This document shows, piece by piece, positions 1-64,000 of a stretch of 64,000 nt of DNA (position 1 is its first letter; each line of letters starts with the position of its first letter). The position numbers were made by a program, and so were the translations under genes. A model generated the notes under the pieces. The model searched no databases, had not been told where the DNA came from, and saw only the letters and a list, made by a program, of their open reading frames with translations. This DNA is from Desulfoscipio gibsoniae DSM 7213 (GTDB lineage Bacteria > Bacillota > Desulfotomaculia > Desulfotomaculales > Desulfallaceae), in the NCBI RefSeq assembly GCF_000233715.2, contig NC_021184.1, forward strand, positions 2,876,001 through 2,940,000, written 5' to 3'.

Positions 1-1039
1 CTAAATACGGTTTCATAATAACCCCGTCATTAGCTACGGCAGCTGCCAGTAAAGCAGCCTGCAGTGGGCTGATCAGTATTTCGCCCTGCCCGATGGCGCT
101 GGATGCCAGGTTCGGCCCGTCCATTTTATCGGCCTGGGTAATATTTCCGCTGTATATCGGTAAGGGAAATTCAAACTCTTTACCTATTCCAAACGCCTGG
201 GCCTCCCGGGTGAATTGCTGTGTGCCCAGAGCCAGACCGTAACGCGCAAAAGCTACATTGCAGGATTGCGCAAAGGCTTTTTTAAAATCCACGCTTCCGT
301 GCACAGCATTGTCATGAAGCGTAAAGCCGCTTATCTCCAACTGCCCCGTACAGTTTATTGTATCCCCGGCAAGTTCGGGCAAATTAGTCAATAGAGCTGC
401 AGCGGTAACAATTTTAAAGACTGAACCGGGGGGATAGGCGCCTTGTACAGCACGGTTCAACATGGGCGAGTCCGGGTGGTTCATATAATCCGCTACCTGC
501 GAGGGTTCATAGTTAGGGTAACTGGCCATGGCCAGCACCTCCCCCGTGGCTGGATTTAATACTACCACGGCCCCTTTTTTACCCGCGAGCAAACCGGTAA
601 CATATTGCTGCAGCTCGGCATCGATAGTAAGGGTAACATCATTGCCAATACCGGGGTGCCCCAATATACGGTTGCGCAGGTTATTCAACTCATTACCGCC
701 CTCAAGACCCAATAAAATATTCGCCATGGATTTTTCAATACCGGCAGTCCCGTATTTATTAGAATTATAGCCAACAATATGTGCGGCCGCACTACCCAGC
801 GGGTATTCCCTGGCATATCCGCCTTCCACCGGAACACTGCGGGCCAGTACCGTGCCTTGCCTATCTACGATATCCCCCCGCTTAATTTGATTTTCCCGAA
901 CAGCAATACGCGGGTCGGCCGGCGCGGTACCACTGCTAGCCACATGTTTAATATAAAACGGAATCAAGGCCAGGTAAATACAGATTACCGCCAGTCCCGC
1001 AAGTATTAAATATGCCAGCCTGCGTACATTATCTTTCAT
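1..1039 (-). CDS. Penicillin-binding protein transpeptidase (PbpA/FtsI class), C-terminus beyond window
   Basis: Class B PBP that cross-links peptidoglycan outside the membrane, probably partner of the SEDS glycosyltransferase encoded just upstream. The visible 346 residues start MKDNVRRLAYLILAGL, a short cytoplasmic tail plus one membrane anchor, followed by a dimerisation-like region and the start of the transpeptidase domain. The acylation motif SVFK is at Ser206 (context YPPGSVFK) and the second motif SCN at residues 259-261; the KTG motif must lie beyond position 1. The ATG at 1039 overlaps the TGA of the SEDS gene (ATGA), so translation is probably coupled. In related Firmicutes and Actinobacteria the rodA-pbpA pair after FHA and PP2C genes is followed by a PASTA Ser/Thr kinase; I expect one to the left of the window, but this is inference. 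Confidence 0.9.
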   Translation of the reverse strand, partial: MKDNVRRLAYLILAGLAVICIYLALIPFYIKHVASSGTAPADPRIAVRENQIKRGDIVDRQGTVLARSVPVEGGYAREYPLGSAAAHIVGYNSNKYGTAGIEKSMANILLGLEGGNELNNLRNRILGHPGIGNDVTLTIDAELQQYVTGLLAGKKGAVVVLNPATGEVLAMASYPNYEPSQVADYMNHPDSPMLNRAVQGAYPPGSVFKIVTAAALLTNLPELAGDTINCTGQLEISGFTLHDNAVHGSVDFKKAFAQSCNVAFARYGLALGTQQFTREAQAFGIGKEFEFPLPIYSGNITQADKMDGPNLASSAIGQGEILISPLQAALLAAAVANDGVIMKPYL

Positions 1040-2289
1040 AGCTTATTGGCCTCACCGGATATATTAAGCAGCATCCCGGCCAAAATAAAATTGGCCACCA
1101 TTGAACTACCCCCGTAACTAATAAATGGTAAAGTGATACCCGTCATGGGCAATAATTTAGTCACCCCGGCAATTATAATGAATACCTGTAAACCCAAAAT
1201 GGCAGTAAAGCCGGCGGCCATCAACCCGGCATACTCATCTCGCGCCACCAGGGCGATTTTAAAACCGCGGTAAACCAGCAGCATAAACAAAATCATAACG
1301 CCAATGCCACCAAGCAAACCGGTTTCTTCACAAATAGCGGCAAAAATAAAATCAGTGTGTACCGCCGGAATGAACCCGGGAAATCCGGCCCCCAATCCGG
1401 CACCCCAAATACCTCCGTCGTTAATAGCATATAGCGACTGAATGATTTGGTAGCCCGAGCTCTGCGCCGTAGACCAGGGGTTCAGCCAAATAGCCACCCG
1501 GGTATGAACATGACTTACCACCATATAAGCGGCGACCGCCCCGGCAAGAAACATTAACGTACCAAGTAAAATATAGAGCCAACGGGCTGTGGCCATATAT
1601 ACCATAGCTAAAAAGGTGCCAAAATAAATAAGTGCAGTGCCCAGGTCCTTTTGAAATACCAGCACCATCAGTGCCGTCAACCACATTCCTAAAAGTGGCC
1701 CCCATTGCTGAACACCGGGTAAAAAATAAACCCGCTGTTCGCCCGCCTGCAACAGCATGCGGCTTTCCATTAAATAACTGCCCAAAAAAAACACCAACAG
1801 CAGTTTAACAAATTCAGATGGTTGAAAGTGAAACAATCCCAGGTCCAGCCAGCTTTTCGCCCCGCCCAATTCAATACCGAAAAATATAGGCAGCAACAGT
1901 GCTAAAATACCGGCCAGGGCCACCAGGTATTTATAGTCGGCCAAATCGCGATATCGGCGCAGAAAGGTAGTGGTCAAAAACAGCGTTACCAGACCTATAA
2001 CCACCCAGGACAACTGCCTGTACCCATACCCTGGATTCAACCTGAACAGAAACACTACACCTGTACCCGCCAAAAAGCTAATCAGAGGGGTTATATACAT
2101 ATCAAAGTTGGCCTTCCGGCTTTGCCACAGCATACTGAGCAGCATAAAGCCAACAAACATTATCAAGGATGCAGCCATGGCCCACAGCCCATCCGGGCCG
2201 GGTTCATTCAGGTAAAGAATTAATCCCCCGGTGAGGGTGTAAAGGAAAGCCACGGCCAGCAATTTACGTTCTATACCTCGCCCATGCAA
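1036..2289 (-). CDS. SEDS-family peptidoglycan glycosyltransferase (RodA/FtsW/SpoVE)
   Basis: Integral membrane glycosyltransferase that polymerises lipid II; SEDS proteins work as a complex with a class B PBP, here the next gene. The 417 residues contain about ten hydrophobic segments and the family hallmarks: the G-x-K-S-W-L-D loop after FFGIELG, the FQPSEFVKL motif, the QKDLGTALI segment, and near the C-terminus LPMTGITLPFISYGGSS. Length is typical. The start appears to be TTG at 2289, five bases after a GGTGGA site and two bases beyond the stop of the phosphatase gene; the only nearby ATG runs into a stop after four codons. Whether it serves elongation (RodA) or division (FtsW) cannot be told from sequence alone; the flanking FHA/PP2C/PBP genes resemble the rodA-pbpA arrangement of Actinobacteria. 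Confidence 0.9.
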   Translation of the reverse strand: MHGRGIERKLLAVAFLYTLTGGLILYLNEPGPDGLWAMAASLIMFVGFMLLSMLWQSRKANFDMYITPLISFLAGTGVVFLFRLNPGYGYRQLSWVVIGLVTLFLTTTFLRRYRDLADYKYLVALAGILALLLPIFFGIELGGAKSWLDLGLFHFQPSEFVKLLLVFFLGSYLMESRMLLQAGEQRVYFLPGVQQWGPLLGMWLTALMVLVFQKDLGTALIYFGTFLAMVYMATARWLYILLGTLMFLAGAVAAYMVVSHVHTRVAIWLNPWSTAQSSGYQIIQSLYAINDGGIWGAGLGAGFPGFIPAVHTDFIFAAICEETGLLGGIGVMILFMLLVYRGFKIALVARDEYAGLMAAGFTAILGLQVFIIIAGVTKLLPMTGITLPFISYGGSSMVANFILAGMLLNISGEANKL

Positions 2290-2290
2290 A

Positions 2291-3007
2291 TTAATCCACC
2301 GCCAGAAGAATAATCGTTATGTTATCATTACTGCCGAACGCAATGGCTTCCTTTTGTAACAAATACACAGTTTCATGCAGGTTAGGGGACAACATCACCA
2401 ATTCCCCAATCCGCTGCTCAGGCACAAAGCCAGTTAGTCCATCAGTGCAAATGAGCAACCTGTCTCCTTTAGCAATGCCATACTCATAGATATCCACATC
2501 CACCCGGGGGTCGATACCAAGTGCCCTGGTTAAAACATTGCGTTGCGGATGTCGCAGGGCTTCTTTTTCGGATATTCCGCCCCCGTCGATCAACTCTTGC
2601 ACCAGCGAGTGGTCAACGGTCAATTTATTGATTTGACCTTCCCTAAGTAGTAATGCCCTGCTATCGCCCACATTGGCCACCGTTACTTTATAATCCTCAA
2701 CCAGACAGGCAGTTATGGTCGTACCCATCCCCCGGCGCTGCATATCTTCACGGGCGGCCAGGTAGACCGCTTCGTTTGCTTGCTGTATGCCCCAGGCCAA
2801 CCTGTCCCGGCTGGGCATCTTCTTATACTGGAGTTTCCCCAGACAATGCTCCAAGACCTCCAGTGCCAGCCTGCTGGCCACATCCCCTGCCTGGTGCCCC
2901 CCCATACCGTCCGCTACAGCAAATAAGCCCAAATTAGGACAAACACTTAGCCAGTCTTCATTCCTTCGGCGCACCGGACCGCATTCGGTGATCTGAGTCC
3001 ACCTCAT
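2291..3007 (-). CDS. stp: PP2C-family Ser/Thr protein phosphatase (Stp/PstP)
   Basis: Metal-dependent phosphatase that reverses Ser/Thr phosphorylation, normally partner of a PASTA kinase. The 238 residues carry the PP2C motifs in order: RRRNEDWL near residue 14, VADGMGGHQAGDVAS, ITACLV, VANVGDSRALLL, the TDGLTGFV metal site and the terminal GSNDNITIILL. Size is standard for bacterial single-domain PP2C. The ATG at 3007 follows an AGGTGGGG site and lies inside the 3' end of fhaB, so the two genes overlap by 50 bases, unusually long for this operon. Cytoplasmic; likely targets are the FHA-linked cell-wall proteins encoded next to it. Confidence 0.93.
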   Translation of the reverse strand: MRWTQITECGPVRRRNEDWLSVCPNLGLFAVADGMGGHQAGDVASRLALEVLEHCLGKLQYKKMPSRDRLAWGIQQANEAVYLAAREDMQRRGMGTTITACLVEDYKVTVANVGDSRALLLREGQINKLTVDHSLVQELIDGGGISEKEALRHPQRNVLTRALGIDPRVDVDIYEYGIAKGDRLLICTDGLTGFVPEQRIGELVMLSPNLHETVYLLQKEAIAFGSNDNITIILLAVD

Positions 3008-3503
3008 AACCCCACCTCACAAACTTGAATATTATCTCACCTATCCTTATTTGATCACCATTGGCCAGCACTGCGGGTCCAGTAAGGGGTTTACCGTTTA
3101 AAAAAGTACCATTTTTGCTTCCTAAATCCTCCAGCCAGTACTGCCCATCCTGGCTATATAACCTGGCATGGCTGTTTGAAGCAAAACGGTCGGGCAAAAC
3201 AATTTCGTTATGTGCCCCACGACCTAAATTTAACTCACGGGCCAGGGCAAACTCCGCACCATCTATGGCATATTCCCCAGGCGAGGATTCAACCACAAGC
3301 ATTCCCGGGCCGTTTTTTTCAGTGATGACCTGGCTTGGCGCCCGGTAACCAGCGCCCTCCTTTATTTCATCGACCTTGGCAGAAGGTCTTGCAGTTTTAT
3401 GTAAATCTTTAATTAAATGAATTAAAACGATAAATATAAATACGTATATTAATACCAAAAAAGAGGTGCGCAATACAAATAAAATAATATCCAAAAAAAT
3501 CAT
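2958..3503 (-). CDS. Membrane-anchored FHA-domain protein (FhaB-like)
   Basis: A 181-residue adaptor with one N-terminal transmembrane segment (residues about 5-30) and a C-terminal phosphothreonine-binding FHA domain (about 85-165). The FHA signature is visible: LGRGAHNEIVLPD, the SNSHARLY recognition loop, DLGSKNGTFLNGKPL and the GDQIRIGEIIFKF strand. FhaB/FipA-type proteins bind phosphorylated partners at sites of wall synthesis. Start ATG overlaps the stop of fhaA (ATGA). The last 16 codons after the FHA domain overlap the phosphatase start, so that tail (VDSDHRMRSGAPKE) may be constrained by the downstream gene more than by function. Confidence 0.85.
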   Translation of the reverse strand: MIFLDIILFVLRTSFLVLIYVFIFIVLIHLIKDLHKTARPSAKVDEIKEGAGYRAPSQVITEKNGPGMLVVESSPGEYAIDGAEFALARELNLGRGAHNEIVLPDRFASNSHARLYSQDGQYWLEDLGSKNGTFLNGKPLTGPAVLANGDQIRIGEIIFKFVRWGYEVDSDHRMRSGAPKE

Positions 3504-4249
3504 TCCACCTTAAATATCAATACCGTATTGCCCATTTTGATAATATCCCCATCGACAAGCTCTCTCTCGGTAACTTTTACCCCGTTGACATATGTGCCGT
3601 TGGTGCTGGACCGGTCTTTGATGACAAAATGCCGGCCTGTACGACTTAGGGCTGCATGCCGCCTGGAGATACTATTGTCCGGCAGGCATATATCACATAT
3701 TTCTCCGCGACCTATCACCGCCTGGCTGCTGTCCAGTGTAAACCGTTTACCGGCAAGCGCACCCTCCACGACTTCCAGCAGCACAGTTTCGTTTCGACTC
3801 GGTTCATCAACCACACCCCGCAACGGTGTAAAGCGCATGGTATCTTCCACTGTTTCCGGCTTTTGCTCTTCTTCCACACTTTCATCAAAATAACTCTTTA
3901 TAAGCATCTGTCCCTGAAGAAGGTCTTGCTGTTCTATAAAGGACACGGCCACAGACCCCAGCATGGTATACTTTTTTTCCGCCGCCTTATTCTTTACATA
4001 CTCGGTCATCTCCGCCGATAAACGATCAATAAGCGGGTTAACCGCGGTAAAGTCCACTGAACCAAGAAAAATCTCAAACCGATTGGGAACGAAAATATCT
4101 TTTAGCCCGGCCCGACGGCAATCACGCATTTCCCTCGCCAGCCTTTTGGCTATTTCCACCGGTTGCAGACCACCGCTGCCGAATTTATCTTTAAAAAAAC
4201 CTTCAATATATTTTTCCAGGTTACCTTCCAGTTCCGAAAAGAAGCCCAC
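3500..4249 (-). CDS. DUF3662 + FHA-domain protein (FhaA-like)
   Basis: About 249 residues. The N-terminal DUF3662 domain (residues 1-130, MGFFSELEGNLEKYIEG, then LQPVEIAKRLAREM and FVPNRFEIFLG) is joined by an acidic linker to a C-terminal FHA domain (about 165-249) with IGRGEICDICLPD, NSISRRHAAL and DRSSTNGTYVNG. In Mycobacterium the homologue binds phosphorylated MviN and links Ser/Thr kinases to wall precursor export; here that role is inferred. The reading frame is open from a TTG at 4255, but the GTG at 4249 is nine bases from a GAGG site and gives the family-typical start MGFF, so I use it. First of the fhaA-fhaB-stp-SEDS-PBP sub-operon. Confidence 0.88.
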   Translation of the reverse strand: MGFFSELEGNLEKYIEGFFKDKFGSGGLQPVEIAKRLAREMRDCRRAGLKDIFVPNRFEIFLGSVDFTAVNPLIDRLSAEMTEYVKNKAAEKKYTMLGSVAVSFIEQQDLLQGQMLIKSYFDESVEEEQKPETVEDTMRFTPLRGVVDEPSRNETVLLEVVEGALAGKRFTLDSSQAVIGRGEICDICLPDNSISRRHAALSRTGRHFVIKDRSSTNGTYVNGVKVTERELVDGDIIKMGNTVLIFKVE

Positions 4250-4263
4250 CGTCAATCACCTCG

Positions 4264-5310
4264 TTACGGTTTTTCACTAGCCGTTAACCGCCGACGCAAC
4301 TGACCGCACGCAGCATCAATGTCCAGTCCCATTTCCCGGCGCACGGTTACCGGGTATCCGGCTTTCTCCAGTACTATCTTAAAAGCCTGCACATCCCTTG
4401 CACCACTGCTTTCAATGCCGCGCTCTGGAACCGGATTGGCCGGGATTAAATTAATGTGACAGTGAATGCCGCGCAATATACCGGCCAGCTCTTTGGCATG
4501 CGCCAAAGTATCATTTACCCTACCCAGTAAAGCATATTCAAAGGACACCCGGCGACCAGTGGACTCAGCGTAAGCACCACAGGCCGGGAGTAGCTTTTCC
4601 AGAGGGTAGGCCCGATTAACCGGCATCAGTTGGCTGCGCAGTGTATTATTGGAGGCATGTAAAGAGACCGCCAGGGTAATGGCCAAGCGCAATTGCATCA
4701 ATTCGTAAATACGCGGCACGATACCGCAGGTCGATAAAGTAATATGCCGGTGACCGATACCCAATCCTTTGGGTGCACTAACCAGTTCCATAAACTTAAC
4801 TGTGTTATCATAATTATCCAGTGGCTCGCCAGAACCCATTAATACAATACGCTCGATACGCACACCAGATGCTTTTTGCATAGCCCAAATTTGGTCTATC
4901 AGCTCACCCGGGGTAAGGTTGCGGACCAGCCCTTCCAGCCCGGAGGCACACAGCCGGCAGCCCATACGACAACCTACCTGGGTAGATAGACAGGCGGTAT
5001 AGCCATAGTGATATTTCATCAGCACGCTCTCCACGGACTGGCCGTCTTGTAATTCCAACAAATATTTGGCTGCCTCCCCGTTACGGGAAACCTTTTTATC
5101 GAGTATTGTCAAACTGCCGGGACTAAATTTAGCGGCCAGCTTGTCCCGCACTTCCCTGGGCACATTAGCTATGTCCGCAAAGGAAGCCGCTCCCTTGCGG
5201 TGCATCCAGTCAAAAACCTGGGCAGCCCTGAATTTGGCCATGCCCAGGGCAGTTACCTCAAGTTCTAATTCCTCCAGTGTCAAATTTTTAATATTGGGCA
5301 AACCCGGCAT
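4264..5310 (-). CDS. rlmN: Dual-specificity 23S rRNA/tRNA adenine-C2 methyltransferase RlmN
   Basis: Radical SAM enzyme methylating C2 of A2503 in 23S rRNA (and A37 in some tRNAs). The 348 residues show the N-terminal helical domain, the 4Fe-4S motif C-x3-C-x2-C in GCRMGCRLCAS (about residue 112), the GSGEPLDNYDN motif, the SLHASNN segment and the C-terminal methyl-carrier cysteine region (AACGQLR). Length matches the family. The ATG at 5310 is preceded by GGGGGA at good spacing. It sits between rsmB and fhaA on the same strand with small gaps, as commonly seen in Peptococcaceae. Confidence 0.95.
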   Translation of the reverse strand: MPGLPNIKNLTLEELELEVTALGMAKFRAAQVFDWMHRKGAASFADIANVPREVRDKLAAKFSPGSLTILDKKVSRNGEAAKYLLELQDGQSVESVLMKYHYGYTACLSTQVGCRMGCRLCASGLEGLVRNLTPGELIDQIWAMQKASGVRIERIVLMGSGEPLDNYDNTVKFMELVSAPKGLGIGHRHITLSTCGIVPRIYELMQLRLAITLAVSLHASNNTLRSQLMPVNRAYPLEKLLPACGAYAESTGRRVSFEYALLGRVNDTLAHAKELAGILRGIHCHINLIPANPVPERGIESSGARDVQAFKIVLEKAGYPVTVRREMGLDIDAACGQLRRRLTASEKP

Positions 5311-5342
5311 ATAAAATCCCCCGTCGACATGTTTTGCTATTT

Positions 5343-6749
5343 CTACACTCTGCCATACAAATCCTGCTGGGAGGTTAGCGGCATATTATCGCTTTTTCGC
5401 AGCCTGGCTATAAAAAAGCCGTCCAGGCCATGGATATGAGGTAATAATTGTAGATAACCCCGGCCCATGGTAGCTGTATAGTCAAGGCTGTCGGGTAATA
5501 ATTCAGCCAGGGACTCCCATTGAAAATCAGCATGCTTATGTAAAAATGACTTCACCTGCCCCAGATTCTCTTCACAGGTAATTGTGCAAGTGCTGTATAC
5601 CAGCACCCCGCCTGGTTTTAACACCGCTGCAGCGGACTCTAAGATTTGCGCTTGTAGTTCAGCTAAAGCGGCAAGTTGCTCTTCACCCTTGCGCCATCTG
5701 GCATCTGGGCGCCTGCGCAGCACGCCTAAACCGGAGCAGGGAGCATCCACCAGTACGTAATCAGCCCAACCAGTATACTTCTCAGGTATTTGCCTGGCAT
5801 CGGCCAAAACCGGCTGCACTATTTGCACACCCAGACGCCTACAGTTTTCCTCAATCAGTTTTATTTTGTGCTCGTGCACATCAAGGGCCATAATGACGCC
5901 CTGGTTTTGCATCAATTGGGCCAGGTGGGTGGCTTTACCACCCGGGGCGCTGGCTACATCCAGCACCCGGGATCCCGGTGCAGGACGCACGGCTTGCCCC
6001 ACCAGTATGGAACTTTCATCCTGAGCCTGCAACAGCCCTTCTTTAAACGGTGCCAAACCGCCCAGGGATACAAATCCCTGCAGCTGAAGACAATCTACAG
6101 CGTATTGACCTCTTGTGGCTTTCACCCCCAGAGTGGCCAGCTTTTCGATTAATTCCGCAGCACTGGTTTTTAAAGTATTTACCCGCACGGTATTAGGCGC
6201 GGGTTGATTATTGGCTGCACAAAGTGCCTCTGTTTCTGCAAATCCAAAATCATTGAGCCACCGGCGAACCAGCCAGGCCGGATGGGAGTGGCGCAAAGCT
6301 ATGTACTGCACCGGATCCTCGTTAGGGTCGGGGTAGTTTAATTGCTTCTTGCCCCGTACTAAATTACGCAGCACACCGTTAACAAATTTAACAATGCCTT
6401 CATGGCCATGCCGGCGGGCCAAAATGGCCGACTCATTAACTGCAGCGGAATCAGGCACCCGGTCCATAAATAAAATTTGGTAAGTCCCTAAACGTAAAAT
6501 ATTCCGCACCGCAGCGGTTAATTCGGGCAATGACCGCCGCAGGTAGCGGCTTAGCGCCCAATCCAGCGTATTTTGGGTGCGCAGTGTTCCGTAAACCAGC
6601 TCGGTGATAAAAGCCCGGTCTAATTTGCCCGGGTTCATCTTGTCCAGCACCGCACCCAGGGCCAGATTGGCGTAGGCTTCCCGTTCCTCTACCGCAAGCA
6701 GCACTTTTAAAGCGGTTTCCCTGGCACTTATTTTTTGCGTCAAATACAA
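5343..6749 (-). CDS. rsmB: 16S rRNA cytosine-C5 methyltransferase RsmB
   Basis: S-adenosylmethionine-dependent enzyme methylating C967 of 16S rRNA. Residues 1-140 form a NusB-like RNA-binding domain (ISARETALKVLLAVEE, LDRAFITELVYGTLR). The C-terminal Rossmann methyltransferase has VLDVASAPGGKATHLA (SAM binding), the DAPCSGLGVLRRRPD cysteine and the catalytic cysteine in YSTCTIT. Length of 468 residues is slightly longer than typical because of a short tail. The frame begins with TTG at 6749, overlapping the end of the DUF116 gene by ten bases; a second TTG at 6743 has better spacing (8) to the GGAAG site, so the true start is one of these two. Confidence 0.93.
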   Translation of the reverse strand: MYLTQKISARETALKVLLAVEEREAYANLALGAVLDKMNPGKLDRAFITELVYGTLRTQNTLDWALSRYLRRSLPELTAAVRNILRLGTYQILFMDRVPDSAAVNESAILARRHGHEGIVKFVNGVLRNLVRGKKQLNYPDPNEDPVQYIALRHSHPAWLVRRWLNDFGFAETEALCAANNQPAPNTVRVNTLKTSAAELIEKLATLGVKATRGQYAVDCLQLQGFVSLGGLAPFKEGLLQAQDESSILVGQAVRPAPGSRVLDVASAPGGKATHLAQLMQNQGVIMALDVHEHKIKLIEENCRRLGVQIVQPVLADARQIPEKYTGWADYVLVDAPCSGLGVLRRRPDARWRKGEEQLAALAELQAQILESAAAVLKPGGVLVYSTCTITCEENLGQVKSFLHKHADFQWESLAELLPDSLDYTATMGRGYLQLLPHIHGLDGFFIARLRKSDNMPLTSQQDLYGRV

Positions 6750-7522
6750 TCACTTCCATTACGTAAAAAGTATTGGATGGCTTCATCAACCCGCTGATAA
6801 GAAAACTGTGTGTCATGGCAGGGTCCGTGGGGTCTTAAATTGGTAACCCCCAGCACTGGGATAGGATTGGCGTCCAAAATACCGCTGGTTAAATCCCGCT
6901 CGCAAGCTATGGCCACAATAGCTTTAGGGCGGTAATCACGCACATACTTGCGGGCCAGGGTACCTCCGGTGGCCATCCCCACCCGAATACCATAATGATC
7001 CCGCAGGCGCAGTAAATCACTAACCATACACTGGCCACAGCGGCGGCAATTATCCACATTACCGGTAACTTTATGTGTGCAGGTACTGCTTTGCAGGCAG
7101 TGCGGAGCCAGCAGCAACAACTGATCGGGTGCAGCGCTAATATGCATAGCCCTGACCAGGTTATTGTTCACTTCAATAAAAGAGCGTTTAATACGGTTAA
7201 GGTCAATGCTCAGCAACTTGCCCAGTATTAAAACCAGTGGAAAAAAGGTGTTCAATGCCACCCGCACGGGACCTTGTAACAATGCCAGGGGTTTTGAACG
7301 AACAAGCGTTAAAACTATACCTGCGAGACCAAAACCAGCCAATAATATGGCAATTATCAGCACCGCGTCCACTGCCAGCAGCACCAGTTTATAAACCACG
7401 GAACTTTCCGGACTGAAAACCAGATACCAGATGGCCACTGCCAGCATACACACTGCCAGCAAGCTAACTATCAGCAACCCGATGAAAAGGCGTTTTCGTT
7501 CGTAGATCATCACATTATACAC
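6740..7522 (-). CDS. DUF116 membrane protein with cysteine-rich cytoplasmic domain
   Basis: A 260-residue protein with two or three N-terminal hydrophobic segments (about 10-35, 45-70, 85-105) and a soluble domain rich in cysteines. The spaced set CLQSSTCTHK, CRRCGQCMVSDLL, IACERDL and HGPCHDT is typical of the DUF116 family and suggests a metal or iron-sulfur site. Function is unknown; the family is usually found beside fmt, as here. Start choice is uncertain: GTG at 7522, GTG at 7513 or ATG at 7510, the last sharing one base with the fmt stop (TGATG) and being the most likely by coupling. It overlaps fmt upstream and rsmB downstream, so all three are probably translated together. Confidence 0.82.
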   Translation of the reverse strand: MYNVMIYERKRLFIGLLIVSLLAVCMLAVAIWYLVFSPESSVVYKLVLLAVDAVLIIAILLAGFGLAGIVLTLVRSKPLALLQGPVRVALNTFFPLVLILGKLLSIDLNRIKRSFIEVNNNLVRAMHISAAPDQLLLLAPHCLQSSTCTHKVTGNVDNCRRCGQCMVSDLLRLRDHYGIRVGMATGGTLARKYVRDYRPKAIVAIACERDLTSGILDANPIPVLGVTNLRPHGPCHDTQFSYQRVDEAIQYFLRNGSDCI

Positions 7523-8487
7523 TTACCGTCACGCCGGGCCGCCTGTCTTTCAGCCAGCCTGGTACCGGCATCCAACGGGTGGCCCCGCAAAAAATCGGCT
7601 GCTGTCATTCGTTTTTTACCTTGCAATTGCAATTCATCAATACTTAGTATACCATCACCGGTTTGCACCAAAATGCCCCGGTCACCACAGGCTTTCAACA
7701 CCAGGCCCGGCTCTGCAGCAACGGCAGGGTAATCCCTGATCAAGGAGACTTGCCATATTTTTAGCAACTTGTCCCCCAGATAAGTGCGTGCACCAGGCCA
7801 GGGATTCAGTCCCCTGATCTGATTTTTGATGGTCGACGCATCCCTTTCCCAGCGAACTATTTCATCGTCCCGGGTAAGCATGGGTGCGTAACTGAAACGG
7901 CTATCATCCTGCGGCACGGGCTGCGGCAGCCCGGTTTTCATAATTTCCAGCACTTCAAGCAGCAATTGCCCACCCAACATTGCCAACCGGTCATGGACTA
8001 TTCCCACGGTATCATCCGGTCCGATGGGCACCTGGCCCTGCAATAACATTGGGCCGGTATCCAGGCCCGTGTCCATTTGCATAATGGTAACACCCGTTTG
8101 CCGCTCCCCATTGATTACCGCCCTGTGTATGGGTGCCGCCCCCCGGTAGGCCGGCAACAGCGAAGCATGTACATTTATGCAGCCGTATGGGGGCAGATAT
8201 AAAATTTCAGCCGGTAATATTTGACCGAAAGCGGCCACGACAACGATATCCGGACTTAACCCCCTTAACACCTCAATAAAAGCAGGCTCACGAACTTTTT
8301 CGGGTTGGTAGACCGCCAGCCCCGCCGCCAGGGCTGCTGCTTTAACTGGCGAAGGACGCATCTTTTTCCCCCGCCCACCTGGCTTGTCAGGCTGGGTAAC
8401 AACTGCAACAACATCATAATTATTTTGCAGTAAAATACGCAATGATGGTACTGCAAAATCAGGTGTACCCATAAAAATAACGCGCAT
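7510..8487 (-). CDS. fmt: Methionyl-tRNA formyltransferase
   Basis: Transfers a formyl group from 10-formyl-THF to initiator Met-tRNA. The 325 residues begin MRVIFMGTPDFAVPSL and contain the formyltransferase active-site stretch NVHASLLPAYRGAAPIHRAV and QMDTGLDTGPML, then the C-terminal OB-like tRNA-binding domain (RGLNPWPGARTY). ATG at 8487 follows an AAGGAG site. It lies directly downstream of def, the deformylase that undoes its product, the classic def-fmt pair. Confidence 0.96.
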   Translation of the reverse strand: MRVIFMGTPDFAVPSLRILLQNNYDVVAVVTQPDKPGGRGKKMRPSPVKAAALAAGLAVYQPEKVREPAFIEVLRGLSPDIVVVAAFGQILPAEILYLPPYGCINVHASLLPAYRGAAPIHRAVINGERQTGVTIMQMDTGLDTGPMLLQGQVPIGPDDTVGIVHDRLAMLGGQLLLEVLEIMKTGLPQPVPQDDSRFSYAPMLTRDDEIVRWERDASTIKNQIRGLNPWPGARTYLGDKLLKIWQVSLIRDYPAVAAEPGLVLKACGDRGILVQTGDGILSIDELQLQGKKRMTAADFLRGHPLDAGTRLAERQAARRDGKCIM

Positions 8488-8523
8488 AATGTTTATACTC
8501 CTTCTAACCCCAAGCCATTATTG

Positions 8524-8976
8524 CTATATCTTTTTTAAATTCTTTGCCTTATCAATAAATAAAATTCCGTCGAGATGGTCTATTTCGTGCTGCAGTGCCC
8601 GGGCAAAAAAGCCGCTGGCTTCAATTTCAGTTTCATTGCCGGTCCGGTCTAAGCCTTTAACATTGACGTGCTCGGCTCGCATAACTTCGCCCACCATACC
8701 AGGAATACTGAGGCAACCCTCGTTATCAATTTGCGTGCCCTTGGCTTCTGCAATCACCGGGTTAATCAGCTCCACCAAACCATCACCTACATCAACCACA
8801 ATCACTCGCTTGGATACCCCAATTTGCGGGGCGGCCAATCCCACACCCTGATTGGCGTACATGGTATCACGCATATTATCCAGCAGTTTTTCAATATGCG
8901 GACCTAACTTAGCAACATAAACCGCCTTCTCCCTGAGCACCTCATCCCCTACTTCCACAATTCTATATACAGCCAA
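8524..8976 (-). CDS. def: Peptide deformylase
   Basis: Metallo-hydrolase removing N-formyl groups from nascent proteins. The three family motifs are intact in 150 residues: [10 protein letters not shown] (motif 1), EGCLSIPG (motif 2, cysteine metal ligand) and QHEIDHLDG (motif 3, two histidine ligands and the catalytic glutamate). The start is TTG at 8976, about ten bases after AAGGAGG; an ATG between them is followed at once by a stop codon. Lies 46 bases downstream of priA and 36 bases upstream of fmt. Confidence 0.96.
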
Positions 8977-9021
8977 CTTTACATTGCCTCCTTCTCTTCT
9001 GCTGGTACTTAAGAAATATCA

Positions 9022-11262
9022 TTACATAATATACATAGGGTCCACATCTATGCTCATTCTTAGTTCCTTTCCCGGTGCAGCACCACCGGTAGCCCGCTGG
9101 AAGCGTTCCATAACCAGACGCAAACGCCGGTAATCCGCACTCCAAAGAATGATATGCCACCTGTAATCTTCCTTCAGCCGGGGCAACGGTGCCGGAGCAG
9201 GCCCTACTATCATTATCTTTCCCCCGTTCGCCCCTTCAACAAACCCATCCAACTGTGTACGTATTTTTTCCGCCGCTTGCTGCACGGCAGCATCGTCCTT
9301 ACCAGATAGTAATACCCTGACCATTTTGGCAAATGGCGGGTAACCCATTTCCTTGCGCACGGCAATTTCACTTTGAAAGAATGCACTATAATTGTGCCGA
9401 GAGGCTGCCTGCACCGCATAATGTTCCGGGGTATGTGTTTGAATCAAAACTTCTCCTGGTTTGTCTCCCCGGCCGGTACGGCCGGCCACCTGGGCCAGCA
9501 GCTGAAATGTGCGTTCCCCCGCCCTGAAATCAGGCATGTGCAATGAACTGTCGGCATTAATTACCCCTACCAGGGTTACCCCTGGCAAGTCCAGCCCTTT
9601 GGCCACCATTTGGGTGCCTACTAAAATATCTGCTTCACCGTTACTGAAAGCCGACAGTATTTGCTCATGAGAGCCTTTGCGTATGGTGGTATCCGCATCC
9701 ATACGTAATATACGCCCCCCGGGCAAAGCTGCTGATAATTCCATTTCCACCCGCTGGGTTCCCGTACCGAAATAACCCACCTGGCCGCCCCCGCAATCAG
9801 GGCAGATCTTTGGTGCTTGTACACGGTAATTACAGTAATGGCAGCGCAAGCGCCCATCAGTATGGTAGGTGAGGGAAATTTCGCAACGGGGGCACTTTAG
9901 CACCAGCCCGCACTCACGGCAAACCACCAGGGTTTTAAAGCCCCGCCTGTTTAAAAAAATAATGGCCTGCTCCTTATTATGCAGCTTTTCCCGTAATTTC
10001 TGCAATAGCACCAGGCTGAAAATAGCACTGTTTCCAGACTGCACTTCTCTGCGCATATCTACCAGTTGAACATTGGGCATGCTTTTTCCATTAATCCTGT
10101 GCCTCATATTAATTAACTTATACTCACCGCCCGGCAAAGCCCGGCAGTAAGACTCCAAAGACGGGGTAGCACTGCCCAGTACCAATACCCCCCGGCTCTT
10201 CCGGGCCCGGTAAAGAGCCACCGCCCGGGCATGGTAGCGCGGCGCTTCCTCTTGCTTATATGAAGGCTCATGCTCTTCGTCAATAATTATCAATCCGGGG
10301 TCGGGTACCGGCGCCAATATAGCTGAGCGCACTCCCAGTACCACCGGCGCACTGCCGTTTTCAATGCGTGTCCATTCATCATACCTCTCACCGTCGGACA
10401 TGCGGCTGTGCAGTACCGCCACATGCTGGCCGAAACGGGCCTTATACAGCCGGACCATTTGCGGGGTTAATGATATCTCGGGCACCAGAGTGATGGCCTG
10501 CCGGCCAGTGCCCAGTACTTGCTCAATACAATGCAGGTAAACCTCGGTTTTGCCGCTGCCCGTAACTCCGTGCAGCATAAATGCCCGGTGTCTTCCTTTT
10601 CGTATGGCATCTGCCACATCCTGCACAGCCCGGCTTTGCTCACCAGTCAGACTGACTTGTGCCTGTTCGGTCAATCTATACTGCGGATAGGGATCCCGTA
10701 CGGGCAGATTGGTTTCCACCTTTAGAATTCCCCCCGCGCACAATTGATTTACCACAAATAATGATACACCGGCCATTGAGGCCAGTTCCCGCTTGTTCAG
10801 CCCCGGATGTTGCAGTGCTGTTTCCAGAGCAGCCAATCTTTTCGGCGAACGGGTCATTTGCCTCCGCAGCTCGGGTAGCTGTGCCGGTTCTACAACGCTA
10901 TAAAGTCGAGCCACCGGTCTTGGAGTGGTTTTTTTCAGCGCCGGGGCAATGACGGCCTGCAAAGCCTTTACAGTGCTACAAAAGTAATAACCCGCCAGCC
11001 ATTTGGCCAGCTCAAGTTGATCTTCCCTAAACAGCCGGCCATTGTCCACCAGGTTGATAATTTCCTTGACCTTTTCCACGGCCTTTTCTTCGCTCAATCC
11101 CACCACAAAACCGGTAACCTTCTGTTTACCAAAAGGAACCTTCACCCGGTTGCCGAATTGCACAGAACCCACCAGATTGCGGGGCACCTTGTATTGATAA
11201 GTACGGTCAGGCTGCATACCCGGTACTTCTACCAGTATATCTGCATATAGTTGATTGTTCAT
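9022..11262 (-). CDS. priA: Primosomal replication-restart helicase PriA
   Basis: 3'-5' DNA helicase that reloads the replisome at collapsed forks. The 746 residues show an N-terminal DNA-binding domain (DILVEVPGMQPDRTYQY), a winged-helix section, Walker A GVTGSGKTEVY, the DEEH box, motif III GSATPSLES, and a zinc-binding insert with four CxxC pairs (CRECGLVLKCPRCE, CHYCNYR, CPDCGG) followed by GTGTQRVE, VAKGLDLPGV and QVAGRTGRG. ATG at 11262 follows AGAGGG. It is the first visible gene of the long minus-strand housekeeping operon. Confidence 0.96.
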   Translation of the reverse strand: MNNQLYADILVEVPGMQPDRTYQYKVPRNLVGSVQFGNRVKVPFGKQKVTGFVVGLSEEKAVEKVKEIINLVDNGRLFREDQLELAKWLAGYYFCSTVKALQAVIAPALKKTTPRPVARLYSVVEPAQLPELRRQMTRSPKRLAALETALQHPGLNKRELASMAGVSLFVVNQLCAGGILKVETNLPVRDPYPQYRLTEQAQVSLTGEQSRAVQDVADAIRKGRHRAFMLHGVTGSGKTEVYLHCIEQVLGTGRQAITLVPEISLTPQMVRLYKARFGQHVAVLHSRMSDGERYDEWTRIENGSAPVVLGVRSAILAPVPDPGLIIIDEEHEPSYKQEEAPRYHARAVALYRARKSRGVLVLGSATPSLESYCRALPGGEYKLINMRHRINGKSMPNVQLVDMRREVQSGNSAIFSLVLLQKLREKLHNKEQAIIFLNRRGFKTLVVCRECGLVLKCPRCEISLTYHTDGRLRCHYCNYRVQAPKICPDCGGGQVGYFGTGTQRVEMELSAALPGGRILRMDADTTIRKGSHEQILSAFSNGEADILVGTQMVAKGLDLPGVTLVGVINADSSLHMPDFRAGERTFQLLAQVAGRTGRGDKPGEVLIQTHTPEHYAVQAASRHNYSAFFQSEIAVRKEMGYPPFAKMVRVLLSGKDDAAVQQAAEKIRTQLDGFVEGANGGKIMIVGPAPAPLPRLKEDYRWHIILWSADYRRLRLVMERFQRATGGAAPGKELRMSIDVDPMYIM

Positions 11263-11340
11263 CCATATCCCTCTAATTTGTCAAACATTAGCTTTTATCT
11301 TGCTGCCTGCAATAATTATAGACTATAACAGCACGGCCCC

Positions 11341-11670
11341 TCAATCCACTTTTTGGCACATAATAGGCGAACGCCCGCTCTCAACCGGCGGGTGCTGCGG
11401 GGAATGCACTATTGTAAGGCTATTAAAGATCATTTCCTTTTCATATTGCAGTTGATTATTTCGGTAATATCGCTTCCTTATTTCTACGCGAGGGACAAAA
11501 ACTGAAAACTCATGGGGCACCGAACTTGAAACATGGCGGGCCATGGTCACCAACACATCGTCTATTTTTATGGCGGCTATATCCGTTTGTGGTTCTGCCC
11601 CTGTCCTATTAAAAAAATTTTGGGAGTTTTTTAACACCTTTTTTAACTTACTAATCAGCATGATCATCAC
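11341..11670 (-). CDS. Small hypothetical protein, faintly DUF3662-like
   Basis: A 109-residue frame upstream of priA on the same strand, starting with GTG/ATG around 11661-11670 and lacking a strong ribosome site. I do not recognise it with certainty. The stretch IDDVLVTMARHV followed by VPHEFSVFVP resembles the LAREM plus VPNxFxIFL pattern in the N-terminal domain of the FhaA protein encoded 7 kb downstream, so it may be a stand-alone DUF3662 relative. No membrane segment. The C-terminus is proline-rich (HSPQHPPVESG). It could also be a non-coding frame. Confidence 0.45.
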   Translation of the reverse strand: MMIMLISKLKKVLKNSQNFFNRTGAEPQTDIAAIKIDDVLVTMARHVSSSVPHEFSVFVPRVEIRKRYYRNNQLQYEKEMIFNSLTIVHSPQHPPVESGRSPIMCQKVD

Positions 11671-11750
11671 CCGACAGCTTTATGACCATATTATGTCATG
11701 ATAGTATAATTGTGTATTATATTAATAAAAATACAAGAAAAATCAAGTAG

Positions 11751-11858
11751 ATGCACAAGCTTAAAGTAGGCATTATTGGCGTAGGCATGGCCTATGTCCA
11801 TATAATGACTGAATTGGGCATACGTTCCGTTATTAAAAATGATTATAGTTATAGGTAG
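11751..11858 (+). pseudogene. Possible remnant of a Rossmann-fold oxidoreductase
   Basis: A 35-codon plus-strand frame reading MHKLKVGIIGVGMAYVHI near its start. The K-V-G-I-I-G-V-G-M pattern is the nucleotide-binding start of Gfo/Idh or homoserine-dehydrogenase-like enzymes, but the frame stops at once after a third of the fold. No clear ribosome site. It lies in the 262-base gap between the housekeeping operon and the export operon and is best read as a relic. Confidence 0.25.
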
Positions 11859-11932
11859 CGAACGGCAATTATTATTTCTTGCATGTTTATTTGAATACTA
11901 TGAACTGAAAACGAGTCACATTAAATATAGGG

Positions 11933-14794
11933 CTAAGCCAACTGTCTTTTGGCCAGTTGGGCAAAAAGACCTTCTTTATTGATCAGCTCGGAATAGGTGC
12001 CGCTTTCAACAATTTTCCCCTGTTCTAATACATAAATCCGATCAGCGTTTATAATGGTGCTGAGACGGTGGGCAATGACAACCCTGGTAGCATTAAGTTT
12101 TTCCAGACTTTCGCTGACCACCGCCTGGGTACGGTTATCCAGAGCACTGGTGGCTTCGTCAAAAAGAATGATCCCCGGCTTGCCGACAATAGCCCGGGCA
12201 ATTAAGATTCTTTGCCTTTGCCCCCCTGAGAGGGTGGCGGAACCCATGCTGATGACGGTGTGCATACCCATGGGGAACTGTTGAATATCTTGATCCAGTC
12301 CGGCCATGGCGGCGGCTTCCCAGGCATCCTCCCGGGTCAGGGGCAGGGAACCTGTAATATTGTCAAATATGGTGCCCGGTCTTAACTGGCTGTTTTGCAG
12401 CACAACCCCCATTTGGCGGCGAACTGCCTGGATGTTCAGACCTGCCAGATCCTGCCCGTCGAAATAAACTGCACCGGATTCAGGAGTTTCAAACCCCAGC
12501 AACAGGCGAAGCAGAGTGGACTTGCCGCTGCCGGAGGGACCCACAAAGGCCACAAATTCCCCCGGGCGAATATGAAAGGATACATTCTTTAAAACCAGCG
12601 GATCATCTTTCCGGTAACGGAAATAGAGCTGGCTGGCCTCAATCTCACCGGTCAGGTCCCCGGGGTCCCCCTTGACCTCATCCACTTCCGGCAGGGCTTT
12701 TAAAATAGGCTGTGATCTTTCATACTGCGGCACTACTTTCATAACTTCCATCACGGTGGCGGTTAAACCGGTCATAGCCCCCAAAAAACCGGAAAAAGCC
12801 GCGTTGAAGGCTAAAAACCGCCCGGTGGACATGAACTCCTCCCGGGCCAAACCAATGATCGCAAACAGGGTCATCGAAGTCAACACCGGGTAAAATGCAT
12901 TAAAGGAAAGCAGATAGTTGGACACCTGACGGGCCTGGTAGGAAACTTTTTTCTGGGCGGCAAAAGCCCTGGACCACAGGTAAAATGCTCTGTTTTCAGC
13001 CCCGGCCACCCGGAACTTGGCCATGCCGCCAATAATCTGGGAAACCAGTCCGGATATCTGTCCCTCCAGTTCCGCCAACCTGCGGGTGTAGCGGATTTCC
13101 CAATAGCTCAAAGCGATAAAAATTATCAAAAACAGTACCACCAGTCCAACCGCCACCAGGGCCAATCGCCCGCTGTAATAAAAAAGCAACGCTAAATTGA
13201 CAAAGGAAAAAATGCCGGCAAAAATGGAACCAAGCGAGGCACCCGAAAGGGTGCCCAAAATAGTATTAATACCATTGGCCCTCTGGGTTAAATCACCGGC
13301 TGTATAATTACGAAAAAAGGATACCGGCAAATTTAACAATCGATCCCACACCGCACTCTGCAAAGCAGAGCCGGCTTTTCCTTCCAGCCGCTGCATGGCA
13401 ACGTATTGACATATTTGAAAGCTGGCGCCGGCGACGGCGCTGGCCAGCAAAAAGGCCGCCATCACCAGCAGTTGGCTGCGCTGGGCCTCCGGAATGATAG
13501 TGTCAAACAATAAACCGTTGGCCACCGGGGACACCAACCCCAAAATTCCTCCAGCCAGACCCATTAGAAACAGCATCACCAAGTCCCGCTTGGAGCGTCC
13601 GGACAACACATAGGCTAACAAATCCCAAATGGTCAGGGCGTGGGAAGGCAGCGGGCGGTAAAACACATAACCAAAGGGTTTAAGGGAGCGGACCATGGCA
13701 TTGGTCAACAGCTGCTTTCCCCCCTCCAGGGGATCATAAAGTACATAGTTGGAATCCTTAACCGGGATCAGTGCCACCGGGCGATCGTCTTCTTCCATAT
13801 AGGCCAGAAAAGGTCCGTTATCCTGCTTCCACCAGTTCCTTTTTAAAATCACCTTGCGAACACGAAAATGGGAGGCCTTGGCCAGATCACCCAGAGGATC
13901 CCTTGACTTTTCGGCGCGAACGGGCGGTGGGACAATTTTTATGCCCATACTATCCCCTATCTTGCGGCAGGCCCAGAGCAGGGGATCGTCGCTGTCATCA
14001 TCCTGCGGCAGCTCCCGTTCAGGCTGAACAGCAGACGTCAGCTGAGCAATTGCCTTATCCACAAATTCGCGGTCCCTGACCCGTTTGCTGATATATCGAC
14101 GCCGTTCTTCCAGTTCCAGCCGGTTCATGTGCCGGCGAATCACTTGAAAAACCACCCTGTGAAAAACCGCTAAGGACTGCCAGGGTGAGTACTCTTTGAT
14201 GAAGTCATGAGTAGACAAGACCTCCAGGGTATTGTTACCCGGGGAGAAAATCCAGGCCACCGCAGCTAATGGAAAGAATACATCCCGTTCAATACCCGGC
14301 AGTTCCGGCAACCCCAAAAATTGCAGCGCACCTTTGGATTTAACCCACAGCACCTTTTCCCTGGTGCGGAGAAAACAATCCTGCCAAATTGCCGCCTCCT
14401 GCCCACCCTGCAAAATCTCATAATGTTTAGGCGGCACATCCCGGCAGATTCCAGCGGAAAGACTGGTGATCCAGTTTTCAAGCCAAGGGGTTAAATGATC
14501 AACTTTGGATTTTTCCAATCTAAGCACCCGGGCATTAAAATCACCGCAGGCCATCAACCCCAGGTTCCCGTCTTTTTCCGGCTTAGCACCAAACAACGCC
14601 TGGCCGGTCCCGGCGTCAAAAAGATGAATTCTTTTACCGGAAGGTGCGCCCCCTGCCAGCGGAACCCCGTAGACCCTTACGGTCCCTTCAAGAACCAACC
14701 AGATATGTTCTGGATTATCCAGCAGTAAGGACGGGTTGGCTGCAAAGGTTAACAATGTGCCTTCCCGAAGAAAGATCTCCATGTTGCCAGACAT
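11933..14794 (-). CDS. NHLM-type RiPP export ABC transporter, permease/ATPase without peptidase (ABC2)
   Basis: Second ABC transporter of an NHLM (nitrile-hydratase-leader microcin) export system. About 953 residues: a long N-terminal soluble region (1-400) beginning MSGNMEIFLREG that looks like a degenerate cyclic-nucleotide/cupin-like sensor fold (WLVLEGTVRVYG) and lacks the C39 catalytic cysteine; a six-helix exporter domain (about 410-690); and a nucleotide-binding domain with Walker A GPSGSGKSTLLRL, signature LSGGQRQRI and Walker B IILFDEATSALD. The frame is open from TTG at 14809, but ATG 14794 sits behind a GGAGG site. Last gene of the four-gene export operon, separated from ABC1 by a REP-like repeat block. 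Probably acts with ABC1 to export the two NHLP peptides. Confidence 0.88.
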   Translation of the reverse strand: MSGNMEIFLREGTLLTFAANPSLLLDNPEHIWLVLEGTVRVYGVPLAGGAPSGKRIHLFDAGTGQALFGAKPEKDGNLGLMACGDFNARVLRLEKSKVDHLTPWLENWITSLSAGICRDVPPKHYEILQGGQEAAIWQDCFLRTREKVLWVKSKGALQFLGLPELPGIERDVFFPLAAVAWIFSPGNNTLEVLSTHDFIKEYSPWQSLAVFHRVVFQVIRRHMNRLELEERRRYISKRVRDREFVDKAIAQLTSAVQPERELPQDDDSDDPLLWACRKIGDSMGIKIVPPPVRAEKSRDPLGDLAKASHFRVRKVILKRNWWKQDNGPFLAYMEEDDRPVALIPVKDSNYVLYDPLEGGKQLLTNAMVRSLKPFGYVFYRPLPSHALTIWDLLAYVLSGRSKRDLVMLFLMGLAGGILGLVSPVANGLLFDTIIPEAQRSQLLVMAAFLLASAVAGASFQICQYVAMQRLEGKAGSALQSAVWDRLLNLPVSFFRNYTAGDLTQRANGINTILGTLSGASLGSIFAGIFSFVNLALLFYYSGRLALVAVGLVVLFLIIFIALSYWEIRYTRRLAELEGQISGLVSQIIGGMAKFRVAGAENRAFYLWSRAFAAQKKVSYQARQVSNYLLSFNAFYPVLTSMTLFAIIGLAREEFMSTGRFLAFNAAFSGFLGAMTGLTATVMEVMKVVPQYERSQPILKALPEVDEVKGDPGDLTGEIEASQLYFRYRKDDPLVLKNVSFHIRPGEFVAFVGPSGSGKSTLLRLLLGFETPESGAVYFDGQDLAGLNIQAVRRQMGVVLQNSQLRPGTIFDNITGSLPLTREDAWEAAAMAGLDQDIQQFPMGMHTVISMGSATLSGGQRQRILIARAIVGKPGIILFDEATSALDNRTQAVVSESLEKLNATRVVIAHRLSTIINADRIYVLEQGKIVESGTYSELINKEGLFAQLAKRQLA

Positions 14795-14825
14795 GGCTTT
14801 ATCCTCCAACCTATTTATCTTCGCA

Positions 14826-15031
14826 CAGCCTGTAAGACCCCGCTAAAGCGGAAAGGGGACACACCTGCTGAAGTTTCGGTATTTCTCTGGGGCCAGGAAT
14901 GTCCCCAACTAATGGGGATTAACAGGCTGTAAGCTCGAAATAAGTGCGACTAAGGTTTAGCGGTCAGGGGACACACCTCCTTCGGAGGAATGTCCCCAAC
15001 ATATGGGTCAAAACCCCACCTGAACCAAGTC
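14826..15031 (-). repeat. REP-like palindromic repeat block between the two ABC transporter genes
   Basis: Contains two GGGGACA...TGTCCCC inverted repeats. The one at about 14967-14998 has the inner palindrome CCTCCTTCGGAGG; the one at 14856-14906 is more open. They are separated by a conserved spacer (TCGAAATAAGTGCGACTAAG). Read on the minus strand, the block matches the repeat at 52311-52536 almost end to end, including the flank with GGTTCAGGTGGGGTTTTGAC, and part of the copy at 51532-51660. It lies inside an operon, so the transcript will carry these hairpins and they may uncouple expression of the two transporter genes. Confidence 0.8.
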
Positions 15032-15035
15032 TTCT

Positions 15036-17231
15036 TTATTGAATACTGATAAGTTCCGCATAGGGACCCTCCACAGCTTTCATCTGTTCATGGGTTCCCC
15101 GCTGCACCACCTTGCCCTTTTCCAGGACGATTATTTCATCACAGTCCCGGATGGAACTCAGACGATGGGCCACCACAATGATGGTGCAACCCCTGCGTTG
15201 CAGGTTTTCATTAACAATTTTCTCAGTTCGTGGGTCCAGTGCGCTGGTGGCCTCGTCCAGCACCAAAATGGACGGGTTGCCCGCCAGGGCCCGGGCGATT
15301 TCCATACGCTGCCTCTGACCGCCGCTGAAGTTCCGCCCTCCCTCATTCACCCGGTGGTCGTAGCCGCCGTCCCGGGCCGAAATGTCTTCGTGAATGCAAG
15401 CATCTTTGGCCCCTTGAATCACATCCGCCTCGGAAATGGTATTATCCCACAGGGTCAGGTTATCCCGAATGGTACCTTCAAATAAAATGATCTCCTGGTC
15501 CACCATGGCCAGGAAGTTGGCAACAAGAAACCGGGGGATTTGCTCCCGGGACTTCCCGTCAAAGAGGATTTCGCCGGACCAGGGTTGGTAAAGCCCCGCC
15601 ACCAACTTGGAAACGGTGGACTTGCCGCTGCCGGAACTTCCCACCAGGGCAACTCTGGACCCGGGTTTTAACGTCAGATTAAAATTTTCAAGCAAGGGTG
15701 GTTCCAGACGGCTGTACCCGAAGGTGATGTTTTTAAGTTCAACAAACCCTTTCAATTTAGCCGACTGGGTTGGCTCATTCATTTCTTGATTATCCAGTTG
15801 AGGATCTTTTTGATAGCCAAAAACATCATCCAACCGGTTCATGGTCCCCTTCATTTCCTGCAGGGAACTGCCCAACTGGACCAGACTTTGCACCGGCTGT
15901 AGAAAACTGGTCATTAAACTTTGAAAAGCCACCAGCGTCCCCACAGTCAGCTCGCCGTTCATGACCCGCAGTCCCCCCACCGTTAATATGACCATGGTAT
16001 TCAGACCGTACAAAAAATGAGGGACCGCCGCCAGGTACCCGTTGGAAACCCCTATTTCCTGTTCGGCACTCACCAATTTGGCCTGGTAGCCGGCCCAGGT
16101 ACTGAAAAAATCCGACTCATTGCCGCCGGCTTTCAGAGTTTCAATCATATGCACTCCCGCCATGGAAGTTCCGTATAGCTTGCCCTGGTCCACCAGCAGT
16201 TTTTGGTTTTGGTCTGTTCTGCTCCTGTCAACCAGGCGCAAATAACCAACATTGATAAGTGCAATGCATATCCCGATGAAGGATAATAACATATCATAAT
16301 GGAGCATCAGCACCAGGTAAAAAACAATCACCAGGCAATCTAAAACCGCGTGGGCCAGTTTACCCGTCATAAGCTGGGCAACATGATCGTTAAGTCGCAC
16401 CCGGTTACCGACTTCACCTGTGGAGCGCTGAGAGAAAAATTCCACTGGCAGGCGCAGCACATGCCAAAAGAATTTTCCGGAGGTGTTGAGTGCCAGTTGA
16501 GATTCCATGCGCAGCAGGGAATGATTCTGCAGTGCGGTTAAAGCCAGCCTTAATACAGCCGTCAGTCCCATGCCTATTAAAAGAGGAAATAACCAGCCCT
16601 TCATGTTATGCAGTAAAATGTTGTCCACAAAGATTTTTGAAAAAACCGGGATCATCAGACCTGGAATCACCAGCAGCAGCCCTGCCAGCACCAAAAATAC
16701 CAGACCCGACTCCAGACCTTTGAGACGTTTCCCCAGAGCCAGTAGAACGGAGGGTCTTTCCCCTCCTTTTTTAAATTCCGAACCCGGCTCAAAGGTTAAC
16801 ACAACGCCGGTAAAGGAATAATTAAACTCCTCCTCCGAAACGGTCCTTGGACCGGTAGCCGGGTCGTTAAGGTAAACCAATCCCTTTTTAAATCCTTCCA
16901 GTACGAGAAAATGGTTAAAATTCCAGAAAATAATCATGGGGAATTTTAATTTAAGCAATCCTTTGGGTTCCACCTTGTAACCCTTGGCCTGCATCCCATA
17001 CCGGCGGGCGGCCTTTAACATATTGCTGGCCTTGCTGCCGTCCCTGGAAACCCCACATTCAACCCTCAGTTCTTCAAGGGGCACAAACCGGCCATAGTAG
17101 GCTAAAATCATGGCCAGGGAAGCCGCCCCGCATTCCACCGCCTCCATCTGTATAATGGTGGGTACTTTAACCCTTTTGGTTTTGTTTTTTTGTTTAATAA
17201 TATTTTTAAGTTTTTCCAGCACCTGTGCCAT
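15036..17231 (-). CDS. NHLM-type peptidase-containing ABC transporter (C39 PCAT, ABC1)
   Basis: Bifunctional exporter that cuts the leader after a double-glycine site and secretes the core peptide. The 731 residues have an N-terminal C39 cysteine peptidase with catalytic Cys34 (VECGAASLAMIL), histidine in FNHFLVLEG and aspartate in LNDPATG; then a six-helix membrane domain (about 165-450) and an ATPase domain with Walker A GSSGSGKSTVSKL, signature FSGGQRQRMEIARAL and Walker B ILVLDEATSALD. All catalytic residues are present. Both precursors in this locus end their leader in VAGG, the expected cleavage signal. Third gene of the operon that starts at the promoter at 21305-21357. Confidence 0.93.
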   Translation of the reverse strand: MAQVLEKLKNIIKQKNKTKRVKVPTIIQMEAVECGAASLAMILAYYGRFVPLEELRVECGVSRDGSKASNMLKAARRYGMQAKGYKVEPKGLLKLKFPMIIFWNFNHFLVLEGFKKGLVYLNDPATGPRTVSEEEFNYSFTGVVLTFEPGSEFKKGGERPSVLLALGKRLKGLESGLVFLVLAGLLLVIPGLMIPVFSKIFVDNILLHNMKGWLFPLLIGMGLTAVLRLALTALQNHSLLRMESQLALNTSGKFFWHVLRLPVEFFSQRSTGEVGNRVRLNDHVAQLMTGKLAHAVLDCLVIVFYLVLMLHYDMLLSFIGICIALINVGYLRLVDRSRTDQNQKLLVDQGKLYGTSMAGVHMIETLKAGGNESDFFSTWAGYQAKLVSAEQEIGVSNGYLAAVPHFLYGLNTMVILTVGGLRVMNGELTVGTLVAFQSLMTSFLQPVQSLVQLGSSLQEMKGTMNRLDDVFGYQKDPQLDNQEMNEPTQSAKLKGFVELKNITFGYSRLEPPLLENFNLTLKPGSRVALVGSSGSGKSTVSKLVAGLYQPWSGEILFDGKSREQIPRFLVANFLAMVDQEIILFEGTIRDNLTLWDNTISEADVIQGAKDACIHEDISARDGGYDHRVNEGGRNFSGGQRQRMEIARALAGNPSILVLDEATSALDPRTEKIVNENLQRRGCTIIVVAHRLSSIRDCDEIIVLEKGKVVQRGTHEQMKAVEGPYAELISIQ

Positions 17232-17288
17232 TTGGATTCACGACTCCCGGTAAGTATTGTTACTATTCAGGTATTCAGAATTCAATAG

Positions 17289-18179
17289 TCAGAATTCAGA
17301 ATACTTCGGGAACACAAGTTCAACCGGCCGCATCCTGTACATAATGATTTGTCCCCGGCAAAGGGTGCCACTGTCAATTATAACCGAAGGCCCTTTCCTG
17401 GACGACCACTTAAAACCGCTGACGTTACCCTCCGCAGGTATTAAATCTACATGCACCTCCACCGACGCCCCCTGGCCCGCCAGTTTTTCCACCAGTTCTT
17501 TATTGCCCAGCAACCGCATCATACTGTCGGTGGTAGCCGGAAATTCGGAAACAGCTCTCACCCTGCCCAGGATATAGCCGAATTCTTCCTTTCTGACAGT
17601 ACTTGGGGCTACCTGTACTTCCATCCCCGGGCGAACGGTCTTCCCTTCTTCAAGGGGAATAAAAAGAACTGCCTCCAGTTCTCTCTGTTCTTTGCCCTTT
17701 ACCGCCACTCTCATCACCGGGTCTCCGGGTTTTACCCATTCCCCCCTGACTGCGTTTACCTCCAGGATCCGCCCGGCATAGGGGCTGATCACCCGAGACT
17801 CTTGCTCAATTTTTTCGCGCAGCAGGGTTAGTTCTCTTTCAGACAGGGATTCCTCAAAGTTTTTGGTCCACTGGGGGTCAAAGATCCTGGCTACCACTTC
17901 ACCTTTTTGCACGGTGTCCCCCACCGACACTTTCACATCGCTAACCTGGCCGGTAGTTCCCGCTGCCACCGGGGCGATTCCACCCTGGCCCACCAGAATG
18001 CCCCGGACGGAGACGGTGCCGGGAATGCTGCCATAAAACCCCCAAAGCAATATTGTTAAAACCAGGCAGGCCAAACCGAACAGTGCAACCCAGCCCCTGG
18101 GGGATGTAAAGGTAGTAAATAAATCCAACTGCTCCGGGGAAGACAGCTTTTCCAGAGCCGTTTTTCTAAAAAGATCCAC
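17289..18179 (-). CDS. HlyD-family secretion adaptor of NHLM bacteriocin export
   Basis: A 296-residue periplasmic-adaptor-like protein with one N-terminal transmembrane segment (about 33-52) and a lipoyl/barrel-sandwich hybrid domain: GTTGQVSDVKVSVGDTVQKG and then ISPYAGRILEVNAVRGEWVKPGDPVMR in two half-motifs, with only a short coiled-coil hairpin between them. Such short HlyD homologues accompany NHLM ABC1 and ABC2. Start is GTG 18179 behind AGGAGG at seven-base spacing. It lies 24 bases after the fusion transporter gene and 57 bases before ABC1, so they share a transcript. Confidence 0.87.
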   Translation of the reverse strand: MDLFRKTALEKLSSPEQLDLFTTFTSPRGWVALFGLACLVLTILLWGFYGSIPGTVSVRGILVGQGGIAPVAAGTTGQVSDVKVSVGDTVQKGEVVARIFDPQWTKNFEESLSERELTLLREKIEQESRVISPYAGRILEVNAVRGEWVKPGDPVMRVAVKGKEQRELEAVLFIPLEEGKTVRPGMEVQVAPSTVRKEEFGYILGRVRAVSEFPATTDSMMRLLGNKELVEKLAGQGASVEVHVDLIPAEGNVSGFKWSSRKGPSVIIDSGTLCRGQIIMYRMRPVELVFPKYSEF

Positions 18180-18203
18180 TCCATCTTCCTCCTAAACCGG
18201 TCT

Positions 18204-21200
18204 TTACGGGCAGGTAATCTTGCCTTCACGCACTTTCTTAACCACTATCTCTTTGCCCGCTACCCTACCATCTTCGGTAAAGCTATGCGTTCCGGTTATG
18301 CCATGATATTCTTTCATTTGCCTCAGTTTGGCGGCAATTTGCGCCGGTTCCGCAGCAGCAGTCCCTTTCATGGCTTCAACCAGTATTTTCACGGCGTCAT
18401 AGCCCTGGGCCGCCGGTACGCCTGGATCGGCGCCAAACTTGACTTGATAATCACGGATGAATTTTTCCACCTCCGGGTGGTTTTCGCCGGGGTTAAAGAT
18501 CGAAAAGATGGTGGTCCCCTCCGCCGCACTGCCCGCCAGCCGGGGCAATTCCTCTGCATCTAAACCGGAGGCAGCAAAAATAGGAACCTTTAGCCCTGCC
18601 CGGCGGGCCCCGGTAATCCATTCAGCACCGGCGGGCATGGTATCAATCAGGAATATGGAGTCGTAGCCCAGGATTTGCCACTTGCTCAGCAGGTTATTCC
18701 ACTCATTGATTCCGCCGGAAACAGCCAGCCTGTCGGCAATTTTCATCCCCCTTGCATGTACTTCGTCCTCAAAGGCATTGGCCAGGCTTCGGCCATATGA
18801 ACCATCGGCGTAGCAAATCACGGTTCGTTTAAACCCCTGGTCGAGCATGGTTCGGGCCGCCAGTATGCCAAAATCGTCAACACCCGGCAGGGTACTGAAA
18901 ACCGTATGATACCGGTTCAACTGTGGGGAAACCTCGGAGGGTACAATCATCACCAAGCCTGCACGGTCGTAAATAGCGGCGACCTGGGTGCTGATATAGG
19001 ACTGGCGGTGGCCGATCACAGCCACTACCTCTTTGTTTTCAGCCAAGGACTGGGCAATGGCCATGCCCCGGGTGACATCCCCCTGGTCATCCTTCACTTC
19101 AATGCTTATTTTTCTGCCCATAAGGATACCGGAAGCGTTCACCTCATCCACTGCCATTTGAACGGCATTTTTTAGTTGCAGTCCTTCCGGGTCACTGAAA
19201 CTGCCGGCCAATCCTATGACTACTTGTTGTTCTGCACCGGCCATCGCCGGTTGAGCAGTCTTCACAGGAACAATTAAATCCAAGTGTTTCCAAAACGGCA
19301 GTGAAAAGGATACTGCCAGGATACAAATGAAAGATGAAACAAATGCCAGTTTAAAGGTTTGTTGGTTGGTCAGCAAATTCTTGCCGGTCTCCTTGAACAG
19401 GGTGGTAAAATATCCATTGTATTCGGGAGATAAAAACCAGGTATGACTTGCCAGCAGCAGGATTAACCCGATCACAAATGGGTTAATTCCCGATGCTTCC
19501 GAAAGAGGCAAAAACAAAATCAAGCTCACCAGCAGGGCTGGTAAAGCCGGTAAAACAAAACGAAGCAGCTTCATCCAAATCACGGTTACAGCCAAAAACA
19601 AAAGGATGCTGTCCAACAGGAACCCCAGCAAAGGACTGAGTTTATCGGCCAGAAGTGCCGGCAAACCGCTGGTAAACAGAGCAGACCCAAAGCCAACCAG
19701 AGCGCCGAAGGAGATAAACACATTCCAGTTAATCTCTGTCCGGATGGATTGATCGTCCAGCACTGCACTGCCGTAGAGAAGCAAAAAGCTCACCAGACAA
19801 ATGGCCGCCCCGCTGATCCCGTGCCAGTGATAGCTCAGGAGTCCCAGAAAGGCAAACAGCAAAGCCAGAAGGGTGATTTTCTCCTGCCTGGTGATGGGAC
19901 CTAAAATGATTAACTGGTCTTCGATAACCGTGTGATCCAGTTGAAAGGGCTCCTTGGAACGGAAAAACAGCAGAATAGTGAGGTAAGACAATGGCAGGAA
20001 AACCAAGCTCAGGGGTAATGCCGCCTGCAGCCATAAGGCATATGTTACCTCTCCCCTTACTTCCACCGGCAGCAATTGATATACAAAGAGGCAGGCAACC
20101 GCCCCGCTTAAGACCATGAAGGACAATTGTCCGAAACCCAGCAGGGTTGAAAACGCCAGGCCCAGGGCACCGGCGCTGACATTTTGCAGGCGCAGGGTAT
20201 CCAAATAGGAACGAAGCATGCGGGAGCCCAGGGAAACCCGTTCATTGGTAAAGGAGAGGAAGGGCGTTATCAGCAGGCCTGCCAGCACCCAGCCCAAAGT
20301 CTGACCGACGTAGCCGGTGGGAAAGCGGCTAATTACTATTAAAACCAGGCGGTAAATCAACCCGGTTTTGACCACGGCAGCAGAAACGGCAAAAAGTCCC
20401 AGGAGCATGAACAGAGATGGACTGGTAAAACCGGATAACACTGTCTCCGGTCTGCTGGCACGCAAAAAGATGGCCAGCAAAGGCATGGCGCAGGAGATCA
20501 TGTGAAAGGAAAAGACGTTAAAGGACCACAGGATAGCCCCACCAAAAAGAATGTCCAGCAGTATCCGCTGGGAGCGGTTGAATCCCTGAGATTCAAGCAA
20601 CAGATTCAGCAGCAGACTCCCCAGAATGGCCAGGATCACGCTCAGCAGCTGTTGCTTATTTAGTTTTGCTCTGAGAACCGGGATAGCACGGTCCTTATCC
20701 GGTTGAGAAATCAACGTTTCCGGAGCCGGTATGTCCACAACGCATTGGGGTTCCCCCTTTACCGGTTCCTGTTCTTCGCTTCCCTTCTTCTTATTGGCCT
20801 GTTCCTTGTTTACCTGGGCCAGCCTTCTGGCTAAGATACCCGCAAACTGAACCGCCAGTGAGTTCTGATTTCTGAGCAGTTCATCAAAATTATCCTTGGA
20901 GAGCCTTAAAACCACAACATCGGTGACCGCCTGAATACCTGCGGACCTGGGTTCGCCGGTGAGCAGGGACATCTCACCAAAACATTCCCTTTCTCCCAGA
21001 ACCGCCAGTTCTCTTGTTTGACTCCCTTCCTCAAGAAAAACCTTGACCTTGCCCCGGGCCAGAATGTATAAGGAATCACCGAACTCTCCCTGTTGAAATA
21101 AAATATCTCCGGTTTTATAATGTACTTCCTCCACCACCGGCACCAGCTTGGCCAGATTCATTCTGTCCAAACCGGAAAACAACGGGATATCCAGCAACTT

Positions 21201-21233
21201 TAACTTATCCAAACCAACACTGTTTACAGTCAT
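18204..21233 (-). CDS. Cyclic-nucleotide-binding / SLC13-like permease / type I periplasmic-binding fusion protein
   Basis: A 1009-residue fusion. Residues about 12-140 are a CAP/CNBD-type cyclic-nucleotide-binding domain (PLFSGLDRMNL, GDILFQQGEFGDSLYIL, GERECFGEMSLLTGEPRSA, matching the phosphate-binding cassette). A charged linker (about 150-185, KEQANKKKG) leads to 11-12 hydrophobic segments (about 195-620) resembling the SLC13/CitT/ArsB ion-transporter superfamily. The last 340 residues (about 668-1009) form a Leu/Ile/Val-receptor-type ligand-binding domain (VVIGLAGSFSDPEG, AVDEVNASGILMGRKI, AVIGHRQSY), presumably outside the membrane. Start ATG 21233 has GGGAGAGGG upstream; a TTG 21 bases earlier is an alternative. 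First gene of the export operon. Likely role: a cAMP-gated solute transporter or sensor; the ligand is unknown. Confidence 0.82.
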   Translation of the reverse strand: MTVNSVGLDKLKLLDIPLFSGLDRMNLAKLVPVVEEVHYKTGDILFQQGEFGDSLYILARGKVKVFLEEGSQTRELAVLGERECFGEMSLLTGEPRSAGIQAVTDVVVLRLSKDNFDELLRNQNSLAVQFAGILARRLAQVNKEQANKKKGSEEQEPVKGEPQCVVDIPAPETLISQPDKDRAIPVLRAKLNKQQLLSVILAILGSLLLNLLLESQGFNRSQRILLDILFGGAILWSFNVFSFHMISCAMPLLAIFLRASRPETVLSGFTSPSLFMLLGLFAVSAAVVKTGLIYRLVLIVISRFPTGYVGQTLGWVLAGLLITPFLSFTNERVSLGSRMLRSYLDTLRLQNVSAGALGLAFSTLLGFGQLSFMVLSGAVACLFVYQLLPVEVRGEVTYALWLQAALPLSLVFLPLSYLTILLFFRSKEPFQLDHTVIEDQLIILGPITRQEKITLLALLFAFLGLLSYHWHGISGAAICLVSFLLLYGSAVLDDQSIRTEINWNVFISFGALVGFGSALFTSGLPALLADKLSPLLGFLLDSILLFLAVTVIWMKLLRFVLPALPALLVSLILFLPLSEASGINPFVIGLILLLASHTWFLSPEYNGYFTTLFKETGKNLLTNQQTFKLAFVSSFICILAVSFSLPFWKHLDLIVPVKTAQPAMAGAEQQVVIGLAGSFSDPEGLQLKNAVQMAVDEVNASGILMGRKISIEVKDDQGDVTRGMAIAQSLAENKEVVAVIGHRQSYISTQVAAIYDRAGLVMIVPSEVSPQLNRYHTVFSTLPGVDDFGILAARTMLDQGFKRTVICYADGSYGRSLANAFEDEVHARGMKIADRLAVSGGINEWNNLLSKWQILGYDSIFLIDTMPAGAEWITGARRAGLKVPIFAASGLDAEELPRLAGSAAEGTTIFSIFNPGENHPEVEKFIRDYQVKFGADPGVPAAQGYDAVKILVEAMKGTAAAEPAQIAAKLRQMKEYHGITGTHSFTEDGRVAGKEIVVKKVREGKITCP

Positions 21234-21304
21234 GACGCCCTCTCCCACTGGCAAATCTACTTATTGAAGCAAAAATATTTCCTAAATGGCCCTGATCTAA
21301 AAAA

Positions 21305-21357
21305 ATTGTAGCATTTGTTTATAAAGTTTTGGTAAACGTAATCTAAACGAAACTTAA
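21305..21357 (-). promoter_or_regulatory. Promoter with four 11-bp TTA repeats driving the export operon
   Basis: On the minus strand, four adjoining 11-mers read TTAAGTTTCGT (21347-21357), TTAGATTACGT (21336-21346), TTACCAAAACT (21325-21335) and TTATAAACAAA (21314-21324), followed at once by TGC and the -10 TACAAT (21305-21310). No -35 hexamer fits at 17 bases. The start of transcription should be near 21298, some 65 bases before the fusion-transporter ATG. Confidence 0.75.
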
Positions 21358-21377
21358 ATTTTATAAACAAATTCTTA

Positions 21378-21505
21378 ATTCAGGTGGGGTTTTAACCCCA
21401 TCTGAATCTTAGAATTTGTTATCCAGGAGCTTAGCGCCGCTCGCGTGCCCGGAGGGTATATCTCCCGCTTGGAGAAGCGGGAGTATTAGTGGCGGTTAGC
21501 TATCG
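21378..21505. repeat. Inverted-repeat block related to the REP-like family
   Basis: Holds a near-perfect palindrome ATTCAGGTGGGGTT/AACCCCATCTGAAT (about 21379-21408) and a second hairpin CTCCCGCTT/AAGCGGGAG (about 21462-21483), flanked by TTAGCGCCGC and TTAGTGGCGGTTA. The same pieces occur in the repeats at 51532-51660 and 52311-52536. Situated between the response-regulator terminator and the export-operon promoter. Confidence 0.65.
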
Positions 21506-21537
21506 GATAAATTTTGTTTAAATTGAATACAAAAATT

Positions 21538-21573
21538 AAAAGCCTTCACCGGTTAATCGGTAAAAGCTTTTTT
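21538..21573 (-). terminator. Intrinsic terminator after the response-regulator gene
   Basis: Imperfect hairpin with outer arms AAAAGC/GCTTTT and inner ACCG/CGGT. In the minus direction it is followed by TTTTAATTTTTG, about 65 bases after the regulator stop codon. The plus-strand side also carries a T run, so it may act both ways. Confidence 0.6.
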
Positions 21574-21639
21574 GAACAGCCGGATTTAAGGTGAAACTAA
21601 GGAAATGTTAATTTTTGTCGACAATCTATAAACACGGCT

Positions 21640-22353
21640 TTACTTTTCTTTGCTGTTATGCAACTTATAACCTATTCCCCTCACTGTAATGATATACCGG
21701 GGTTGGGAGGGGTTCTGCTCAATTTTTTTACGCAGCCTGTTAATATGAACCATCAGCGTCCTGTTATCGGTATTATCATTGAACTTCCACACCAGTTCCA
21801 GCAAATGGTCATATTTAAAAATCCGGTTGGGATTTTGAGCAAGTAACACGAGAAGTTCAAACTCTTTATTGGTCAGTGTGATCGGGGAACCGTCAACCAA
21901 AACGGTACGGTTGTTCAAGTCTATTTCCAGACCGGGAAAATGAAGTAATTGACTTTTCTCAGGAGGTTCGCAGTTTGAGCTTGGCAGGAAATGGCGGCGT
22001 AAGTTTGCCCTTACCCGGGCAATCATTTCGTTTGGGTTGAATGGTTTGATTATATAGTCATCTCCACCTACCCCGAGACCCAGTACAATATCTGATGAGT
22101 CGTTTTTGGAGGTGAGAAAGATGATGGGAACGTCACTCTCCTTGCGTACTTCACGACAAACTTCAATCCCGTCCAGGCCAGGCATAAGTATGTCCAGGAT
22201 AATCAAGTTGGGTCTATGTGTCCGAAGCAGATCAAAAACCTTATAGCCATCCTCGGCCGTGATTACCTGAAAGCCGTTTTTGACCAGATGATGGCTGGCT
22301 AATTTTCTTACTACGGCTTCATCATCAACCACCAAAATTTTTTCTCCGGCCAT
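21640..22353 (-). CDS. OmpR/PhoB-family response regulator (orphan)
   Basis: Two-domain transcription factor of about 237 residues. The receiver domain begins MAGEKILVVDDEAVVRKL, with phospho-acceptor Asp in LIILDILMPGLDG, the Thr/Ser switch in IIFLTSK and Lys in DYIIKPF. The C-terminal winged helix contains ITLTNKEFELLVLLAQNPN and a recognition helix in TLMVHINRLRKKIE. The frame is open to 22416, but ATG 22353 lies five bases behind GAAGGGAG. No histidine kinase is adjacent. OmpR-type proteins bind 10-11 bp direct repeats; exactly such arrays precede five units of this locus, one of them in the shared gap with precursor 1, so this protein is the obvious candidate regulator (inference). Confidence 0.93.
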   Translation of the reverse strand: MAGEKILVVDDEAVVRKLASHHLVKNGFQVITAEDGYKVFDLLRTHRPNLIILDILMPGLDGIEVCREVRKESDVPIIFLTSKNDSSDIVLGLGVGGDDYIIKPFNPNEMIARVRANLRRHFLPSSNCEPPEKSQLLHFPGLEIDLNNRTVLVDGSPITLTNKEFELLVLLAQNPNRIFKYDHLLELVWKFNDNTDNRTLMVHINRLRKKIEQNPSQPRYIITVRGIGYKLHNSKEK

Positions 22354-22463
22354 ATTACTCCCTTCTTTTTTATGTTTTTTTATAATAATACTGCCAAAAT
22401 AATGTTTATCCTGCAATATATGCGCATTTTTTATTCATATTGTTTATATAACCGGTTAAATAT

Positions 22464-22516
22464 TTAATAAAAGTTTATTATGCGTTTATAAATAATTTAG
22501 AAACAGTTGCTATAAT
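22464..22516 (+). promoter_or_regulatory. Promoter with four 11-bp TTA repeats before precursor peptide 1
   Basis: Plus-strand 11-mers TTAATAAAAGT (22464-22474), TTATTATGCGT (22475-22485), TTATAAATAAT (22486-22496) and TTAGAAACAGT (22497-22507), followed by TGC and the perfect -10 TATAAT (22511-22516). Transcription should begin near 22523, 55 bases before the GTG start. Same geometry as the four minus-strand promoters, although the repeat sequences differ. Confidence 0.75.
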
Positions 22517-22577
22517 ATTTATTGAAGTGAGAATAGGTCATATAAAATTGGTTTTGTTAGATAGGAGGTAAGTCAAG

Positions 22578-22877
22578 GTGAGCCAGGAAGATATGCCGGT
22601 GATCCCGCGGGACCTCAAGGAAAAAATTGTTCAGAAAGCCCGGGAAGATGAAACTTTCAAGAATCAACTTCTGACTAATCCACATAAAGCAATTGCCCGG
22701 TTGGGTACCCATATTTCGAAAGAGGTTGAAGTTAAGGTGATGGAGGAATCAGCCAGAGTAGCCTATCTTGTTCTTCCCGTCTTACCGGAAGAAATGCTCG
22801 ATGAAGAGTTGGACATGGTTGCCGGCGGTATTTGTTTTATCTATAGCGAAAGCAATTCGAATCTTTCAGATCCTTGA
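22578..22877 (+). CDS. NHLP-leader (proteusin-type) RiPP precursor peptide 1
   Basis: A 99-residue precursor. Residues 1-84 form a nitrile-hydratase-alpha-like leader (DLKEKIVQKAREDETFKN, then NPHKAIARLG and VAYLVLPVLP) ending in DMVAGG at 79-84, a double-glycine cleavage site for C39 peptidase transporters. The core is 15 residues, ICFIYSESNSNLSDP, with a single Cys and several Ser/Asn. Start GTG 22578 behind AGGAGGT. The cyclase gene begins 17 bases after the stop, so the two are cotranscribed. The core differs fully from that of precursor 2, while the leaders are clearly related, as expected for one maturation and export system handling two products. Modification chemistry is unknown. Confidence 0.9.
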   Translation: MSQEDMPVIPRDLKEKIVQKAREDETFKNQLLTNPHKAIARLGTHISKEVEVKVMEESARVAYLVLPVLPEEMLDEELDMVAGGICFIYSESNSNLSDP

Positions 22878-22894
22878 ATGGTAAGGAGAATACA

Positions 22895-24796
22895 ATGTTC
22901 GAAAACACATCATCACCCACACCCGGAAGAACGCCTGGCGGATCGGAAAAACCTACAGATTCTGCTAACATGGCAAATAAAAAAATTGGAAGATTGAAAT
23001 GGCCGCTGGCCCTGGTACTATTCACGTTGGTGCAGTTGGCGGTCATGGCGGGGCTGTTCAATCGGGTGGAATTGGCTATGTACGACGCCTGGTTTCGGCT
23101 GCAGGGGGTGCGGGATCCCGGGGAGCGGGTAGTTATCGTGGCCATGGACGAGGCCTCCATCCAGAAAATCGGACCCCTGCCCTGGCCCCGTTCCACCCAC
23201 GCCAGGCTGTTGGAAGCATTGAGTGAAGCCCGGGTGGTGGGGTTTGACCTTGTGTTCGACGTACCCACAGATCCGACAGAGGACGAAGCCTTGGGAATCG
23301 CCATAGCGGAACACGGCCGGGTGATACTGGCCAGCCAGTTTGCTTTTGAGCGTGAACCCAACGGCGAAGTGGCGCAAGTATTCCAGCCGCCCTGCCCCGA
23401 AATCATGGCCGGTGTTGCCGGGCTTGGTTTTGTGAATATGCCCACCGATCCCGACCAGGTGGTGCGCCGGGTTACCACCGTGGACGTGAACACTTTTGAA
23501 GTACCTTTTCCCTCTCTGAACCTGGCGGTGACCATGGCAGCGCTGGGAATGGATCACACACAACTGGAAGTGTCACCCCGCCGATTGGTTTTCGGGGAGC
23601 GGGAAATACCATTGGACGAAATGAACCGGGCCATGCCCTGTTTCTGGGGTTCCCAAGGAGCCTTTAAAACTTACAGTTGCGCAGATGTTTTAAACGGTGT
23701 GTTGTCGCCGGACACTTTTAAAGACCGTATCGTGCTCATTGGCCCTACTGCTTCCGCAGAAAAGGATAATTATCCCACACCATATACCGGCTCCAACATG
23801 GTGCTAAGCGGCGCTTTGCCCACCCCGGGTGTGGAGATTCACGCTTCGGCGGTGCAGAGTTTCCTGGACGGGCGCTGGTACCGCGAAGTCTCTTCGGTGC
23901 TCAACCTGGCTTTTCTTTTATTGGCGGGCATGTTGACAGTGCTAGTGGTTTCAGGACGTGGCCCCTGGGTTGGGCTCGGCGGCACCCTGTCGGTCCTTTT
24001 GGCCGTGTCCGGGACGTCGTTTGGCCTTTGGTGGTATGCCCGCCTGTGGCTTAATGTTGCCGCGCCGGTGGTACTGGTGTTTATGACTTACGCTGCGCTT
24101 ACAGCAGCCGATTTCATCCAGGCCGAGATGGGCCGCCGCCGCACCAGGGCCATGTTTAGCCGTTATGTATCGCCCGACGTGGTTGAGGAATTAATGGAAA
24201 GCCCCGCTGAAGTGATGCTGGGCGGCCGCCGCCAGTCCCTGACGGTTATGTTTTGCGATATACGCGGCTTTACATCCTACAGCGAAAACAAACCCCCGGA
24301 GGAAGTGGTCAGCCGGCTGAACGAATACCTTACTGCCATGACCCGGGTTATTTTCAATCACGGCGGGACCCTGGACAAGTACCTGGGGGACGGCCTGATG
24401 GCTATTTTTGGCGCCCCGGTTTATTACCCGGACCATGTGCAGCGGGCCATTATGGCTGCTGTGGATATCCAAAAAGAAATCAACATTCTGAACAGAAAAT
24501 GGGTGGAGCAGGGTCAGCAGCCGCTGAACATCGGAGTTGGAATCAACTCCGGCAGCGTGCTGGTGGGTAACGTGGGCAGCCCCGAACGCATGGACTACAC
24601 AGTTATAGGCGAAGACGTCAACCTGGCTTCACGGGTGGAGGGGTTGACCAAAACTTTCGAAACCCTGATCGTTATTAGTGAACGTTCCAAACACATGTTG
24701 GATGAGGCTGATGGCAATTCGGTACCGGAATTGAGCTACCTGGGCCATGCCCAAGTTAAAGGCTTTACTGAGCCGGTTGGAGTGTATACCATTTGA
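22895..24796 (+). CDS. CHASE2-domain class III adenylate/guanylate cyclase
   Basis: Membrane-bound nucleotide cyclase of about 633 residues. One N-terminal helix (about 28-48), an extracytoplasmic CHASE2 sensor (about 50-325, with FDLVFDVPTDPTEDEALG and DRIVLIGPTA), three more membrane helices (about 335-410), and a cytoplasmic catalytic domain (about 430-620). Metal-binding aspartates lie in VMFCDIRGFTSYSE and KYLGDGLMAIFGAP; the Lys of LDKYLGDG and the MDYTVIGEDVNLASR segment fit adenylate-type cyclases. ATG 22895 with AAGGAG six bases upstream is preferred to an in-frame TTG at 22874. Base composition looks GC-richer than its neighbours. It probably supplies the ligand for the cyclic-nucleotide domain of the fusion transporter across the gap. 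Confidence 0.92.
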   Translation: MFENTSSPTPGRTPGGSEKPTDSANMANKKIGRLKWPLALVLFTLVQLAVMAGLFNRVELAMYDAWFRLQGVRDPGERVVIVAMDEASIQKIGPLPWPRSTHARLLEALSEARVVGFDLVFDVPTDPTEDEALGIAIAEHGRVILASQFAFEREPNGEVAQVFQPPCPEIMAGVAGLGFVNMPTDPDQVVRRVTTVDVNTFEVPFPSLNLAVTMAALGMDHTQLEVSPRRLVFGEREIPLDEMNRAMPCFWGSQGAFKTYSCADVLNGVLSPDTFKDRIVLIGPTASAEKDNYPTPYTGSNMVLSGALPTPGVEIHASAVQSFLDGRWYREVSSVLNLAFLLLAGMLTVLVVSGRGPWVGLGGTLSVLLAVSGTSFGLWWYARLWLNVAAPVVLVFMTYAALTAADFIQAEMGRRRTRAMFSRYVSPDVVEELMESPAEVMLGGRRQSLTVMFCDIRGFTSYSENKPPEEVVSRLNEYLTAMTRVIFNHGGTLDKYLGDGLMAIFGAPVYYPDHVQRAIMAAVDIQKEINILNRKWVEQGQQPLNIGVGINSGSVLVGNVGSPERMDYTVIGEDVNLASRVEGLTKTFETLIVISERSKHMLDEADGNSVPELSYLGHAQVKGFTEPVGVYTI

Positions 24797-24865
24797 TAGC
24801 GTTCCGGTGCTTTTATATTATTATTGTTTAAAGTTGGTATCTTTATCGGGAAGGGGATTTAACCG

Positions 24866-25201
24866 ATGAATCTTTTTGCCTGGCTTCTGGTGGGGCACCT
24901 GGTGGGCGATTACCTGCTGCAGAACCGCTGGATGGCGGAGGGCAAGACAACCCGATGGGCGCCGCTGCTGGTGCATTCAACGGTATACACACTGGCGGTG
25001 GCCCTGCCGGCGGTGGCGGCCGGCGGGCTTAGCTGGCGTGGAATATTACTGGTATTCCTGGCCCACCTGGTGCTGGACCGCCGTGGTTTCGTGCATTTCT
25101 GGACCGAAAGGGTAACTGGTTCCGCTAATGTACCCTGGCTGGTAATCATGGCGGATCAGGCCTGGCATATATTAGTGCTATCCCTGGCCACATTAGTTTA
25201 A
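24866..25201 (+). CDS. DUF3307-family small membrane protein
   Basis: A 111-residue integral membrane protein with three or four hydrophobic segments. Typical DUF3307 residues are visible: HLVGDYLLQNRWMAEGK near the N-terminus, VHSTVYTLAVALP, AHLVLDRRGFVHFW and a C-terminal ADQAWHILVL. The conserved His/Asp pairs suggest a metal or catalytic site in the membrane, but function is unknown. GGGAAGGGG precedes the ATG. It lies 69 bases after the cyclase on the same strand and may be the last gene of the precursor 1-cyclase unit. Confidence 0.75.
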   Translation: MNLFAWLLVGHLVGDYLLQNRWMAEGKTTRWAPLLVHSTVYTLAVALPAVAAGGLSWRGILLVFLAHLVLDRRGFVHFWTERVTGSANVPWLVIMADQAWHILVLSLATLV

Positions 25202-25343
25202 AAATTTCCGGTGCATTTCCGGGAAGACACGATAGGGATATTCTTTGGCATTTATCCCACCAACAAGGCGTCAAAGCTTGACCCCATTGTTGCGTTGCTG
25301 ACTTTCACCCTTAAGAACGATGCGCTGCCAAACGCAGAAAACA

Positions 25344-25366
25344 CCCCGGAAGAAAAACTTCCGGGG
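25344..25366 (-). terminator. Intrinsic terminator after precursor 2
   Basis: Perfect 9-bp stem CCCCGGAAG/CTTCCGGGG with a five-base loop. On the minus strand it is followed by TGTTTTCTG, 22 bases after the stop of precursor 2. On the plus strand the 3' flank is TTAAATAATA, so it could also stop the cyclase-DUF3307 transcript. Confidence 0.75.
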
Positions 25367-25388
25367 TTAAATAATAGAATAATACTCA

Positions 25389-25691
25389 TCACCGTAAGGG
25401 CGGCTCTATAGCAATTTGGCCCATGGTACAACTGCACCCGCCTGCAACCATATCCAGTGCTCCGTCGGCTAATACTTCCTGGCTCATCGGCAATACAAGG
25501 TAGGCCAGTTTTGGTGTTTCTTCAACTACTTTAATATCAATTTCCTTTGGGATTTCAACCCCGAACTGGGCAATGGTCTTGTGGGGATCAGACATCAATT
25601 CCTTTTTAAACCCCTCGTCTTCCCCGGCTTTTTTAATGATTTGTTCTTCAATTTCCCTCCGTGTCAAATTTTTGTTGCTGTTCGTTTCCAT
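25389..25691 (-). CDS. NHLP-leader (proteusin-type) RiPP precursor peptide 2
   Basis: A 100-residue precursor closely parallel to precursor 1. The leader (1-85) has REIEEQIIKKAGEDEGFKK, DPHKTIAQFG, KLAYLVLPMS and ends LDMVAGG; the core is 15 residues, CSCTMGQIAIEPPLR, with two cysteines in a C-S-C start and a proline pair. ATG 25691 follows a very strong AAAGGAGGTGA site. Monocistronic: own repeat-type promoter at 25787-25839, 5' stem-loop at 25729-25775 and terminator at 25344-25366. The radical SAM gene lies upstream on the same strand, with the promoter between them. The conserved leader suggests one maturase and one C39 transporter process both peptides. Confidence 0.9.
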   Translation of the reverse strand: METNSNKNLTRREIEEQIIKKAGEDEGFKKELMSDPHKTIAQFGVEIPKEIDIKVVEETPKLAYLVLPMSQEVLADGALDMVAGGCSCTMGQIAIEPPLR

Positions 25692-25728
25692 AGCCTCATC
25701 ACCTCCTTTTTAAGTTGATCACCAGATC

Positions 25729-25775
25729 CATAGAATTTTGTTTAAACAAAATAACCTATGTAACAAAACTCTATG
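25729..25775 (-). promoter_or_regulatory. Stem-loop in the 5' leader of precursor 2 mRNA
   Basis: Arms CATAGAATTTTGTT (25729-25742) and AACAAAACTCTATG (25762-25775) pair at 13 of 14 positions around a 19-base loop. The predicted transcript start near 25780 places the stem only about five bases from the 5' end, a position typical of mRNA-stabilising hairpins. An alternative inner palindrome around GTTTAAAC could compete with it. Confidence 0.55.
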
Positions 25776-25786
25776 ATCATTAAAAA

Positions 25787-25839
25787 AATATAACATTTGT
25801 TTATAAATTTTTGGTAAACGCGTTTTAAACACAACTTAA
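25787..25839 (-). promoter_or_regulatory. Promoter with four 11-bp TTA repeats before precursor 2
   Basis: Minus-strand 11-mers TTAAGTTGTGT (25829-25839), TTAAAACGCGT (25818-25828), TTACCAAAAAT (25807-25817) and TTATAAACAAA (25796-25806), then TGT and -10 TATATT (25787-25792). The proximal 11-mer is identical to that of the export-operon promoter. No -35 match. Confidence 0.75.
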
Positions 25840-25926
25840 ATTTTTATAAATTTTTTACAACATATAAAGAGAACGTTCCCAAAGGAACAAGCCTCTTGTT
25901 TTCGGCAAGGCCATCTGACATGTCTT

Positions 25927-27270
25927 TTACAACTGGCTCTTTTCATGAAAATATAGTGTTTTTATATATTGTTCAAGATGATCATCTAAAGGATTGCATT
26001 TTTTAGGTTGGCCGTTGACTATTTCCGAGTAGCCACAGCCTCCCATGCAAATGGGCAGCCTTTTGCATTCCGGGCAGTGGTCATTGGTAAAGGGTTCCCA
26101 TAACAGCCAGCGAATTTCGTGCATCCGCTGGCTGTTGCTGCGGGCCTTAAAATTAGTGATATTACCCACACTGGCTTCCTTTCGGCCGGTTTCTTTCCAG
26201 CACTTATACAGATCTCCATCCGGGGAAATGATATATGCATCCGGGCTGCAGGCACCACAGGCAAAAGTTAGTGAGGGATAATAACGCGCTTTATCAATAT
26301 TAAACTGTTTTTGCAGTAAAGATTTATGAAATTCTATTTTCAGGTCTCTCGCCTGTTCCAAGGTCAAAGTACTGCATTGATAATTATGGCACCCGGGTGT
26401 ATCCGCATAAACAAAGCCCTGATAGATATGAACATTTTTAAGATTATTGCTGTAAAGAATATCCAGTAATTTATCAGTATCATGCACATTTGATTTATCT
26501 GTATTGATCCTGATCGTCACATCAAATCCTTCTTCCGCCAGTAGTTTTATACCCTGCAGGATGCGGTCGAAGGTAGGTTTATGACTTCCCTTGAGCATTC
26601 TGCGCCGGTTATGCACCTCCGGCGGGCCGTCCAGGGTAATTTGCAGGGAAGTGATTTTGCTGTCTTTCAGCCTTTGTATAATTTTTGGATCATGGGCAAT
26701 CAGGTAGCCGTTGGTAACCATCTTGGCATAGTAGGCTATGTTATTTTGAGCGGCGATATCAATCATTTTTTTTGATAATGTATAGATTAAATCTTTTTCC
26801 AGCAGCGGCTCGCCGCCATACCAAAAAATATGTAAAGAGTCTAATTTATTTGCTCTATCGGTTATGAACTCAAGCAAAGCCTGCTGCACAGTTTCAGACA
26901 TCCCCTTATCGTACCGGGGTTCTTCTCCCTCGCCGGGATGCTGAAAACAGTAGATGCAGTCGAAATTGCACCGCATGGTCGGAACAATGGTTATGGGTAA
27001 CTTGCTGCGGTTGTATTTGCTGCTGTTATACATTTTTTTTAAGATTAACAGCTCGTCAACAACGTCATCAATCACAAAACCCCCTTGCTTCATGCGGTCA
27101 ATAAACTGCTTCCCCCGGGGTGAGAGCGAGTTATAGTCAATCCGGTCGGCACTCAACAAATCAATGCAGGTCTTTTCAGTTTCCACCAGCCCGCCGGTCA
27201 TGCTGTTATAAATGATCATGTTGTCAGAGTTTTCGGCAGGCCAGATAAAGTTGTATCTGGAAGGTTTCAT
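25927..27270 (-). CDS. Radical SAM/SPASM peptide maturase
   Basis: 447-residue radical SAM enzyme presumed to install cross-links or other changes in the NHLP precursors. Residues 1-90 are an N-terminal precursor-recognition-like domain. The 4Fe-4S motif CNFDCIYCFQ (C-x3-C-x2-C) is near residue 104, followed by the FWYGGEPLLEKDLI (GGEP) motif and a TIM-barrel. The C-terminal SPASM part has CGACSPDAYIISPDGDLYKCW, read as two cysteine groups, plus CPECKRLPICMGGCGY and a final Cys (PKKCNPL), enough for two auxiliary clusters. ATG 27270 follows AAGGAGG. Second gene of the GNAT-radical SAM unit started at 28247-28299. Substrate assignment rests on neighbourhood. Confidence 0.9.
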   Translation of the reverse strand: MKPSRYNFIWPAENSDNMIIYNSMTGGLVETEKTCIDLLSADRIDYNSLSPRGKQFIDRMKQGGFVIDDVVDELLILKKMYNSSKYNRSKLPITIVPTMRCNFDCIYCFQHPGEGEEPRYDKGMSETVQQALLEFITDRANKLDSLHIFWYGGEPLLEKDLIYTLSKKMIDIAAQNNIAYYAKMVTNGYLIAHDPKIIQRLKDSKITSLQITLDGPPEVHNRRRMLKGSHKPTFDRILQGIKLLAEEGFDVTIRINTDKSNVHDTDKLLDILYSNNLKNVHIYQGFVYADTPGCHNYQCSTLTLEQARDLKIEFHKSLLQKQFNIDKARYYPSLTFACGACSPDAYIISPDGDLYKCWKETGRKEASVGNITNFKARSNSQRMHEIRWLLWEPFTNDHCPECKRLPICMGGCGYSEIVNGQPKKCNPLDDHLEQYIKTLYFHEKSQL

Positions 27271-27301
27271 CTTTTGCCTCCTTAAATTGGGTAATATATA
27301 A

Positions 27302-28216
27302 TTAAATTTCCTTTACGGATTGCATAAAAACCACCGAATCTATAGCGGCCGGCCTGCCCGGCTTGTTCGGACTGCAATGTTTTTCAAAAAATCTGATTAA
27401 GTGCTGGTTGGTTATAAATTCAGGGTAGTAGGCCAGGTCCATTTCAGCATAAGTTATACCTTCCTTGATCTGATTTTTTATTGCTTCCGCCATCAGCCGG
27501 ATACCAAGGCCGGTTTTTTGCAAGTCCGGCCTTACATAGAGCCTCTCCCAAAATAAGGTATCTTCTGCAACACGATTTGTAATCACATAACCGGCTATCT
27601 CTCCCCGGTAGGACAACCATAGGCTTGTGGCCGGGTGGGGATTTTTAAGATGTGGCTGAAAAGGAGACGCCCAATCCGGATACCATTTGTTATGACCGTT
27701 TTTTACTTCTTCCAGCTTCTCCCCGGAAATCTCAGGCCAGGGGATTGCGGCACAGCAGTCACCCAGGGAAACACGATCTATCCACCCGTTCTTAAAGTGG
27801 AAAATATTATATTTGTTATACACCCTCCGCTTTACCGGTTCGCTCCAGCCGCACTTTTGCAGGATCTTTTCTACTGCGGGTGTATATTTTTTACCGGCGG
27901 GGAAACGAATAAAAATATTTTGGCAACCTTTTTCTTTTAGTTTCCTTTCCACATATAAAAGCAATTCAGTACCAAGACCGTTATTTCTATAGCTGCCGCC
28001 AACAAATAAACTTTTCACGTCCCCCATTAAACCACCTTGTCCGTTATCGAATATCCGGGCCAGGACAAGACCGGCAGGCCCCAAAAAATGTGAAGCGGCT
28101 CCAATCACAGTTCTCTCATTTAAACAATCCCGGCGTATAATTTCGCGCATCTGTGGATCGCTGAATACTTCATATTGAGGTATCATTGCCGGCACAAGCG
28201 GTTGAATAGTAAACAT
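27302..28216 (-). CDS. Tandem GNAT-family acetyltransferase-like protein
   Basis: A 304-residue protein with two GNAT folds. The N-terminal copy carries the acetyl-CoA motif SLFVGGSYRNNGLGTELL (R/Q-x-x-G-x-G as RNNGLG, about residue 78); the C-terminal copy has LYVRPDLQKTGLGIRLM (QKTGLG, about residue 228). GNAT enzymes acetylate amines; in a RiPP locus this could be peptide tailoring or self-protection by acetylation, both inference. ATG 28216 follows AGGAGTG six bases upstream. First gene of the two-gene unit with the radical SAM gene (31-base gap). Confidence 0.82.
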   Translation of the reverse strand: MFTIQPLVPAMIPQYEVFSDPQMREIIRRDCLNERTVIGAASHFLGPAGLVLARIFDNGQGGLMGDVKSLFVGGSYRNNGLGTELLLYVERKLKEKGCQNIFIRFPAGKKYTPAVEKILQKCGWSEPVKRRVYNKYNIFHFKNGWIDRVSLGDCCAAIPWPEISGEKLEEVKNGHNKWYPDWASPFQPHLKNPHPATSLWLSYRGEIAGYVITNRVAEDTLFWERLYVRPDLQKTGLGIRLMAEAIKNQIKEGITYAEMDLAYYPEFITNQHLIRFFEKHCSPNKPGRPAAIDSVVFMQSVKEI

Positions 28217-28246
28217 AATTTACACTCCTTACATAATTCTATAAAA

Positions 28247-28299
28247 ATTGTAGCAATCGTTCATAAATTTTTGTTAAACACGGCCTAAACTTAATTTAA
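28247..28299 (-). promoter_or_regulatory. Promoter with four 11-bp TTA repeats before the GNAT-radical SAM unit
   Basis: Minus-strand 11-mers TTAAATTAAGT (28289-28299), TTAGGCCGTGT (28278-28288), TTAACAAAAAT (28267-28277) and TTATGAACGAT (28256-28266), then TGC and -10 TACAAT (28247-28252). The transcript start would be near 28240, only about 24 bases from the ATG. Confidence 0.75.
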
Positions 28300-28330
28300 A
28301 TTTTTATAAATTTTATATAACATTTGCAGG

Positions 28331-29566
28331 TCAGGCTTGTAACATAAATCGCCAAAGATATGGGCTTTTTTCCTGAAAAATATGTTCCAGCACGGGGTCT
28401 TTCTTGTGCAGGTAGGCGGTAAAGGTCAGTTCCACAACCCGGTCGGGGACAAAAGAGGGGCTCTCCTCCCGGCTGCACCGGAAATATTGGGTGGAATAGC
28501 TGACGTAAAGGTTTGTGCCGGCCAGTTGAAAAGACATCACTTCGCCGTAGCCGTTCGGTTTTCCACCCGTCGGTTCACCGACAAAAATAGCCCTGGTGGC
28601 TTCTCTGAACTGCAGGCCATTGAACATTCCCGCAGAAAATGTTTCCCGTCCTACAATGACGTACAACCCTCCCGGCCGGTTGACATGTTCCATGTTTCGT
28701 ACTTCCCGGATGAAAGGTTGCAGCAGCCTGGAATTACCGCCATTATTGTGGCGCAAATCAATAATCAGCCTCTCCACATCGCTGTCCCGCAGGAAGGCAA
28801 GCTGTTGCCGGATAAAGCTGTCCAGGGGGTTGCTGGAGTCATTCAAACAGGCATTATATTGGAAATATACTGTACCGGTATCCGGAAGATGCTCATACCA
28901 GTAAGGCATGCCCCTGTTTTTCAGGTATAGGGGTTCTGGTACAGGAGCTTGCGGGTGCTGGGGCCACAGTCCCCCTTTGCCTGCCCAGACGGAGTTTTCG
29001 CTCACCGGGAGTGCATGGATCAGTTCAGTGACAGGTTGTTTCCCGGTATCCCGGAAAGTCATTAAAACCCGGTCCGGGTCAGGCAGGATGCCAAGCCCGT
29101 GCAGGACTTCCGGGCGCACCAGATACCAGGGAATGTTTCTTTTTAGCCACCACTTGTTCTCATGGGCTATAACCCCGGTGATGGCCTTTTCTATTTCCTC
29201 AATGCCTTTGCCGTTAATTTCAACCAGCCGGCAGTTGAGAATATGACCGTAACCGGGAGCGGCATGGGTGACGTAAATTCCTTCCTTAAACCAGTACAGG
29301 GTCAGGGGATATACTTTTTCCGGCCGCCACCATAACTGGGTGTGGGCATCTCCTGCCGAAGCCACCCACCGGGCGATGGCCGCCTTAATCTCGCTTTCTT
29401 TCATCCCGGGGAGGGCCCGGCGCAGTTCCAGAAGCTCCTTCTCCATGTCATCGCGGCTTCTCTGGAAATATAAGTTGACATGCCGGCGGGGCAGTTCCCG
29501 GGCCAGTTGGTCCAGGACCGCATACCAGGTTTCCGCGTCCCCGGCGGACTCGCACCAATGCGACAT
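28331..29566 (-). CDS. S41-family (C-terminal-processing-type) serine peptidase without signal peptide
   Basis: 411 residues. The C-terminal half is an S41 protease core: VERLIIDLRHNNGGNSRLLQP, then YVIVGRETFSAGMFN with the likely nucleophile Ser in TFSAG and Lys exactly 25 residues later in GEPTGGKPNGYGE, the Ser/Lys spacing of CtpA-type enzymes. The N-terminal half (helical, with DAHTQLWW and a divergent PDZ-like region, CRLVEINGKGIEEIEKA) resembles the S41 entry domains. There is no signal peptide or membrane segment, unlike most S41 proteases, so it should act in the cytoplasm. ATG 29566 follows AAGGATGG. It has its own repeat-type promoter, so it belongs to the RiPP regulon; leader trimming or immunity are possible roles. 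Confidence 0.82.
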   Translation of the reverse strand: MSHWCESAGDAETWYAVLDQLARELPRRHVNLYFQRSRDDMEKELLELRRALPGMKESEIKAAIARWVASAGDAHTQLWWRPEKVYPLTLYWFKEGIYVTHAAPGYGHILNCRLVEINGKGIEEIEKAITGVIAHENKWWLKRNIPWYLVRPEVLHGLGILPDPDRVLMTFRDTGKQPVTELIHALPVSENSVWAGKGGLWPQHPQAPVPEPLYLKNRGMPYWYEHLPDTGTVYFQYNACLNDSSNPLDSFIRQQLAFLRDSDVERLIIDLRHNNGGNSRLLQPFIREVRNMEHVNRPGGLYVIVGRETFSAGMFNGLQFREATRAIFVGEPTGGKPNGYGEVMSFQLAGTNLYVSYSTQYFRCSREESPSFVPDRVVELTFTAYLHKKDPVLEHIFQEKSPYLWRFMLQA

Positions 29567-29596
29567 TTAAACCATCCTTTTATCTTTTTCTATTTT

Positions 29597-29649
29597 ATTT
29601 TAGCAATGGTTTATAAACTTTTGGTAAACGTTCTCTAAACGCAACTTAA
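29597..29649 (-). promoter_or_regulatory. Promoter with four 11-bp TTA repeats before the S41 peptidase
   Basis: Minus-strand 11-mers TTAAGTTGCGT (29639-29649), TTAGAGAACGT (29628-29638), TTACCAAAAGT (29617-29627) and TTATAAACCAT (29606-29616), then TGC and -10 TAAAAT (29597-29602). Predicted transcript start near 29590. Confidence 0.75.
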
Positions 29650-29651
29650 AT

Positions 29652-29735
29652 TTTATGTGTGTCTGCCAGATAGGCATGTACATAAACCGCCATAGATATG
29701 GATATGTTTCAACACTGGGTCTTTCCTTCCCATGT
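29652..29735 (-). pseudogene. Relic of the 3' end of a second S41 peptidase gene
   Basis: Minus-strand translation gives YMGRKDPVLKHI and, after a frame change, PYLWRFMYMPIW. These match HKKDPVLEHIF and SPYLWRFMLQA at the C-terminus of the intact S41 protein. At DNA level it pairs with 28325-28420 with a gap. Nothing upstream of this tail survives, so a tandem copy of the peptidase gene was mostly deleted. The intact gene's promoter begins two bases after the relic. Confidence 0.65.
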
Positions 29736-29760
29736 AAAATGAATTGAAATTGAAAATATA

Positions 29761-29792
29761 AACCCTGTCCGGCGGTTATGTCGGACAGGGTT
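29761..29792 (-). terminator. Intrinsic terminator after the SLH surface-protein gene
   Basis: Perfect 11-bp stem AACCCTGTCCG/CGGACAGGGTT with a ten-base loop, followed on the minus strand by TTATATTTTC. It lies 130 bases after the stop codon of the surface-protein gene. The plus-strand side is followed by ATTTTGTT and may also function. Confidence 0.75.
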
Positions 29793-29922
29793 ATTTTGTT
29801 ACGATCTGACCTGGAATTACTTAATTGTTCACTACCTATTACGGATACTTTTCAGGCTAATTAACTGCTATGCTGATTCTACTATAGTTTGAACTGTAAG
29901 AATCGTTGCTTGTTAATTCAGC

Positions 29923-32900
29923 CTAACCAAGAATACCAATAGGAACAATGAAATCTACCTCACCACTCCAAGCGTCACTGTCGAAATAGACTTCTCCAAT
30001 GCCAAAAACTGCTCCATCTAGCGTAAGAGTCAAAACCTTATCTGATATGAGCTCCGCATCAATAACCGTTAAGTTCTCAAGTACGCCACTTAAGTTGATG
30101 TATTCGCTTAGCTCTCCTAAAATATCGGATCTAAATGTTGAGTTGCCATCTATTGTGAAGGTGAGGATTAAATGTTCCGTTGGTGTATCGTCAATTGCCA
30201 CTGCCACTGTAACTCTTTCAACAAATAACTCTGCAGAAACACTCTCGTCGAAAGTAAGGTTGTACGGGCTACCATCAGATGTCAATCCTTCGGCAATTAG
30301 TAAACTGGCATTAGTTGCAGAATAAAATTTAAACAGATCCCACCCCTCAGCTGTTGCTATTTCTGTAACGTCGTTGCCATGTTTATCATTAATAATAACT
30401 TGTGTATCTTCAGAGAAGTTCGTATTCTCACCAAAAACATCAACATATACGAATCCATCTCCGATATAACCCTCCATCAGCACATTGCAGTCAAAGTGTA
30501 CAAAAGGAAGGGTTGTTGTATCGACTACGCTCACTGTCAGTGTGGGATCCACACCGGCACTGAAGTCAAAGGTCAGTATTACATCTCCAAGGTTCTGGGC
30601 TGCCAGGTAACCTTTCTTAATGGTTACTACATTCCCGGCCACTGTGTAGTCTGTGCCATTTTCCAAAGTGTTTACACCATTTTTAATTGCAGACAGCGTG
30701 TTGCCGTTTAAGGTCATGGTTACTTCTACATCTGACTGGTTTGTTTCGTTCTTGTCAAAGTTCGCTGCTGTCGGGTTGATTGCAGAGTTCTGCGGGGTCT
30801 GCGGGGTTGTATCTACCACGCTCACTGTCAGTGTGGGATCCACGCCGGCACTGAAGTCAAAGGTCAGTATTACATCTCCAATGTTCTGGGCTGCCAGGTA
30901 ACCTTTCTTAATGGTTATTACATCCCCGGCCACTGTGTAGTCGGTGCCATTTTCCAAAGTGTTTACACCATTTTTAATTGCAGATAGCGTGTTGCCGTTT
31001 AAGGTCATGGTTACTTCTACATCTGACTGGTTTGTTTCGTTCTTGTCAAAGTTCGCTGTCGTCGGGTTGATTGCAGAGTTCTGCGGGGTCTGCGGGGTTG
31101 TATCTACCACGATCACTGTCAGTGTGCGATCCACGCCGGCACTGAAGTCAAAGGTCAGTATTACATCACCAATGTTCTGGGCTGCCAGGTAACCTTTCTT
31201 AATGGTTATTACATCCCCGGCCACTGTGTAGTCGGTGCCATTTCCCAAAGTGTTTACACCATTTTTAATTGCAGACAGCGTGTTGCCGTTTAAGGTCATG
31301 GTTACTTCTACATCTGACTGGTTTGTCTCGTTCTTGTCAAAGTTCGCTGTCGTCGGGTTGATTGCAGAGTTCTGCGGGGTCTGCGGGGTTGTATCTACCA
31401 CGATCACTGTCAGTGTGCGATCCACGCCGGCACTGAAGTCAAAGGTCAGTATTACATCACCAATGTTCTGGGCTGCCAGGTAACCTTTCTTAATGGTTAC
31501 TACATCCCCGGCCACTGTGTAGTCGGTGCCATTTTCCAAAGTGTTTACACCATTTTTAATTGCAGACAGCGTGTTGCCGTTTAAGGTCATGGTTACTTCT
31601 ACATCTGACTGGTTTGCTACGTTCTTGTCAAAGTTCGCTGTCGTCGGGTTGATTGCAGAGTTCTGCGGGGTTGTATCTACCACGATCACTGTCAGTGTGG
31701 GATCCACGCCGGCATTGAAGGCAAAGGTCAGTATTACATCACCAATGTTCCGGGCTGCCAGGTAACCTTTCTTAATGGTTACTACATCCCCGGCCACTGT
31801 GTAGTCGGTGCCATTTTCCAAAGTGTTTACACCATTTTTAATTGCAGATAGCGTGTTGCCGTTTAAGGTCATGGTTACTTCTACATCTGACTGGTTTGTT
31901 TCGTTCTTGTCAAAGTTCGCTGTCGTCGGGTTGATTGCAGCGTTAAGGGGTATTACTGTTACCGTAAATTGTCTGGTGCCGCTGGTGTAGCCGGCTTTAC
32001 TGGCTGTTACGGTTATGGTGGTTGTTCCCGGAGCATGGCCCGTTATGGTTATATTGTTACCGCTTACGGTTACTGTAGCCACGCTTTCATCACTCGATAC
32101 TGCACTCTTGGTCGCATCGGCCGGTGTGCTTGTTACGCTGATGCTCTGGCTGCCTCCGTCATTTAGGTTCAGGTTTAAACCAGCTATGGCATTTATTTCT
32201 ACTGTGCCAGCTACTGTTACAGTGAATGTTGTTGTGCCGCTGGTGTAGCCGGTCTTGCTGGCGGTTACGGTTATGGTGGCGGTTCCCGGAGCATGGCCGG
32301 TTATGGTTACGCTATCCCCGTTTACTGCTACTGTTGCCACGCTTTCATCACTGGATACTGCGCTCTTGCTTGCATCAGCCGGTGTACTTGTTACACTTAT
32401 GCTCTGGCTGCCTCCGGCACTTAGGCTAATATCAGTAATAGGGCTTATAACTACTGACCCCGTATTACCGCCGCCTCCACCACCTCCGCCACCTCCGCCT
32501 CCAGTAGAAGTGGGAGTATTTGAAGTTCCTGTTTGAAGTGCCGCAGGTAGCGGTGGTATGCCTTGGGACACCTGGCCCAATGCCTGGTTAATTAATGATT
32601 GCAGTGTTTGACCACCTGCCGGTTGCTGCGAAGGTTGCTGTGTTTGTACAGGTTGTGGTGATGCTGGTGACGGTAATGCCGGTTCCTGGTTGGCCTCGAT
32701 ATCATCTGCCCTCTGCTGTGCCCAGTCTGATACCTGTGCCCATGCCTGCATATTCTGGGTAGTCATGGGCGCAGGAGGGGCTGGCGGGGCCTGGGATGAC
32801 AGTGTTGCTGTTTGCTGACCCTGTACCAGTGAAACTGTCTGACCGCCGGAGGTTACTTCTACTTCACCGGTTAGCAGGCTTGTTCTGAAACTACCGTTGC

Positions 32901-34110
32901 TAGCCACATAGTTCTCCCAGAAAGTCCCCCGGACGGCTGCCACACCCCAGGGCATGTCTACCTTTACTTTGACTTTTTTATTTTGAGAGGCCTCAAACCA
33001 GGGCGCGTTTTGTCCACCCTGGTCAGGCTTTGTATTGGCAATTAAATCTGATATTTTTATATTATTAAGCGAAGCAACCATGGTACGCTTTGTAATACCA
33101 ACGTTACTGTTCTTATCAACATCGACACTTGCCTGCTGTGGTATTGACAGAGCGCCGAATATTTGTCCCTGCTTTAGGTACACTTCCAGCCAATCCACTG
33201 CAATACCGGCTTTGCCACCAATGGTTATATAGGAACGACCTTTGGCATCCTTTAAGGTCAGTTCGGTATTTTCTTTTATCAATATGCCGGTTCCGTCGGG
33301 GAAAACTAGTTCAGCAGAGCTATCCCGGGATGTTTTTATTTTATCTCCCAAATTAATTGATATCGTTTCTTTTACCTGTTCACTATTATTATTTGATGCT
33401 TTGATCAGGCTAACCTCTCCGCCGGTAATCTTTAAAGTGCATGGTAATTCTGTTTCGTACAGTATTTCGTCCCTGGTTAAAAGGACTGCCAGTGCCCTCG
33501 ACATGTCTCCACGTGTTAACGGTGCACCGGGAAAGAAATGTTTTTTATCGCCAGACATACCTATCATTCCTGATGCCAGACCAATGGCGACCGATTGCGC
33601 AGCCCAGTGGCCGGGCATTAAATCTTCCAGAACAGGAAGCTCAATGCCGGAGACTGTCTGTCCGGAAATGCGCAGGATCAGTGCTATACCTTCTGCCCTG
33701 TTTAATACTTCGTTAGGACGAAAAGTCCCGTCGGGATACCCACGCACTAAACCCGACGAAACTGCTGTCTTGATACTACCTTCTGCCCAGTGTCCGGTGG
33801 GAACATCAATAAAGGATATTGCTGAAGATTGTGATTTTAATCCAGCAGCATGGACGAGAAGTGAAACTGCCTCTGCACGGGTTATCCCCGAATCAGGCCT
33901 AAAAGTTCCGTCTGAAAAACCATTAATTATTCCCTTGTTAGCTAGGTAGTTAATAAATAATGAGTTGGCATTCGTGTTTGGTACATCGGAAAAGACTTGA
34001 TTGTCTATGGAATTAGCCATTGCTACGGGTATTAAGGAAAATAATAATATGGTTATCACCAAATACACTAAATATTGCTTGCGAAGGACGTTAGTCTTAA
34101 AACAAATCAC
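29923..34110 (-). CDS. SLH-anchored surface protein with FecR, BIG2 and five X2-type repeats
   Basis: Secreted 1395-residue protein. Signal peptide (1-32, hydrophobic stretch LVYLVITILLFSLIPVAMA), then three SLH motifs (about 37-215; FSDVPNTNANSLFINYLA, FIDVPTGHWAEGSI, GHWAAQSV) that bind cell-wall polysaccharide. A FecR-type domain (about 230-440) is followed by a Pro/Gln-rich linker and a poly-Gly stretch near residue 545. Next come two BIG2 Ig-like domains (ISVTSTPADA..KSAVSSDESVATV), five near-identical X2-like Ig domains (NSAINPTTANFDKN..., about 720-1200) and a unique C-terminal domain. Start GTG 34110 behind AGGTGGGG. A promoter resembling the RiPP-regulon promoters lies at 34139-34191. 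Role presumably in the S-layer or surface adhesion. Confidence 0.88.
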   Translation of the reverse strand: MICFKTNVLRKQYLVYLVITILLFSLIPVAMANSIDNQVFSDVPNTNANSLFINYLANKGIINGFSDGTFRPDSGITRAEAVSLLVHAAGLKSQSSAISFIDVPTGHWAEGSIKTAVSSGLVRGYPDGTFRPNEVLNRAEGIALILRISGQTVSGIELPVLEDLMPGHWAAQSVAIGLASGMIGMSGDKKHFFPGAPLTRGDMSRALAVLLTRDEILYETELPCTLKITGGEVSLIKASNNNSEQVKETISINLGDKIKTSRDSSAELVFPDGTGILIKENTELTLKDAKGRSYITIGGKAGIAVDWLEVYLKQGQIFGALSIPQQASVDVDKNSNVGITKRTMVASLNNIKISDLIANTKPDQGGQNAPWFEASQNKKVKVKVDMPWGVAAVRGTFWENYVASNGSFRTSLLTGEVEVTSGGQTVSLVQGQQTATLSSQAPPAPPAPMTTQNMQAWAQVSDWAQQRADDIEANQEPALPSPASPQPVQTQQPSQQPAGGQTLQSLINQALGQVSQGIPPLPAALQTGTSNTPTSTGGGGGGGGGGGGNTGSVVISPITDISLSAGGSQSISVTSTPADASKSAVSSDESVATVAVNGDSVTITGHAPGTATITVTASKTGYTSGTTTFTVTVAGTVEINAIAGLNLNLNDGGSQSISVTSTPADATKSAVSSDESVATVTVSGNNITITGHAPGTTTITVTASKAGYTSGTRQFTVTVIPLNAAINPTTANFDKNETNQSDVEVTMTLNGNTLSAIKNGVNTLENGTDYTVAGDVVTIKKGYLAARNIGDVILTFAFNAGVDPTLTVIVVDTTPQNSAINPTTANFDKNVANQSDVEVTMTLNGNTLSAIKNGVNTLENGTDYTVAGDVVTIKKGYLAAQNIGDVILTFDFSAGVDRTLTVIVVDTTPQTPQNSAINPTTANFDKNETNQSDVEVTMTLNGNTLSAIKNGVNTLGNGTDYTVAGDVITIKKGYLAAQNIGDVILTFDFSAGVDRTLTVIVVDTTPQTPQNSAINPTTANFDKNETNQSDVEVTMTLNGNTLSAIKNGVNTLENGTDYTVAGDVITIKKGYLAAQNIGDVILTFDFSAGVDPTLTVSVVDTTPQTPQNSAINPTAANFDKNETNQSDVEVTMTLNGNTLSAIKNGVNTLENGTDYTVAGNVVTIKKGYLAAQNLGDVILTFDFSAGVDPTLTVSVVDTTTLPFVHFDCNVLMEGYIGDGFVYVDVFGENTNFSEDTQVIINDKHGNDVTEIATAEGWDLFKFYSATNASLLIAEGLTSDGSPYNLTFDESVSAELFVERVTVAVAIDDTPTEHLILTFTIDGNSTFRSDILGELSEYINLSGVLENLTVIDAELISDKVLTLTLDGAVFGIGEVYFDSDAWSGEVDFIVPIGILG
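30510..31950 (-). repeat. Five tandem ~291-bp coding repeats (X2-like domains)
   Basis: Five head-to-tail units of about 291 bases; one is 282 because its linker has PQ instead of PQTPQ. They are nearly identical at DNA level, differing by scattered substitutions such as ENGT/GNGT and KNET/KNVA. The first and last copies are the most divergent, as expected for recent internal duplication by unequal exchange. Copy number is likely to vary between strains, and this stretch is prone to assembly collapse. Confidence 0.9.
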
Positions 34111-34138
34111 AGCAACCCCACCTAAAATTAATGAAATA

Positions 34139-34191
34139 ATTATACATGTACCTGTTAAACTGTATCTAAACTAAAATAAAATTAACTTAAC
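34139..34191 (-). promoter_or_regulatory. Weaker copy of the 11-bp-repeat promoter before the SLH gene
   Basis: Minus strand: TTAGATACAGT (34059-34069 plus 100, i.e. 34159-34169) and TTAACAGGTAC (34148-34158) in register, followed by ATG and the -10 TATAAT (34139-34144). The two distal 11-mers (34170-34191) are A/T rich but their TTA is out of register by one or two bases. Transcription would start near 34132, about 22 bases before the GTG. Confidence 0.5.
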
Positions 34192-34232
34192 ATTTTAATA
34201 AACTTTTAACTTAAATTTTGTAAGGAGATATA

Positions 34233-34267
34233 AAAGGGACTTCACGAATAAATCGCGAAGCCCCTTT
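34233..34267 (-). terminator. Intrinsic terminator after the giant hybrid kinase
   Basis: Hairpin with arms AAAGGGACTTCACGA and TCGCGAAGCCCCTTT (two mismatches) around a short A/T loop, followed on the minus strand by TATATCTCC; 20 bases after the stop codon of the kinase gene. Confidence 0.65.
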
Positions 34268-34286
34268 GTTAACCAGCGACCAGCCT

Positions 34287-37200
34287 TTAATTGTTTGCCA
34301 GAAAAGCCTTTAACCTTTTCTCCAGCCGTTGATATTCCTCTTCAACTGTTTCTATCAGCTCGGTTGCTGCCTCTAATTCACCGGCTGCAGCCAAAATTTC
34401 CAGCTTTTTGCACAGTTCCGCAAATCCGGCGGCGCCCAGCAAGTAACCGCTGGATTTCATACCGTGGGCCTGCAGGCGCAAAGCTGCCGCATCCCAGCGT
34501 TGGAAGGCATTCCGGAGCGCGGTTAATTTGTCAGGCATATCTTGTAAGAATGTTTCAACTAATTCCACGAGAAAATCCTCATCCCCGCCGATAATATCCA
34601 GAAACTCCCGGCGCCTGCCAGGGTCAACAAACGCTGCCAGGTAGGAATCCACAACCCTGCTTACCGTCCTATCCGGAACCGGCTCATCTTGCGCCAGGGT
34701 GATATCATAATCAGGCAGCCAGCGGGCCAGAATTTTTTGTAAATCCGCCAGCCGGACCGGTTTGCTTAAATAATCATCCATCCCGGCGCTCAAACATTTT
34801 TCCCTCTCTCCCGTCATGACGCCCGCTGTCGTTGCAATAATGGGGGTTCGCCGTCCTCCTCCGGTAGCCTCAAGCCGGCGGATAGCGCCCGCCGTCTCGT
34901 AGCCGTCCATAACGGGCATCTGGCAATCCAGCAATACCAGGGTATATTTAGCAGAGGAAACGGCTTCCACCGCCTCCTTGCCGTTATTAACAATTTCAGC
35001 ACACAGGCCGAGCTGTTTTAACTGGGAAACAATTAACTTCTGGTTAATGGCATTGTCCTCCACCACCAGAATAGTGCCCGATTTATTTTTCCCTTTCATC
35101 AGCTCCACAGTCAATCCGGCCGGGTCATTGTTTTCAGCCGGTTTAACAGCGGCATGGCCTAGTTGCAAGGGAACTGTAAACCAGAAAGTTGTACCCCGGC
35201 CTTCCAGGCTTTCAAAACCAATTTGACCGTTCATCAGTTCCACCAGTCGCTTACAAATAGCCAAGCCCAAGCCCGAGCCCCCGTGTCTCCTGGTACTCGT
35301 ATGACCAACCTGGTAAAAAGGCTGAAATAAATCTTTTTTAGCCTGTGGCGGTATCCCGATACCGGTATCCCTAACTTCATAACGAAGGATTACGTGTTCC
35401 GGCTCCTCTTTTTCCAGCAAGACATGCAGCGACACTTCGCCTTGATCGGTAAATTTAACGGCATTGCCCACTAAATTTAACAGCACCTGGCTCAGGCGCA
35501 CCGGGTCGCCCCGCAACCAGGCGGGGATCTCCGGGGCGAGATGGGATTTGAGGGCAATGCCCTTGCTGTTGGCTTTAGGAATTAAAGAAGTAATCACGGT
35601 TTTTTCCAGGGATGGAAGATCAAAATCCGTCACTTCCAGTTTTAATTTGCCCTCTTCGATCTTTCTAAAGTCCAGGATGTCATCAATTACCGTCATGAGC
35701 AAATCGGATGATTCTTTAACAATAGATATGTATTCCCGCTGTTCTTTATTGAGCGACGTTTGCAGCATCAGTTCGGTCATACCGATAATGCCGTGCAGGG
35801 GTGTCCGTATTTCATGGCTCATCACCGCCAGGAAATCGCTTTTAGCGCGGTTCGCCGCATCAGCCTCGTCTTTGGCCTGTTTTAGTTGTTGATTGGCCTG
35901 CTGCAACTGGCTTGTTCTTTCTGTAACCGTTTGTTCCAGGGTCTGGCTCCACCTGGATATCTGATCCCTGGATTTTTCCAGGTTGGCGTACAACCGGGCG
36001 TTTTCAATGGAAATGGCTATTTGGGAAGACAATAACCTCAACATTTCCACCCGGCCAGGGGTAAATGCGCCCGTGAACAGGTTGTTTTCCAGGTAAAGTA
36101 TGCCGGTTGTCTTTCCCTTGCCGATAACGGGCAGGCAAATTACCGACTTGGGACGGTATTTGGAGATATATTCATCCTGGGTGAATATTCCTTCCCGCGC
36201 AGCATCATGGAGCACTACAAATTCCCCGGTCCGGAACACGTAATATACGATAGCCTCGGAAAGATACCCGCATTGTCTGAGAGGAACGGATACCCGGATA
36301 ACCGGCGGCCCTTCGCCCGTACCTCCGTCTCCTGAAGACGAGTTCAGGGGCATGTCTTCCCCGTTTGTGGAGACCGATGCTTCTATGCTGAGCCCACCTT
36401 CACTCTCCATGATAAAATAGCCTTTTTGCGCTCCGACGTTCTCCAAGATTATTTTCATCATTTTTTGCAGCAGCCGGTCCAGAACAATTTCTCCGGAAAG
36501 CACCTGTGAGACCTTTACTATTGAAGCCAGGTCCAGTTGACTTGCTCCTGTTCCGGTAAGTCCGGCGGTTGCCGAGAACAATTGAGGCAACATTTGCTCC
36601 AGGTTGTCCGCTATCCGTTCAGCACCCCAGGTACGGTATTCCACACATGCCTTTTGCATATAAGGCCCGGCAATGTTCGCTTTGCCCGCCGCCAGCCAGA
36701 ACCTGGCCGCCAGTTCATTGCCCAGGGCTGCGTTTTGTATATATTCGTTTTCTCCCGCGGACGCAATGGCTTGGTCGTAGAGTTCTATTGCGGCAGCAGT
36801 TTCTTTACCGGTTATCCGTACCGTTTCAGCCGCCACCAGGTAATACTTGTGCAAATAATTCTGCGGGCAGGAAGCGGCCCATTTTTTCAACTGCCGCTGG
36901 TTTTTTTTGATTATTTTCAAGTAATTCTTTTTTTGCTTCTTATTTAATTGCCCGTAAGAGGCAGTTATAATCAATGATTGCCATAATACATACTCTGTGG
37001 CCAGAGGCATACCCCGAACTGAATTGGTAATGTCTAAATCAATCTCCCGCAGCACCTCTAAAGCTTTTATATACTCACCTTCAAAATAGAAGGATTGCAT
37101 TTTAAACAAATAATAAGCCATAACAGCCATACCGTTTCGTTGTTCGATTATTTCCCGGGTCAAAGTATCTTTTTCACCGGAAAGAAAAGGTTGGGGAGAT

Positions 37201-40200
37201 TCACCCCTGAGATACTTTACAAACCTCTGGGCCAAGAGAAAAAACCTTGACGTATTTTCAAGCTTGAACCTGTCGGTAAATTCCAGATATGAAATGCTTT
37301 CCTCATAAATCCCTTCCAGATGCTCCCCTAATACAATTTTATTTTGCACCATGCGTCCCGTTATACCCGCGACCATGTAAAATTCACCGGCATCCAGAGC
37401 ATATTGCTTTGCCCGGGTTAAGTAATCAATGCTTTTATGCAAATGTTCTCCCCAATGGTTGAGGTATACGGCCACCGTATAATAAACCCTGCACTTAACC
37501 GGGTAATTGTTATCCCTGTCGGCCAGTTTCATTGATACTGATTGCAGTTCCCGTACAGCCTTAAAGTCCTGCAATATCCCGCCGGCAATGATACCGTACC
37601 CGGCGTAAGCCAGGGCGGAATGATCCGTATTACCATATTTAAGAGAAAGGCCGGACATTTTCAACAGCATGAGTATAAACAATTGGGGGTTGCTTAAACT
37701 GGCGGCCGGAACCAGGTTGTTAAGCTGGTCCATTATTTTGATAACACGCAGATCATTCATTACCGGTAATGCAAGCAAGTTTTTAATCTTTTGAGCAGGC
37801 AGACGCCCCTTGAGCCATAGAACTTCTTTTAAAACACTAAATTTATCGGGGTGTTGGGGTAATTTAAATCCCAGTTCCTTAAGACCCATGAGACCGAATT
37901 TAAATATATCCGCGTATTTTAAAGCATTGGCGGCAATAAGGGCTTTCATGGCCAACACATCGGATCTGTCCGGCTTGGATTTGGCCCTGGCCAGTAACTT
38001 TTCAAACAAACAGTCCCCCTCAGCCGCTTTTCCGCACTGGTAAAGACACTGGCAGAGTTCCAGATGCAGCTCAAAGGTCAGGCGGTACTGCCCGTTCCAG
38101 GCGTCTGACGGTAAAAATTTTTCACCCGCCTCCAAATAGTGCAGAGCCGCTTCAAATGCGGTTGAGATTTTAGCTTTTCTGGCCGCCATTAAATTGTATT
38201 CGGCCAGTTTAACCCTCTCTCTCTGTTCAGTAATCAATTCCGGCCCGACATTAAGGTAATCAACTATTTTGAAAATGTTCTTTTCCGGGAAAACCTGTTC
38301 CGTTTGCTGCAGCATTATTCTTCCTATCCTATGCTGGATCCGGTTTTTCTCTTCGCCGGGCCAAAGAGAACTCACCGCCTGGTACACACGGTCATGCAAA
38401 AATTCACAGGATTCCGGAGTATAGACCAAAGACTTCATTTCCTTACCACCGGTATTACTGTGTTTCGGGGAAGCGGCAACGGGTTGTATAACTCCCATGT
38501 GTACGGCCGGCAAAATATCGCCGGTTATTTGCTCAATTGATTGCCTCATGATCAGAGATAACATCTTTAATTCAAAAACTCTACCGACACAGGCGGCAAA
38601 CTTTAATACTTCCCTAGTTCTTGCAGGGAGTTTTTGTACTCTGTTTATTACCAGTTCGATTACGTTATCCCGGGCCTTGAGCTGTTGCAGACCGCTGATA
38701 TCCCATTTCCAGCTACGTTCCCGCCAGTTAAAATACAGAGAGCCATTTTCAAAGATATCATGCAACAATTGCTTGGTGTAAAAGGGGTTACCGGCTGATT
38801 TTTGAAACAATGCCTCTGCCAGGGGATAAGCAGCTTGCTCCGTACAATTAAGGGTTTCTACCAGCAACTGCTCGATGCAACTTTGATTTAACGGCTCCAG
38901 CTTGATTTCATGAACAGGCACCCTGGATTTTTTCATTTCTCTGACTAATGCCAGCAACGGGTGAGTATCTGTCAACTCGTTATCCCGGTAAGCGGCAATC
39001 AACAGAAGGTACTTTATTTCATTATTATTAATTATGTAATTTATTTGCTGCATAGAGGCGGTATCGGACCATTGCAAATCGTCTATAAAGATGACCAGGG
39101 GGTGAGCTTGCGCGGCAAACACTTGTAAAAACTTGATTAACACAAGCTGGAAACGGTTTTGCGATTCAAGGGGGGGTAATTTGTGGACGAAAGGTTGCGG
39201 GCCTGTAATCAATTCTATTTCCGGAATTAAATCAATAATAATTTGCCCGTTGGGTCCGAAAGCTTTTAAAATTTTATCTTTCCACAAGGCAATTTGTTCT
39301 TCGTTTTCTCCCAGGATTTGCCGAACAAGTTTTCGTATGGCTTGAATCAATGAAGCGTAAGGAATGTTGCGTTGAAATTGATCAAACTTCCCTGCAACAA
39401 AATAACCACGCTTTTGTACAGGTTCAACTATTTCATTTATTAATGAAGTTTTGCCTATCCCCGTATACCCGGCAACCAATATCAATTCCACGGCACCCCG
39501 GCTCACTCGCTCAAAGCCATCCAGGAGAGTGTTTATTTCTTTGTCCCGACCATAAATTTTGGGTGATATTTGAAATCTGCCGGAAATATCCTGGCTGCCA
39601 AGTTCAAAAACCTTTATTTTGCCGTATGTTTGAAGCTGGTCGAGACACATTTGCAAATCTTCTTCTACACCGACGGCACTTTGGTATCGCTCTTCCACAT
39701 TCTTGGCCAGTAGTTTCATTATTATATTTGAGATTGCTTCAGGTATGTTGGAACTAACCATATGTGGTGACAGGGGCGTTTTGGCTATATGGGAATGCAC
39801 CAGTTCCAGCACATCACCGGCAACAAAAGGCAGCCCGCCCGTTAACATTTCATAAAAAGTTACGCCCAGCGAGTACAGATCGGCCCTGAAATCCACAGGC
39901 CGGTTCATTCTGCCTGTCTGTTCCGGGGCTATATAGGCAAGCGTTCCCTCGGGGTTTTGGGGGTTGCCTGTTGCAGAGTTTTCCAGGGTTAATACTGAAG
40001 AAAGGCCGAAATCAATAATTTGCACCCGGCCGTTTTCCCGGTTCCAGGTGATATTGGACGGGTTGATATCCTTGTGCACGATACCGCACCGGTGAATATC
40101 GCCAAGTAAACTGGTAGTTTTAACGGCGAGGTTGATAAAAGTAGGCCAATCAATTGTCTCGAAAGGCAGTATTTTATCCAACGATGTACCGCCGGTATCT

Positions 40201-40448
40201 TCCAGGACCATAAACAGGTAATTTTGGTATTCTTCCAACCCATACGCTGTTACAACGCCTTTCGACCGCAGGTGACAAATAATTTCATACTCCCGTTTGA
40301 AACGCATTATTTCATCAGGTACGGAATGTTTGGTGTTTAAAACCTTAAGGATAACCGGTTGGTTATCAATATCGGAAACCGCGCGGCAAACAATCGACCT
40401 TTTATTATAAAGTTGTTCCACTATGCGAAAGTTGGGAATATTAATCAT
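34287..40448 (-). CDS. Giant Ser/Thr kinase - ATPase - GAF - hybrid histidine kinase - receiver - HPt protein
   Basis: 2053-residue cytoplasmic signalling protein. Order: eukaryotic-type protein kinase (about 8-270; catalytic loop [17 protein letters not shown]), STAND/AAA-type ATPase (Walker [14 protein letters not shown] near 331; [10 protein letters not shown]), a long helical TPR-like region (about 640-1290), GAF domain (about 1330-1480), coiled coil, HisKA with phospho-His in [14 protein letters not shown] (about 1544), HATPase ([22 protein letters not shown]), receiver ([11 protein letters not shown], Asp in [13 protein letters not shown] near 1839), and a C-terminal HPt (His in [11 protein letters not shown] near 1994). 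Such trifunctional proteins are known in Cyanobacteria, Myxobacteria and some Firmicutes. No DNA-binding output is adjacent; its HPt could feed the orphan regulator at 21640-22353 (inference). Cotranscribed with the DUF1836 gene 34 bases upstream. Confidence 0.92.
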
Positions 40449-40482
40449 ATGTCCTCGCTTCCTAAATCCGGGATAATAAAAG

Positions 40483-41079
40483 TTAATTAAAATAATTATC
40501 GACTATCTTCTCCGCCAACCGTTTTACTGCATTGGCCTGTGCTATCAACATCAAAACCGTTAAAAATATCTCAGCCTGATCCTGGCTCCTTTCTTCGGAT
40601 ATATATTTGGTTTTTTCCTTGATCAGCTTGAATTTTTCATTAAAAGTACTGCAAAACTCTTCAAACTCATCCTCTTTCAATTCCAGATAGGTTGCATAAA
40701 TCTCTTCCAGCGGAATAATATCGTCATCCCGGCTGTTTATATCATTCAAAATGGGCGTAAAAACAGCCCGAATGTCGTTAATTGATAAGATGTTTTTCAA
40801 ATTATAAATCAAGATCAATAAAATGATGTGTTCTTTAGTATACTTTTTGTTTTTAGGCGGGTGCAATATTCCATTTTTTATATAGTTATTGATCATGGTT
40901 TTGGTAAAAACCTTATCATCTGAGCCTCTTTTCAAGTGGCTTAGCTTACTTTCCAGAAAACCCAGTATTTGTTCCATATATAATTCAAGATCCGGGATTT
41001 CGGAAAGTTTAATTTCATCCGTTAAGAACAGTTCATCTCCGATCTTCTCCAATATTTTATCATTTAGTTCCAGATTCAT
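40483..41079 (-). CDS. DUF1836-family MerR-like regulator
   Basis: A 198-residue soluble protein whose N-terminal half fits DUF1836: [42 protein letters not shown] read in pieces, and [17 protein letters not shown]. The KxxINNYIKxGIL..P..K.Y...H pattern is that of a MerR-like winged helix binding DNA. The C-terminal half is helical. Start ATG lies behind a GAGGTGATTGTGGG region. It ends 34 bases before the giant kinase gene and is probably in the same transcript, perhaps its regulator. DNA target unknown. Confidence 0.8.
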
Positions 41080-41601
41080 CCCACAATCACCTCAACTGCA
41101 TTATATGGCTTTTAATACTACTTGTCAATATTTTAAAACTCTTTAGCGTGTTATACATAACAATATTGTGAAATATTTTAAGCATTTGATAGATTTTTAA
41201 TAAAAATCTATCGTAGCTTGCAAAACCATGGATTACTTCATTATATCTGGCATAAAAGGCTATTGAATACTATAATACCATGTGATAATATCTATATAAG
41301 ATAAGACATAGTATTTAAAACTACATTTAGAGCTTAATAGATACTACAAACCCGTTTTTCATAACACATCTTGGCACATTATAAGAACAGCTTGATTTAG
41401 TCATGAAGGTCGGCCCGCCAAGGGGTCCCGGTTTTCCAGCCTGGATACCAAGAATAATGCATAAGCCGGCAAATGCTAAAAAGCAAAGGAGGGGGTTGCT
41501 AAATATAAAAGCATATAAGGCCGAAAAAAAGTATATTTTGCGAACTCTAAGATGTAACATTTGTCGTCTTTCGGATACTGAATAAAGGAGCGTGGTTTAA
41601 T
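41080..41601. other. 522-base intergenic region, divergent DUF1836 / ECF sigma
   Basis: A/T-rich gap between divergently read genes. No convincing gene; short frames here have no ribosome sites and no family resemblance. Just before the sigma gene, GAAC at about 41542 and CGTC at about 41564 form a possible ECF-type -35/-10 pair, which would allow autoregulation of the sigma factor; the match is weak. Confidence 0.3.
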
Positions 41602-42117
41602 ATGACTGCGTCAGCCATGGAAAAAATATACCACCACTATAGCGGTCCGGTATTCCGTTACTTTTACCGTATGGGCGGAGATTACAACCTGGCGGAAGAG
41701 TTGACTCAGGAAACGTTCTATCGAGTCTTGGTTTCCCTAAAAAGATATCGTGGTGAATCTACCCTTTCCACCTGGCTGTTTCGTATCGCCTTTCATGTAT
41801 ATACCGTTAATTTGCGCAGCCACTTCCGGAGCCGCTGCCTGCCCCTGGATCAGGATATCCCGGACATGGGAAGGTTCGGTGACCCGGTACGCAGCCTGGA
41901 AAAGGCTGAAAACCATCAGTTGATCTCGCTGGCTCTGCAACAGCTGCCCGCAGGGTACCGGACAGTAATTGTGCTCCGGATATTTGAAGGGCTGTCCTTC
42001 GAAGAAATCGGCGCAGTATTGAACAAATCCCCATCTACAACCCGGGTAGCTCTTTCCCGGGCCAGGCAAAGGTATCGACAGGTCTACAATCAATTAGCCA
42101 ACGGTTATTCCGATTGA
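41602..42117 (+). CDS. ECF-type RNA polymerase sigma factor
   Basis: 171 residues with the sigma-70 region 2 (MEKIYHHYSGPVFRYFYRMGG, DYNLAEELTQETFYRVL, STLSTWLFRIAFHVY) and region 4 (LPAGYRTVIVLRIFEGLSFEEIG, SPSTTRVALSRARQ) and nothing else, as in ECF (SigW-like) factors. ATG 41602 lies behind AAAGGAG at somewhat long spacing; an internal ATG at 41617 is possible. No anti-sigma gene is adjacent. Downstream on the same strand are pspA, nfeD and flotillin, a set that in Bacillus is under SigW control, so this factor probably controls an envelope-stress operon. Confidence 0.9.
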   Translation: MTASAMEKIYHHYSGPVFRYFYRMGGDYNLAEELTQETFYRVLVSLKRYRGESTLSTWLFRIAFHVYTVNLRSHFRSRCLPLDQDIPDMGRFGDPVRSLEKAENHQLISLALQQLPAGYRTVIVLRIFEGLSFEEIGAVLNKSPSTTRVALSRARQRYRQVYNQLANGYSD

Positions 42118-42193
42118 TGGCATTTAATCATATATGCAAGCTTTTAATAATAAACACCATATGAAATATAAAATAAATTAAGGAGGCGGTATT

Positions 42194-42865
42194 GTGGGGT
42201 TGTTTAAAAGAATCGGTGACAACATCAGGGCCAATCTGAACAGTTTGCTCGATAAGGCGGAAGACCCGGTAAAAATGCTGGAACAGTACCTGCGGGACAT
42301 GGAGGATGATATTGCTGACGCCGAGATGGCCGTGGCCAAGCAAATCGCTGTAGTTAAGCGTTTAGAAAGCTCTGCCAAAGACGCCCTGGAGATGATGGAA
42401 AAAAGGACAGCCCAGGCCGTGCAAGCTCTTAAAGAAACCCGCGAAGACCTGGCCAGAAAAGCTCTGGAAGACAAAAAAATTCATGCCGGCAAGGCCGCGG
42501 ATTACCAGGCACAATACGAGCGCGCCCGGGAAGTGGCGGATAGTCTAAAAAAACAGCTGCAGGATATGAAAGATGAATTTGAAAAAATGCAGGCTAAAAA
42601 AGCTACGCTTGCAGCCAGAAACCAGGCAGCCAAAGCGCAAAAGGAAATCAATAAAACAATGTCCGGATTTGGCAGTGACACTGCCCGTAAAGGTTTTGAT
42701 CGCATGGAAGCCAAAGTGCTGCAAAACGAAGCTGAAGCGGCGGCCGGCCTTGAGCTGAGCGGTTTAAGCAAAAGCCTGGACCAGGAACTTGCCGAACTGG
42801 GCAGCAGTGCCGGTGAAATTGAAGAAGAGCTGGCACGTTTAAAAGCAGACATACAAAAAAAATGA
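42194..42865 (+). CDS. pspA: PspA/IM30-family phage-shock protein
   Basis: Peripheral membrane protein of 223 residues, almost entirely helical coiled coil. It begins GLFKRIGDNIRANLNSLLDKAEDP in pieces (amphipathic helix that senses membrane stress, then the PspA family start) and continues with KMLEQYLRDMEDDIADAE. ESCRT-III-like PspA proteins form scaffolds that repair membranes. Start GTG 42194 behind AGGAGG. It lies 76 bases after the sigma gene and before nfeD-flotillin. Confidence 0.92.
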   Translation: MGLFKRIGDNIRANLNSLLDKAEDPVKMLEQYLRDMEDDIADAEMAVAKQIAVVKRLESSAKDALEMMEKRTAQAVQALKETREDLARKALEDKKIHAGKAADYQAQYERAREVADSLKKQLQDMKDEFEKMQAKKATLAARNQAAKAQKEINKTMSGFGSDTARKGFDRMEAKVLQNEAEAAAGLELSGLSKSLDQELAELGSSAGEIEEELARLKADIQKK

Positions 42866-42941
42866 ATGATTAAAATTTTGCTCTAATAAGGGAGGTGGCA
42901 CATCTAAAAGATGAATTATCCACGGACAAAGGGTGGTTAAA

Positions 42942-43499
42942 ATGCTGCTGAAAGCTTTTCAATTGTGCTTCTGGGTAGGTGTACTTTTTACCGCAGTATC
43001 GTTTATACTCGGACAACTTTTTGATTTGACGGAGTTTGATGCTGATTTTGATACGGACTCGGATACAAATACAACCGGCAGCGGTAAAGGCGAAACCATA
43101 ATATCGCCGTTCAAGCCGGTGGTAATAGCAGCGTTTATTACCGTATTCGGCGGAGTGGGCATTATCGGCCTGCATTATCTGGAACTTGGCGCGCTGATTA
43201 CCCTGGCAATGGCCTTAGTCTCGGCTTTGTCAACCTCATTTTTAATGTACAGATTTCTGATTGTTCCATTGTATAAAGCTCAAAGCACCAGTGCTGTGTC
43301 TCAAAAAGAGCTGATCGGTTTTCCGGCAAAAGTACAGCTGGATATTAAGGGTGGCGGTTTTGGCCGTATCACTTATATCGTCAATAACAATACATATTCC
43401 GCCCCGGCCAAATCCGTAGACAACGAGGAAATATTAAAGGGGTCCAAAGTAGCCATTGTGGATATTAACAAAAATATTTTTATGGTAACCAAAATGTAG
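42942..43499 (+). CDS. NfeD-like membrane protein (YuaF class)
   Basis: About 185 residues with three transmembrane helices (about 8-30, 65-85, 92-115) and a C-terminal OB-fold domain (IGFPAKVQLDIKGGGFGRI, NNNTYSAPAKS) typical of NfeD proteins that partner flotillin. ATG 42942 has AAGGGTGG five bases upstream; a GTG at 42933 is in frame but lacks spacing. An acidic loop (FDADFDTDSDTNTTG) lies between helices 1 and 2. It ends 13 bases before the flotillin gene. Confidence 0.82.
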   Translation: MLLKAFQLCFWVGVLFTAVSFILGQLFDLTEFDADFDTDSDTNTTGSGKGETIISPFKPVVIAAFITVFGGVGIIGLHYLELGALITLAMALVSALSTSFLMYRFLIVPLYKAQSTSAVSQKELIGFPAKVQLDIKGGGFGRITYIVNNNTYSAPAKSVDNEEILKGSKVAIVDINKNIFMVTKM

Positions 43500-43512
43500 A
43501 GGAGGCTTACGT

Positions 43513-44946
43513 ATGTTCTGGATTGCTGTTGGCATTGTTGCGGTACTGGTTCTTTTATCAATCAGCGTGGCCACGATGTGGAAAAAAGCTCCGCAGGATA
43601 AAGCACTTGTGGTTACAGGTTTGAAAAGACGGGTTATCTCCGGTGGCGGCGGTTTTGTCATTCCACTGCTGGAACGGGCGGATAAAATTTCGCTGGAAAA
43701 TATGAAAATAAGCGTAGAGACCAGGGGCGCGTTAACAGAACAGGGTGTTGATATTAAAGCCGATGGTGTGGCGGTTATTAAAGTTAAATCTGATAAAGAG
43801 TCTATTCTTTCGGCTCTGGAGCAGTTTAACACAGGTAAAGAGAACGAAACTATCAACGTAATTAAAGATACCGCCAAGGATGTCCTGGAAGGCAAACTGC
43901 GGGAAATTATATCCAAACTTACCGTGGAAGAAATCTATAAGGACAGAGAGAAATTTGCCTCTCAAGTACAGGAAGTGGCCGCAGTAGACCTGGCGGAAAT
44001 GGGCCTGGAGATCAAAGCGTTTACCATCAGGGACATTTCCGACGATAACGGCTATTTGGAGGCTCTGGGTAAGAAACGAATTGCTGAAGTTAAACGCGAT
44101 GCCAACATTGCCGAGGCGGAATCCTTAAAAGAAACCAATATCCGCACTGCAGAAGCCAACCGGCTTGGTGAAGAGGCGCAGCTGCTGGCCGAAACCCAAA
44201 TTGCCGAGGCGACCAAGGAAAAAGAACTAAAAGTTACTCAATACAGGCAAGAACAGGAGACGAAAAAGGCCAGTGCCGACCTGGCTTATGATATAGAGGC
44301 CAATAAGGTCAAGCAAAATGTTGAACAGGAAAAAATGCAGATTGAGATCGTCAGGAAGAAAAAAGAAATTGAAATTGCGGAACAAGAAGCGCTGCGCAGG
44401 GAAAGGGAACTTCAAGCGACTATTAAATTACAGGCCGATGCCGAAAAGTACAGCCAGGAAAAGCAGGCGGAAGCTATAAAATTTAAGGATATCCAGGATG
44501 CCCAGGCCCGGGCTGAAGGTATCAAACTGCTTGGTGAAGCCAATGCCCAGGCCAAAAGGATGGAAGGCGACGCTGAAGTGGAAGTGATCCGTAAAAAAGG
44601 TGAAGCCGAAGCCGAAATTTTACTGAAAAGAGCGGAAGCGTTCAAGCAATTTAACGATGCGGCTATGGCCCAAATGATTATTGATAAACTGCCCGAGATT
44701 GCTAAAAGCATTGCCGAACCCCTTTCCAGAGTTGAGAAAATTGTCATCGTAGATTCCGGAAACGGCCAGGGTCAAGGTGCCGCCAAAGTTTCCGGCTACA
44801 TTACCGACATTATGGCCACTCTGCCTGAAACAGTGAAGGGCCTCACCGGTTACGACCTGATGGATTTGTTTAAAAAAGGCATACCGGGAACAACGGCTGC
44901 GGAAGAAGGCAGTCAATCAGTTGAAATCATTGATAAAAGCAGCTAA
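43513..44946 (+). CDS. floT: Flotillin (FloT/YuaG-like) membrane-microdomain scaffold
   Basis: 477 residues: N-terminal membrane hairpin (about 3-22), SPFH/PHB domain (about 25-200; KALVVTGLKRRVISGGGGFVIP in pieces, LEGKLREIISKLTVEEIY) and a long coiled-coil flotillin domain rich in EA repeats (AEAESLKETNIRTAEANRL, AEGIKLLGEANAQAKRME). The C-terminus has the assembly segment ITDIMATLPETVKGLTGYDL. Organises lipid microdomains. ATG 43513 behind GAGGAGG. Ends the pspA-nfeD-floT operon; a terminator follows at 45021-45041. Confidence 0.95.
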   Translation: MFWIAVGIVAVLVLLSISVATMWKKAPQDKALVVTGLKRRVISGGGGFVIPLLERADKISLENMKISVETRGALTEQGVDIKADGVAVIKVKSDKESILSALEQFNTGKENETINVIKDTAKDVLEGKLREIISKLTVEEIYKDREKFASQVQEVAAVDLAEMGLEIKAFTIRDISDDNGYLEALGKKRIAEVKRDANIAEAESLKETNIRTAEANRLGEEAQLLAETQIAEATKEKELKVTQYRQEQETKKASADLAYDIEANKVKQNVEQEKMQIEIVRKKKEIEIAEQEALRRERELQATIKLQADAEKYSQEKQAEAIKFKDIQDAQARAEGIKLLGEANAQAKRMEGDAEVEVIRKKGEAEAEILLKRAEAFKQFNDAAMAQMIIDKLPEIAKSIAEPLSRVEKIVIVDSGNGQGQGAAKVSGYITDIMATLPETVKGLTGYDLMDLFKKGIPGTTAAEEGSQSVEIIDKSS

Positions 44947-45020
44947 GCAGAAATAAAGGATTATAGTAAATTTAGTTGATTGATAAACTAATTGGTACTT
45001 AAAATATATGATTTGTAAAG

Positions 45021-45041
45021 ACAGGCGCTATAAGCGCCTGT
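45021..45041 (+). terminator. Intrinsic terminator of the flotillin operon
   Basis: Perfect 8-bp stem ACAGGCGC/GCGCCTGT with a TATAA loop followed by TGTATTATT; 75 bases after the flotillin stop codon. Confidence 0.7.
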
Positions 45042-45138
45042 TGTATTATTGGCTTAGCTTTTATGACAGTGCCACGAGTCATCAGTCCGCCCATTTCCAT
45101 CGCAAGCCTTTACTGGTATTAACACCTACTCCAGAATC

Positions 45139-45330
45139 TCAACGAACCCCCGGGTACGCCAACCCCATTTCCATTGTTACATTTCCCGGCGGGGATTTAC
45201 TAATTGTGCTCAATTCGGTCGCGTCACCCAGCCACTTTTTAGACAGGTTTTCAATGAGCTTGTAAGTAATAATCGCAGGCCCATATATGGGGCTGCTCTC
45301 GAAACAAACGCCTGTTTTTATCGTAAAATT
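45139..45330 (-). pseudogene. Fragment of a PEP-synthase/PPDK-family gene
   Basis: The minus-strand frame reads TYKLIENLSKKWLGDATEL followed by SPPGNVTMEMGLAYPGVR and a stop. This resembles the KxENLIEKWLGDAxELxxL...P.NVTTEMGLAL stretch of the pyruvate phosphate dikinase/PEP synthase family. Only about 60 residues of an enzyme normally near 850 survive, without a start, so it is a relic. It lies in the gap between the flotillin terminator and the MacB gene, just downstream of the latter on the same strand. Confidence 0.45.
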
Positions 45331-45341
45331 TAATCTTTTGT

Positions 45342-46523
45342 TTAATCTCTCCGCAGTGCTTCGATGGGGTTCATCTTGGCCGCCTTGTTGGCGGGGAGCA
45401 TGCCGAAAATTATTCCAATAGTGGCGGAGAAGGCAAATGCAATCAACATTGTCCACCAGGACACCAGGGGCGGCCACTTGGCCAACTTGGCGATCAGAAA
45501 GGCTCCTCCTACACCAAGCATCATACCGATTATGCCCCCAAGCAAGCAAAGCACCACCGATTCAATGAGAAACTGGGTCAATATATCCCTGCGCCTGGCC
45601 CCCAGGGCCATGCGGATACCGATTTCCCTGGTGCGCTCAGTGACGGAAACCAGCATGATGTTCATCACCCCGATGCCGCCCACCAAAAGTGATATCCCGG
45701 CAATGGCACCGATAATCAAGGTCATGATGCCGGTTATTTGGTTGGCCGACTGCATCTCTTGCTCCATGTTGTAACCGACGTATTGGGCGGAACTGCGATG
45801 CCGCCGTTCCAGCACCTTTACAGCCTGATCCATGGTTTCCTGCACCTTTTCCCTGGATACAGCGCTGCCTTCCAGGTTGTTTACATATATGCCGAACATG
45901 TTGTGCCAGGACCGGCTGGGAATAAATACTCTGGCCTCTTCCGAAAAGCCCATCATGGAGTCGCCCCTGGCTACCACGCCCACCACTAAAAATGGTGTGC
46001 TGCCTATACTCACTTTATTCCCCACGGGCTCAGAGCGGCCAAAAATTTTATCGGCCAGCGCCTCGTCCAGCACGGCAACCCTCCGGCCCAGAGAATCATC
46101 TCCCTGGCTGAAGAAATGTCCTCTTTTTATATTCAAATTTCTGATGTGCTCATAGTCCGAAGATACTCCCCAGACTTGCGCATATTTTTTGTCCTTGGAG
46201 CCTCTGACATCCTCCATGGTGGTGCTGTTGGCGGAAAGATGTGTTATTCCCGGCACCTTGTCTTTGAGCACCTGTACGTCACTAAGTTCAAACATCCTGC
46301 CGGTGGGCTGCTCTCCACTGCGCCAGTCCACATGGATGACAAAGATGTTGGTACCCATCTTTTCCATCTCCGCCATCAGCATGGCCCGACCTCCCTGGCC
46401 GATGGCTACTACCGCAATCACTGCGGCAATACCGATGATTATGCCCAGGGTGGTTAAAAAAGAGCGCAGCTTATTGGACCTGATACCCTCCAGGGCCACC
46501 CGAATACTCTCCAACAGGTTCAC
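45342..46523 (-). CDS. MacB-like FtsX-family ABC permease
   Basis: 393-residue permease with four transmembrane helices: one at 20-42, then a large extracytoplasmic MacB core domain (about 45-265, e.g. HVDWRSGEQPTGRMFEL), and three near the C-terminus (about 270-385). The FtsX signature ISLLVGGIGVMNIMLVSVTE and TREIGIRMALGARRRDI is clear. Start GTG 46523 overlaps the stop of the ATPase gene. Forms a tripartite-type efflux or mechanotransmission pump with the two genes upstream; substrates of such Gram-positive systems include peptides and lipids. Confidence 0.92.
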   Translation of the reverse strand: MNLLESIRVALEGIRSNKLRSFLTTLGIIIGIAAVIAVVAIGQGGRAMLMAEMEKMGTNIFVIHVDWRSGEQPTGRMFELSDVQVLKDKVPGITHLSANSTTMEDVRGSKDKKYAQVWGVSSDYEHIRNLNIKRGHFFSQGDDSLGRRVAVLDEALADKIFGRSEPVGNKVSIGSTPFLVVGVVARGDSMMGFSEEARVFIPSRSWHNMFGIYVNNLEGSAVSREKVQETMDQAVKVLERRHRSSAQYVGYNMEQEMQSANQITGIMTLIIGAIAGISLLVGGIGVMNIMLVSVTERTREIGIRMALGARRRDILTQFLIESVVLCLLGGIIGMMLGVGGAFLIAKLAKWPPLVSWWTMLIAFAFSATIGIIFGMLPANKAAKMNPIEALRRD

Positions 46524-47362
46524 TGAGTTTCCCCCCTCCCGGTATCAGAGTCGGATACCGTTTGTGCATGAGGGATTGTCTCAGGAGACAGAAATACGCT
46601 AGAGGCGGACTTTTCCCCGGCCCGGCTTTCGTTTTCTTCCCCCGGCCCCAGATTTCTTAACTGTTCTACAGCATCCAGAGGGGTTTCCACCTTTTCGTCG
46701 GCCACCAGCCTGCCGTCCCTGAAGTGGATAATCCTTGAGGTGTGCAGGGCAATATCCCGCTCGTGGGTGACCAGCACTATGGTGGCTCCGCCCCGGTTTA
46801 AATCCTGAAAAATTGCCATGATTTCTTCCCCGGAGCGAGTATCCAGGTTGCCCGTAGGCTCATCGGCCAGCAGTACCGCCGGTTGGTTGACCAAAGCCCG
46901 GGCTATGGCCACCCTTTGCACCTGGCCTCCGGATATCTGGTTGGGACGGTGGTTGAGTCGGTCGGCCAGCCCCACCCGCTGAAGGGCAGAGGTGGCTCTC
47001 TTCACTCTTTCCCGGGCATCTATCCCGGCATACAACATGGGCAGTTCCACATTGCGCAGGGCGGTCATCCGGGGCAGCAGGTTAAAGTTTTGAAAAACAA
47101 AGCCTATTTTCCGGTTGCGCACCCTGGCCATGCCGGTATCATCAAGAGTGCTTATTTCAATGCCGTCCAGTTTATATGAGCCGGAGGTGGGAGTATCCAG
47201 ACAGCCCAGGAGGTTCATCAAAGTTGACTTGCCGGAACCGGACGGCCCCATTATGGATACAAACTCGCCGCCCTTGACTTCGAGGTTCACGTCTTTTAAC
47301 GCCGCCACCGGTTGCGCCCCGGTGCTGTATATTTTAGTTAAATCGGACACTTGAATCATCAT
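46520..47362 (-). CDS. MacB/LolD-type ABC transporter ATPase
   Basis: 280 residues. Walker A GPSGSGKSTLMNLLG, Q-loop FVFQNFNLLPRMTALRN, signature ISGGQVQRVAIARAL, Walker B LLADEPTGNLD and the H-loop TITLVTHE-like VLVTHERD are intact. A 55-residue C-terminal extension (EKVETPLDAVEQLRNLG onward) goes beyond the usual 225-residue length; its function is unknown. ATG 47362 overlaps the adaptor stop codon (ATGA); ATG 47359 is also possible. Middle gene of the adaptor-ATPase-permease operon. Confidence 0.93.
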   Translation of the reverse strand: MMIQVSDLTKIYSTGAQPVAALKDVNLEVKGGEFVSIMGPSGSGKSTLMNLLGCLDTPTSGSYKLDGIEISTLDDTGMARVRNRKIGFVFQNFNLLPRMTALRNVELPMLYAGIDARERVKRATSALQRVGLADRLNHRPNQISGGQVQRVAIARALVNQPAVLLADEPTGNLDTRSGEEIMAIFQDLNRGGATIVLVTHERDIALHTSRIIHFRDGRLVADEKVETPLDAVEQLRNLGPGEENESRAGEKSASSVFLSPETIPHAQTVSDSDTGRGETQ

Positions 47363-48660
47363 GTAGTTCCTCCGGCTGCAGGCACATTATTTAATGCTGA
47401 AACTTTGGCGCCATCCATTAGAAAGTCACCCGGACTCACAACCACGGTGTCGCCTTCCTTAAGCCCGGATTTAATTTCCGTGTATAGTTCAACATTCAGG
47501 CCGGTTTCCACTGTTTTCTCCCTGGCAGTACCGTTTTCCACTACATAAACTTTACTTTTACCGTCTTTTTCCACCACAGTTTCATATGGTACCACCAGGG
47601 CCTTTTCTATATCCACCGTGGTAATGGTCAAATCAACGGTATAGCCCGTACGAAGGCCCTCGGAGTCACCGGTTATCCTGACAATCACCGGCACTTCGAT
47701 CTGGCTGCCCTGATTCCCGGTTTGAACCAGGGCGCCGGGGGAAACACTGTGCAGTACCCCGGCATACTCACGGTCCGGCAGCGCTGCGGCAGTAACTATA
47801 ACTTGCTGCCCGGTCTTCAACCTGCCGCTGTCCGCCTCGCTGACCCCGGCGGTTACTTCCACTTTGTCCGTATTTCCGATGGTAATAAGCCTGGTGCCGG
47901 GATTGACGTGATCCCCCTCGGCCACTTCCACGGCGATGACAACGCCGTCCATTTCCGCCGTGAGGGTGGTTCTATCAAGCTCCTGCTGGGCCAGTTCCAT
48001 CTGGATGCGGGCCTGCTCCACCTGCGCTTCAAGGGAGGCCAACTCCGGGCCCGTGGGACCGGACTCCTTGATTTTCAGCCTGGCGTCAGCATTTTTGTAT
48101 TCCGTTTCCTTTGCTATCAGCTCAAGCTCCGCTGCCTCCAGTTCCTGGGCGCTTATAGCATTCTGATCATACAGCTGTTTAGTTCTCTGGTATTTCTTTT
48201 GGGCGTTTTGGTAGTCGGCCCCGGCTTTTTTATAGTCGGCCCTGAGCTGAGCAATCTCCTCCGGCCGGGGATTAAGCGCGTTTTCCAGGTTGGACTGCTG
48301 CACCGCGTAGTTGGCTTTGGCGTTGCTAAGCTTGTCCCCTAGATCATCGATGTCTAAGAGCCCGAGCACCTGGCCCTTATGTACTGTTTCACCCGGATTG
48401 ACATTTATTTTCTTCACCGTTGTTTCTTCGTAGCTGTAAAACTCCTGTTTTTCCACCAGCCTCACCCGCCCGGTGGCGAAAACATTGTCCTGAACGGGTT
48501 TTATCTCCGCCCGGGCTGTTTTTACAGGTATTCCTGCGGGTTTTTTGTTTTTAATGATGATGAAGGCAACAGCAGACACGACAAGGCCAAGGACTAGCGC
48601 CCCGGCCAAAAGCTTCTTCCACGACATTTTTGCTAACTTTTGTTTTAATGATGGTAACAT
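47359..48660 (-). CDS. HlyD/MacA-type efflux adaptor protein
   Basis: About 433 residues: membrane anchor (about 18-38), split lipoyl domain (VKKINVNPGETVHKGQVLG and AEMDGVVIAVEVAEGDHVNPG), a long coiled-coil hairpin between them (about 105-225), a beta-barrel and a membrane-proximal domain. ATG 48660 sits behind AAAGGGAGAG; the frame is open 36 bases further to 48696 without a ribosome site. First gene of the MacAB-like operon, with overlapping stops and starts throughout. In Firmicutes such adaptors work without TolC. Confidence 0.9.
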   Translation of the reverse strand: MLPSLKQKLAKMSWKKLLAGALVLGLVVSAVAFIIIKNKKPAGIPVKTARAEIKPVQDNVFATGRVRLVEKQEFYSYEETTVKKINVNPGETVHKGQVLGLLDIDDLGDKLSNAKANYAVQQSNLENALNPRPEEIAQLRADYKKAGADYQNAQKKYQRTKQLYDQNAISAQELEAAELELIAKETEYKNADARLKIKESGPTGPELASLEAQVEQARIQMELAQQELDRTTLTAEMDGVVIAVEVAEGDHVNPGTRLITIGNTDKVEVTAGVSEADSGRLKTGQQVIVTAAALPDREYAGVLHSVSPGALVQTGNQGSQIEVPVIVRITGDSEGLRTGYTVDLTITTVDIEKALVVPYETVVEKDGKSKVYVVENGTAREKTVETGLNVELYTEIKSGLKEGDTVVVSPGDFLMDGAKVSALNNVPAAGGTT

Positions 48661-49191
48661 TTGATCTCTCCCTTTATAACAAGTTACAACTAGCATTGAA
48701 TATTGCTATGATAATATAAGACTAATCAATCACCGCCCCCTGAAAATATTCCCCCTAATACTTTAGACACAGCAAAAGACTGGTTTCTTTCAACCAGTTA
48801 AAATATTTTTTATATTTTTAGGAGATATTTGACCGTACGCATGGAAAAACTAAATTTAAATTCATTTACAATAACAATACTACTATAGCGACTGCACCGG
48901 GTAATTAGCCTATAAGCCTGTTTCTTTTGCGGAAAAGTAGTATTGCCTGAAATTTTTTCATTGTGGGTTCTACAAAACCAGTTTATTTATTTAATAGACG
49001 AAATTACATATCGTCAAGTTCCCAAGTTTACAGTTAATGAAATGGATAGCATGAGTGAGGGATTTTGTATCCCGTCTTAAAACACATTTTCATCATCAAT
49101 ATTTATTAGCATTCACTAATTTGGAACAATTAACAGCATTACATCGTCAAATATAATTGAGATTTGCACTTGTTAAAGGAGTATCAATATC
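48661..49191. other. 531-base intergenic region between divergent macA-like and CuAO-N genes
   Basis: A/T-rich. A hairpin ACTGGTT/AACCAGT at 48779-48798 followed by a T-rich stretch looks like a plus-strand terminator, though no plus-strand gene precedes it. No gene, repeat copy or riboswitch pattern was recognised. Promoters for both flanking genes must lie here but no -35/-10 pair stands out. Confidence 0.4.
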
Positions 49192-50295
49192 ATGACTAAA
49201 AAGGTTTTGGTTATGGGAGTTATTTTTATATTGTTTCTGTCTGTACAAGCATATAGCTTTGCAGCAATTAGCGATCAGCCTGCAATTGAGCTGGATGGTA
49301 CTAAAATTAAAGCTGCCGCCTATATTGACGGAGGAAATATTTATCTGCCGTTGCGGGCTGTCAGTGAAGCACTCGGATATAAAGTACAATGGTCGGGAAA
49401 GGATAATCCCATATCCGTCTCCAAAACCGGGGAAAATATTATGATTGATTTGAAAAACTATACAATAACCGCAAATGACCATACTTATTATATGAGCGGA
49501 GATTATTTAGACAATGTGGCCAATAACGACACAACCGCCGGAAACACTACCTACATGGGGGCGAACTTTTTCTCCGAAAACTTTGCACTTAAAACTCGGT
49601 GGGACAGACAAAACAAAAAGGTCAAACTTGAAAGCGTAGCGGAAAATAAAATTACCATTAAAACAGTAAAAGAGGCTTCAGAGAACGAGGAAATTAAAAT
49701 AACCTTGCAGTACCCGCAAATTGACGGGTTGCATGATAAAGCCATACAGGAAAATATAAACTCTGTTTTCAAAAAAGCGGCTGAAGATGCCAGGAATGAA
49801 GGACTGCAAAACGCGGACGAAATGAAAAAGGTCATGGCTTCCGGATATTCAGGCAGTCCCAATAAATGTGAAAGCTATTTTGATTACAGGCTGAAATATA
49901 ATCAAAATGGTCTGCTGAGCTTGGTATTTATGGATTACCAATATACCGGTGGTGCCCACGGTATGACGGTGCAAAGCTCTTATACTATCGACCTGGAAAC
50001 GGGCAAAGTATACAATCTTAAAGACCTGTTCAATAGTGATGCTGATTATGTTTTATATATCAGCAATATCGTCGGAAACAAGATCACTGAGGGGGTCAAG
50101 GAAGGGAGATTGTATGAAATCACACCCTTCAAAACCATTAAGGCCGACCAGGATTTCTACCTGTCCGACAATGCGGTGGTAGTTTATTTTCAACAGTACG
50201 AATATTTCCCGTATGCTGCCGGCATTCAGGAATTTCCGGTTGATTTTTCAGCATTGCAAGATATGTTAAAGCCTAATTTAGGCTTTTTGAAGTAA
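49192..50295 (+). CDS. Secreted copper-amine-oxidase-N / DUF3298 protein
   Basis: 367 residues. Signal peptide (1-24, KKVLVMGVIFILFLSVQAYS), a CuAO N1-type domain (about 35-145; IDGGNIYLPLRAVSEALGYKVQW) common in Firmicute surface proteins, then a DUF4163/DUF3298 (RsiV-like) domain (about 155-360; QYTGGAHGMTVQSSYTID, the GGAHG motif). Likely attached or released outside the cell and sensing or binding wall-associated ligands; no enzyme activity is evident. ATG 49192 behind AAAGGAG. Monocistronic; the convergent ATPase gene ends two bases downstream. Confidence 0.85.
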   Translation: MTKKVLVMGVIFILFLSVQAYSFAAISDQPAIELDGTKIKAAAYIDGGNIYLPLRAVSEALGYKVQWSGKDNPISVSKTGENIMIDLKNYTITANDHTYYMSGDYLDNVANNDTTAGNTTYMGANFFSENFALKTRWDRQNKKVKLESVAENKITIKTVKEASENEEIKITLQYPQIDGLHDKAIQENINSVFKKAAEDARNEGLQNADEMKKVMASGYSGSPNKCESYFDYRLKYNQNGLLSLVFMDYQYTGGAHGMTVQSSYTIDLETGKVYNLKDLFNSDADYVLYISNIVGNKITEGVKEGRLYEITPFKTIKADQDFYLSDNAVVVYFQQYEYFPYAAGIQEFPVDFSALQDMLKPNLGFLK

Positions 50296-50296
50296 T

Positions 50297-51037
50297 TCAG
50301 GGTGTTAAAAGCACCTTGAGCATTTTCTCTCTGTTGTTCATGAACTCCTTCATGATTATATAGTGCTCCGTCTCCTCGTACCGGACCGCCTCGAATCCAT
50401 TGGCCGAAAGCTTGAAAATGGCCGCGTCCGGATAAGCCATGATAATCGGCGAATGCGTGGCGATGATAAACTGTGAGTCCTCCCGAACCAGATCGTGGAT
50501 AAGGGAAATTAGAGACATCTGGCGCACCGGCGAAAGAGCAGCCTCGGGTTCGTCCAGGATATACAACCCTCTGCCGCCGAACCTGTTCATGAAGGTGGCA
50601 AAGAACGACTCCCCATGGGACTGCTCGTGCAGTGAACGCCCACCGTAGGAATCGATCAGTCCGTCGCCAATCTCTTCGATGTTTGTCGCCAAGTTGTAAA
50701 AGCTCTCCGCCCTTAGGAAGAAGCCGTCCCGGGGCTTTTTTGCGCTTTTAATCAGGCGTAAAAACTTATACAGTTTGGAGTGGGAATCCCGGGTGGAGAA
50801 ATTAAAATTGACCGTCCCACCTTCGGGGTTGAACCCATAGGCCACCGCAACAGCCTCCAGGAACGTGGATTTTCCTGTCCCGTTTTCGCCAACAAGAAAG
50901 GTAACCCTTGGGTGAAACACCAGGGTTTCCAATGTGCAAATCGCAGGTAAGGAAAAGGGATACTGAGAAAAAGATGCTATTTGATCCCGCAAAAGCTTTA
51001 TGCCGCGTAAGTATTGCCCATTATCACTTAGAGCCAT
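50297..51037 (-). CDS. AAA-type ATPase (COG3910-like, SMC/ABC-fold)
   Basis: About 246 residues. Walker A FLVGENGTGKSTFLEAVAV, an ABC-like signature region around SHGESFFATFMNRF, Walker B GLYILDEPEAALSP and a downstream FIIATHSPIIMAYPDA (H-loop). Stand-alone ATPases of this group occur near accessory or defence genes; exact role unknown. ATG 51037 behind GTGGGG is preferred over the open frame up to 51187. It converges with the CuAO-N gene, two bases apart. Confidence 0.85.
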   Translation of the reverse strand: MALSDNGQYLRGIKLLRDQIASFSQYPFSLPAICTLETLVFHPRVTFLVGENGTGKSTFLEAVAVAYGFNPEGGTVNFNFSTRDSHSKLYKFLRLIKSAKKPRDGFFLRAESFYNLATNIEEIGDGLIDSYGGRSLHEQSHGESFFATFMNRFGGRGLYILDEPEAALSPVRQMSLISLIHDLVREDSQFIIATHSPIIMAYPDAAIFKLSANGFEAVRYEETEHYIIMKEFMNNREKMLKVLLTP

Positions 51038-51330
51038 AATAATACCCCACATCTCACCAATTAACGACAAGTAAAACATTAACGCCAAACTTTTTAACTT
51101 TAACAAGTCCCTCGCCGCGTTATTGTTAGGTACATTAATTTTAGTTGATTGGATACGAGCACAAAGGCATTCCCAATCAAAAAACAAACGCCATATTATG
51201 GGTTGTCTTTAACTGAATTGTCACATCCATTTTCATGGTGGATAGTAAGCGACTCATGCAGTCAACTCCTGTCCTGTTACTACTAACCCGTAAGCCAGCA
51301 TATTCATAATGTGTGCAACTAACGTATTAA

Positions 51331-51498
51331 TTATTGATAAGTTAAATGTAATATATAATATATACCCATTAGTTCCAGTATGTCCAATTTATCTGTCGCA
51401 AGGGTGAACTTCAATGTTTTAGGTAAAATTGATTCTATTTTTATTTCAGCATATTTATTACCACCGTCTAAAAAGACTTCATATGCATGATTCAACAT
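51331..51498 (-). pseudogene. Short coherent frame, probably C-terminal relic cut by a repeat
   Basis: A 55-codon minus-strand frame reading MLNHAYEVFLDGGNKYAEIK at its start. The frame stays open upstream (WVKNNNKILFKKN) right to the edge of the REP-like block at 51532, with no ribosome site before the ATG. I do not recognise the family. The pattern fits a gene interrupted by the repeat. Confidence 0.3.
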
Positions 51499-51531
51499 GT
51501 TTTTTTTGAATAATATTTTATTATTATTTTT

Positions 51532-51660
51532 GACCCATACGTTGGGGACATTCCTCCGAAGGAGGTGTGTCCCCTATCCGCTAAACCTTATCGCACTTAT
51601 TTCGAGTTTATCGCCGCTAAGACTCCCGCCTGTAGAGGCGGGAGTCTTAGCGGCGGTTAA
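51532..51660. repeat. REP-like palindromic repeat, copy 2
   Basis: Starts GACCCATACGTTGGGGACAT, contains the near-perfect inverted repeat GGGGACATTCCTCCG/AAGGAGGTGTGTCCCC, then TCGCACTTATTTCGAG and a long hairpin CTAAGACTCCCGCC/GGCGGGAGTCTTAG (about 51617-51651) flanked by GCCG/CGGC. Shares its first 90 bases with the blocks at 14826-15031 (inverted) and 52311-52536. Confidence 0.8.
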
Positions 51661-51734
51661 CGAGATCAATTCCTTTGCGTTTCGGCAATAATGTAATCAG
51701 CCATTTCAACGGGAAATTTAAAGTTGCAATAGCG

Positions 51735-52292
51735 CTACTGAAAAATGTCTTTTAGTTGTATTTGCAAGCCCTTTATTAGGGGAGATGTTAATATATCCTC
51801 ATCATCATAAGATTGAAAGAGATTCCAGTTCTTCTCACCAGAAATAAAAACTTCAATAGTTTTATGATCGGGGTCTACTATCCAGTATTCCTTTACTCCA
51901 TGCTTGTAATACATTTTACTTTTTTCAACCCTATCATTTTTGCCCGTTGACGGTGATAGTATTTCAACCACTAAATCCGGGGCACCTTGAACATTCATTT
52001 CAGTAATAATATTCAAACGTTCTATTGAAATAAATAATATATCCGGCTGAGGCTTTTCTGTATCTGATAAAAGAACATCTGTCGGGGCAATTAATACTTT
52101 GCCTAAATTATTATCATAAATAAATTCTGCAACTCTCCTGTAAATCTTACCAACTAACTCTTGGTGAAGTGTTCTCGGTGCTGGAACCAAAATTAATTTC
52201 CCCCCGATCAGTTCGTACTGGTTGTCGTCGTCAATTTTTAAATAATCATCATAGGTATACAACCTGTCGGTGTCAGTTTTTTCAGTTTGCAT
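51735..52292 (-). CDS. Uma2-family (DUF820) PD-(D/E)XK nuclease-like protein
   Basis: About 185 residues. DUF820 features: YTYDDYLKIDDDNQYELIGGKL start, VGKIYRRVAEFIYDNNLGKV, APTDVLLSDTEKPQPDILFIS (PDI motif), and VVEILSPSTGKNDRVEKSKMYY in pieces, with the ExK-like pair expected of restriction-fold nucleases. ATG 52292 has a textbook AAAGGAGGT eight bases upstream; the longer open frame to 52391 runs into the repeat block and is not credible. The family is abundant in Cyanobacteria and some Firmicutes and of unknown target. Confidence 0.85.
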   Translation of the reverse strand: MQTEKTDTDRLYTYDDYLKIDDDNQYELIGGKLILVPAPRTLHQELVGKIYRRVAEFIYDNNLGKVLIAPTDVLLSDTEKPQPDILFISIERLNIITEMNVQGAPDLVVEILSPSTGKNDRVEKSKMYYKHGVKEYWIVDPDHKTIEVFISGEKNWNLFQSYDDEDILTSPLIKGLQIQLKDIFQ

Positions 52293-52310
52293 TTTTAGAC
52301 CTCCTTTCAT

Positions 52311-52536
52311 AAAGAAGACTTGGTTCAGGTGGGGTTTTGACCCATACGTTGGGACATTCATAAGTTGGGGATATTCATAAGTTGGGGACATTCCTCCGAA
52401 GGAGGTGTGTCCCCTGACCGCTAACGGAGGTGTGTCCCCTGACCGCTGATGGTGTGTCCCCTATCCGATAAACCTTAGTCGCACTTATTTCGAGCTTACA
52501 GCCTGTTTATCCCCGACCTAAGAGGGCGGGGTCTTA
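52311..52536. repeat. REP-like palindromic repeat, copy 3 (with degenerate tandem pieces)
   Basis: Opens with GAAGACTTGGTTCAGGTGGG, then three partial copies of GTTGGGGACATTCATAA-like units, the full GGGGACA...TGTCCCC palindrome (about 52384-52414), two further partial GTGTGTCCCCTGACCGCT units, and the TCGCACTTATTTCGAGCTTA spacer. Reverse complement of the block at 14826-15031. On its right side a frame reading IHELAILDKIINNIYTADLL (minus, about 52550-52645) has no start and looks like another relic cut by the repeat. Confidence 0.8.
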
Positions 52537-52756
52537 TGGGTCTTATGGTACCATCAATGATTGTCTCAGCATCTTCCAACAAATCGGCAGTATAAATATT
52601 ATTTATAATTTTATCCAAAATCGCTAATTCGTGAATACATCTACCTCATTGTCTCCGCCAAGCCAACACCCCTTCCGTATAATCTTTTACCCGTATTATA
52701 CCAGATTCCCAGTTGGCTCAATACCCTGTTTGGATACCGAGAAACAGCCGGCCCTT

Positions 52757-53072
52757 GTGGTAAAACCAATATTTTGTAAAGCTTTTTTGTAAGGGCTTTT
52801 CAAAGCCGGCAGGCCGTTAATGGATTCCACAACCACGCTTTTAATGGATTAAACTCACGGGTTAAGAAAGTTTTACAAATGATAGCGATGAGGCAGGAGT
52901 TGACCCGTCACTTCTTTTTGCCGTTGGAGAAATGCCATGAGCTGTTCGACCATGTATGCGGACCAGGCGTATTTGGTCGCCAGCTGATTTACGAACGATT
53001 CCGTTGCCAGGTTTCTGCCTCTCCTAGAAAAGGACTTGTAAAATTAAAATCGAAAATGATTAGTAATTACAC
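52757..53072 (-). pseudogene. Internally deleted fragment of an lhr-type helicase gene (copy 1)
   Basis: The left part (52757 to about 52878) matches the 3' end of the lhr gene at 60285-60400, for example TTTGTAAAGCTTTTTTGTA and CCGTTAATGGATTC. It is joined directly to a stretch (about 52879-53020 and a decayed continuation) that matches lhr at about 62820-63010 (TTGACCCGTCACTTCTTTTT versus TTGGCCCGTCGCTTCTTTTT). About 2.4 kb between them is missing and the frames carry stops. The right end abuts a truncated DUF3795 gene. Confidence 0.75.
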
Positions 53073-53348
53073 TTAAGAAACTGCCGGTTCATTAACGGCA
53101 TATGCGCAACTTACGCCTGCGTGACCGGACGCGGACTCGACTTCTGCTTTGAGTGCCCGGAATTCCCCTGCGCCAAATTAAACCCAGCGGCAGACAGGGC
53201 CGACGTCCTACCGCATAATATCAAGCTCTTCAACCTGTGCTGCATCGAAAAACAAGGCCTGGCCAAATTTTTGGAAAAACTGCCCGAAATCAGGCAAAGA
53301 TATTACCAGGGCAAAATGATAATCGGTAAGGGACCTCAACTTGAATAA
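53070..53348 (+). pseudogene. 5'-truncated DUF3795 gene
   Basis: The plus-strand frame is open from about 53070 and reads INGICATYACVTGRGLDFCF then CPEFPCAKLNPAADRAD and ends KMIIGKGPQLE. The C-x5-C...FCFECPEFPCAKL cysteine pattern is that of DUF3795, and the C-terminal half of the family is intact, but the N-terminal cysteine cluster and the start codon are missing. The lhr fragment begins exactly where the homology stops, so a rearrangement cut it. A full-length paralogue follows at 53406. Confidence 0.65.
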
Positions 53349-53405
53349 GGCCCTTCAGGTAAAGATTGATATTCGATAATTATTAAGAAGGAGCGGAGAA
53401 AAATT

Positions 53406-53930
53406 ATGGAAATGACTAAGGAAAGTCTTTGCATGCCAGATAAACGGCTTGCCGCCGTTTGCGGGTTATTTTGTCCCGCGTGTGGCTTATTTATTGGAAC
53501 CAAAGAAGATCCGGCAAGGCTTGAAGAGATTGCGGGACGTCTCCAGCGCCCGGTTAAAGAATTAGAATGCCATGGCTGCCGGTCAGAAAAACAATGCTTT
53601 TACTGTCATGAAAATTGTAAAATGGCAAAATGCGCGGCTGAAAAAGGGATAGACTTTTGTAGCGAATGCACTGAATATCCTTGCGCAGAATTGAGAGTGT
53701 TTCAAGCCGAATTGCCGCATAGAATCGAGTTATGGAAATCTCAAGAACGCATCAAGGAAGCCGGATATGAAAAATGGTATATGGAAATGATTGAACACTA
53801 CACGTGTCCCACATGTGGTACTTTAAACTCTGCCTATGACATGGCATGCAGAAAATGCGGCACAACTCCGAGTTGTAGATATGTGAATCTACATAAAGAC
53901 AAAATCATACAACAACTGGCCAAGAGGTAG
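53406..53930 (+). CDS. DUF3795 cysteine-rich protein with C-terminal zinc-ribbon
   Basis: 174 residues with many cysteines: AAVCGLFCPACGLFIG, LECHGCRSEKQCFYCHENC, KMAKCAAEKGIDFCSECTEY read in parts, and PCAEL, the DUF3795 pattern. A C-terminal zinc ribbon CPTCGTLNSAYDMACRKCG is added. Presumably binds metal or an iron-sulfur cluster; function unknown. ATG 53406 behind AAGGAG. It follows a truncated paralogue by 57 bases, so the pair is an old tandem duplication. Confidence 0.8.
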   Translation: MEMTKESLCMPDKRLAAVCGLFCPACGLFIGTKEDPARLEEIAGRLQRPVKELECHGCRSEKQCFYCHENCKMAKCAAEKGIDFCSECTEYPCAELRVFQAELPHRIELWKSQERIKEAGYEKWYMEMIEHYTCPTCGTLNSAYDMACRKCGTTPSCRYVNLHKDKIIQQLAKR

Positions 53931-54075
53931 TTAACAGGTAATTATTGGATACAGGACCCGCAAGCTTTGAAACAAGCATTGTGATCGTTATGTCGTATTT
54001 TATTATAAAAACACTCATTGGACTAATAAAATGGTTTGTTATATGATTTAAAAAATATCAACCGGGGGAATTAAA

Positions 54076-54726
54076 TTGAAAATACTTGGGATTGTGGGGA
54101 GTCAAAGAAAAAACGGTAATACTTCACGCCTAGTGATGAAAGTACTGCAGGGGGCCGAAAAAGAAGGAGCGATGACCGAACTTGTATTTTTGCACGATTA
54201 TAAATTCGCCGGCTGCCGGGGTTGTGAAAAGTGCAGAGAGTCTTGCCAGTGTGTAATCAATGACGACATGCAAAAACTCTATCCTCTTTTGTTGGAAGCT
54301 GATGGCCTGGTGCTGGGTTCGCCCACTTATTTTTATAACGTGTCAGCGAATATGAAGAAGTTTATCGACAGGTGCTACAGCATGGAAGTCTTTGCTAAAG
54401 ATGACCGCTCCTGCTGGGTTGGGATAAGTGAGGCTATGGGCGGCAAGTATGCTGTTGCCCTGACTGTTTGCGAACAGCATGACGAACACTACATGGGGTT
54501 TACTATGGAGGCATTAACAAGGCCTCTTGTAGACCTGGGATACAGGGTTATTGATACTGTAAAAGCGGTAGGTTTTTTAAAACCGGGTGAAGTCTCAGAA
54601 AATGCCGGTATACTGGAAAAATCCGTAACAGCGGGCAAAAGACTGGCCAAGACAATTAAGTTGAGAAAAGAGTTGGAAACAAAACTCCGTTCTGGCACGG
54701 CTTGGCCGCTGCTTAACCGGAATTAA
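54076..54726 (+). CDS. NADPH-dependent FMN reductase / flavodoxin-fold protein
   Basis: 216 residues of the iron-sulfur-flavoprotein/FMN-reductase type. FMN phosphate loop GIVGSQRKNGNTSRL near residue 5; a cysteine cluster CRGCEKCRESCQCVI at about 50-65 (C-x2-C-x2-C-x3-C-like) that in this family can hold a 4Fe-4S cluster; GSPTYFYNVSANMKKFIDRC for the flavin ring. Start TTG 54076 behind GGGGGAA. Soluble; physiological electron partner unknown. Stands alone after the DUF3795 gene. Confidence 0.85.
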   Translation: MKILGIVGSQRKNGNTSRLVMKVLQGAEKEGAMTELVFLHDYKFAGCRGCEKCRESCQCVINDDMQKLYPLLLEADGLVLGSPTYFYNVSANMKKFIDRCYSMEVFAKDDRSCWVGISEAMGGKYAVALTVCEQHDEHYMGFTMEALTRPLVDLGYRVIDTVKAVGFLKPGEVSENAGILEKSVTAGKRLAKTIKLRKELETKLRSGTAWPLLNRN

Positions 54727-54786
54727 CAGTTCGCCGTAAAGCTATGAAGCAAGGCTCAAGCGAGACTTGGATATCCCGTCCCCTAG

Positions 54787-55055
54787 GCACCCCGGCCTAA
54801 TATTGCCGTCTCAATATCAAACTTTTATAATCACCGGTAAAACCTATACTTTGTAAAGCTTTTTTGTAGAGGCTTTTCAGAGCCGGCAAGCCGTTAATGG
54901 ATTCTACGACTATACTTTTTAATGGATAACTCACGGGTTAAGAAAGTTTTACAAATAATAGCGGTGGGGCAGGGGTTGACCCGTCACTTTTTGCCATTGG
55001 GAAAATGCAATGAAAAGGACTTATAAAATTATAATCGAAAATAATCATTATTATT
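54787..55055 (-). pseudogene. Internally deleted fragment of an lhr-type helicase gene (copy 2)
   Basis: Begins with CACCCCGGCCTAATATTGCC, shared with the true lhr stop region at 60235, and follows the lhr 3' end to about 54951. It then jumps to the lhr mid-region (GTGGGGCAGGGGTTGACCCG) exactly as copy 1 does, and later has a further deletion before AAAAGGACTTATAAAATTA, also present in copy 1. The shared junction means both fragments descend from one deletion event. Confidence 0.75.
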
Positions 55056-55210
55056 GGGGAAGATATAGGTTAAATAGAAATTGGGATTGATGGCTTGGTG
55101 GAGGTTATTTTCTTTTTGGAATAAGGGTTGAGATTAGGTGTTAGCAATATATAATTAATAAGAAAAACCCACAGTATCGTTTAACTGTCAGCGACTCTGG
55201 GAGGATCTTT

Positions 55211-55846
55211 ATGCGTTTGTGGACAATTCAACATTATTCAGCCTATGAGACAATGCTTGAGACCGGAATACTTGCTGCAAATGAAGAACATTTACTTTGT
55301 CAGGATGAACTTTGTCAGGATAACTTCCGATACGCTTATAATTGGATGTCGCATAAAATGATTGAAGCTAACATACTCCCACCTAACAAAATAATACATT
55401 ATCCTGTCTGGGCCTGGTATCAATGGGAAGGAAAAAGAAAAAGGCGGGATATGAGAGAAAGCGGACATGCAATGCACGGAGAAAAGATTGTCCAATTAAC
55501 GATTGAAGTGGATGACAAAGATGTTCTTCTTTCAGATTTTGATTTATTCCATTATCCTTTAAATTATTGGCATTTGCCTCTTGATGAAGCAGATGATGCT
55601 ACCCTTGAAAGGGATTATAAAAATGCGGGCTTTACCTGGCATGACCTTAAAGATTTTCAAATTCAAAGCGAAGAAATGTTTCTGCTTAGAGCAAAAATTA
55701 TAAAGAGTTGGGATCGTATTTTTGATTTAGATAGACAAGATGACGGTTGGTTATATGGCAGTAATGAAACAAAATCTATACAAGCAACCTTATGGCAAGT
55801 AAACCTTGAACAGGTTGTTAAAGCTGAGGTATTTATTGCGAAATAG
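55211..55846 (+). CDS. DUF3841-family protein
   Basis: 211 residues. It starts MRLWTIQHYSAYETMLETG and has AYNWMSHKMIEANI, YPVWAWYQWEGKRKRRDMRE and QLTIEVDDKDVLLSDFDLFH, all typical of DUF3841. Soluble, rich in aromatic residues; function unknown. ATG 55211 behind GGGAGGA. A strong terminator follows 36 bases after the stop. Likely an independent accessory gene. Confidence 0.85.
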   Translation: MRLWTIQHYSAYETMLETGILAANEEHLLCQDELCQDNFRYAYNWMSHKMIEANILPPNKIIHYPVWAWYQWEGKRKRRDMRESGHAMHGEKIVQLTIEVDDKDVLLSDFDLFHYPLNYWHLPLDEADDATLERDYKNAGFTWHDLKDFQIQSEEMFLLRAKIIKSWDRIFDLDRQDDGWLYGSNETKSIQATLWQVNLEQVVKAEVFIAK

Positions 55847-55881
55847 AACTGCCCCCCAAGTTATACAGGCGGCGCACCATA

Positions 55882-55919
55882 AAAAAGCTGAGTGTGGCCA
55901 CAACCACACCCCGCTTTTT
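55882..55919 (+). terminator. Intrinsic terminator after the DUF3841 gene
   Basis: Two-part stem: outer AAAAAGC/GCTTTTT and inner GTGTGG/CCACAC with a CCACAA loop, ending in the T run. 36 bases downstream of the DUF3841 stop codon. Confidence 0.75.
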
Positions 55920-56094
55920 CATGGCTTGCTGGAAACGGGATTGCGGGAGTAGGACCGTTTCCGGCAGGCCAGAGCCTCCAACAGGGCCATCAGAAAGCCC
56001 ACGGGACACTTTGCCGCGAAGCGGAAAGTGTCAGAGTGGGTTCATACACTTCAAGGAAGTATATGATATCGTCTTAGGTACGCGCACTCTTCAG
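55920..56094. other. Hairpin-rich non-coding stretch
   Basis: After the terminator come two more strong inverted repeats: GGAAACGG (55931-55938) with CCGTTTCC (55955-55962), and GACACTTTGCCGC with GCGGAAAGTGTC (56005-56032; one bulged G, three-base GAA loop). GC content is clearly higher than in the flanks. Frames across it have no start or family resemblance. It may be the remains of a mobile element or a structured RNA; I cannot name it. Confidence 0.4.
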
Positions 56095-57564
56095 TTAAAG
56101 CTCATTTGCAATATAAGCAAGGACGGCCATAACAGATACTTCTATCTGCTGATTAATAGAGGAGATTAGTTCTGCGACTTCCTTTTCAGAAGACATTGTA
56201 AGGGGAGGGATGCCTAATGGGATATCTATATACTCCCTATGAACTTCTCTCTTCGCTTGGTTTTCCGCTCCCTCTAAAATTGCTTTTGAGAGAAATGCAC
56301 CGAGGGCAAAAGTACTGTTGTCATAACCATAATGATGAAGAGATAATACTAAACGATATTTTTTTGTATCATCAATTTCAATAAACATCCGTCCCCAGCA
56401 TTTGTTTAATGACAAATTTACATAATAATCAAAGTTATTGGCATAATCAATAATTTGTCTTGCATAGTAGTACGATTGGGGCTCATTGGGAGCGCAAAAG
56501 CCGATATCAATTTTCGCATTCAATTTTTGAGTTAAATCATCTTTATAATGCTCCATTTGAAGTTTTAATAATTCAAAAATATTTAGCATATTGCCAAGTA
56601 TGCGCCTGTTTTGCTGTTCCGCTGCTGCAACTCGATAATCAGACAGCTTTTTACTAAGCATATCCAAAACATTAGCATACCCTGTTATACCTTCAACAGT
56701 CTTCCAATTGAGTGAACGTTCTATTGAAACAATTTGATTATTAGCAAAAACATCAATTATTGGTTGATAAATATGATTATCAGCACTTTCTAAAGCATCA
56801 ATATATTTTGTCCTATCATCACGATCAATTGAAAGTGGAAATAAGCCTTCCTTTATAAGAACAAAACTTGCTAACAAGCGTGCAATACGACCATTTCCGT
56901 CTTGAAATGGGTGTATCCGGACAAAAGCGTGATGAAGGAAAGCTGCTTTAATTAAAACATGTAAATTCTTAAGCTTTTCGTTAAATATATTAAGTAAATT
57001 GTCCATTTCAGCGTCAACATGCTCAGGTGGACAATAGCTATAAATTATACCATCTCTCATGGGGTTATTGGGGTGTTGTTTAAACTGCCCTTTAAGCAAG
57101 GTCACTTTTATATGTTTGCCGAACTGGTCAATTGCATCTGTCAAATCTTGATGCTGGGTAATTAAGCTATGCAGTTCTTTGATGTAACCAACACTCAATT
57201 GCCGATCATTTTTTACAAAATCGAATATAAAATCAATAGCATCAAAATTATCCCGAAGATAATCCATAAGTAAACTCGGTGCAATATCTGTGTCTCCATG
57301 CTGGAGATATGAATCTACAAAACCTTCTTTTATAAAAGTTTCTGTTACACCTTTTTTCAGGTCATACATTCTTTCAATAATACCCGTATCAATAGCTTGT
57401 TTTCTTTTTAATTGGTCGATAAAACGCCGATATTGTTCAGGGTGTTTATTAAGTTCTTTACGTCTTCTTTCCCAAGAGGGGTAGATATTGTCAAATTTTT
57501 CTGTTTTAACATCATTCCATTTGGGATCAAATTCTATTGGGTTCCAAATACTCTTATTCCGCAT
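56095..57564 (-). CDS. Fic-family AMP-transferase-like protein
   Basis: 489 residues. The Fic core has the complete catalytic motif HPFQDGNGRIARLL (H-x-F-x-D-G-N-G-R-x-x-R) near residue 217, preceded by a flap region with a MRDGIIYSYCPPEHVDAEMD hallmark. Upstream, TGIIERMYDLKKG (about residue 59) sits where class II Fic proteins carry the inhibitory helix (S/T)xxxE(G/N), here with R in place of G/N. The C-terminal third is helical and of unknown role. Adds AMP (or another NMP) to target proteins. ATG 57564 behind AAGGGG. No antitoxin partner gene is adjacent. Confidence 0.87.
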   Translation of the reverse strand: MRNKSIWNPIEFDPKWNDVKTEKFDNIYPSWERRRKELNKHPEQYRRFIDQLKRKQAIDTGIIERMYDLKKGVTETFIKEGFVDSYLQHGDTDIAPSLLMDYLRDNFDAIDFIFDFVKNDRQLSVGYIKELHSLITQHQDLTDAIDQFGKHIKVTLLKGQFKQHPNNPMRDGIIYSYCPPEHVDAEMDNLLNIFNEKLKNLHVLIKAAFLHHAFVRIHPFQDGNGRIARLLASFVLIKEGLFPLSIDRDDRTKYIDALESADNHIYQPIIDVFANNQIVSIERSLNWKTVEGITGYANVLDMLSKKLSDYRVAAAEQQNRRILGNMLNIFELLKLQMEHYKDDLTQKLNAKIDIGFCAPNEPQSYYYARQIIDYANNFDYYVNLSLNKCWGRMFIEIDDTKKYRLVLSLHHYGYDNSTFALGAFLSKAILEGAENQAKREVHREYIDIPLGIPPLTMSSEKEVAELISSINQQIEVSVMAVLAYIANEL

Positions 57565-57788
57565 TTTCCTACCCCTTTTCTTATAATTTTCGTATCAATA
57601 TTTACCTTTGTTATTATGATGGGATTAAAACGATATTATTGCAAATTTTCAATGTAGTATTATACAATATTTTCCTCAACATCACAACCCTATCCCACTT
57701 CGGGCCAAGTTGGCCCGAAGTTACTTTTTGCCCCGCAGACCATCTAAAAGTATCAGAAATATCACGGTAATTGAAAGGAGGCAGTGCC

Positions 57789-57941
57789 ATACAGAAAACA
57801 GACCGTTGCATTGTCCGCAACGAAGCCTATCAGAAGAAAAGTATCTCTATTCGGAAGCGTCATAACGAGCGCAAAAATCAAGGGTACAGCAACCCCGATA
57901 TAGTAAAAGACCGCTCTAGAAACTTGCAGATAGCCTCGTGA
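57789..57941 (+). pseudogene. Relic of a MobV-type plasmid relaxase (N-terminus)
   Basis: The plus-strand frame reads IQKTDRCIVRNEAYQKKSIS and then RKRHNERKNQGYSNPDIVKD, the N-terminal pattern of MobV/Pre relaxases (RHNERKN..YSNPDI). A strong AAAGGAGG lies seven bases before the codon ATA at 57789, where ATG would be expected, so the start codon is mutated. The frame is lost after 50 codons where it collides with the opposing Rpn pseudogene. Confidence 0.5.
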
Positions 57942-58443
57942 GCCATCTCCGCTTTACCTTCTGCTTTTCCCTCTGCTTTACCTCTAGCCTCACCCTCAGC
58001 CCTTGCGCCGGCTAGCATAGAAAGTTCATCCCGTGTGGCCTTCTCTCTTAACTCGTAGAGCCTGCGTTCCTGCTTGCTCTGCCAGAAAGCTCGCTCAATG
58101 GTTAAGGCTTTTCTGATTCCGGGATTCTCCATAGCGATTGCCTCCATTTCTTCGCCTTCCAGATTATTAAGATACATCATCCGGCATCCAACCGGTCCTT
58201 AGGCCTGCGCTTTATTGACTTTATCTTTTCCAGCTCCAGGAAGTGGATCTCCAGGTCATCGCTCAGTAACCGTCCGGTCTCGTCCTCTCGGACATGAAAA
58301 ACATGGTGATAGCGCCCGCGATCCTGGAACCAATCAAAACCCAGTATATTTATGGTAATGGTCTTAAAAGGTTGTAAGGAGTTTTCGAATACTTTGTCTT
58401 TTATCCCCAGCAAAGCATTATTATACAGCGGAACTATTGTCAC
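57878..58443 (-). pseudogene. Rpn-family (PD-(D/E)XK) nuclease, truncated and frameshifted
   Basis: Two minus-strand frames make one protein: the first (58177-58443) contains TINILGFDWFQDRGRYHHVF, LEIHFLELEKIK and ends KDRLDAG; the second (57878-58180) continues MMYLNNLEGEEMEAIAMENP and ends with the family's GKAEGKAEGKAE tail. One base missing at about 58182 (GATGCCGGATG instead of GATGCCTGGATG, restoring DRLDAWMMYLNN) explains the break. The catalytic N-terminal ~100 residues are absent, and the C-terminus is cut where the relaxase relic begins. Intact Rpn proteins promote recombination and act as DNA nucleases. Confidence 0.75.
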
Positions 58444-58496
58444 AAATTCCAGAGAATTTCTCTAAGTCATTTCGTGTAAATGATACATAATATGTT

Positions 58497-59312
58497 TTAG
58501 ATGAGTGGAGCTCCGAATTGTTGTTCATTATTTAATAACGAATCTTTAATTTTCTCAGCTATTTGTCTTAATTTCTTATAAATATCCATGATTCTAACAA
58601 GAGCTATCAATAAAACAAACGTTAAGTAAATAAAATCAATAGAGTTGAACGGAGATAATAGCCTAATAACTATATAACCTAATGTAAATATAAATGCAGC
58701 CACCCAAATCCAAAACTCCATTCTATATTTAACTAACTGCTGCATTATCCCTTCTTCCGGTAGAATCAATACTCTTATTGTTAAATAAATTACTATATGA
58801 ACTAGACCAATAATCGATAATATAGACATTTTATTCTGTTCAACATACTTCACTAAAGTTACCTCATCAATAAAAGCTCCAGCCGCGTACAGAGTTAGAA
58901 TAATACTCCCCATAATGTAAGACATGAACCATACCGACTCAAGCATAAAACGCAAACCAGTTACATTTAATTTAACTAATTCAACCACTTCAAAAAAATT
59001 GACAATAATAGTCGAATATCTAAAACTTCTATTAAACCAATTTATAAATAGCGGAACTATTAAAGGAAAAAGAATCAATAAGGGAGGTGCAAATATATAG
59101 TCATAATTAAGACGGACTATGTGAAGATTAAAATGATTCCCTATCATGATAGCAAACGTCACTAGTAATGTTGTCAAAACATAAACCATTAATGCAATAC
59201 ACATAAGTGATCCCAACCTAGCTTTAAATAACGCACCAATGGATTGCTGTTTTAACCATTCCACTTCCCACTTTTCAATATATTTTAGCATTATCCAAAG
59301 AATTCTCACCAT
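58497..59312 (-). CDS. Hypothetical polytopic membrane protein
   Basis: About 271 residues with roughly seven hydrophobic segments (about 30-57, 68-92, 128-150, 160-182, 195-215 and 220-250 in the ATG-started protein) and a charged helical C-terminus (MDIYKKLRQIAEKIKDSLL). No recognised family. ATG 59312 lies eight bases behind AAGGGAGG; the frame is open to 59372 without a better site. It sits between two nuclease pseudogenes and may be an effector-type membrane protein of a decayed accessory system; that is speculation. Confidence 0.6.
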   Translation of the reverse strand: MVRILWIMLKYIEKWEVEWLKQQSIGALFKARLGSLMCIALMVYVLTTLLVTFAIMIGNHFNLHIVRLNYDYIFAPPLLILFPLIVPLFINWFNRSFRYSTIIVNFFEVVELVKLNVTGLRFMLESVWFMSYIMGSIILTLYAAGAFIDEVTLVKYVEQNKMSILSIIGLVHIVIYLTIRVLILPEEGIMQQLVKYRMEFWIWVAAFIFTLGYIVIRLLSPFNSIDFIYLTFVLLIALVRIMDIYKKLRQIAEKIKDSLLNNEQQFGAPLI

Positions 59313-59466
59313 CTCCCTAGCCTCCCTTATTTTAACCGTGTAGTATGACCCTAACATATTCCACCCTGACACCTAACTTTCCGCGGATTGGCAATGCCGG
59401 GTGGACTGTATGCCTGTATTTCCGGTGTGCCAATCTACCGTTATCTGACGGTGTTTCGGCTCAACA

Positions 59467-60011
59467 TTACTTATCTTTCTGTTTCATATATTCTTTAATA
59501 CAACCAACCATTGATGAAAACGTAATTGTTGACCCATAACCCATTTGGTTCATATGTATCCCAATTTTGTCTTTAATCCACTTTTTAAAATCGGGAGTAC
59601 TCATGACAGAATAAATTTTTTCCATGTCTTTTTCTTTAAATCCAAACGTTTGTAATTCTGATAATAATTGCTCTCGTTTTCTTTTCAACCAGTTTTGGTT
59701 ACTAACCCATTCAAAAAAAATCTCCCTAGAAATGGTATTTGGAGATCTATCATGACACTCACGACACATTAAAAAAAGATTATCAACATCATCAGAGCCA
59801 CCTAGTGATTTAGGAATAATATGGACCGTTGTAAAGGAACCCTGTTCCAAGCTTCCCGCACTTCACCCCATGTAGCACCGCCATCTACATCATAATTAGA
59901 ATCCCACCATATCCCACAGGCCCAACAATTTGGTTCGCGTAAGCTGAAACCGTTTTTAATTAGCCACTTTTTCCAATGTTCAAAAATATCTGCTTTACTC
60001 GGCATAGTCAT
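59467..60011 (-). pseudogene. HNH endonuclease, disrupted by a single-base frameshift
   Basis: Frame 1 (60011 to about 59826) gives MTMPSKADIFEHWKKWLIKN and CWACG; frame 2 (to 59467) gives HIIPKSLGGSDDVDNLFLMC and RECHDRSPNT. Together they form an HNH nuclease with the zinc cysteines (CWAC, CREC) and the catalytic H-I-I-P. One missing base near 59824 (ATGGACC where ATGGCACC would restore QRCHIIPK) separates them. ATG 60011 follows AAAGGATG. Either a recent mutation or a sequencing error. Confidence 0.7.
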
Positions 60012-60243
60012 CTGAAATCATCCTTTCTCAAAAGAATTTGATTTTTTTTCATCGCTGCTAGAAGTGTTTCAGATTCCCATAATATTAACTATTAACGTTT
60101 TCAACGCTAATTAATTAATAGGATATTTATAGTACTTATAATTTCATTGATGGTGCAATTTGCATTAACAATCAGTTTTTGATAACAAACCTTCAATGTA
60201 TTCCGGCTGGAGAAACATTGAAACATCCCCTCGACACCCCGGC

Positions 60244-63200
60244 CTAATATTGCCGTCTCAATATCAGACTTTTGTACTCGCCGGTAAAGCCAATACTTTG
60301 TAAAGCTTTTTTGTAGGGGCTTTTCAGAGCCGGTAAGCCGTTAATGGATTCTACGACTACACTTTTTAATGGATTAAAATCACGCGTTAAGAGAGTTTTA
60401 CAAAAAGCCAAGTATTCAGGTAAAACCGGATCATCGGGTCCGGTTTTGATCAAAAGCTCTTTGCCGTTACGTTTGGCCACTACTTTCAATTGAGTGCCAT
60501 GAAACACAACAAAATTAGTCGGCAGACGGGCGGGCAGGTCTTCGTCTATACCGGGCAGCTTGAGCCCGCAGGGCGATGCCGGATCGGCCGCGTTCAGCCA
60601 ATAAATACCTTCCTCGTTTAATCCATGGCGTAAGAAACGGTTGGCTTCCCGGGAAACAAACTGTAAACTGGTGATTTGCTCGAAAAAATACCCGGTATAA
60701 ATCTCCCCGGAAAACTCCATGAGGCGCAGAGTACGAAAAATCTGCCGCCACTGCATCTCGGGCAATTCATGGTGAAGCAGCTCGCGGAAAAGCACCCCAT
60801 AGCGGGAAAAAAGTTGGCGAATTCTGTCTTTGACCAGTTCCTCCCGCTCGATGAGATCCCGCTCTGCACTTTCCGGCAAGGCATACCAGTTGCCCTGTAA
60901 AGGACGCGAAGCGGACCAGCGGCTGTACCCCGCGCGGCGTCCGAAACCCCGCTTGTTTTCCGCCTGCAGGGGTTTAAATTTGGTCAGGATGCCCCTGCGC
61001 AACACGGCAAAACTATCGTTGGTGATGCTGCCCCGCCATACGTGCCGCCATAACTTTTGCGTCAAAACATCGCTCGGCAAACCCGTATGCCGGCTGAGCG
61101 CAAAGAAATCGTATTTGCCCTGCGAATCCGGGAAAAGCGCCTGTACCTCCGCTTCATCTTCTTCTCCCTGACAATCTACACCGGGAGGGAACAGCTCCAA
61201 ATCGTCGCTAAAGCAAAAGCCAGTTCGCTTTTGGCCACGGCCAAACCAAATCAGATCACTGGTTTGCATGAGGCTATCCGTCCAAGCAGTATAGTAAGGC
61301 TCCATGCGCGCGGGCAGGATAGCTTCCTCCCATAGCTGGGCCTGGCTGATAAAGCCAAACAATTGCTCAAAGCGATCTTCTAAATCCTCCATAGCCGTCC
61401 CTTTTTCAACGACCCCCTGGTAGGTCGCCCAAAATAAGGGCAGTGCGGTCACCGGCAAAGGCTTGAATTCCGGCTGGCGGGCACGCCTGGCCATCGCCAA
61501 CAAGCGCTCCAAATTTTCACGGTCACATACCTCTTCTTGGCTGGCTCCCTGAGTAAGCACATCCGCCACGATACATTCCTCTTCCAGCAGGGTGGCCAAA
61601 ACGGCCGCGCAAACTTCAGCCGGCAGACCGAGGCACCGCCCGACAAACTCCCGCGGCACGGGACCGTAATAGGATAACCACTGGTGCACAAAGAAGGCGG
61701 TATCGCTACTGAGTTCCCCGGACTCCGCACCCGTCTCCTGTTCAAAAAGGGCCGAAGCTTTATTTAAGCCTGCCGACAGCTCGTCCGCTGCCTGAGGGAT
61801 TAAGGGACGCAGGGTAAGATCGGAAAAGCCGACACCCAGGCAGGCAACAATCCTCGGCAAGATTTCCAGAGCGCACAAGCCCGGCTGTTCCGTCCCCGAC
61901 AGGTGCAGCCAGGCCACCTTATCCCCCAAAGTGCGCTTAATTTTATCTAAGGTTAAACTATGATCAGCTGCCCGGTAATCCCTTTGCATAGCGGCAAAAA
62001 GGGAGGCTGCTTCATCAGCGGGAATAAAAAGACGTTCTTTAATCCAAAGCAATAGTTCCTCCCCGTCAGGGGGCGCATACCCGGGCGCGGTCCGCTTTAG
62101 TTTACCGTCCAATTCCCGGACTAAGGCCTCCGGGATTGCGGGCCGTAAATGAGGTGCATATACCAGCTCTTTCAATAATTCCTGGCTCAAACCCGACTGC
62201 TGGTCGGAGAAAGGGGTGTCGTCTTCATACATATATTTGTTGGTCTGGCGCCAAATTACATCAGACGCAAAGGGAGACGGTTGGTGGGTAACTGTTTCGC
62301 TGATCCCGATTCGGCCATCGTTTATTTCGTCCAACAGTTGTTTGACCGTCTCCAAATCAAATTCATCCTTCAGGCAGGTGCGCCAGGTCTCCAGCATGAT
62401 GGGAAAATCGGCATATGGGGTGACCGCTGCCATTAATTTTTTAGCCCTGAGGCGGTTGAGCCACAGAGGCATGCGCTTTTTGAAACCGGCCCTGGGCAAT
62501 AGCAGGGCACGTCCCGCGTTTTCACGAAATTTGGCACCGAAAAAGCCTGAGCTTTCCAATTTGCTCCGTAAAAGATGCTCCAGATTTTGGGGCGAAACCA
62601 GGGAGAAAAGATCCAGCGGCGCAAAACTATGGGGCAGCATTAACATGACGCTGTTGTTGCTGACATATATCTCCAGGGGATAACCGAACTTTCTCTCCCA
62701 GGCGGCGGCCAAAGCCATGGCCAAAGGCCGGTTGACTTTGCCGCCCCACAGGGTATGTATAATAACCTGTTTGCTGTCCGCCGTGTTCAGGGGGTCGGCA
62801 AAATGTTCAATTAATATATGATGTCGGTGGGGCAAAGGTTGGCCCGTCGCTTCTTTTTGCTCTTTGAGAAATGCCAGGAGCCGTTCGACGGCGTATGGGG
62901 ACCACGTGTTTTTGAACACCGGCTGATGCGCGAACCATTCTGTTTCCAGGTTTTGATCCGCCTCTTCCAAAAAGAGGCCTATTTTTTCGGCAAAATAGAA
63001 GTCCCGGTTTTGCTCTTCCGCCCGCCAGAAGGGTATGATGTTAATTGTTCGATCACCGGGCACTACTTCCACATCATTGTGCGTAACACGCATAATCCGC
63101 CATACCCGGGTACCCAGCATAAAGGTTTCGCCCACGTTCCGCTCCCAAACGAACTCCTCATCCAGTTCACCTATCTTGGCCTTGGTATCCATCAAGCGGA

Positions 63201-64000
63201 GGTCATAGTAACCCCTGTCGGGGATGGTGCCGCCTCCCTGGTAAACCAGGCGGACCGCCCCGTCCCGGGCTTTGACCGTATGGTCCAGCTTATCCCAAAT
63301 AATGCGGGGTTTAAGTTCGCGCAAGCGGGTATCCGCATAGCGGCCCGCCAACATTTCCAGCAGCAGGTCATAACTTTTCCGGGGCAAATGGCGATAGGGA
63401 TAACTGGTCTTAAGGAAAGCATAAAGCTCATCCACGTCCCAGGTCTGAACGGCGGTCATAGACAACAGCACCTGCGCCAGCACATCCAAGGTCGCTTCAA
63501 TAGGAGCGATGGGCTCAATCTCGGCCGCAGGCAGGTTAAGTGAAGTTACCGCAGCTTCCAAAAAATCGTGCCCGAAAACAGGGAACAAAGTCCCCCGGCT
63601 CACCTGGCCCACCCCGTGGCCGGCCCGGCCAATCCTTTGGACGGCAGCAGTCAGCGAGGGCGGGGTTTGCACCAAAATTACCGTATCCAGTTCGCCGATA
63701 TCAATGCCTAATTCGAGGGAATTGGTAGCTACAATTCCTTTCAGTTCACCATGTTTAAGTTTGTGTTCCACCGCCAGGCGGAGTTCCCGGGCCAGTGAGC
63801 CATGGTGGGAGTAAACCAGGGGCTCGCCCGCGGCATCATTGATATAGCGGGTTAGTTTTTCAACTGTCCGGCGGTTATTGCAAAACACCAGGGTGGCATT
63901 GTTTTCGCGAATCACCTTCGTCAAGGCGGCAGCCAATGCCTGCCAAAGAGCGTCTTGCTCCCCCTCCACCCCATCATTATTCTGTTTAATAGCATCAACG
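60244..64000 (-). CDS. lhr: Lhr-type ATP-dependent DNA helicase, N-terminus beyond window
   Basis: At least 1252 residues visible; the frame is open through position 64000 (VDAIKQNNDGVEGEQ at the edge), so DEAD/DEAH motifs I-III lie outside. Seen: LVFCNNRRTVEKLTRYI (motif IV), GIVATNSLELGIDIGELD (motif V), QRIGRAGHG (motif VI), then the Lhr-specific winged helix and core region (WERNVGETFMLGTRVWRI) and a C-terminal domain (SRWSASRPLQGNWYALP). Large Lhr helicases act in DNA repair. Two deleted fragments of a close paralogue lie at 52757-53072 and 54787-55055, both sharing the stop-codon end. Confidence 0.92.
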   Translation of the reverse strand, partial: VDAIKQNNDGVEGEQDALWQALAAALTKVIRENNATLVFCNNRRTVEKLTRYINDAAGEPLVYSHHGSLARELRLAVEHKLKHGELKGIVATNSLELGIDIGELDTVILVQTPPSLTAAVQRIGRAGHGVGQVSRGTLFPVFGHDFLEAAVTSLNLPAAEIEPIAPIEATLDVLAQVLLSMTAVQTWDVDELYAFLKTSYPYRHLPRKSYDLLLEMLAGRYADTRLRELKPRIIWDKLDHTVKARDGAVRLVYQGGGTIPDRGYYDLRLMDTKAKIGELDEEFVWERNVGETFMLGTRVWRIMRVTHNDVEVVPGDRTINIIPFWRAEEQNRDFYFAEKIGLFLEEADQNLETEWFAHQPVFKNTWSPYAVERLLAFLKEQKEATGQPLPHRHHILIEHFADPLNTADSKQVIIHTLWGGKVNRPLAMALAAAWERKFGYPLEIYVSNNSVMLMLPHSFAPLDLFSLVSPQNLEHLLRSKLESSGFFGAKFRENAGRALLLPRAGFKKRMPLWLNRLRAKKLMAAVTPYADFPIMLETWRTCLKDEFDLETVKQLLDEINDGRIGISETVTHQPSPFASDVIWRQTNKYMYEDDTPFSDQQSGLSQELLKELVYAPHLRPAIPEALVRELDGKLKRTAPGYAPPDGEELLLWIKERLFIPADEAASLFAAMQRDYRAADHSLTLDKIKRTLGDKVAWLHLSGTEQPGLCALEILPRIVACLGVGFSDLTLRPLIPQAADELSAGLNKASALFEQETGAESGELSSDTAFFVHQWLSYYGPVPREFVGRCLGLPAEVCAAVLATLLEEECIVADVLTQGASQEEVCDRENLERLLAMARRARQPEFKPLPVTALPLFWATYQGVVEKGTAMEDLEDRFEQLFGFISQAQLWEEAILPARMEPYYTAWTDSLMQTSDLIWFGRGQKRTGFCFSDDLELFPPGVDCQGEEDEAEVQALFPDSQGKYDFFALSRHTGLPSDVLTQKLWRHVWRGSITNDSFAVLRRGILTKFKPLQAENKRGFGRRAGYSRWSASRPLQGNWYALPESAERDLIEREELVKDRIRQLFSRYGVLFRELLHHELPEMQWRQIFRTLRLMEFSGEIYTGYFFEQITSLQFVSREANRFLRHGLNEEGIYWLNAADPASPCGLKLPGIDEDLPARLPTNFVVFHGTQLKVVAKRNGKELLIKTGPDDPVLPEYLAFCKTLLTRDFNPLKSVVVESINGLPALKSPYKKALQSIGFTGEYKSLILRRQY

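Follow-up and report, generated by a model that had tools for sequence, protein, structure and literature searches.

Predicted operator-promoters of tandem TTA repeats in an NHLP-type RiPP locus of Desulfoscipio gibsoniae, with a candidate regulator and partner kinase

At pho-box promoters controlled by PhoB, direct repeats replace the -35 element. In Bacillus subtilis, PhoP promoters carry four TTAACA-like repeats before the -10 element. Here we analyse 64,000 nucleotides of Desulfoscipio gibsoniae DSM 7213 (hereafter the window; positions 2,876,001-2,940,000 of NC_021184.1, a single contig of 4,855,529 bp), in which a set of promoters with similar repeats surrounds the gene of a response regulator. 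Like the E. coli PhoB system, the locus combines an OmpR/PhoB-family regulator with tandem direct repeats that keep a strict distance from the core promoter (PMC10294691). In contrast to that system, the half-sites are of the TTA type rather than TGTCA, the units number about six, the -10 element is extended, and the target is a RiPP cluster. The B. subtilis PhoP promoters share direct repeats at steps of about 11 bp just upstream of the -10 element, but they differ in half-site and partner kinase, and the sites described here have no exact match beyond the RiPP locus.

The regulator contains a receiver domain (PF00072, 102.8 bits) and a DNA-binding domain (PF00486, 100 bits), both above cut-off. 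The nearest curated models by score are MtrA (244 bits), YycF/WalR (234.5 bits), and RpaB (226.4 bits), and the regulator falls below their cut-offs (300, 340, and 330 bits, respectively) and below that of PhoB (TIGR02154, 195.5 of 296.2 bits). It is a member of the OmpR/PhoB family by its domains, and is not PhoB, WalR, MtrA, or RpaB by these cut-offs. WalR also recognizes an 11-bp TGTWAH direct repeat (PMC5405149), whereas the sites of the window are confined to one locus. SARP regulators such as AfsR share the OmpR-type DNA-binding fold and use direct repeats spaced by 11 bp, close to the -10 elements of secondary-metabolite genes (PMC10936776). However, a SARP carries an OmpR-type DNA-binding domain followed by BTA and no receiver; the regulator of the window has a receiver domain, no BTA match, and no further Pfam domain. 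HstK-type dual Ser/Thr-His kinases carry Pkinase, GAF, HisKA, and HATPase_c domains in one chain (PMC1262709). The same four domains occur in one predicted protein of the window, which differs in its additional REC and Hpt domains and in a syntenic OmpR-type partner.

NHLP precursors are found in several phyla, and the main text of the paper that defines them contains no word beginning with "promoter" or "regulator" (PMC2887384). Among the titles and abstract beginnings listed in searches of the open-access literature, we found no report of NHLP-cluster regulation through such sites, and none of such a kinase-regulator pair.

Operator-promoters of the RiPP locus

The locus has NHLP-leader precursors and the NHLM export set (ABC1, ABC2, and HlyD), as expected of an NHLP-type RiPP locus (Table 1). 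The two precursors are the only matches to the TIGR03793 leader model in the genome. The protein that precedes the export genes combines, unusually, a cNMP-binding domain with a DASS-type symporter and a periplasmic binding protein. The five CBM_X2 copies of the surface protein appear nearly identical by eye.

Table 1 Features of the locus, in window coordinates
Feature	Coordinates	Strand	Remarks
Operator-promoter 1	21305-21358	-	4 x TTTA-N7, TGCTACAAT; precedes 18204-21254 and NHLM export genes
Operator-promoter 2	22463-22516	+	TGCTATAAT; precedes NHLP precursor 22578-22877; points away from regulator gene
Operator-promoter 3	25787-25840	-	TGTTATATT; precedes NHLP precursor 25389-25691
Operator-promoter 4	28247-28300	-	TGCTACAAT; precedes GNAT gene 27302-28216; G012 copy identical across 54 bp
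Operator-promoter 5	29597-29650	-	TGCTAAAAT; precedes S41-like protein 28331-29566
Operator-promoter 6	34139-34191	-	class B: one 10-bp step, TATAAT without TGn; precedes SLH/CBM_X2 protein 29923-34110
NHLP export ABC transporter 2	11933-14809	-	TIGR03797 above cut-off
NHLP export ABC transporter with peptidase domain	15036-17231	-	TIGR03796 above cut-off
NHLP system HlyD-type secretion protein	17289-18179	-	TIGR03794 above cut-off
cNMP_binding + Na_sulph_symp + Peripla_BP_6 fusion protein	18204-21254	-	followed by NHLM export genes
OmpR/PhoB-family response regulator (RR)	21640-22353	-	Response_reg + Trans_reg_C; proposed binder of the six sites
NHLP-family RiPP precursor 1	22578-22877	+	TIGR03793 91.9 bits, cut-off 50.9
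NHLP-family RiPP precursor 2	25389-25691	-	TIGR03793 100.1 bits, cut-off 50.9
Radical SAM/SPASM peptide maturase	25927-27270	-	nearest TIGR04334, under its cut-off
GNAT acetyltransferase	27302-28216	-	radical SAM gene comes next
Peptidase S41-like protein	28331-29566	-	
SLH + Big_2 + 5 x CBM_X2 surface protein	29923-34110	-	
Hybrid kinase, 2053 aa	34287-40448	-	Pkinase, AAA_16, TPR_CHK1, GAF, HisKA, HATPase_c, Response_reg, Hpt; proposed regulator partner

A preliminary description of the window placed five promoters here, each with TTA repeats that run into an extended -10 element and with no -35 element, and a weaker sixth one. All five are present at the positions and on the strands claimed. 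In each, four TTTA units follow one another at exact 11-bp spacing, and the last unit is positioned 15 bp upstream of an extended -10 element (TGnTAnnnT). The best TTGACA match at spacers of 16-18 bp retains 2-3 of six letters, in line with the claimed absence of a -35 element. A -10 element without a -35 element suggests an activator. The sixth site is also there; it lacks a TGn at the right phase, and its best TTGACA match at the same spacers is 4 of six letters. The distances between the -10 elements and the start codons adopted here are 29-96 bp.

The sites are rare in the genome. In 4,855,529 bp, the exact pattern has five matches, which are the five sites themselves, and the backwards-read control has none; omission of the TG of the extended -10 element returns the same five matches and again no control match. 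The five lie inside 8.4 kb, and all six sites lie within one 13-kb NHLP RiPP locus. The looser pattern of the sixth site matches the genome once and the control not at all. When up to three mismatches are allowed, the matches increase to 11, six of them extra (one is a shifted copy of the site at 28247), and the control gives five. We set these weaker matches (2-3 mismatches) aside, because their number is about that of the control. One of them, at 2956108, has as its nearest downstream ORF (L059 4278-5789) one that resembles a permease by eye; another is at 1389960. A shared regulon would be contradicted by numerous matches of equal quality in front of unrelated genes; the genome-wide scans give no such set. 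Sites of a Pho regulon would precede phosphate genes; our scan, which covers the genome by exact pattern, places matches in the RiPP locus only. Across 398 genomes of the phylum, the exact pattern occurs five times in D. gibsoniae and once in G151, where one 11-mer is repeated. A genome of another genus outside this draw (G012) has three exact matches, and elsewhere it has two further matches at one mismatch versus one control match.

The operator is longer than described. The preliminary description counted exactly four repeats, which is too few: when the sites are aligned on the -10 element, extra TTA units appear upstream, and we therefore dropped the four-repeat model. In the five D. gibsoniae sites, an additional TTA is found at -55 to -57 in four and at -67/-68 in three. 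The alignment comprises 8 class-A sites (five from D. gibsoniae, three from G012), 4 class-B sites, and 13 class-C sites. In class A, TTA occupies -14, -25, -36, and -47 in 8/8 sites, and -57 and -68 in 4/8 each, with near misses in the others. In class B, it occurs at -14 (4), -25 (4), -35 (3), -46 (3), -57 (4), and -68 (2). In class C, it occurs at -25 (8), -35 (11), -46 (7), -58 (6), and -68 (8), and position -15 has TTA in 4 sites and TTG in 5. In eight class-C sites, the 10-nt bins from -80 to +9 have conservation values of 0.47-0.81, and those outside have at most 0.35. The full operator would therefore consist of about six units at 10-11-bp steps, of which the two outermost have their best support in other genomes. 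The distance between the last repeat and the -10 element is constant within 1 bp in most sites. In G232 and G483, the TG that would make the -10 element an extended one is missing.

The regulator, its sites, and its partner kinase in relatives

Fourteen orthologs of the regulator share at least 60% identity (D. gibsoniae, G012, G221, G113, G404, G232, G483, G425, G222, G160, G247, G068, G027, and G022b), of which G113/G404 and G232/G483/G160 are congeners and not independent. The recognition-helix region R-T-x-x-V-H-x-x-R-L-R is present in all of them. In thirteen, from several families, the 600 bp that lead away from the regulator gene contain an operator-type site, with scores of 17.8-24.6 and P ≤ 0.002 for each against 1000 dinucleotide shuffles. 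The exception is G160, whose regulator is 67% identical; its 600 bp contain no site (score 1.5, P 0.64). We designed the scorer after inspection of the loci of D. gibsoniae, G012, G113, G068, G027, and G022b; seven of the eight loci that were unseen at that stage pass.

As a control, we scored 34 regions flanking other OmpR-family regulator genes, on both strands. Five reach 15 (seven strand-wise), and one exceeds 17.8 (19.4). The score alone is therefore unspecific, and the weight rests on the constant place and geometry of the sites. A cruder test for TTA chains that ignores the -10 element gives P < 0.05 in 10 of the 14 orthologs; the four that fail it are G425, G160, G247, and G068. In the 398-genome draw, the class-C pattern is found in 7 of 10 genomes that bear the regulator versus 11 of 388 others (Fisher P 1.2e-8; backwards-control count 11), a comparison in which only the low background is independent, because the pattern was derived from these regulator loci.

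Among five weaker relatives of the regulator (51-58% identity), G013 has a site, and G022a, G070, G011, and G123 do not. Elsewhere in the G022a and G070 loci, TTAAGGTT-type 11-bp repeats occur, with NHLP-like sequence nearby. Such repeats precede TGCTAAAAT or TGCTAGAAT at L053 5992, L055 5066, and L055 13492, and these two loci also have NHLP-like sequence along with genes for a kinase and for a regulator of 57-58% identity. The TTAAGGTT-type repeats may represent a diverged second form of the switch.

The genes faced by the site vary: an NHLP precursor, an actin-like gene with bactofilin, a 154-aa protein with a PFL-like protein, and others. The actin-like and bactofilin genes lie behind the site in six orthologs (G221, G113, G404, G425, G222, and G247), joined in five of the six by an M23 peptidase; these assignments come from protein clusters, with Pfam run on the G113 proteins only. 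In G232 and G483, the site faces the 154-aa protein, and the PFL-like protein is identified by Pfam in G232. G425 has a further site before an ORF that resembles, by eye, this 154-aa protein. A third class-C site of G425 lies away from the regulator (L177 1494, score 17.9). The G027 site faces genes that resemble polysaccharide synthesis genes in a reading by eye. For the G068 and G022b sites, we found no clear target.

The regulator had been called an orphan, which the relatives do not bear out. Next to the regulator gene, tail to tail, lies a homolog of the hybrid kinase in 12/12 orthologs outside D. gibsoniae and G012; in G221, this homolog is split into two ORFs. In D. gibsoniae itself, 12 kb that include part of the RiPP cluster separate the two genes. 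A second site (score 15.3) lies upstream of the kinase ORF in G232 (by 247 bp) and G483 (by 370 bp), hinting at autoregulation. In D. gibsoniae, no site scoring >15 precedes the kinase gene or the regulator gene.

A regulator homolog at E ≤ 1e-72 is absent from 6/6 genomes of the same genus; the locus is therefore patchily distributed. A search of genome contigs for the regulator returned 80 loci, the best at 52% identity (L063), with no clear ortholog. In a tblastn search of plasmids, all the matches listed are below 60% identity.

A proposed relay and its alternatives

The comparison supports one regulon with OmpR/PhoB-type tandem direct repeats in place of the -35 element. It also favours the local regulator as the likely binder, as had been predicted, in that the site follows the regulator gene across families and the genes it faces differ. 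Six sites before the genes of one cluster, together with the sites beside the regulator in relatives, suggest that one regulator, likely with its partner kinase, controls the cluster jointly. A kinase-regulator relay, often found beside actin-like/bactofilin operons in relatives, probably controls the RiPP cluster, with the sites as operators of the regulator.

The best reading is that the relay would work like PhoB-type activation. The hybrid kinase is the most likely source of phosphate for the regulator, via its own REC and Hpt domains. The phosphorylated regulator would align head to tail along TTA-type half-sites, about six in number and spaced at 10-11 bp, with the final one about 15 bp upstream of the -10 element. 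When bound, it would substitute for the missing -35 element and bring RNA polymerase to the -10 element, which is mostly extended. Because the presumed transcription units of the cluster carry such promoters, its precursors, tailoring enzymes, and exporter would be induced jointly. The sequences show the sites, their restriction to one locus of the genome, their conservation next to the regulator, and the proximity of kinase and regulator genes; we infer binding by the regulator, phosphotransfer, the signal, and that the effect is activation and not repression. The relay is proposed as a small, complete, and testable circuit of kinase, regulator, operator, and target genes in the RiPP cluster of a sulfate reducer. 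It would also provide a dual Ser/Thr-His kinase with a partner and an output.

The local regulator could also bind the sites and repress the cluster, with derepression as the signal. The repeats cover the promoter to about 15 bp before the -10 element, and PhoB, of the same family, activates or represses depending on the position of its site (PMC10294691). However, the promoters have no good -35 element and, in most sites, an extended -10 element, as expected of an activator-dependent promoter, and the near-constant spacing of the last repeat to the -10 element likewise argues against repression, which we consider rather unlikely. Binding by another OmpR-family regulator, with the neighbouring one incidental, is distinctly unlikely. 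Such regulators number at least 13 in the genome at E ≤ 1e-45, the local one included (18 of 44 candidates scored), and direct repeats of 11 bp are used elsewhere in the family, for example TGTWAH-N5-TGTWAH by WalR (PMC5405149). But a global regulator should have sites elsewhere, whereas no exact match lies outside the locus, and the site adjoins an ortholog of the local regulator in 13/14 cases.

The 11-bp TTTA periodicity might alternatively reflect a phased AT-rich bend or an UP-like element spread by promoter copying, with no dedicated regulator. The repeats are indeed AT-rich and helically phased, and four of the sites are copies of one cassette. In G232 and G483, however, where the 300 bp beside the regulator gene are ~51-52% G+C, the spacers are G-rich and the TTA/TTG positions are kept; we regard this explanation as highly improbable.

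Copies of a promoter cassette

The four minus-strand sites are mutually 77-88% identical over 54-81 nt. They are therefore copies of one promoter cassette, and we rejected an independent origin of the four. The preliminary description had the geometry constant and the sequences varying; given the likeness among these four sites, the latter is partly right. Varying columns among the five sites number 0/21 in the motif versus 23/33 elsewhere (Fisher P 9e-8), a contrast that is partly circular because the motif was derived from the same five sites. Among the four cassette copies, the numbers are 0/21 versus 17/33. The operator sites beside the regulators of relatives are a better test than this contrast. 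The regulon seems to have grown by the copying of a cassette of some 54-81 bp.

Tentatively, the module of dual Ser/Thr-His hybrid kinase, OmpR-type regulator, and six-unit operator may have taken over the RiPP cluster in this lineage by copying of the cassette to positions before several transcription units. In the other families sampled, the module most often neighbours an actin-like/bactofilin operon, so that peptide production would now respond to an envelope- or shape-linked signal. If true, HstK-like kinases would gain a regulator and a directly testable DNA target.

Most of the locus recurs in G012. The three exact sites there precede the S41, GNAT, and NHLP 1 genes, and of two class-B sites, one is 30 bp upstream of an ORF that matches window positions 22874-24796. 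The G012 NHLP 2 gene has no site before it, and the gap between the radical SAM and NHLP 2 genes is 26 bp versus 235 bp in D. gibsoniae. The G012 counterpart of the fusion protein 18204-21254 seems to be without the symporter part, judged from match positions.

Two stretches next to operators have features of their own. Upstream of operator 5, positions 29672-29725 match the 3' end of the S41-like gene (28333-28403) in pieces of 31 and 24 nt at 87%, as if this stretch were a duplicated, decayed S41 copy. Just upstream of operator 1, positions 21366-21420 form a 55-bp imperfect palindrome (86%).
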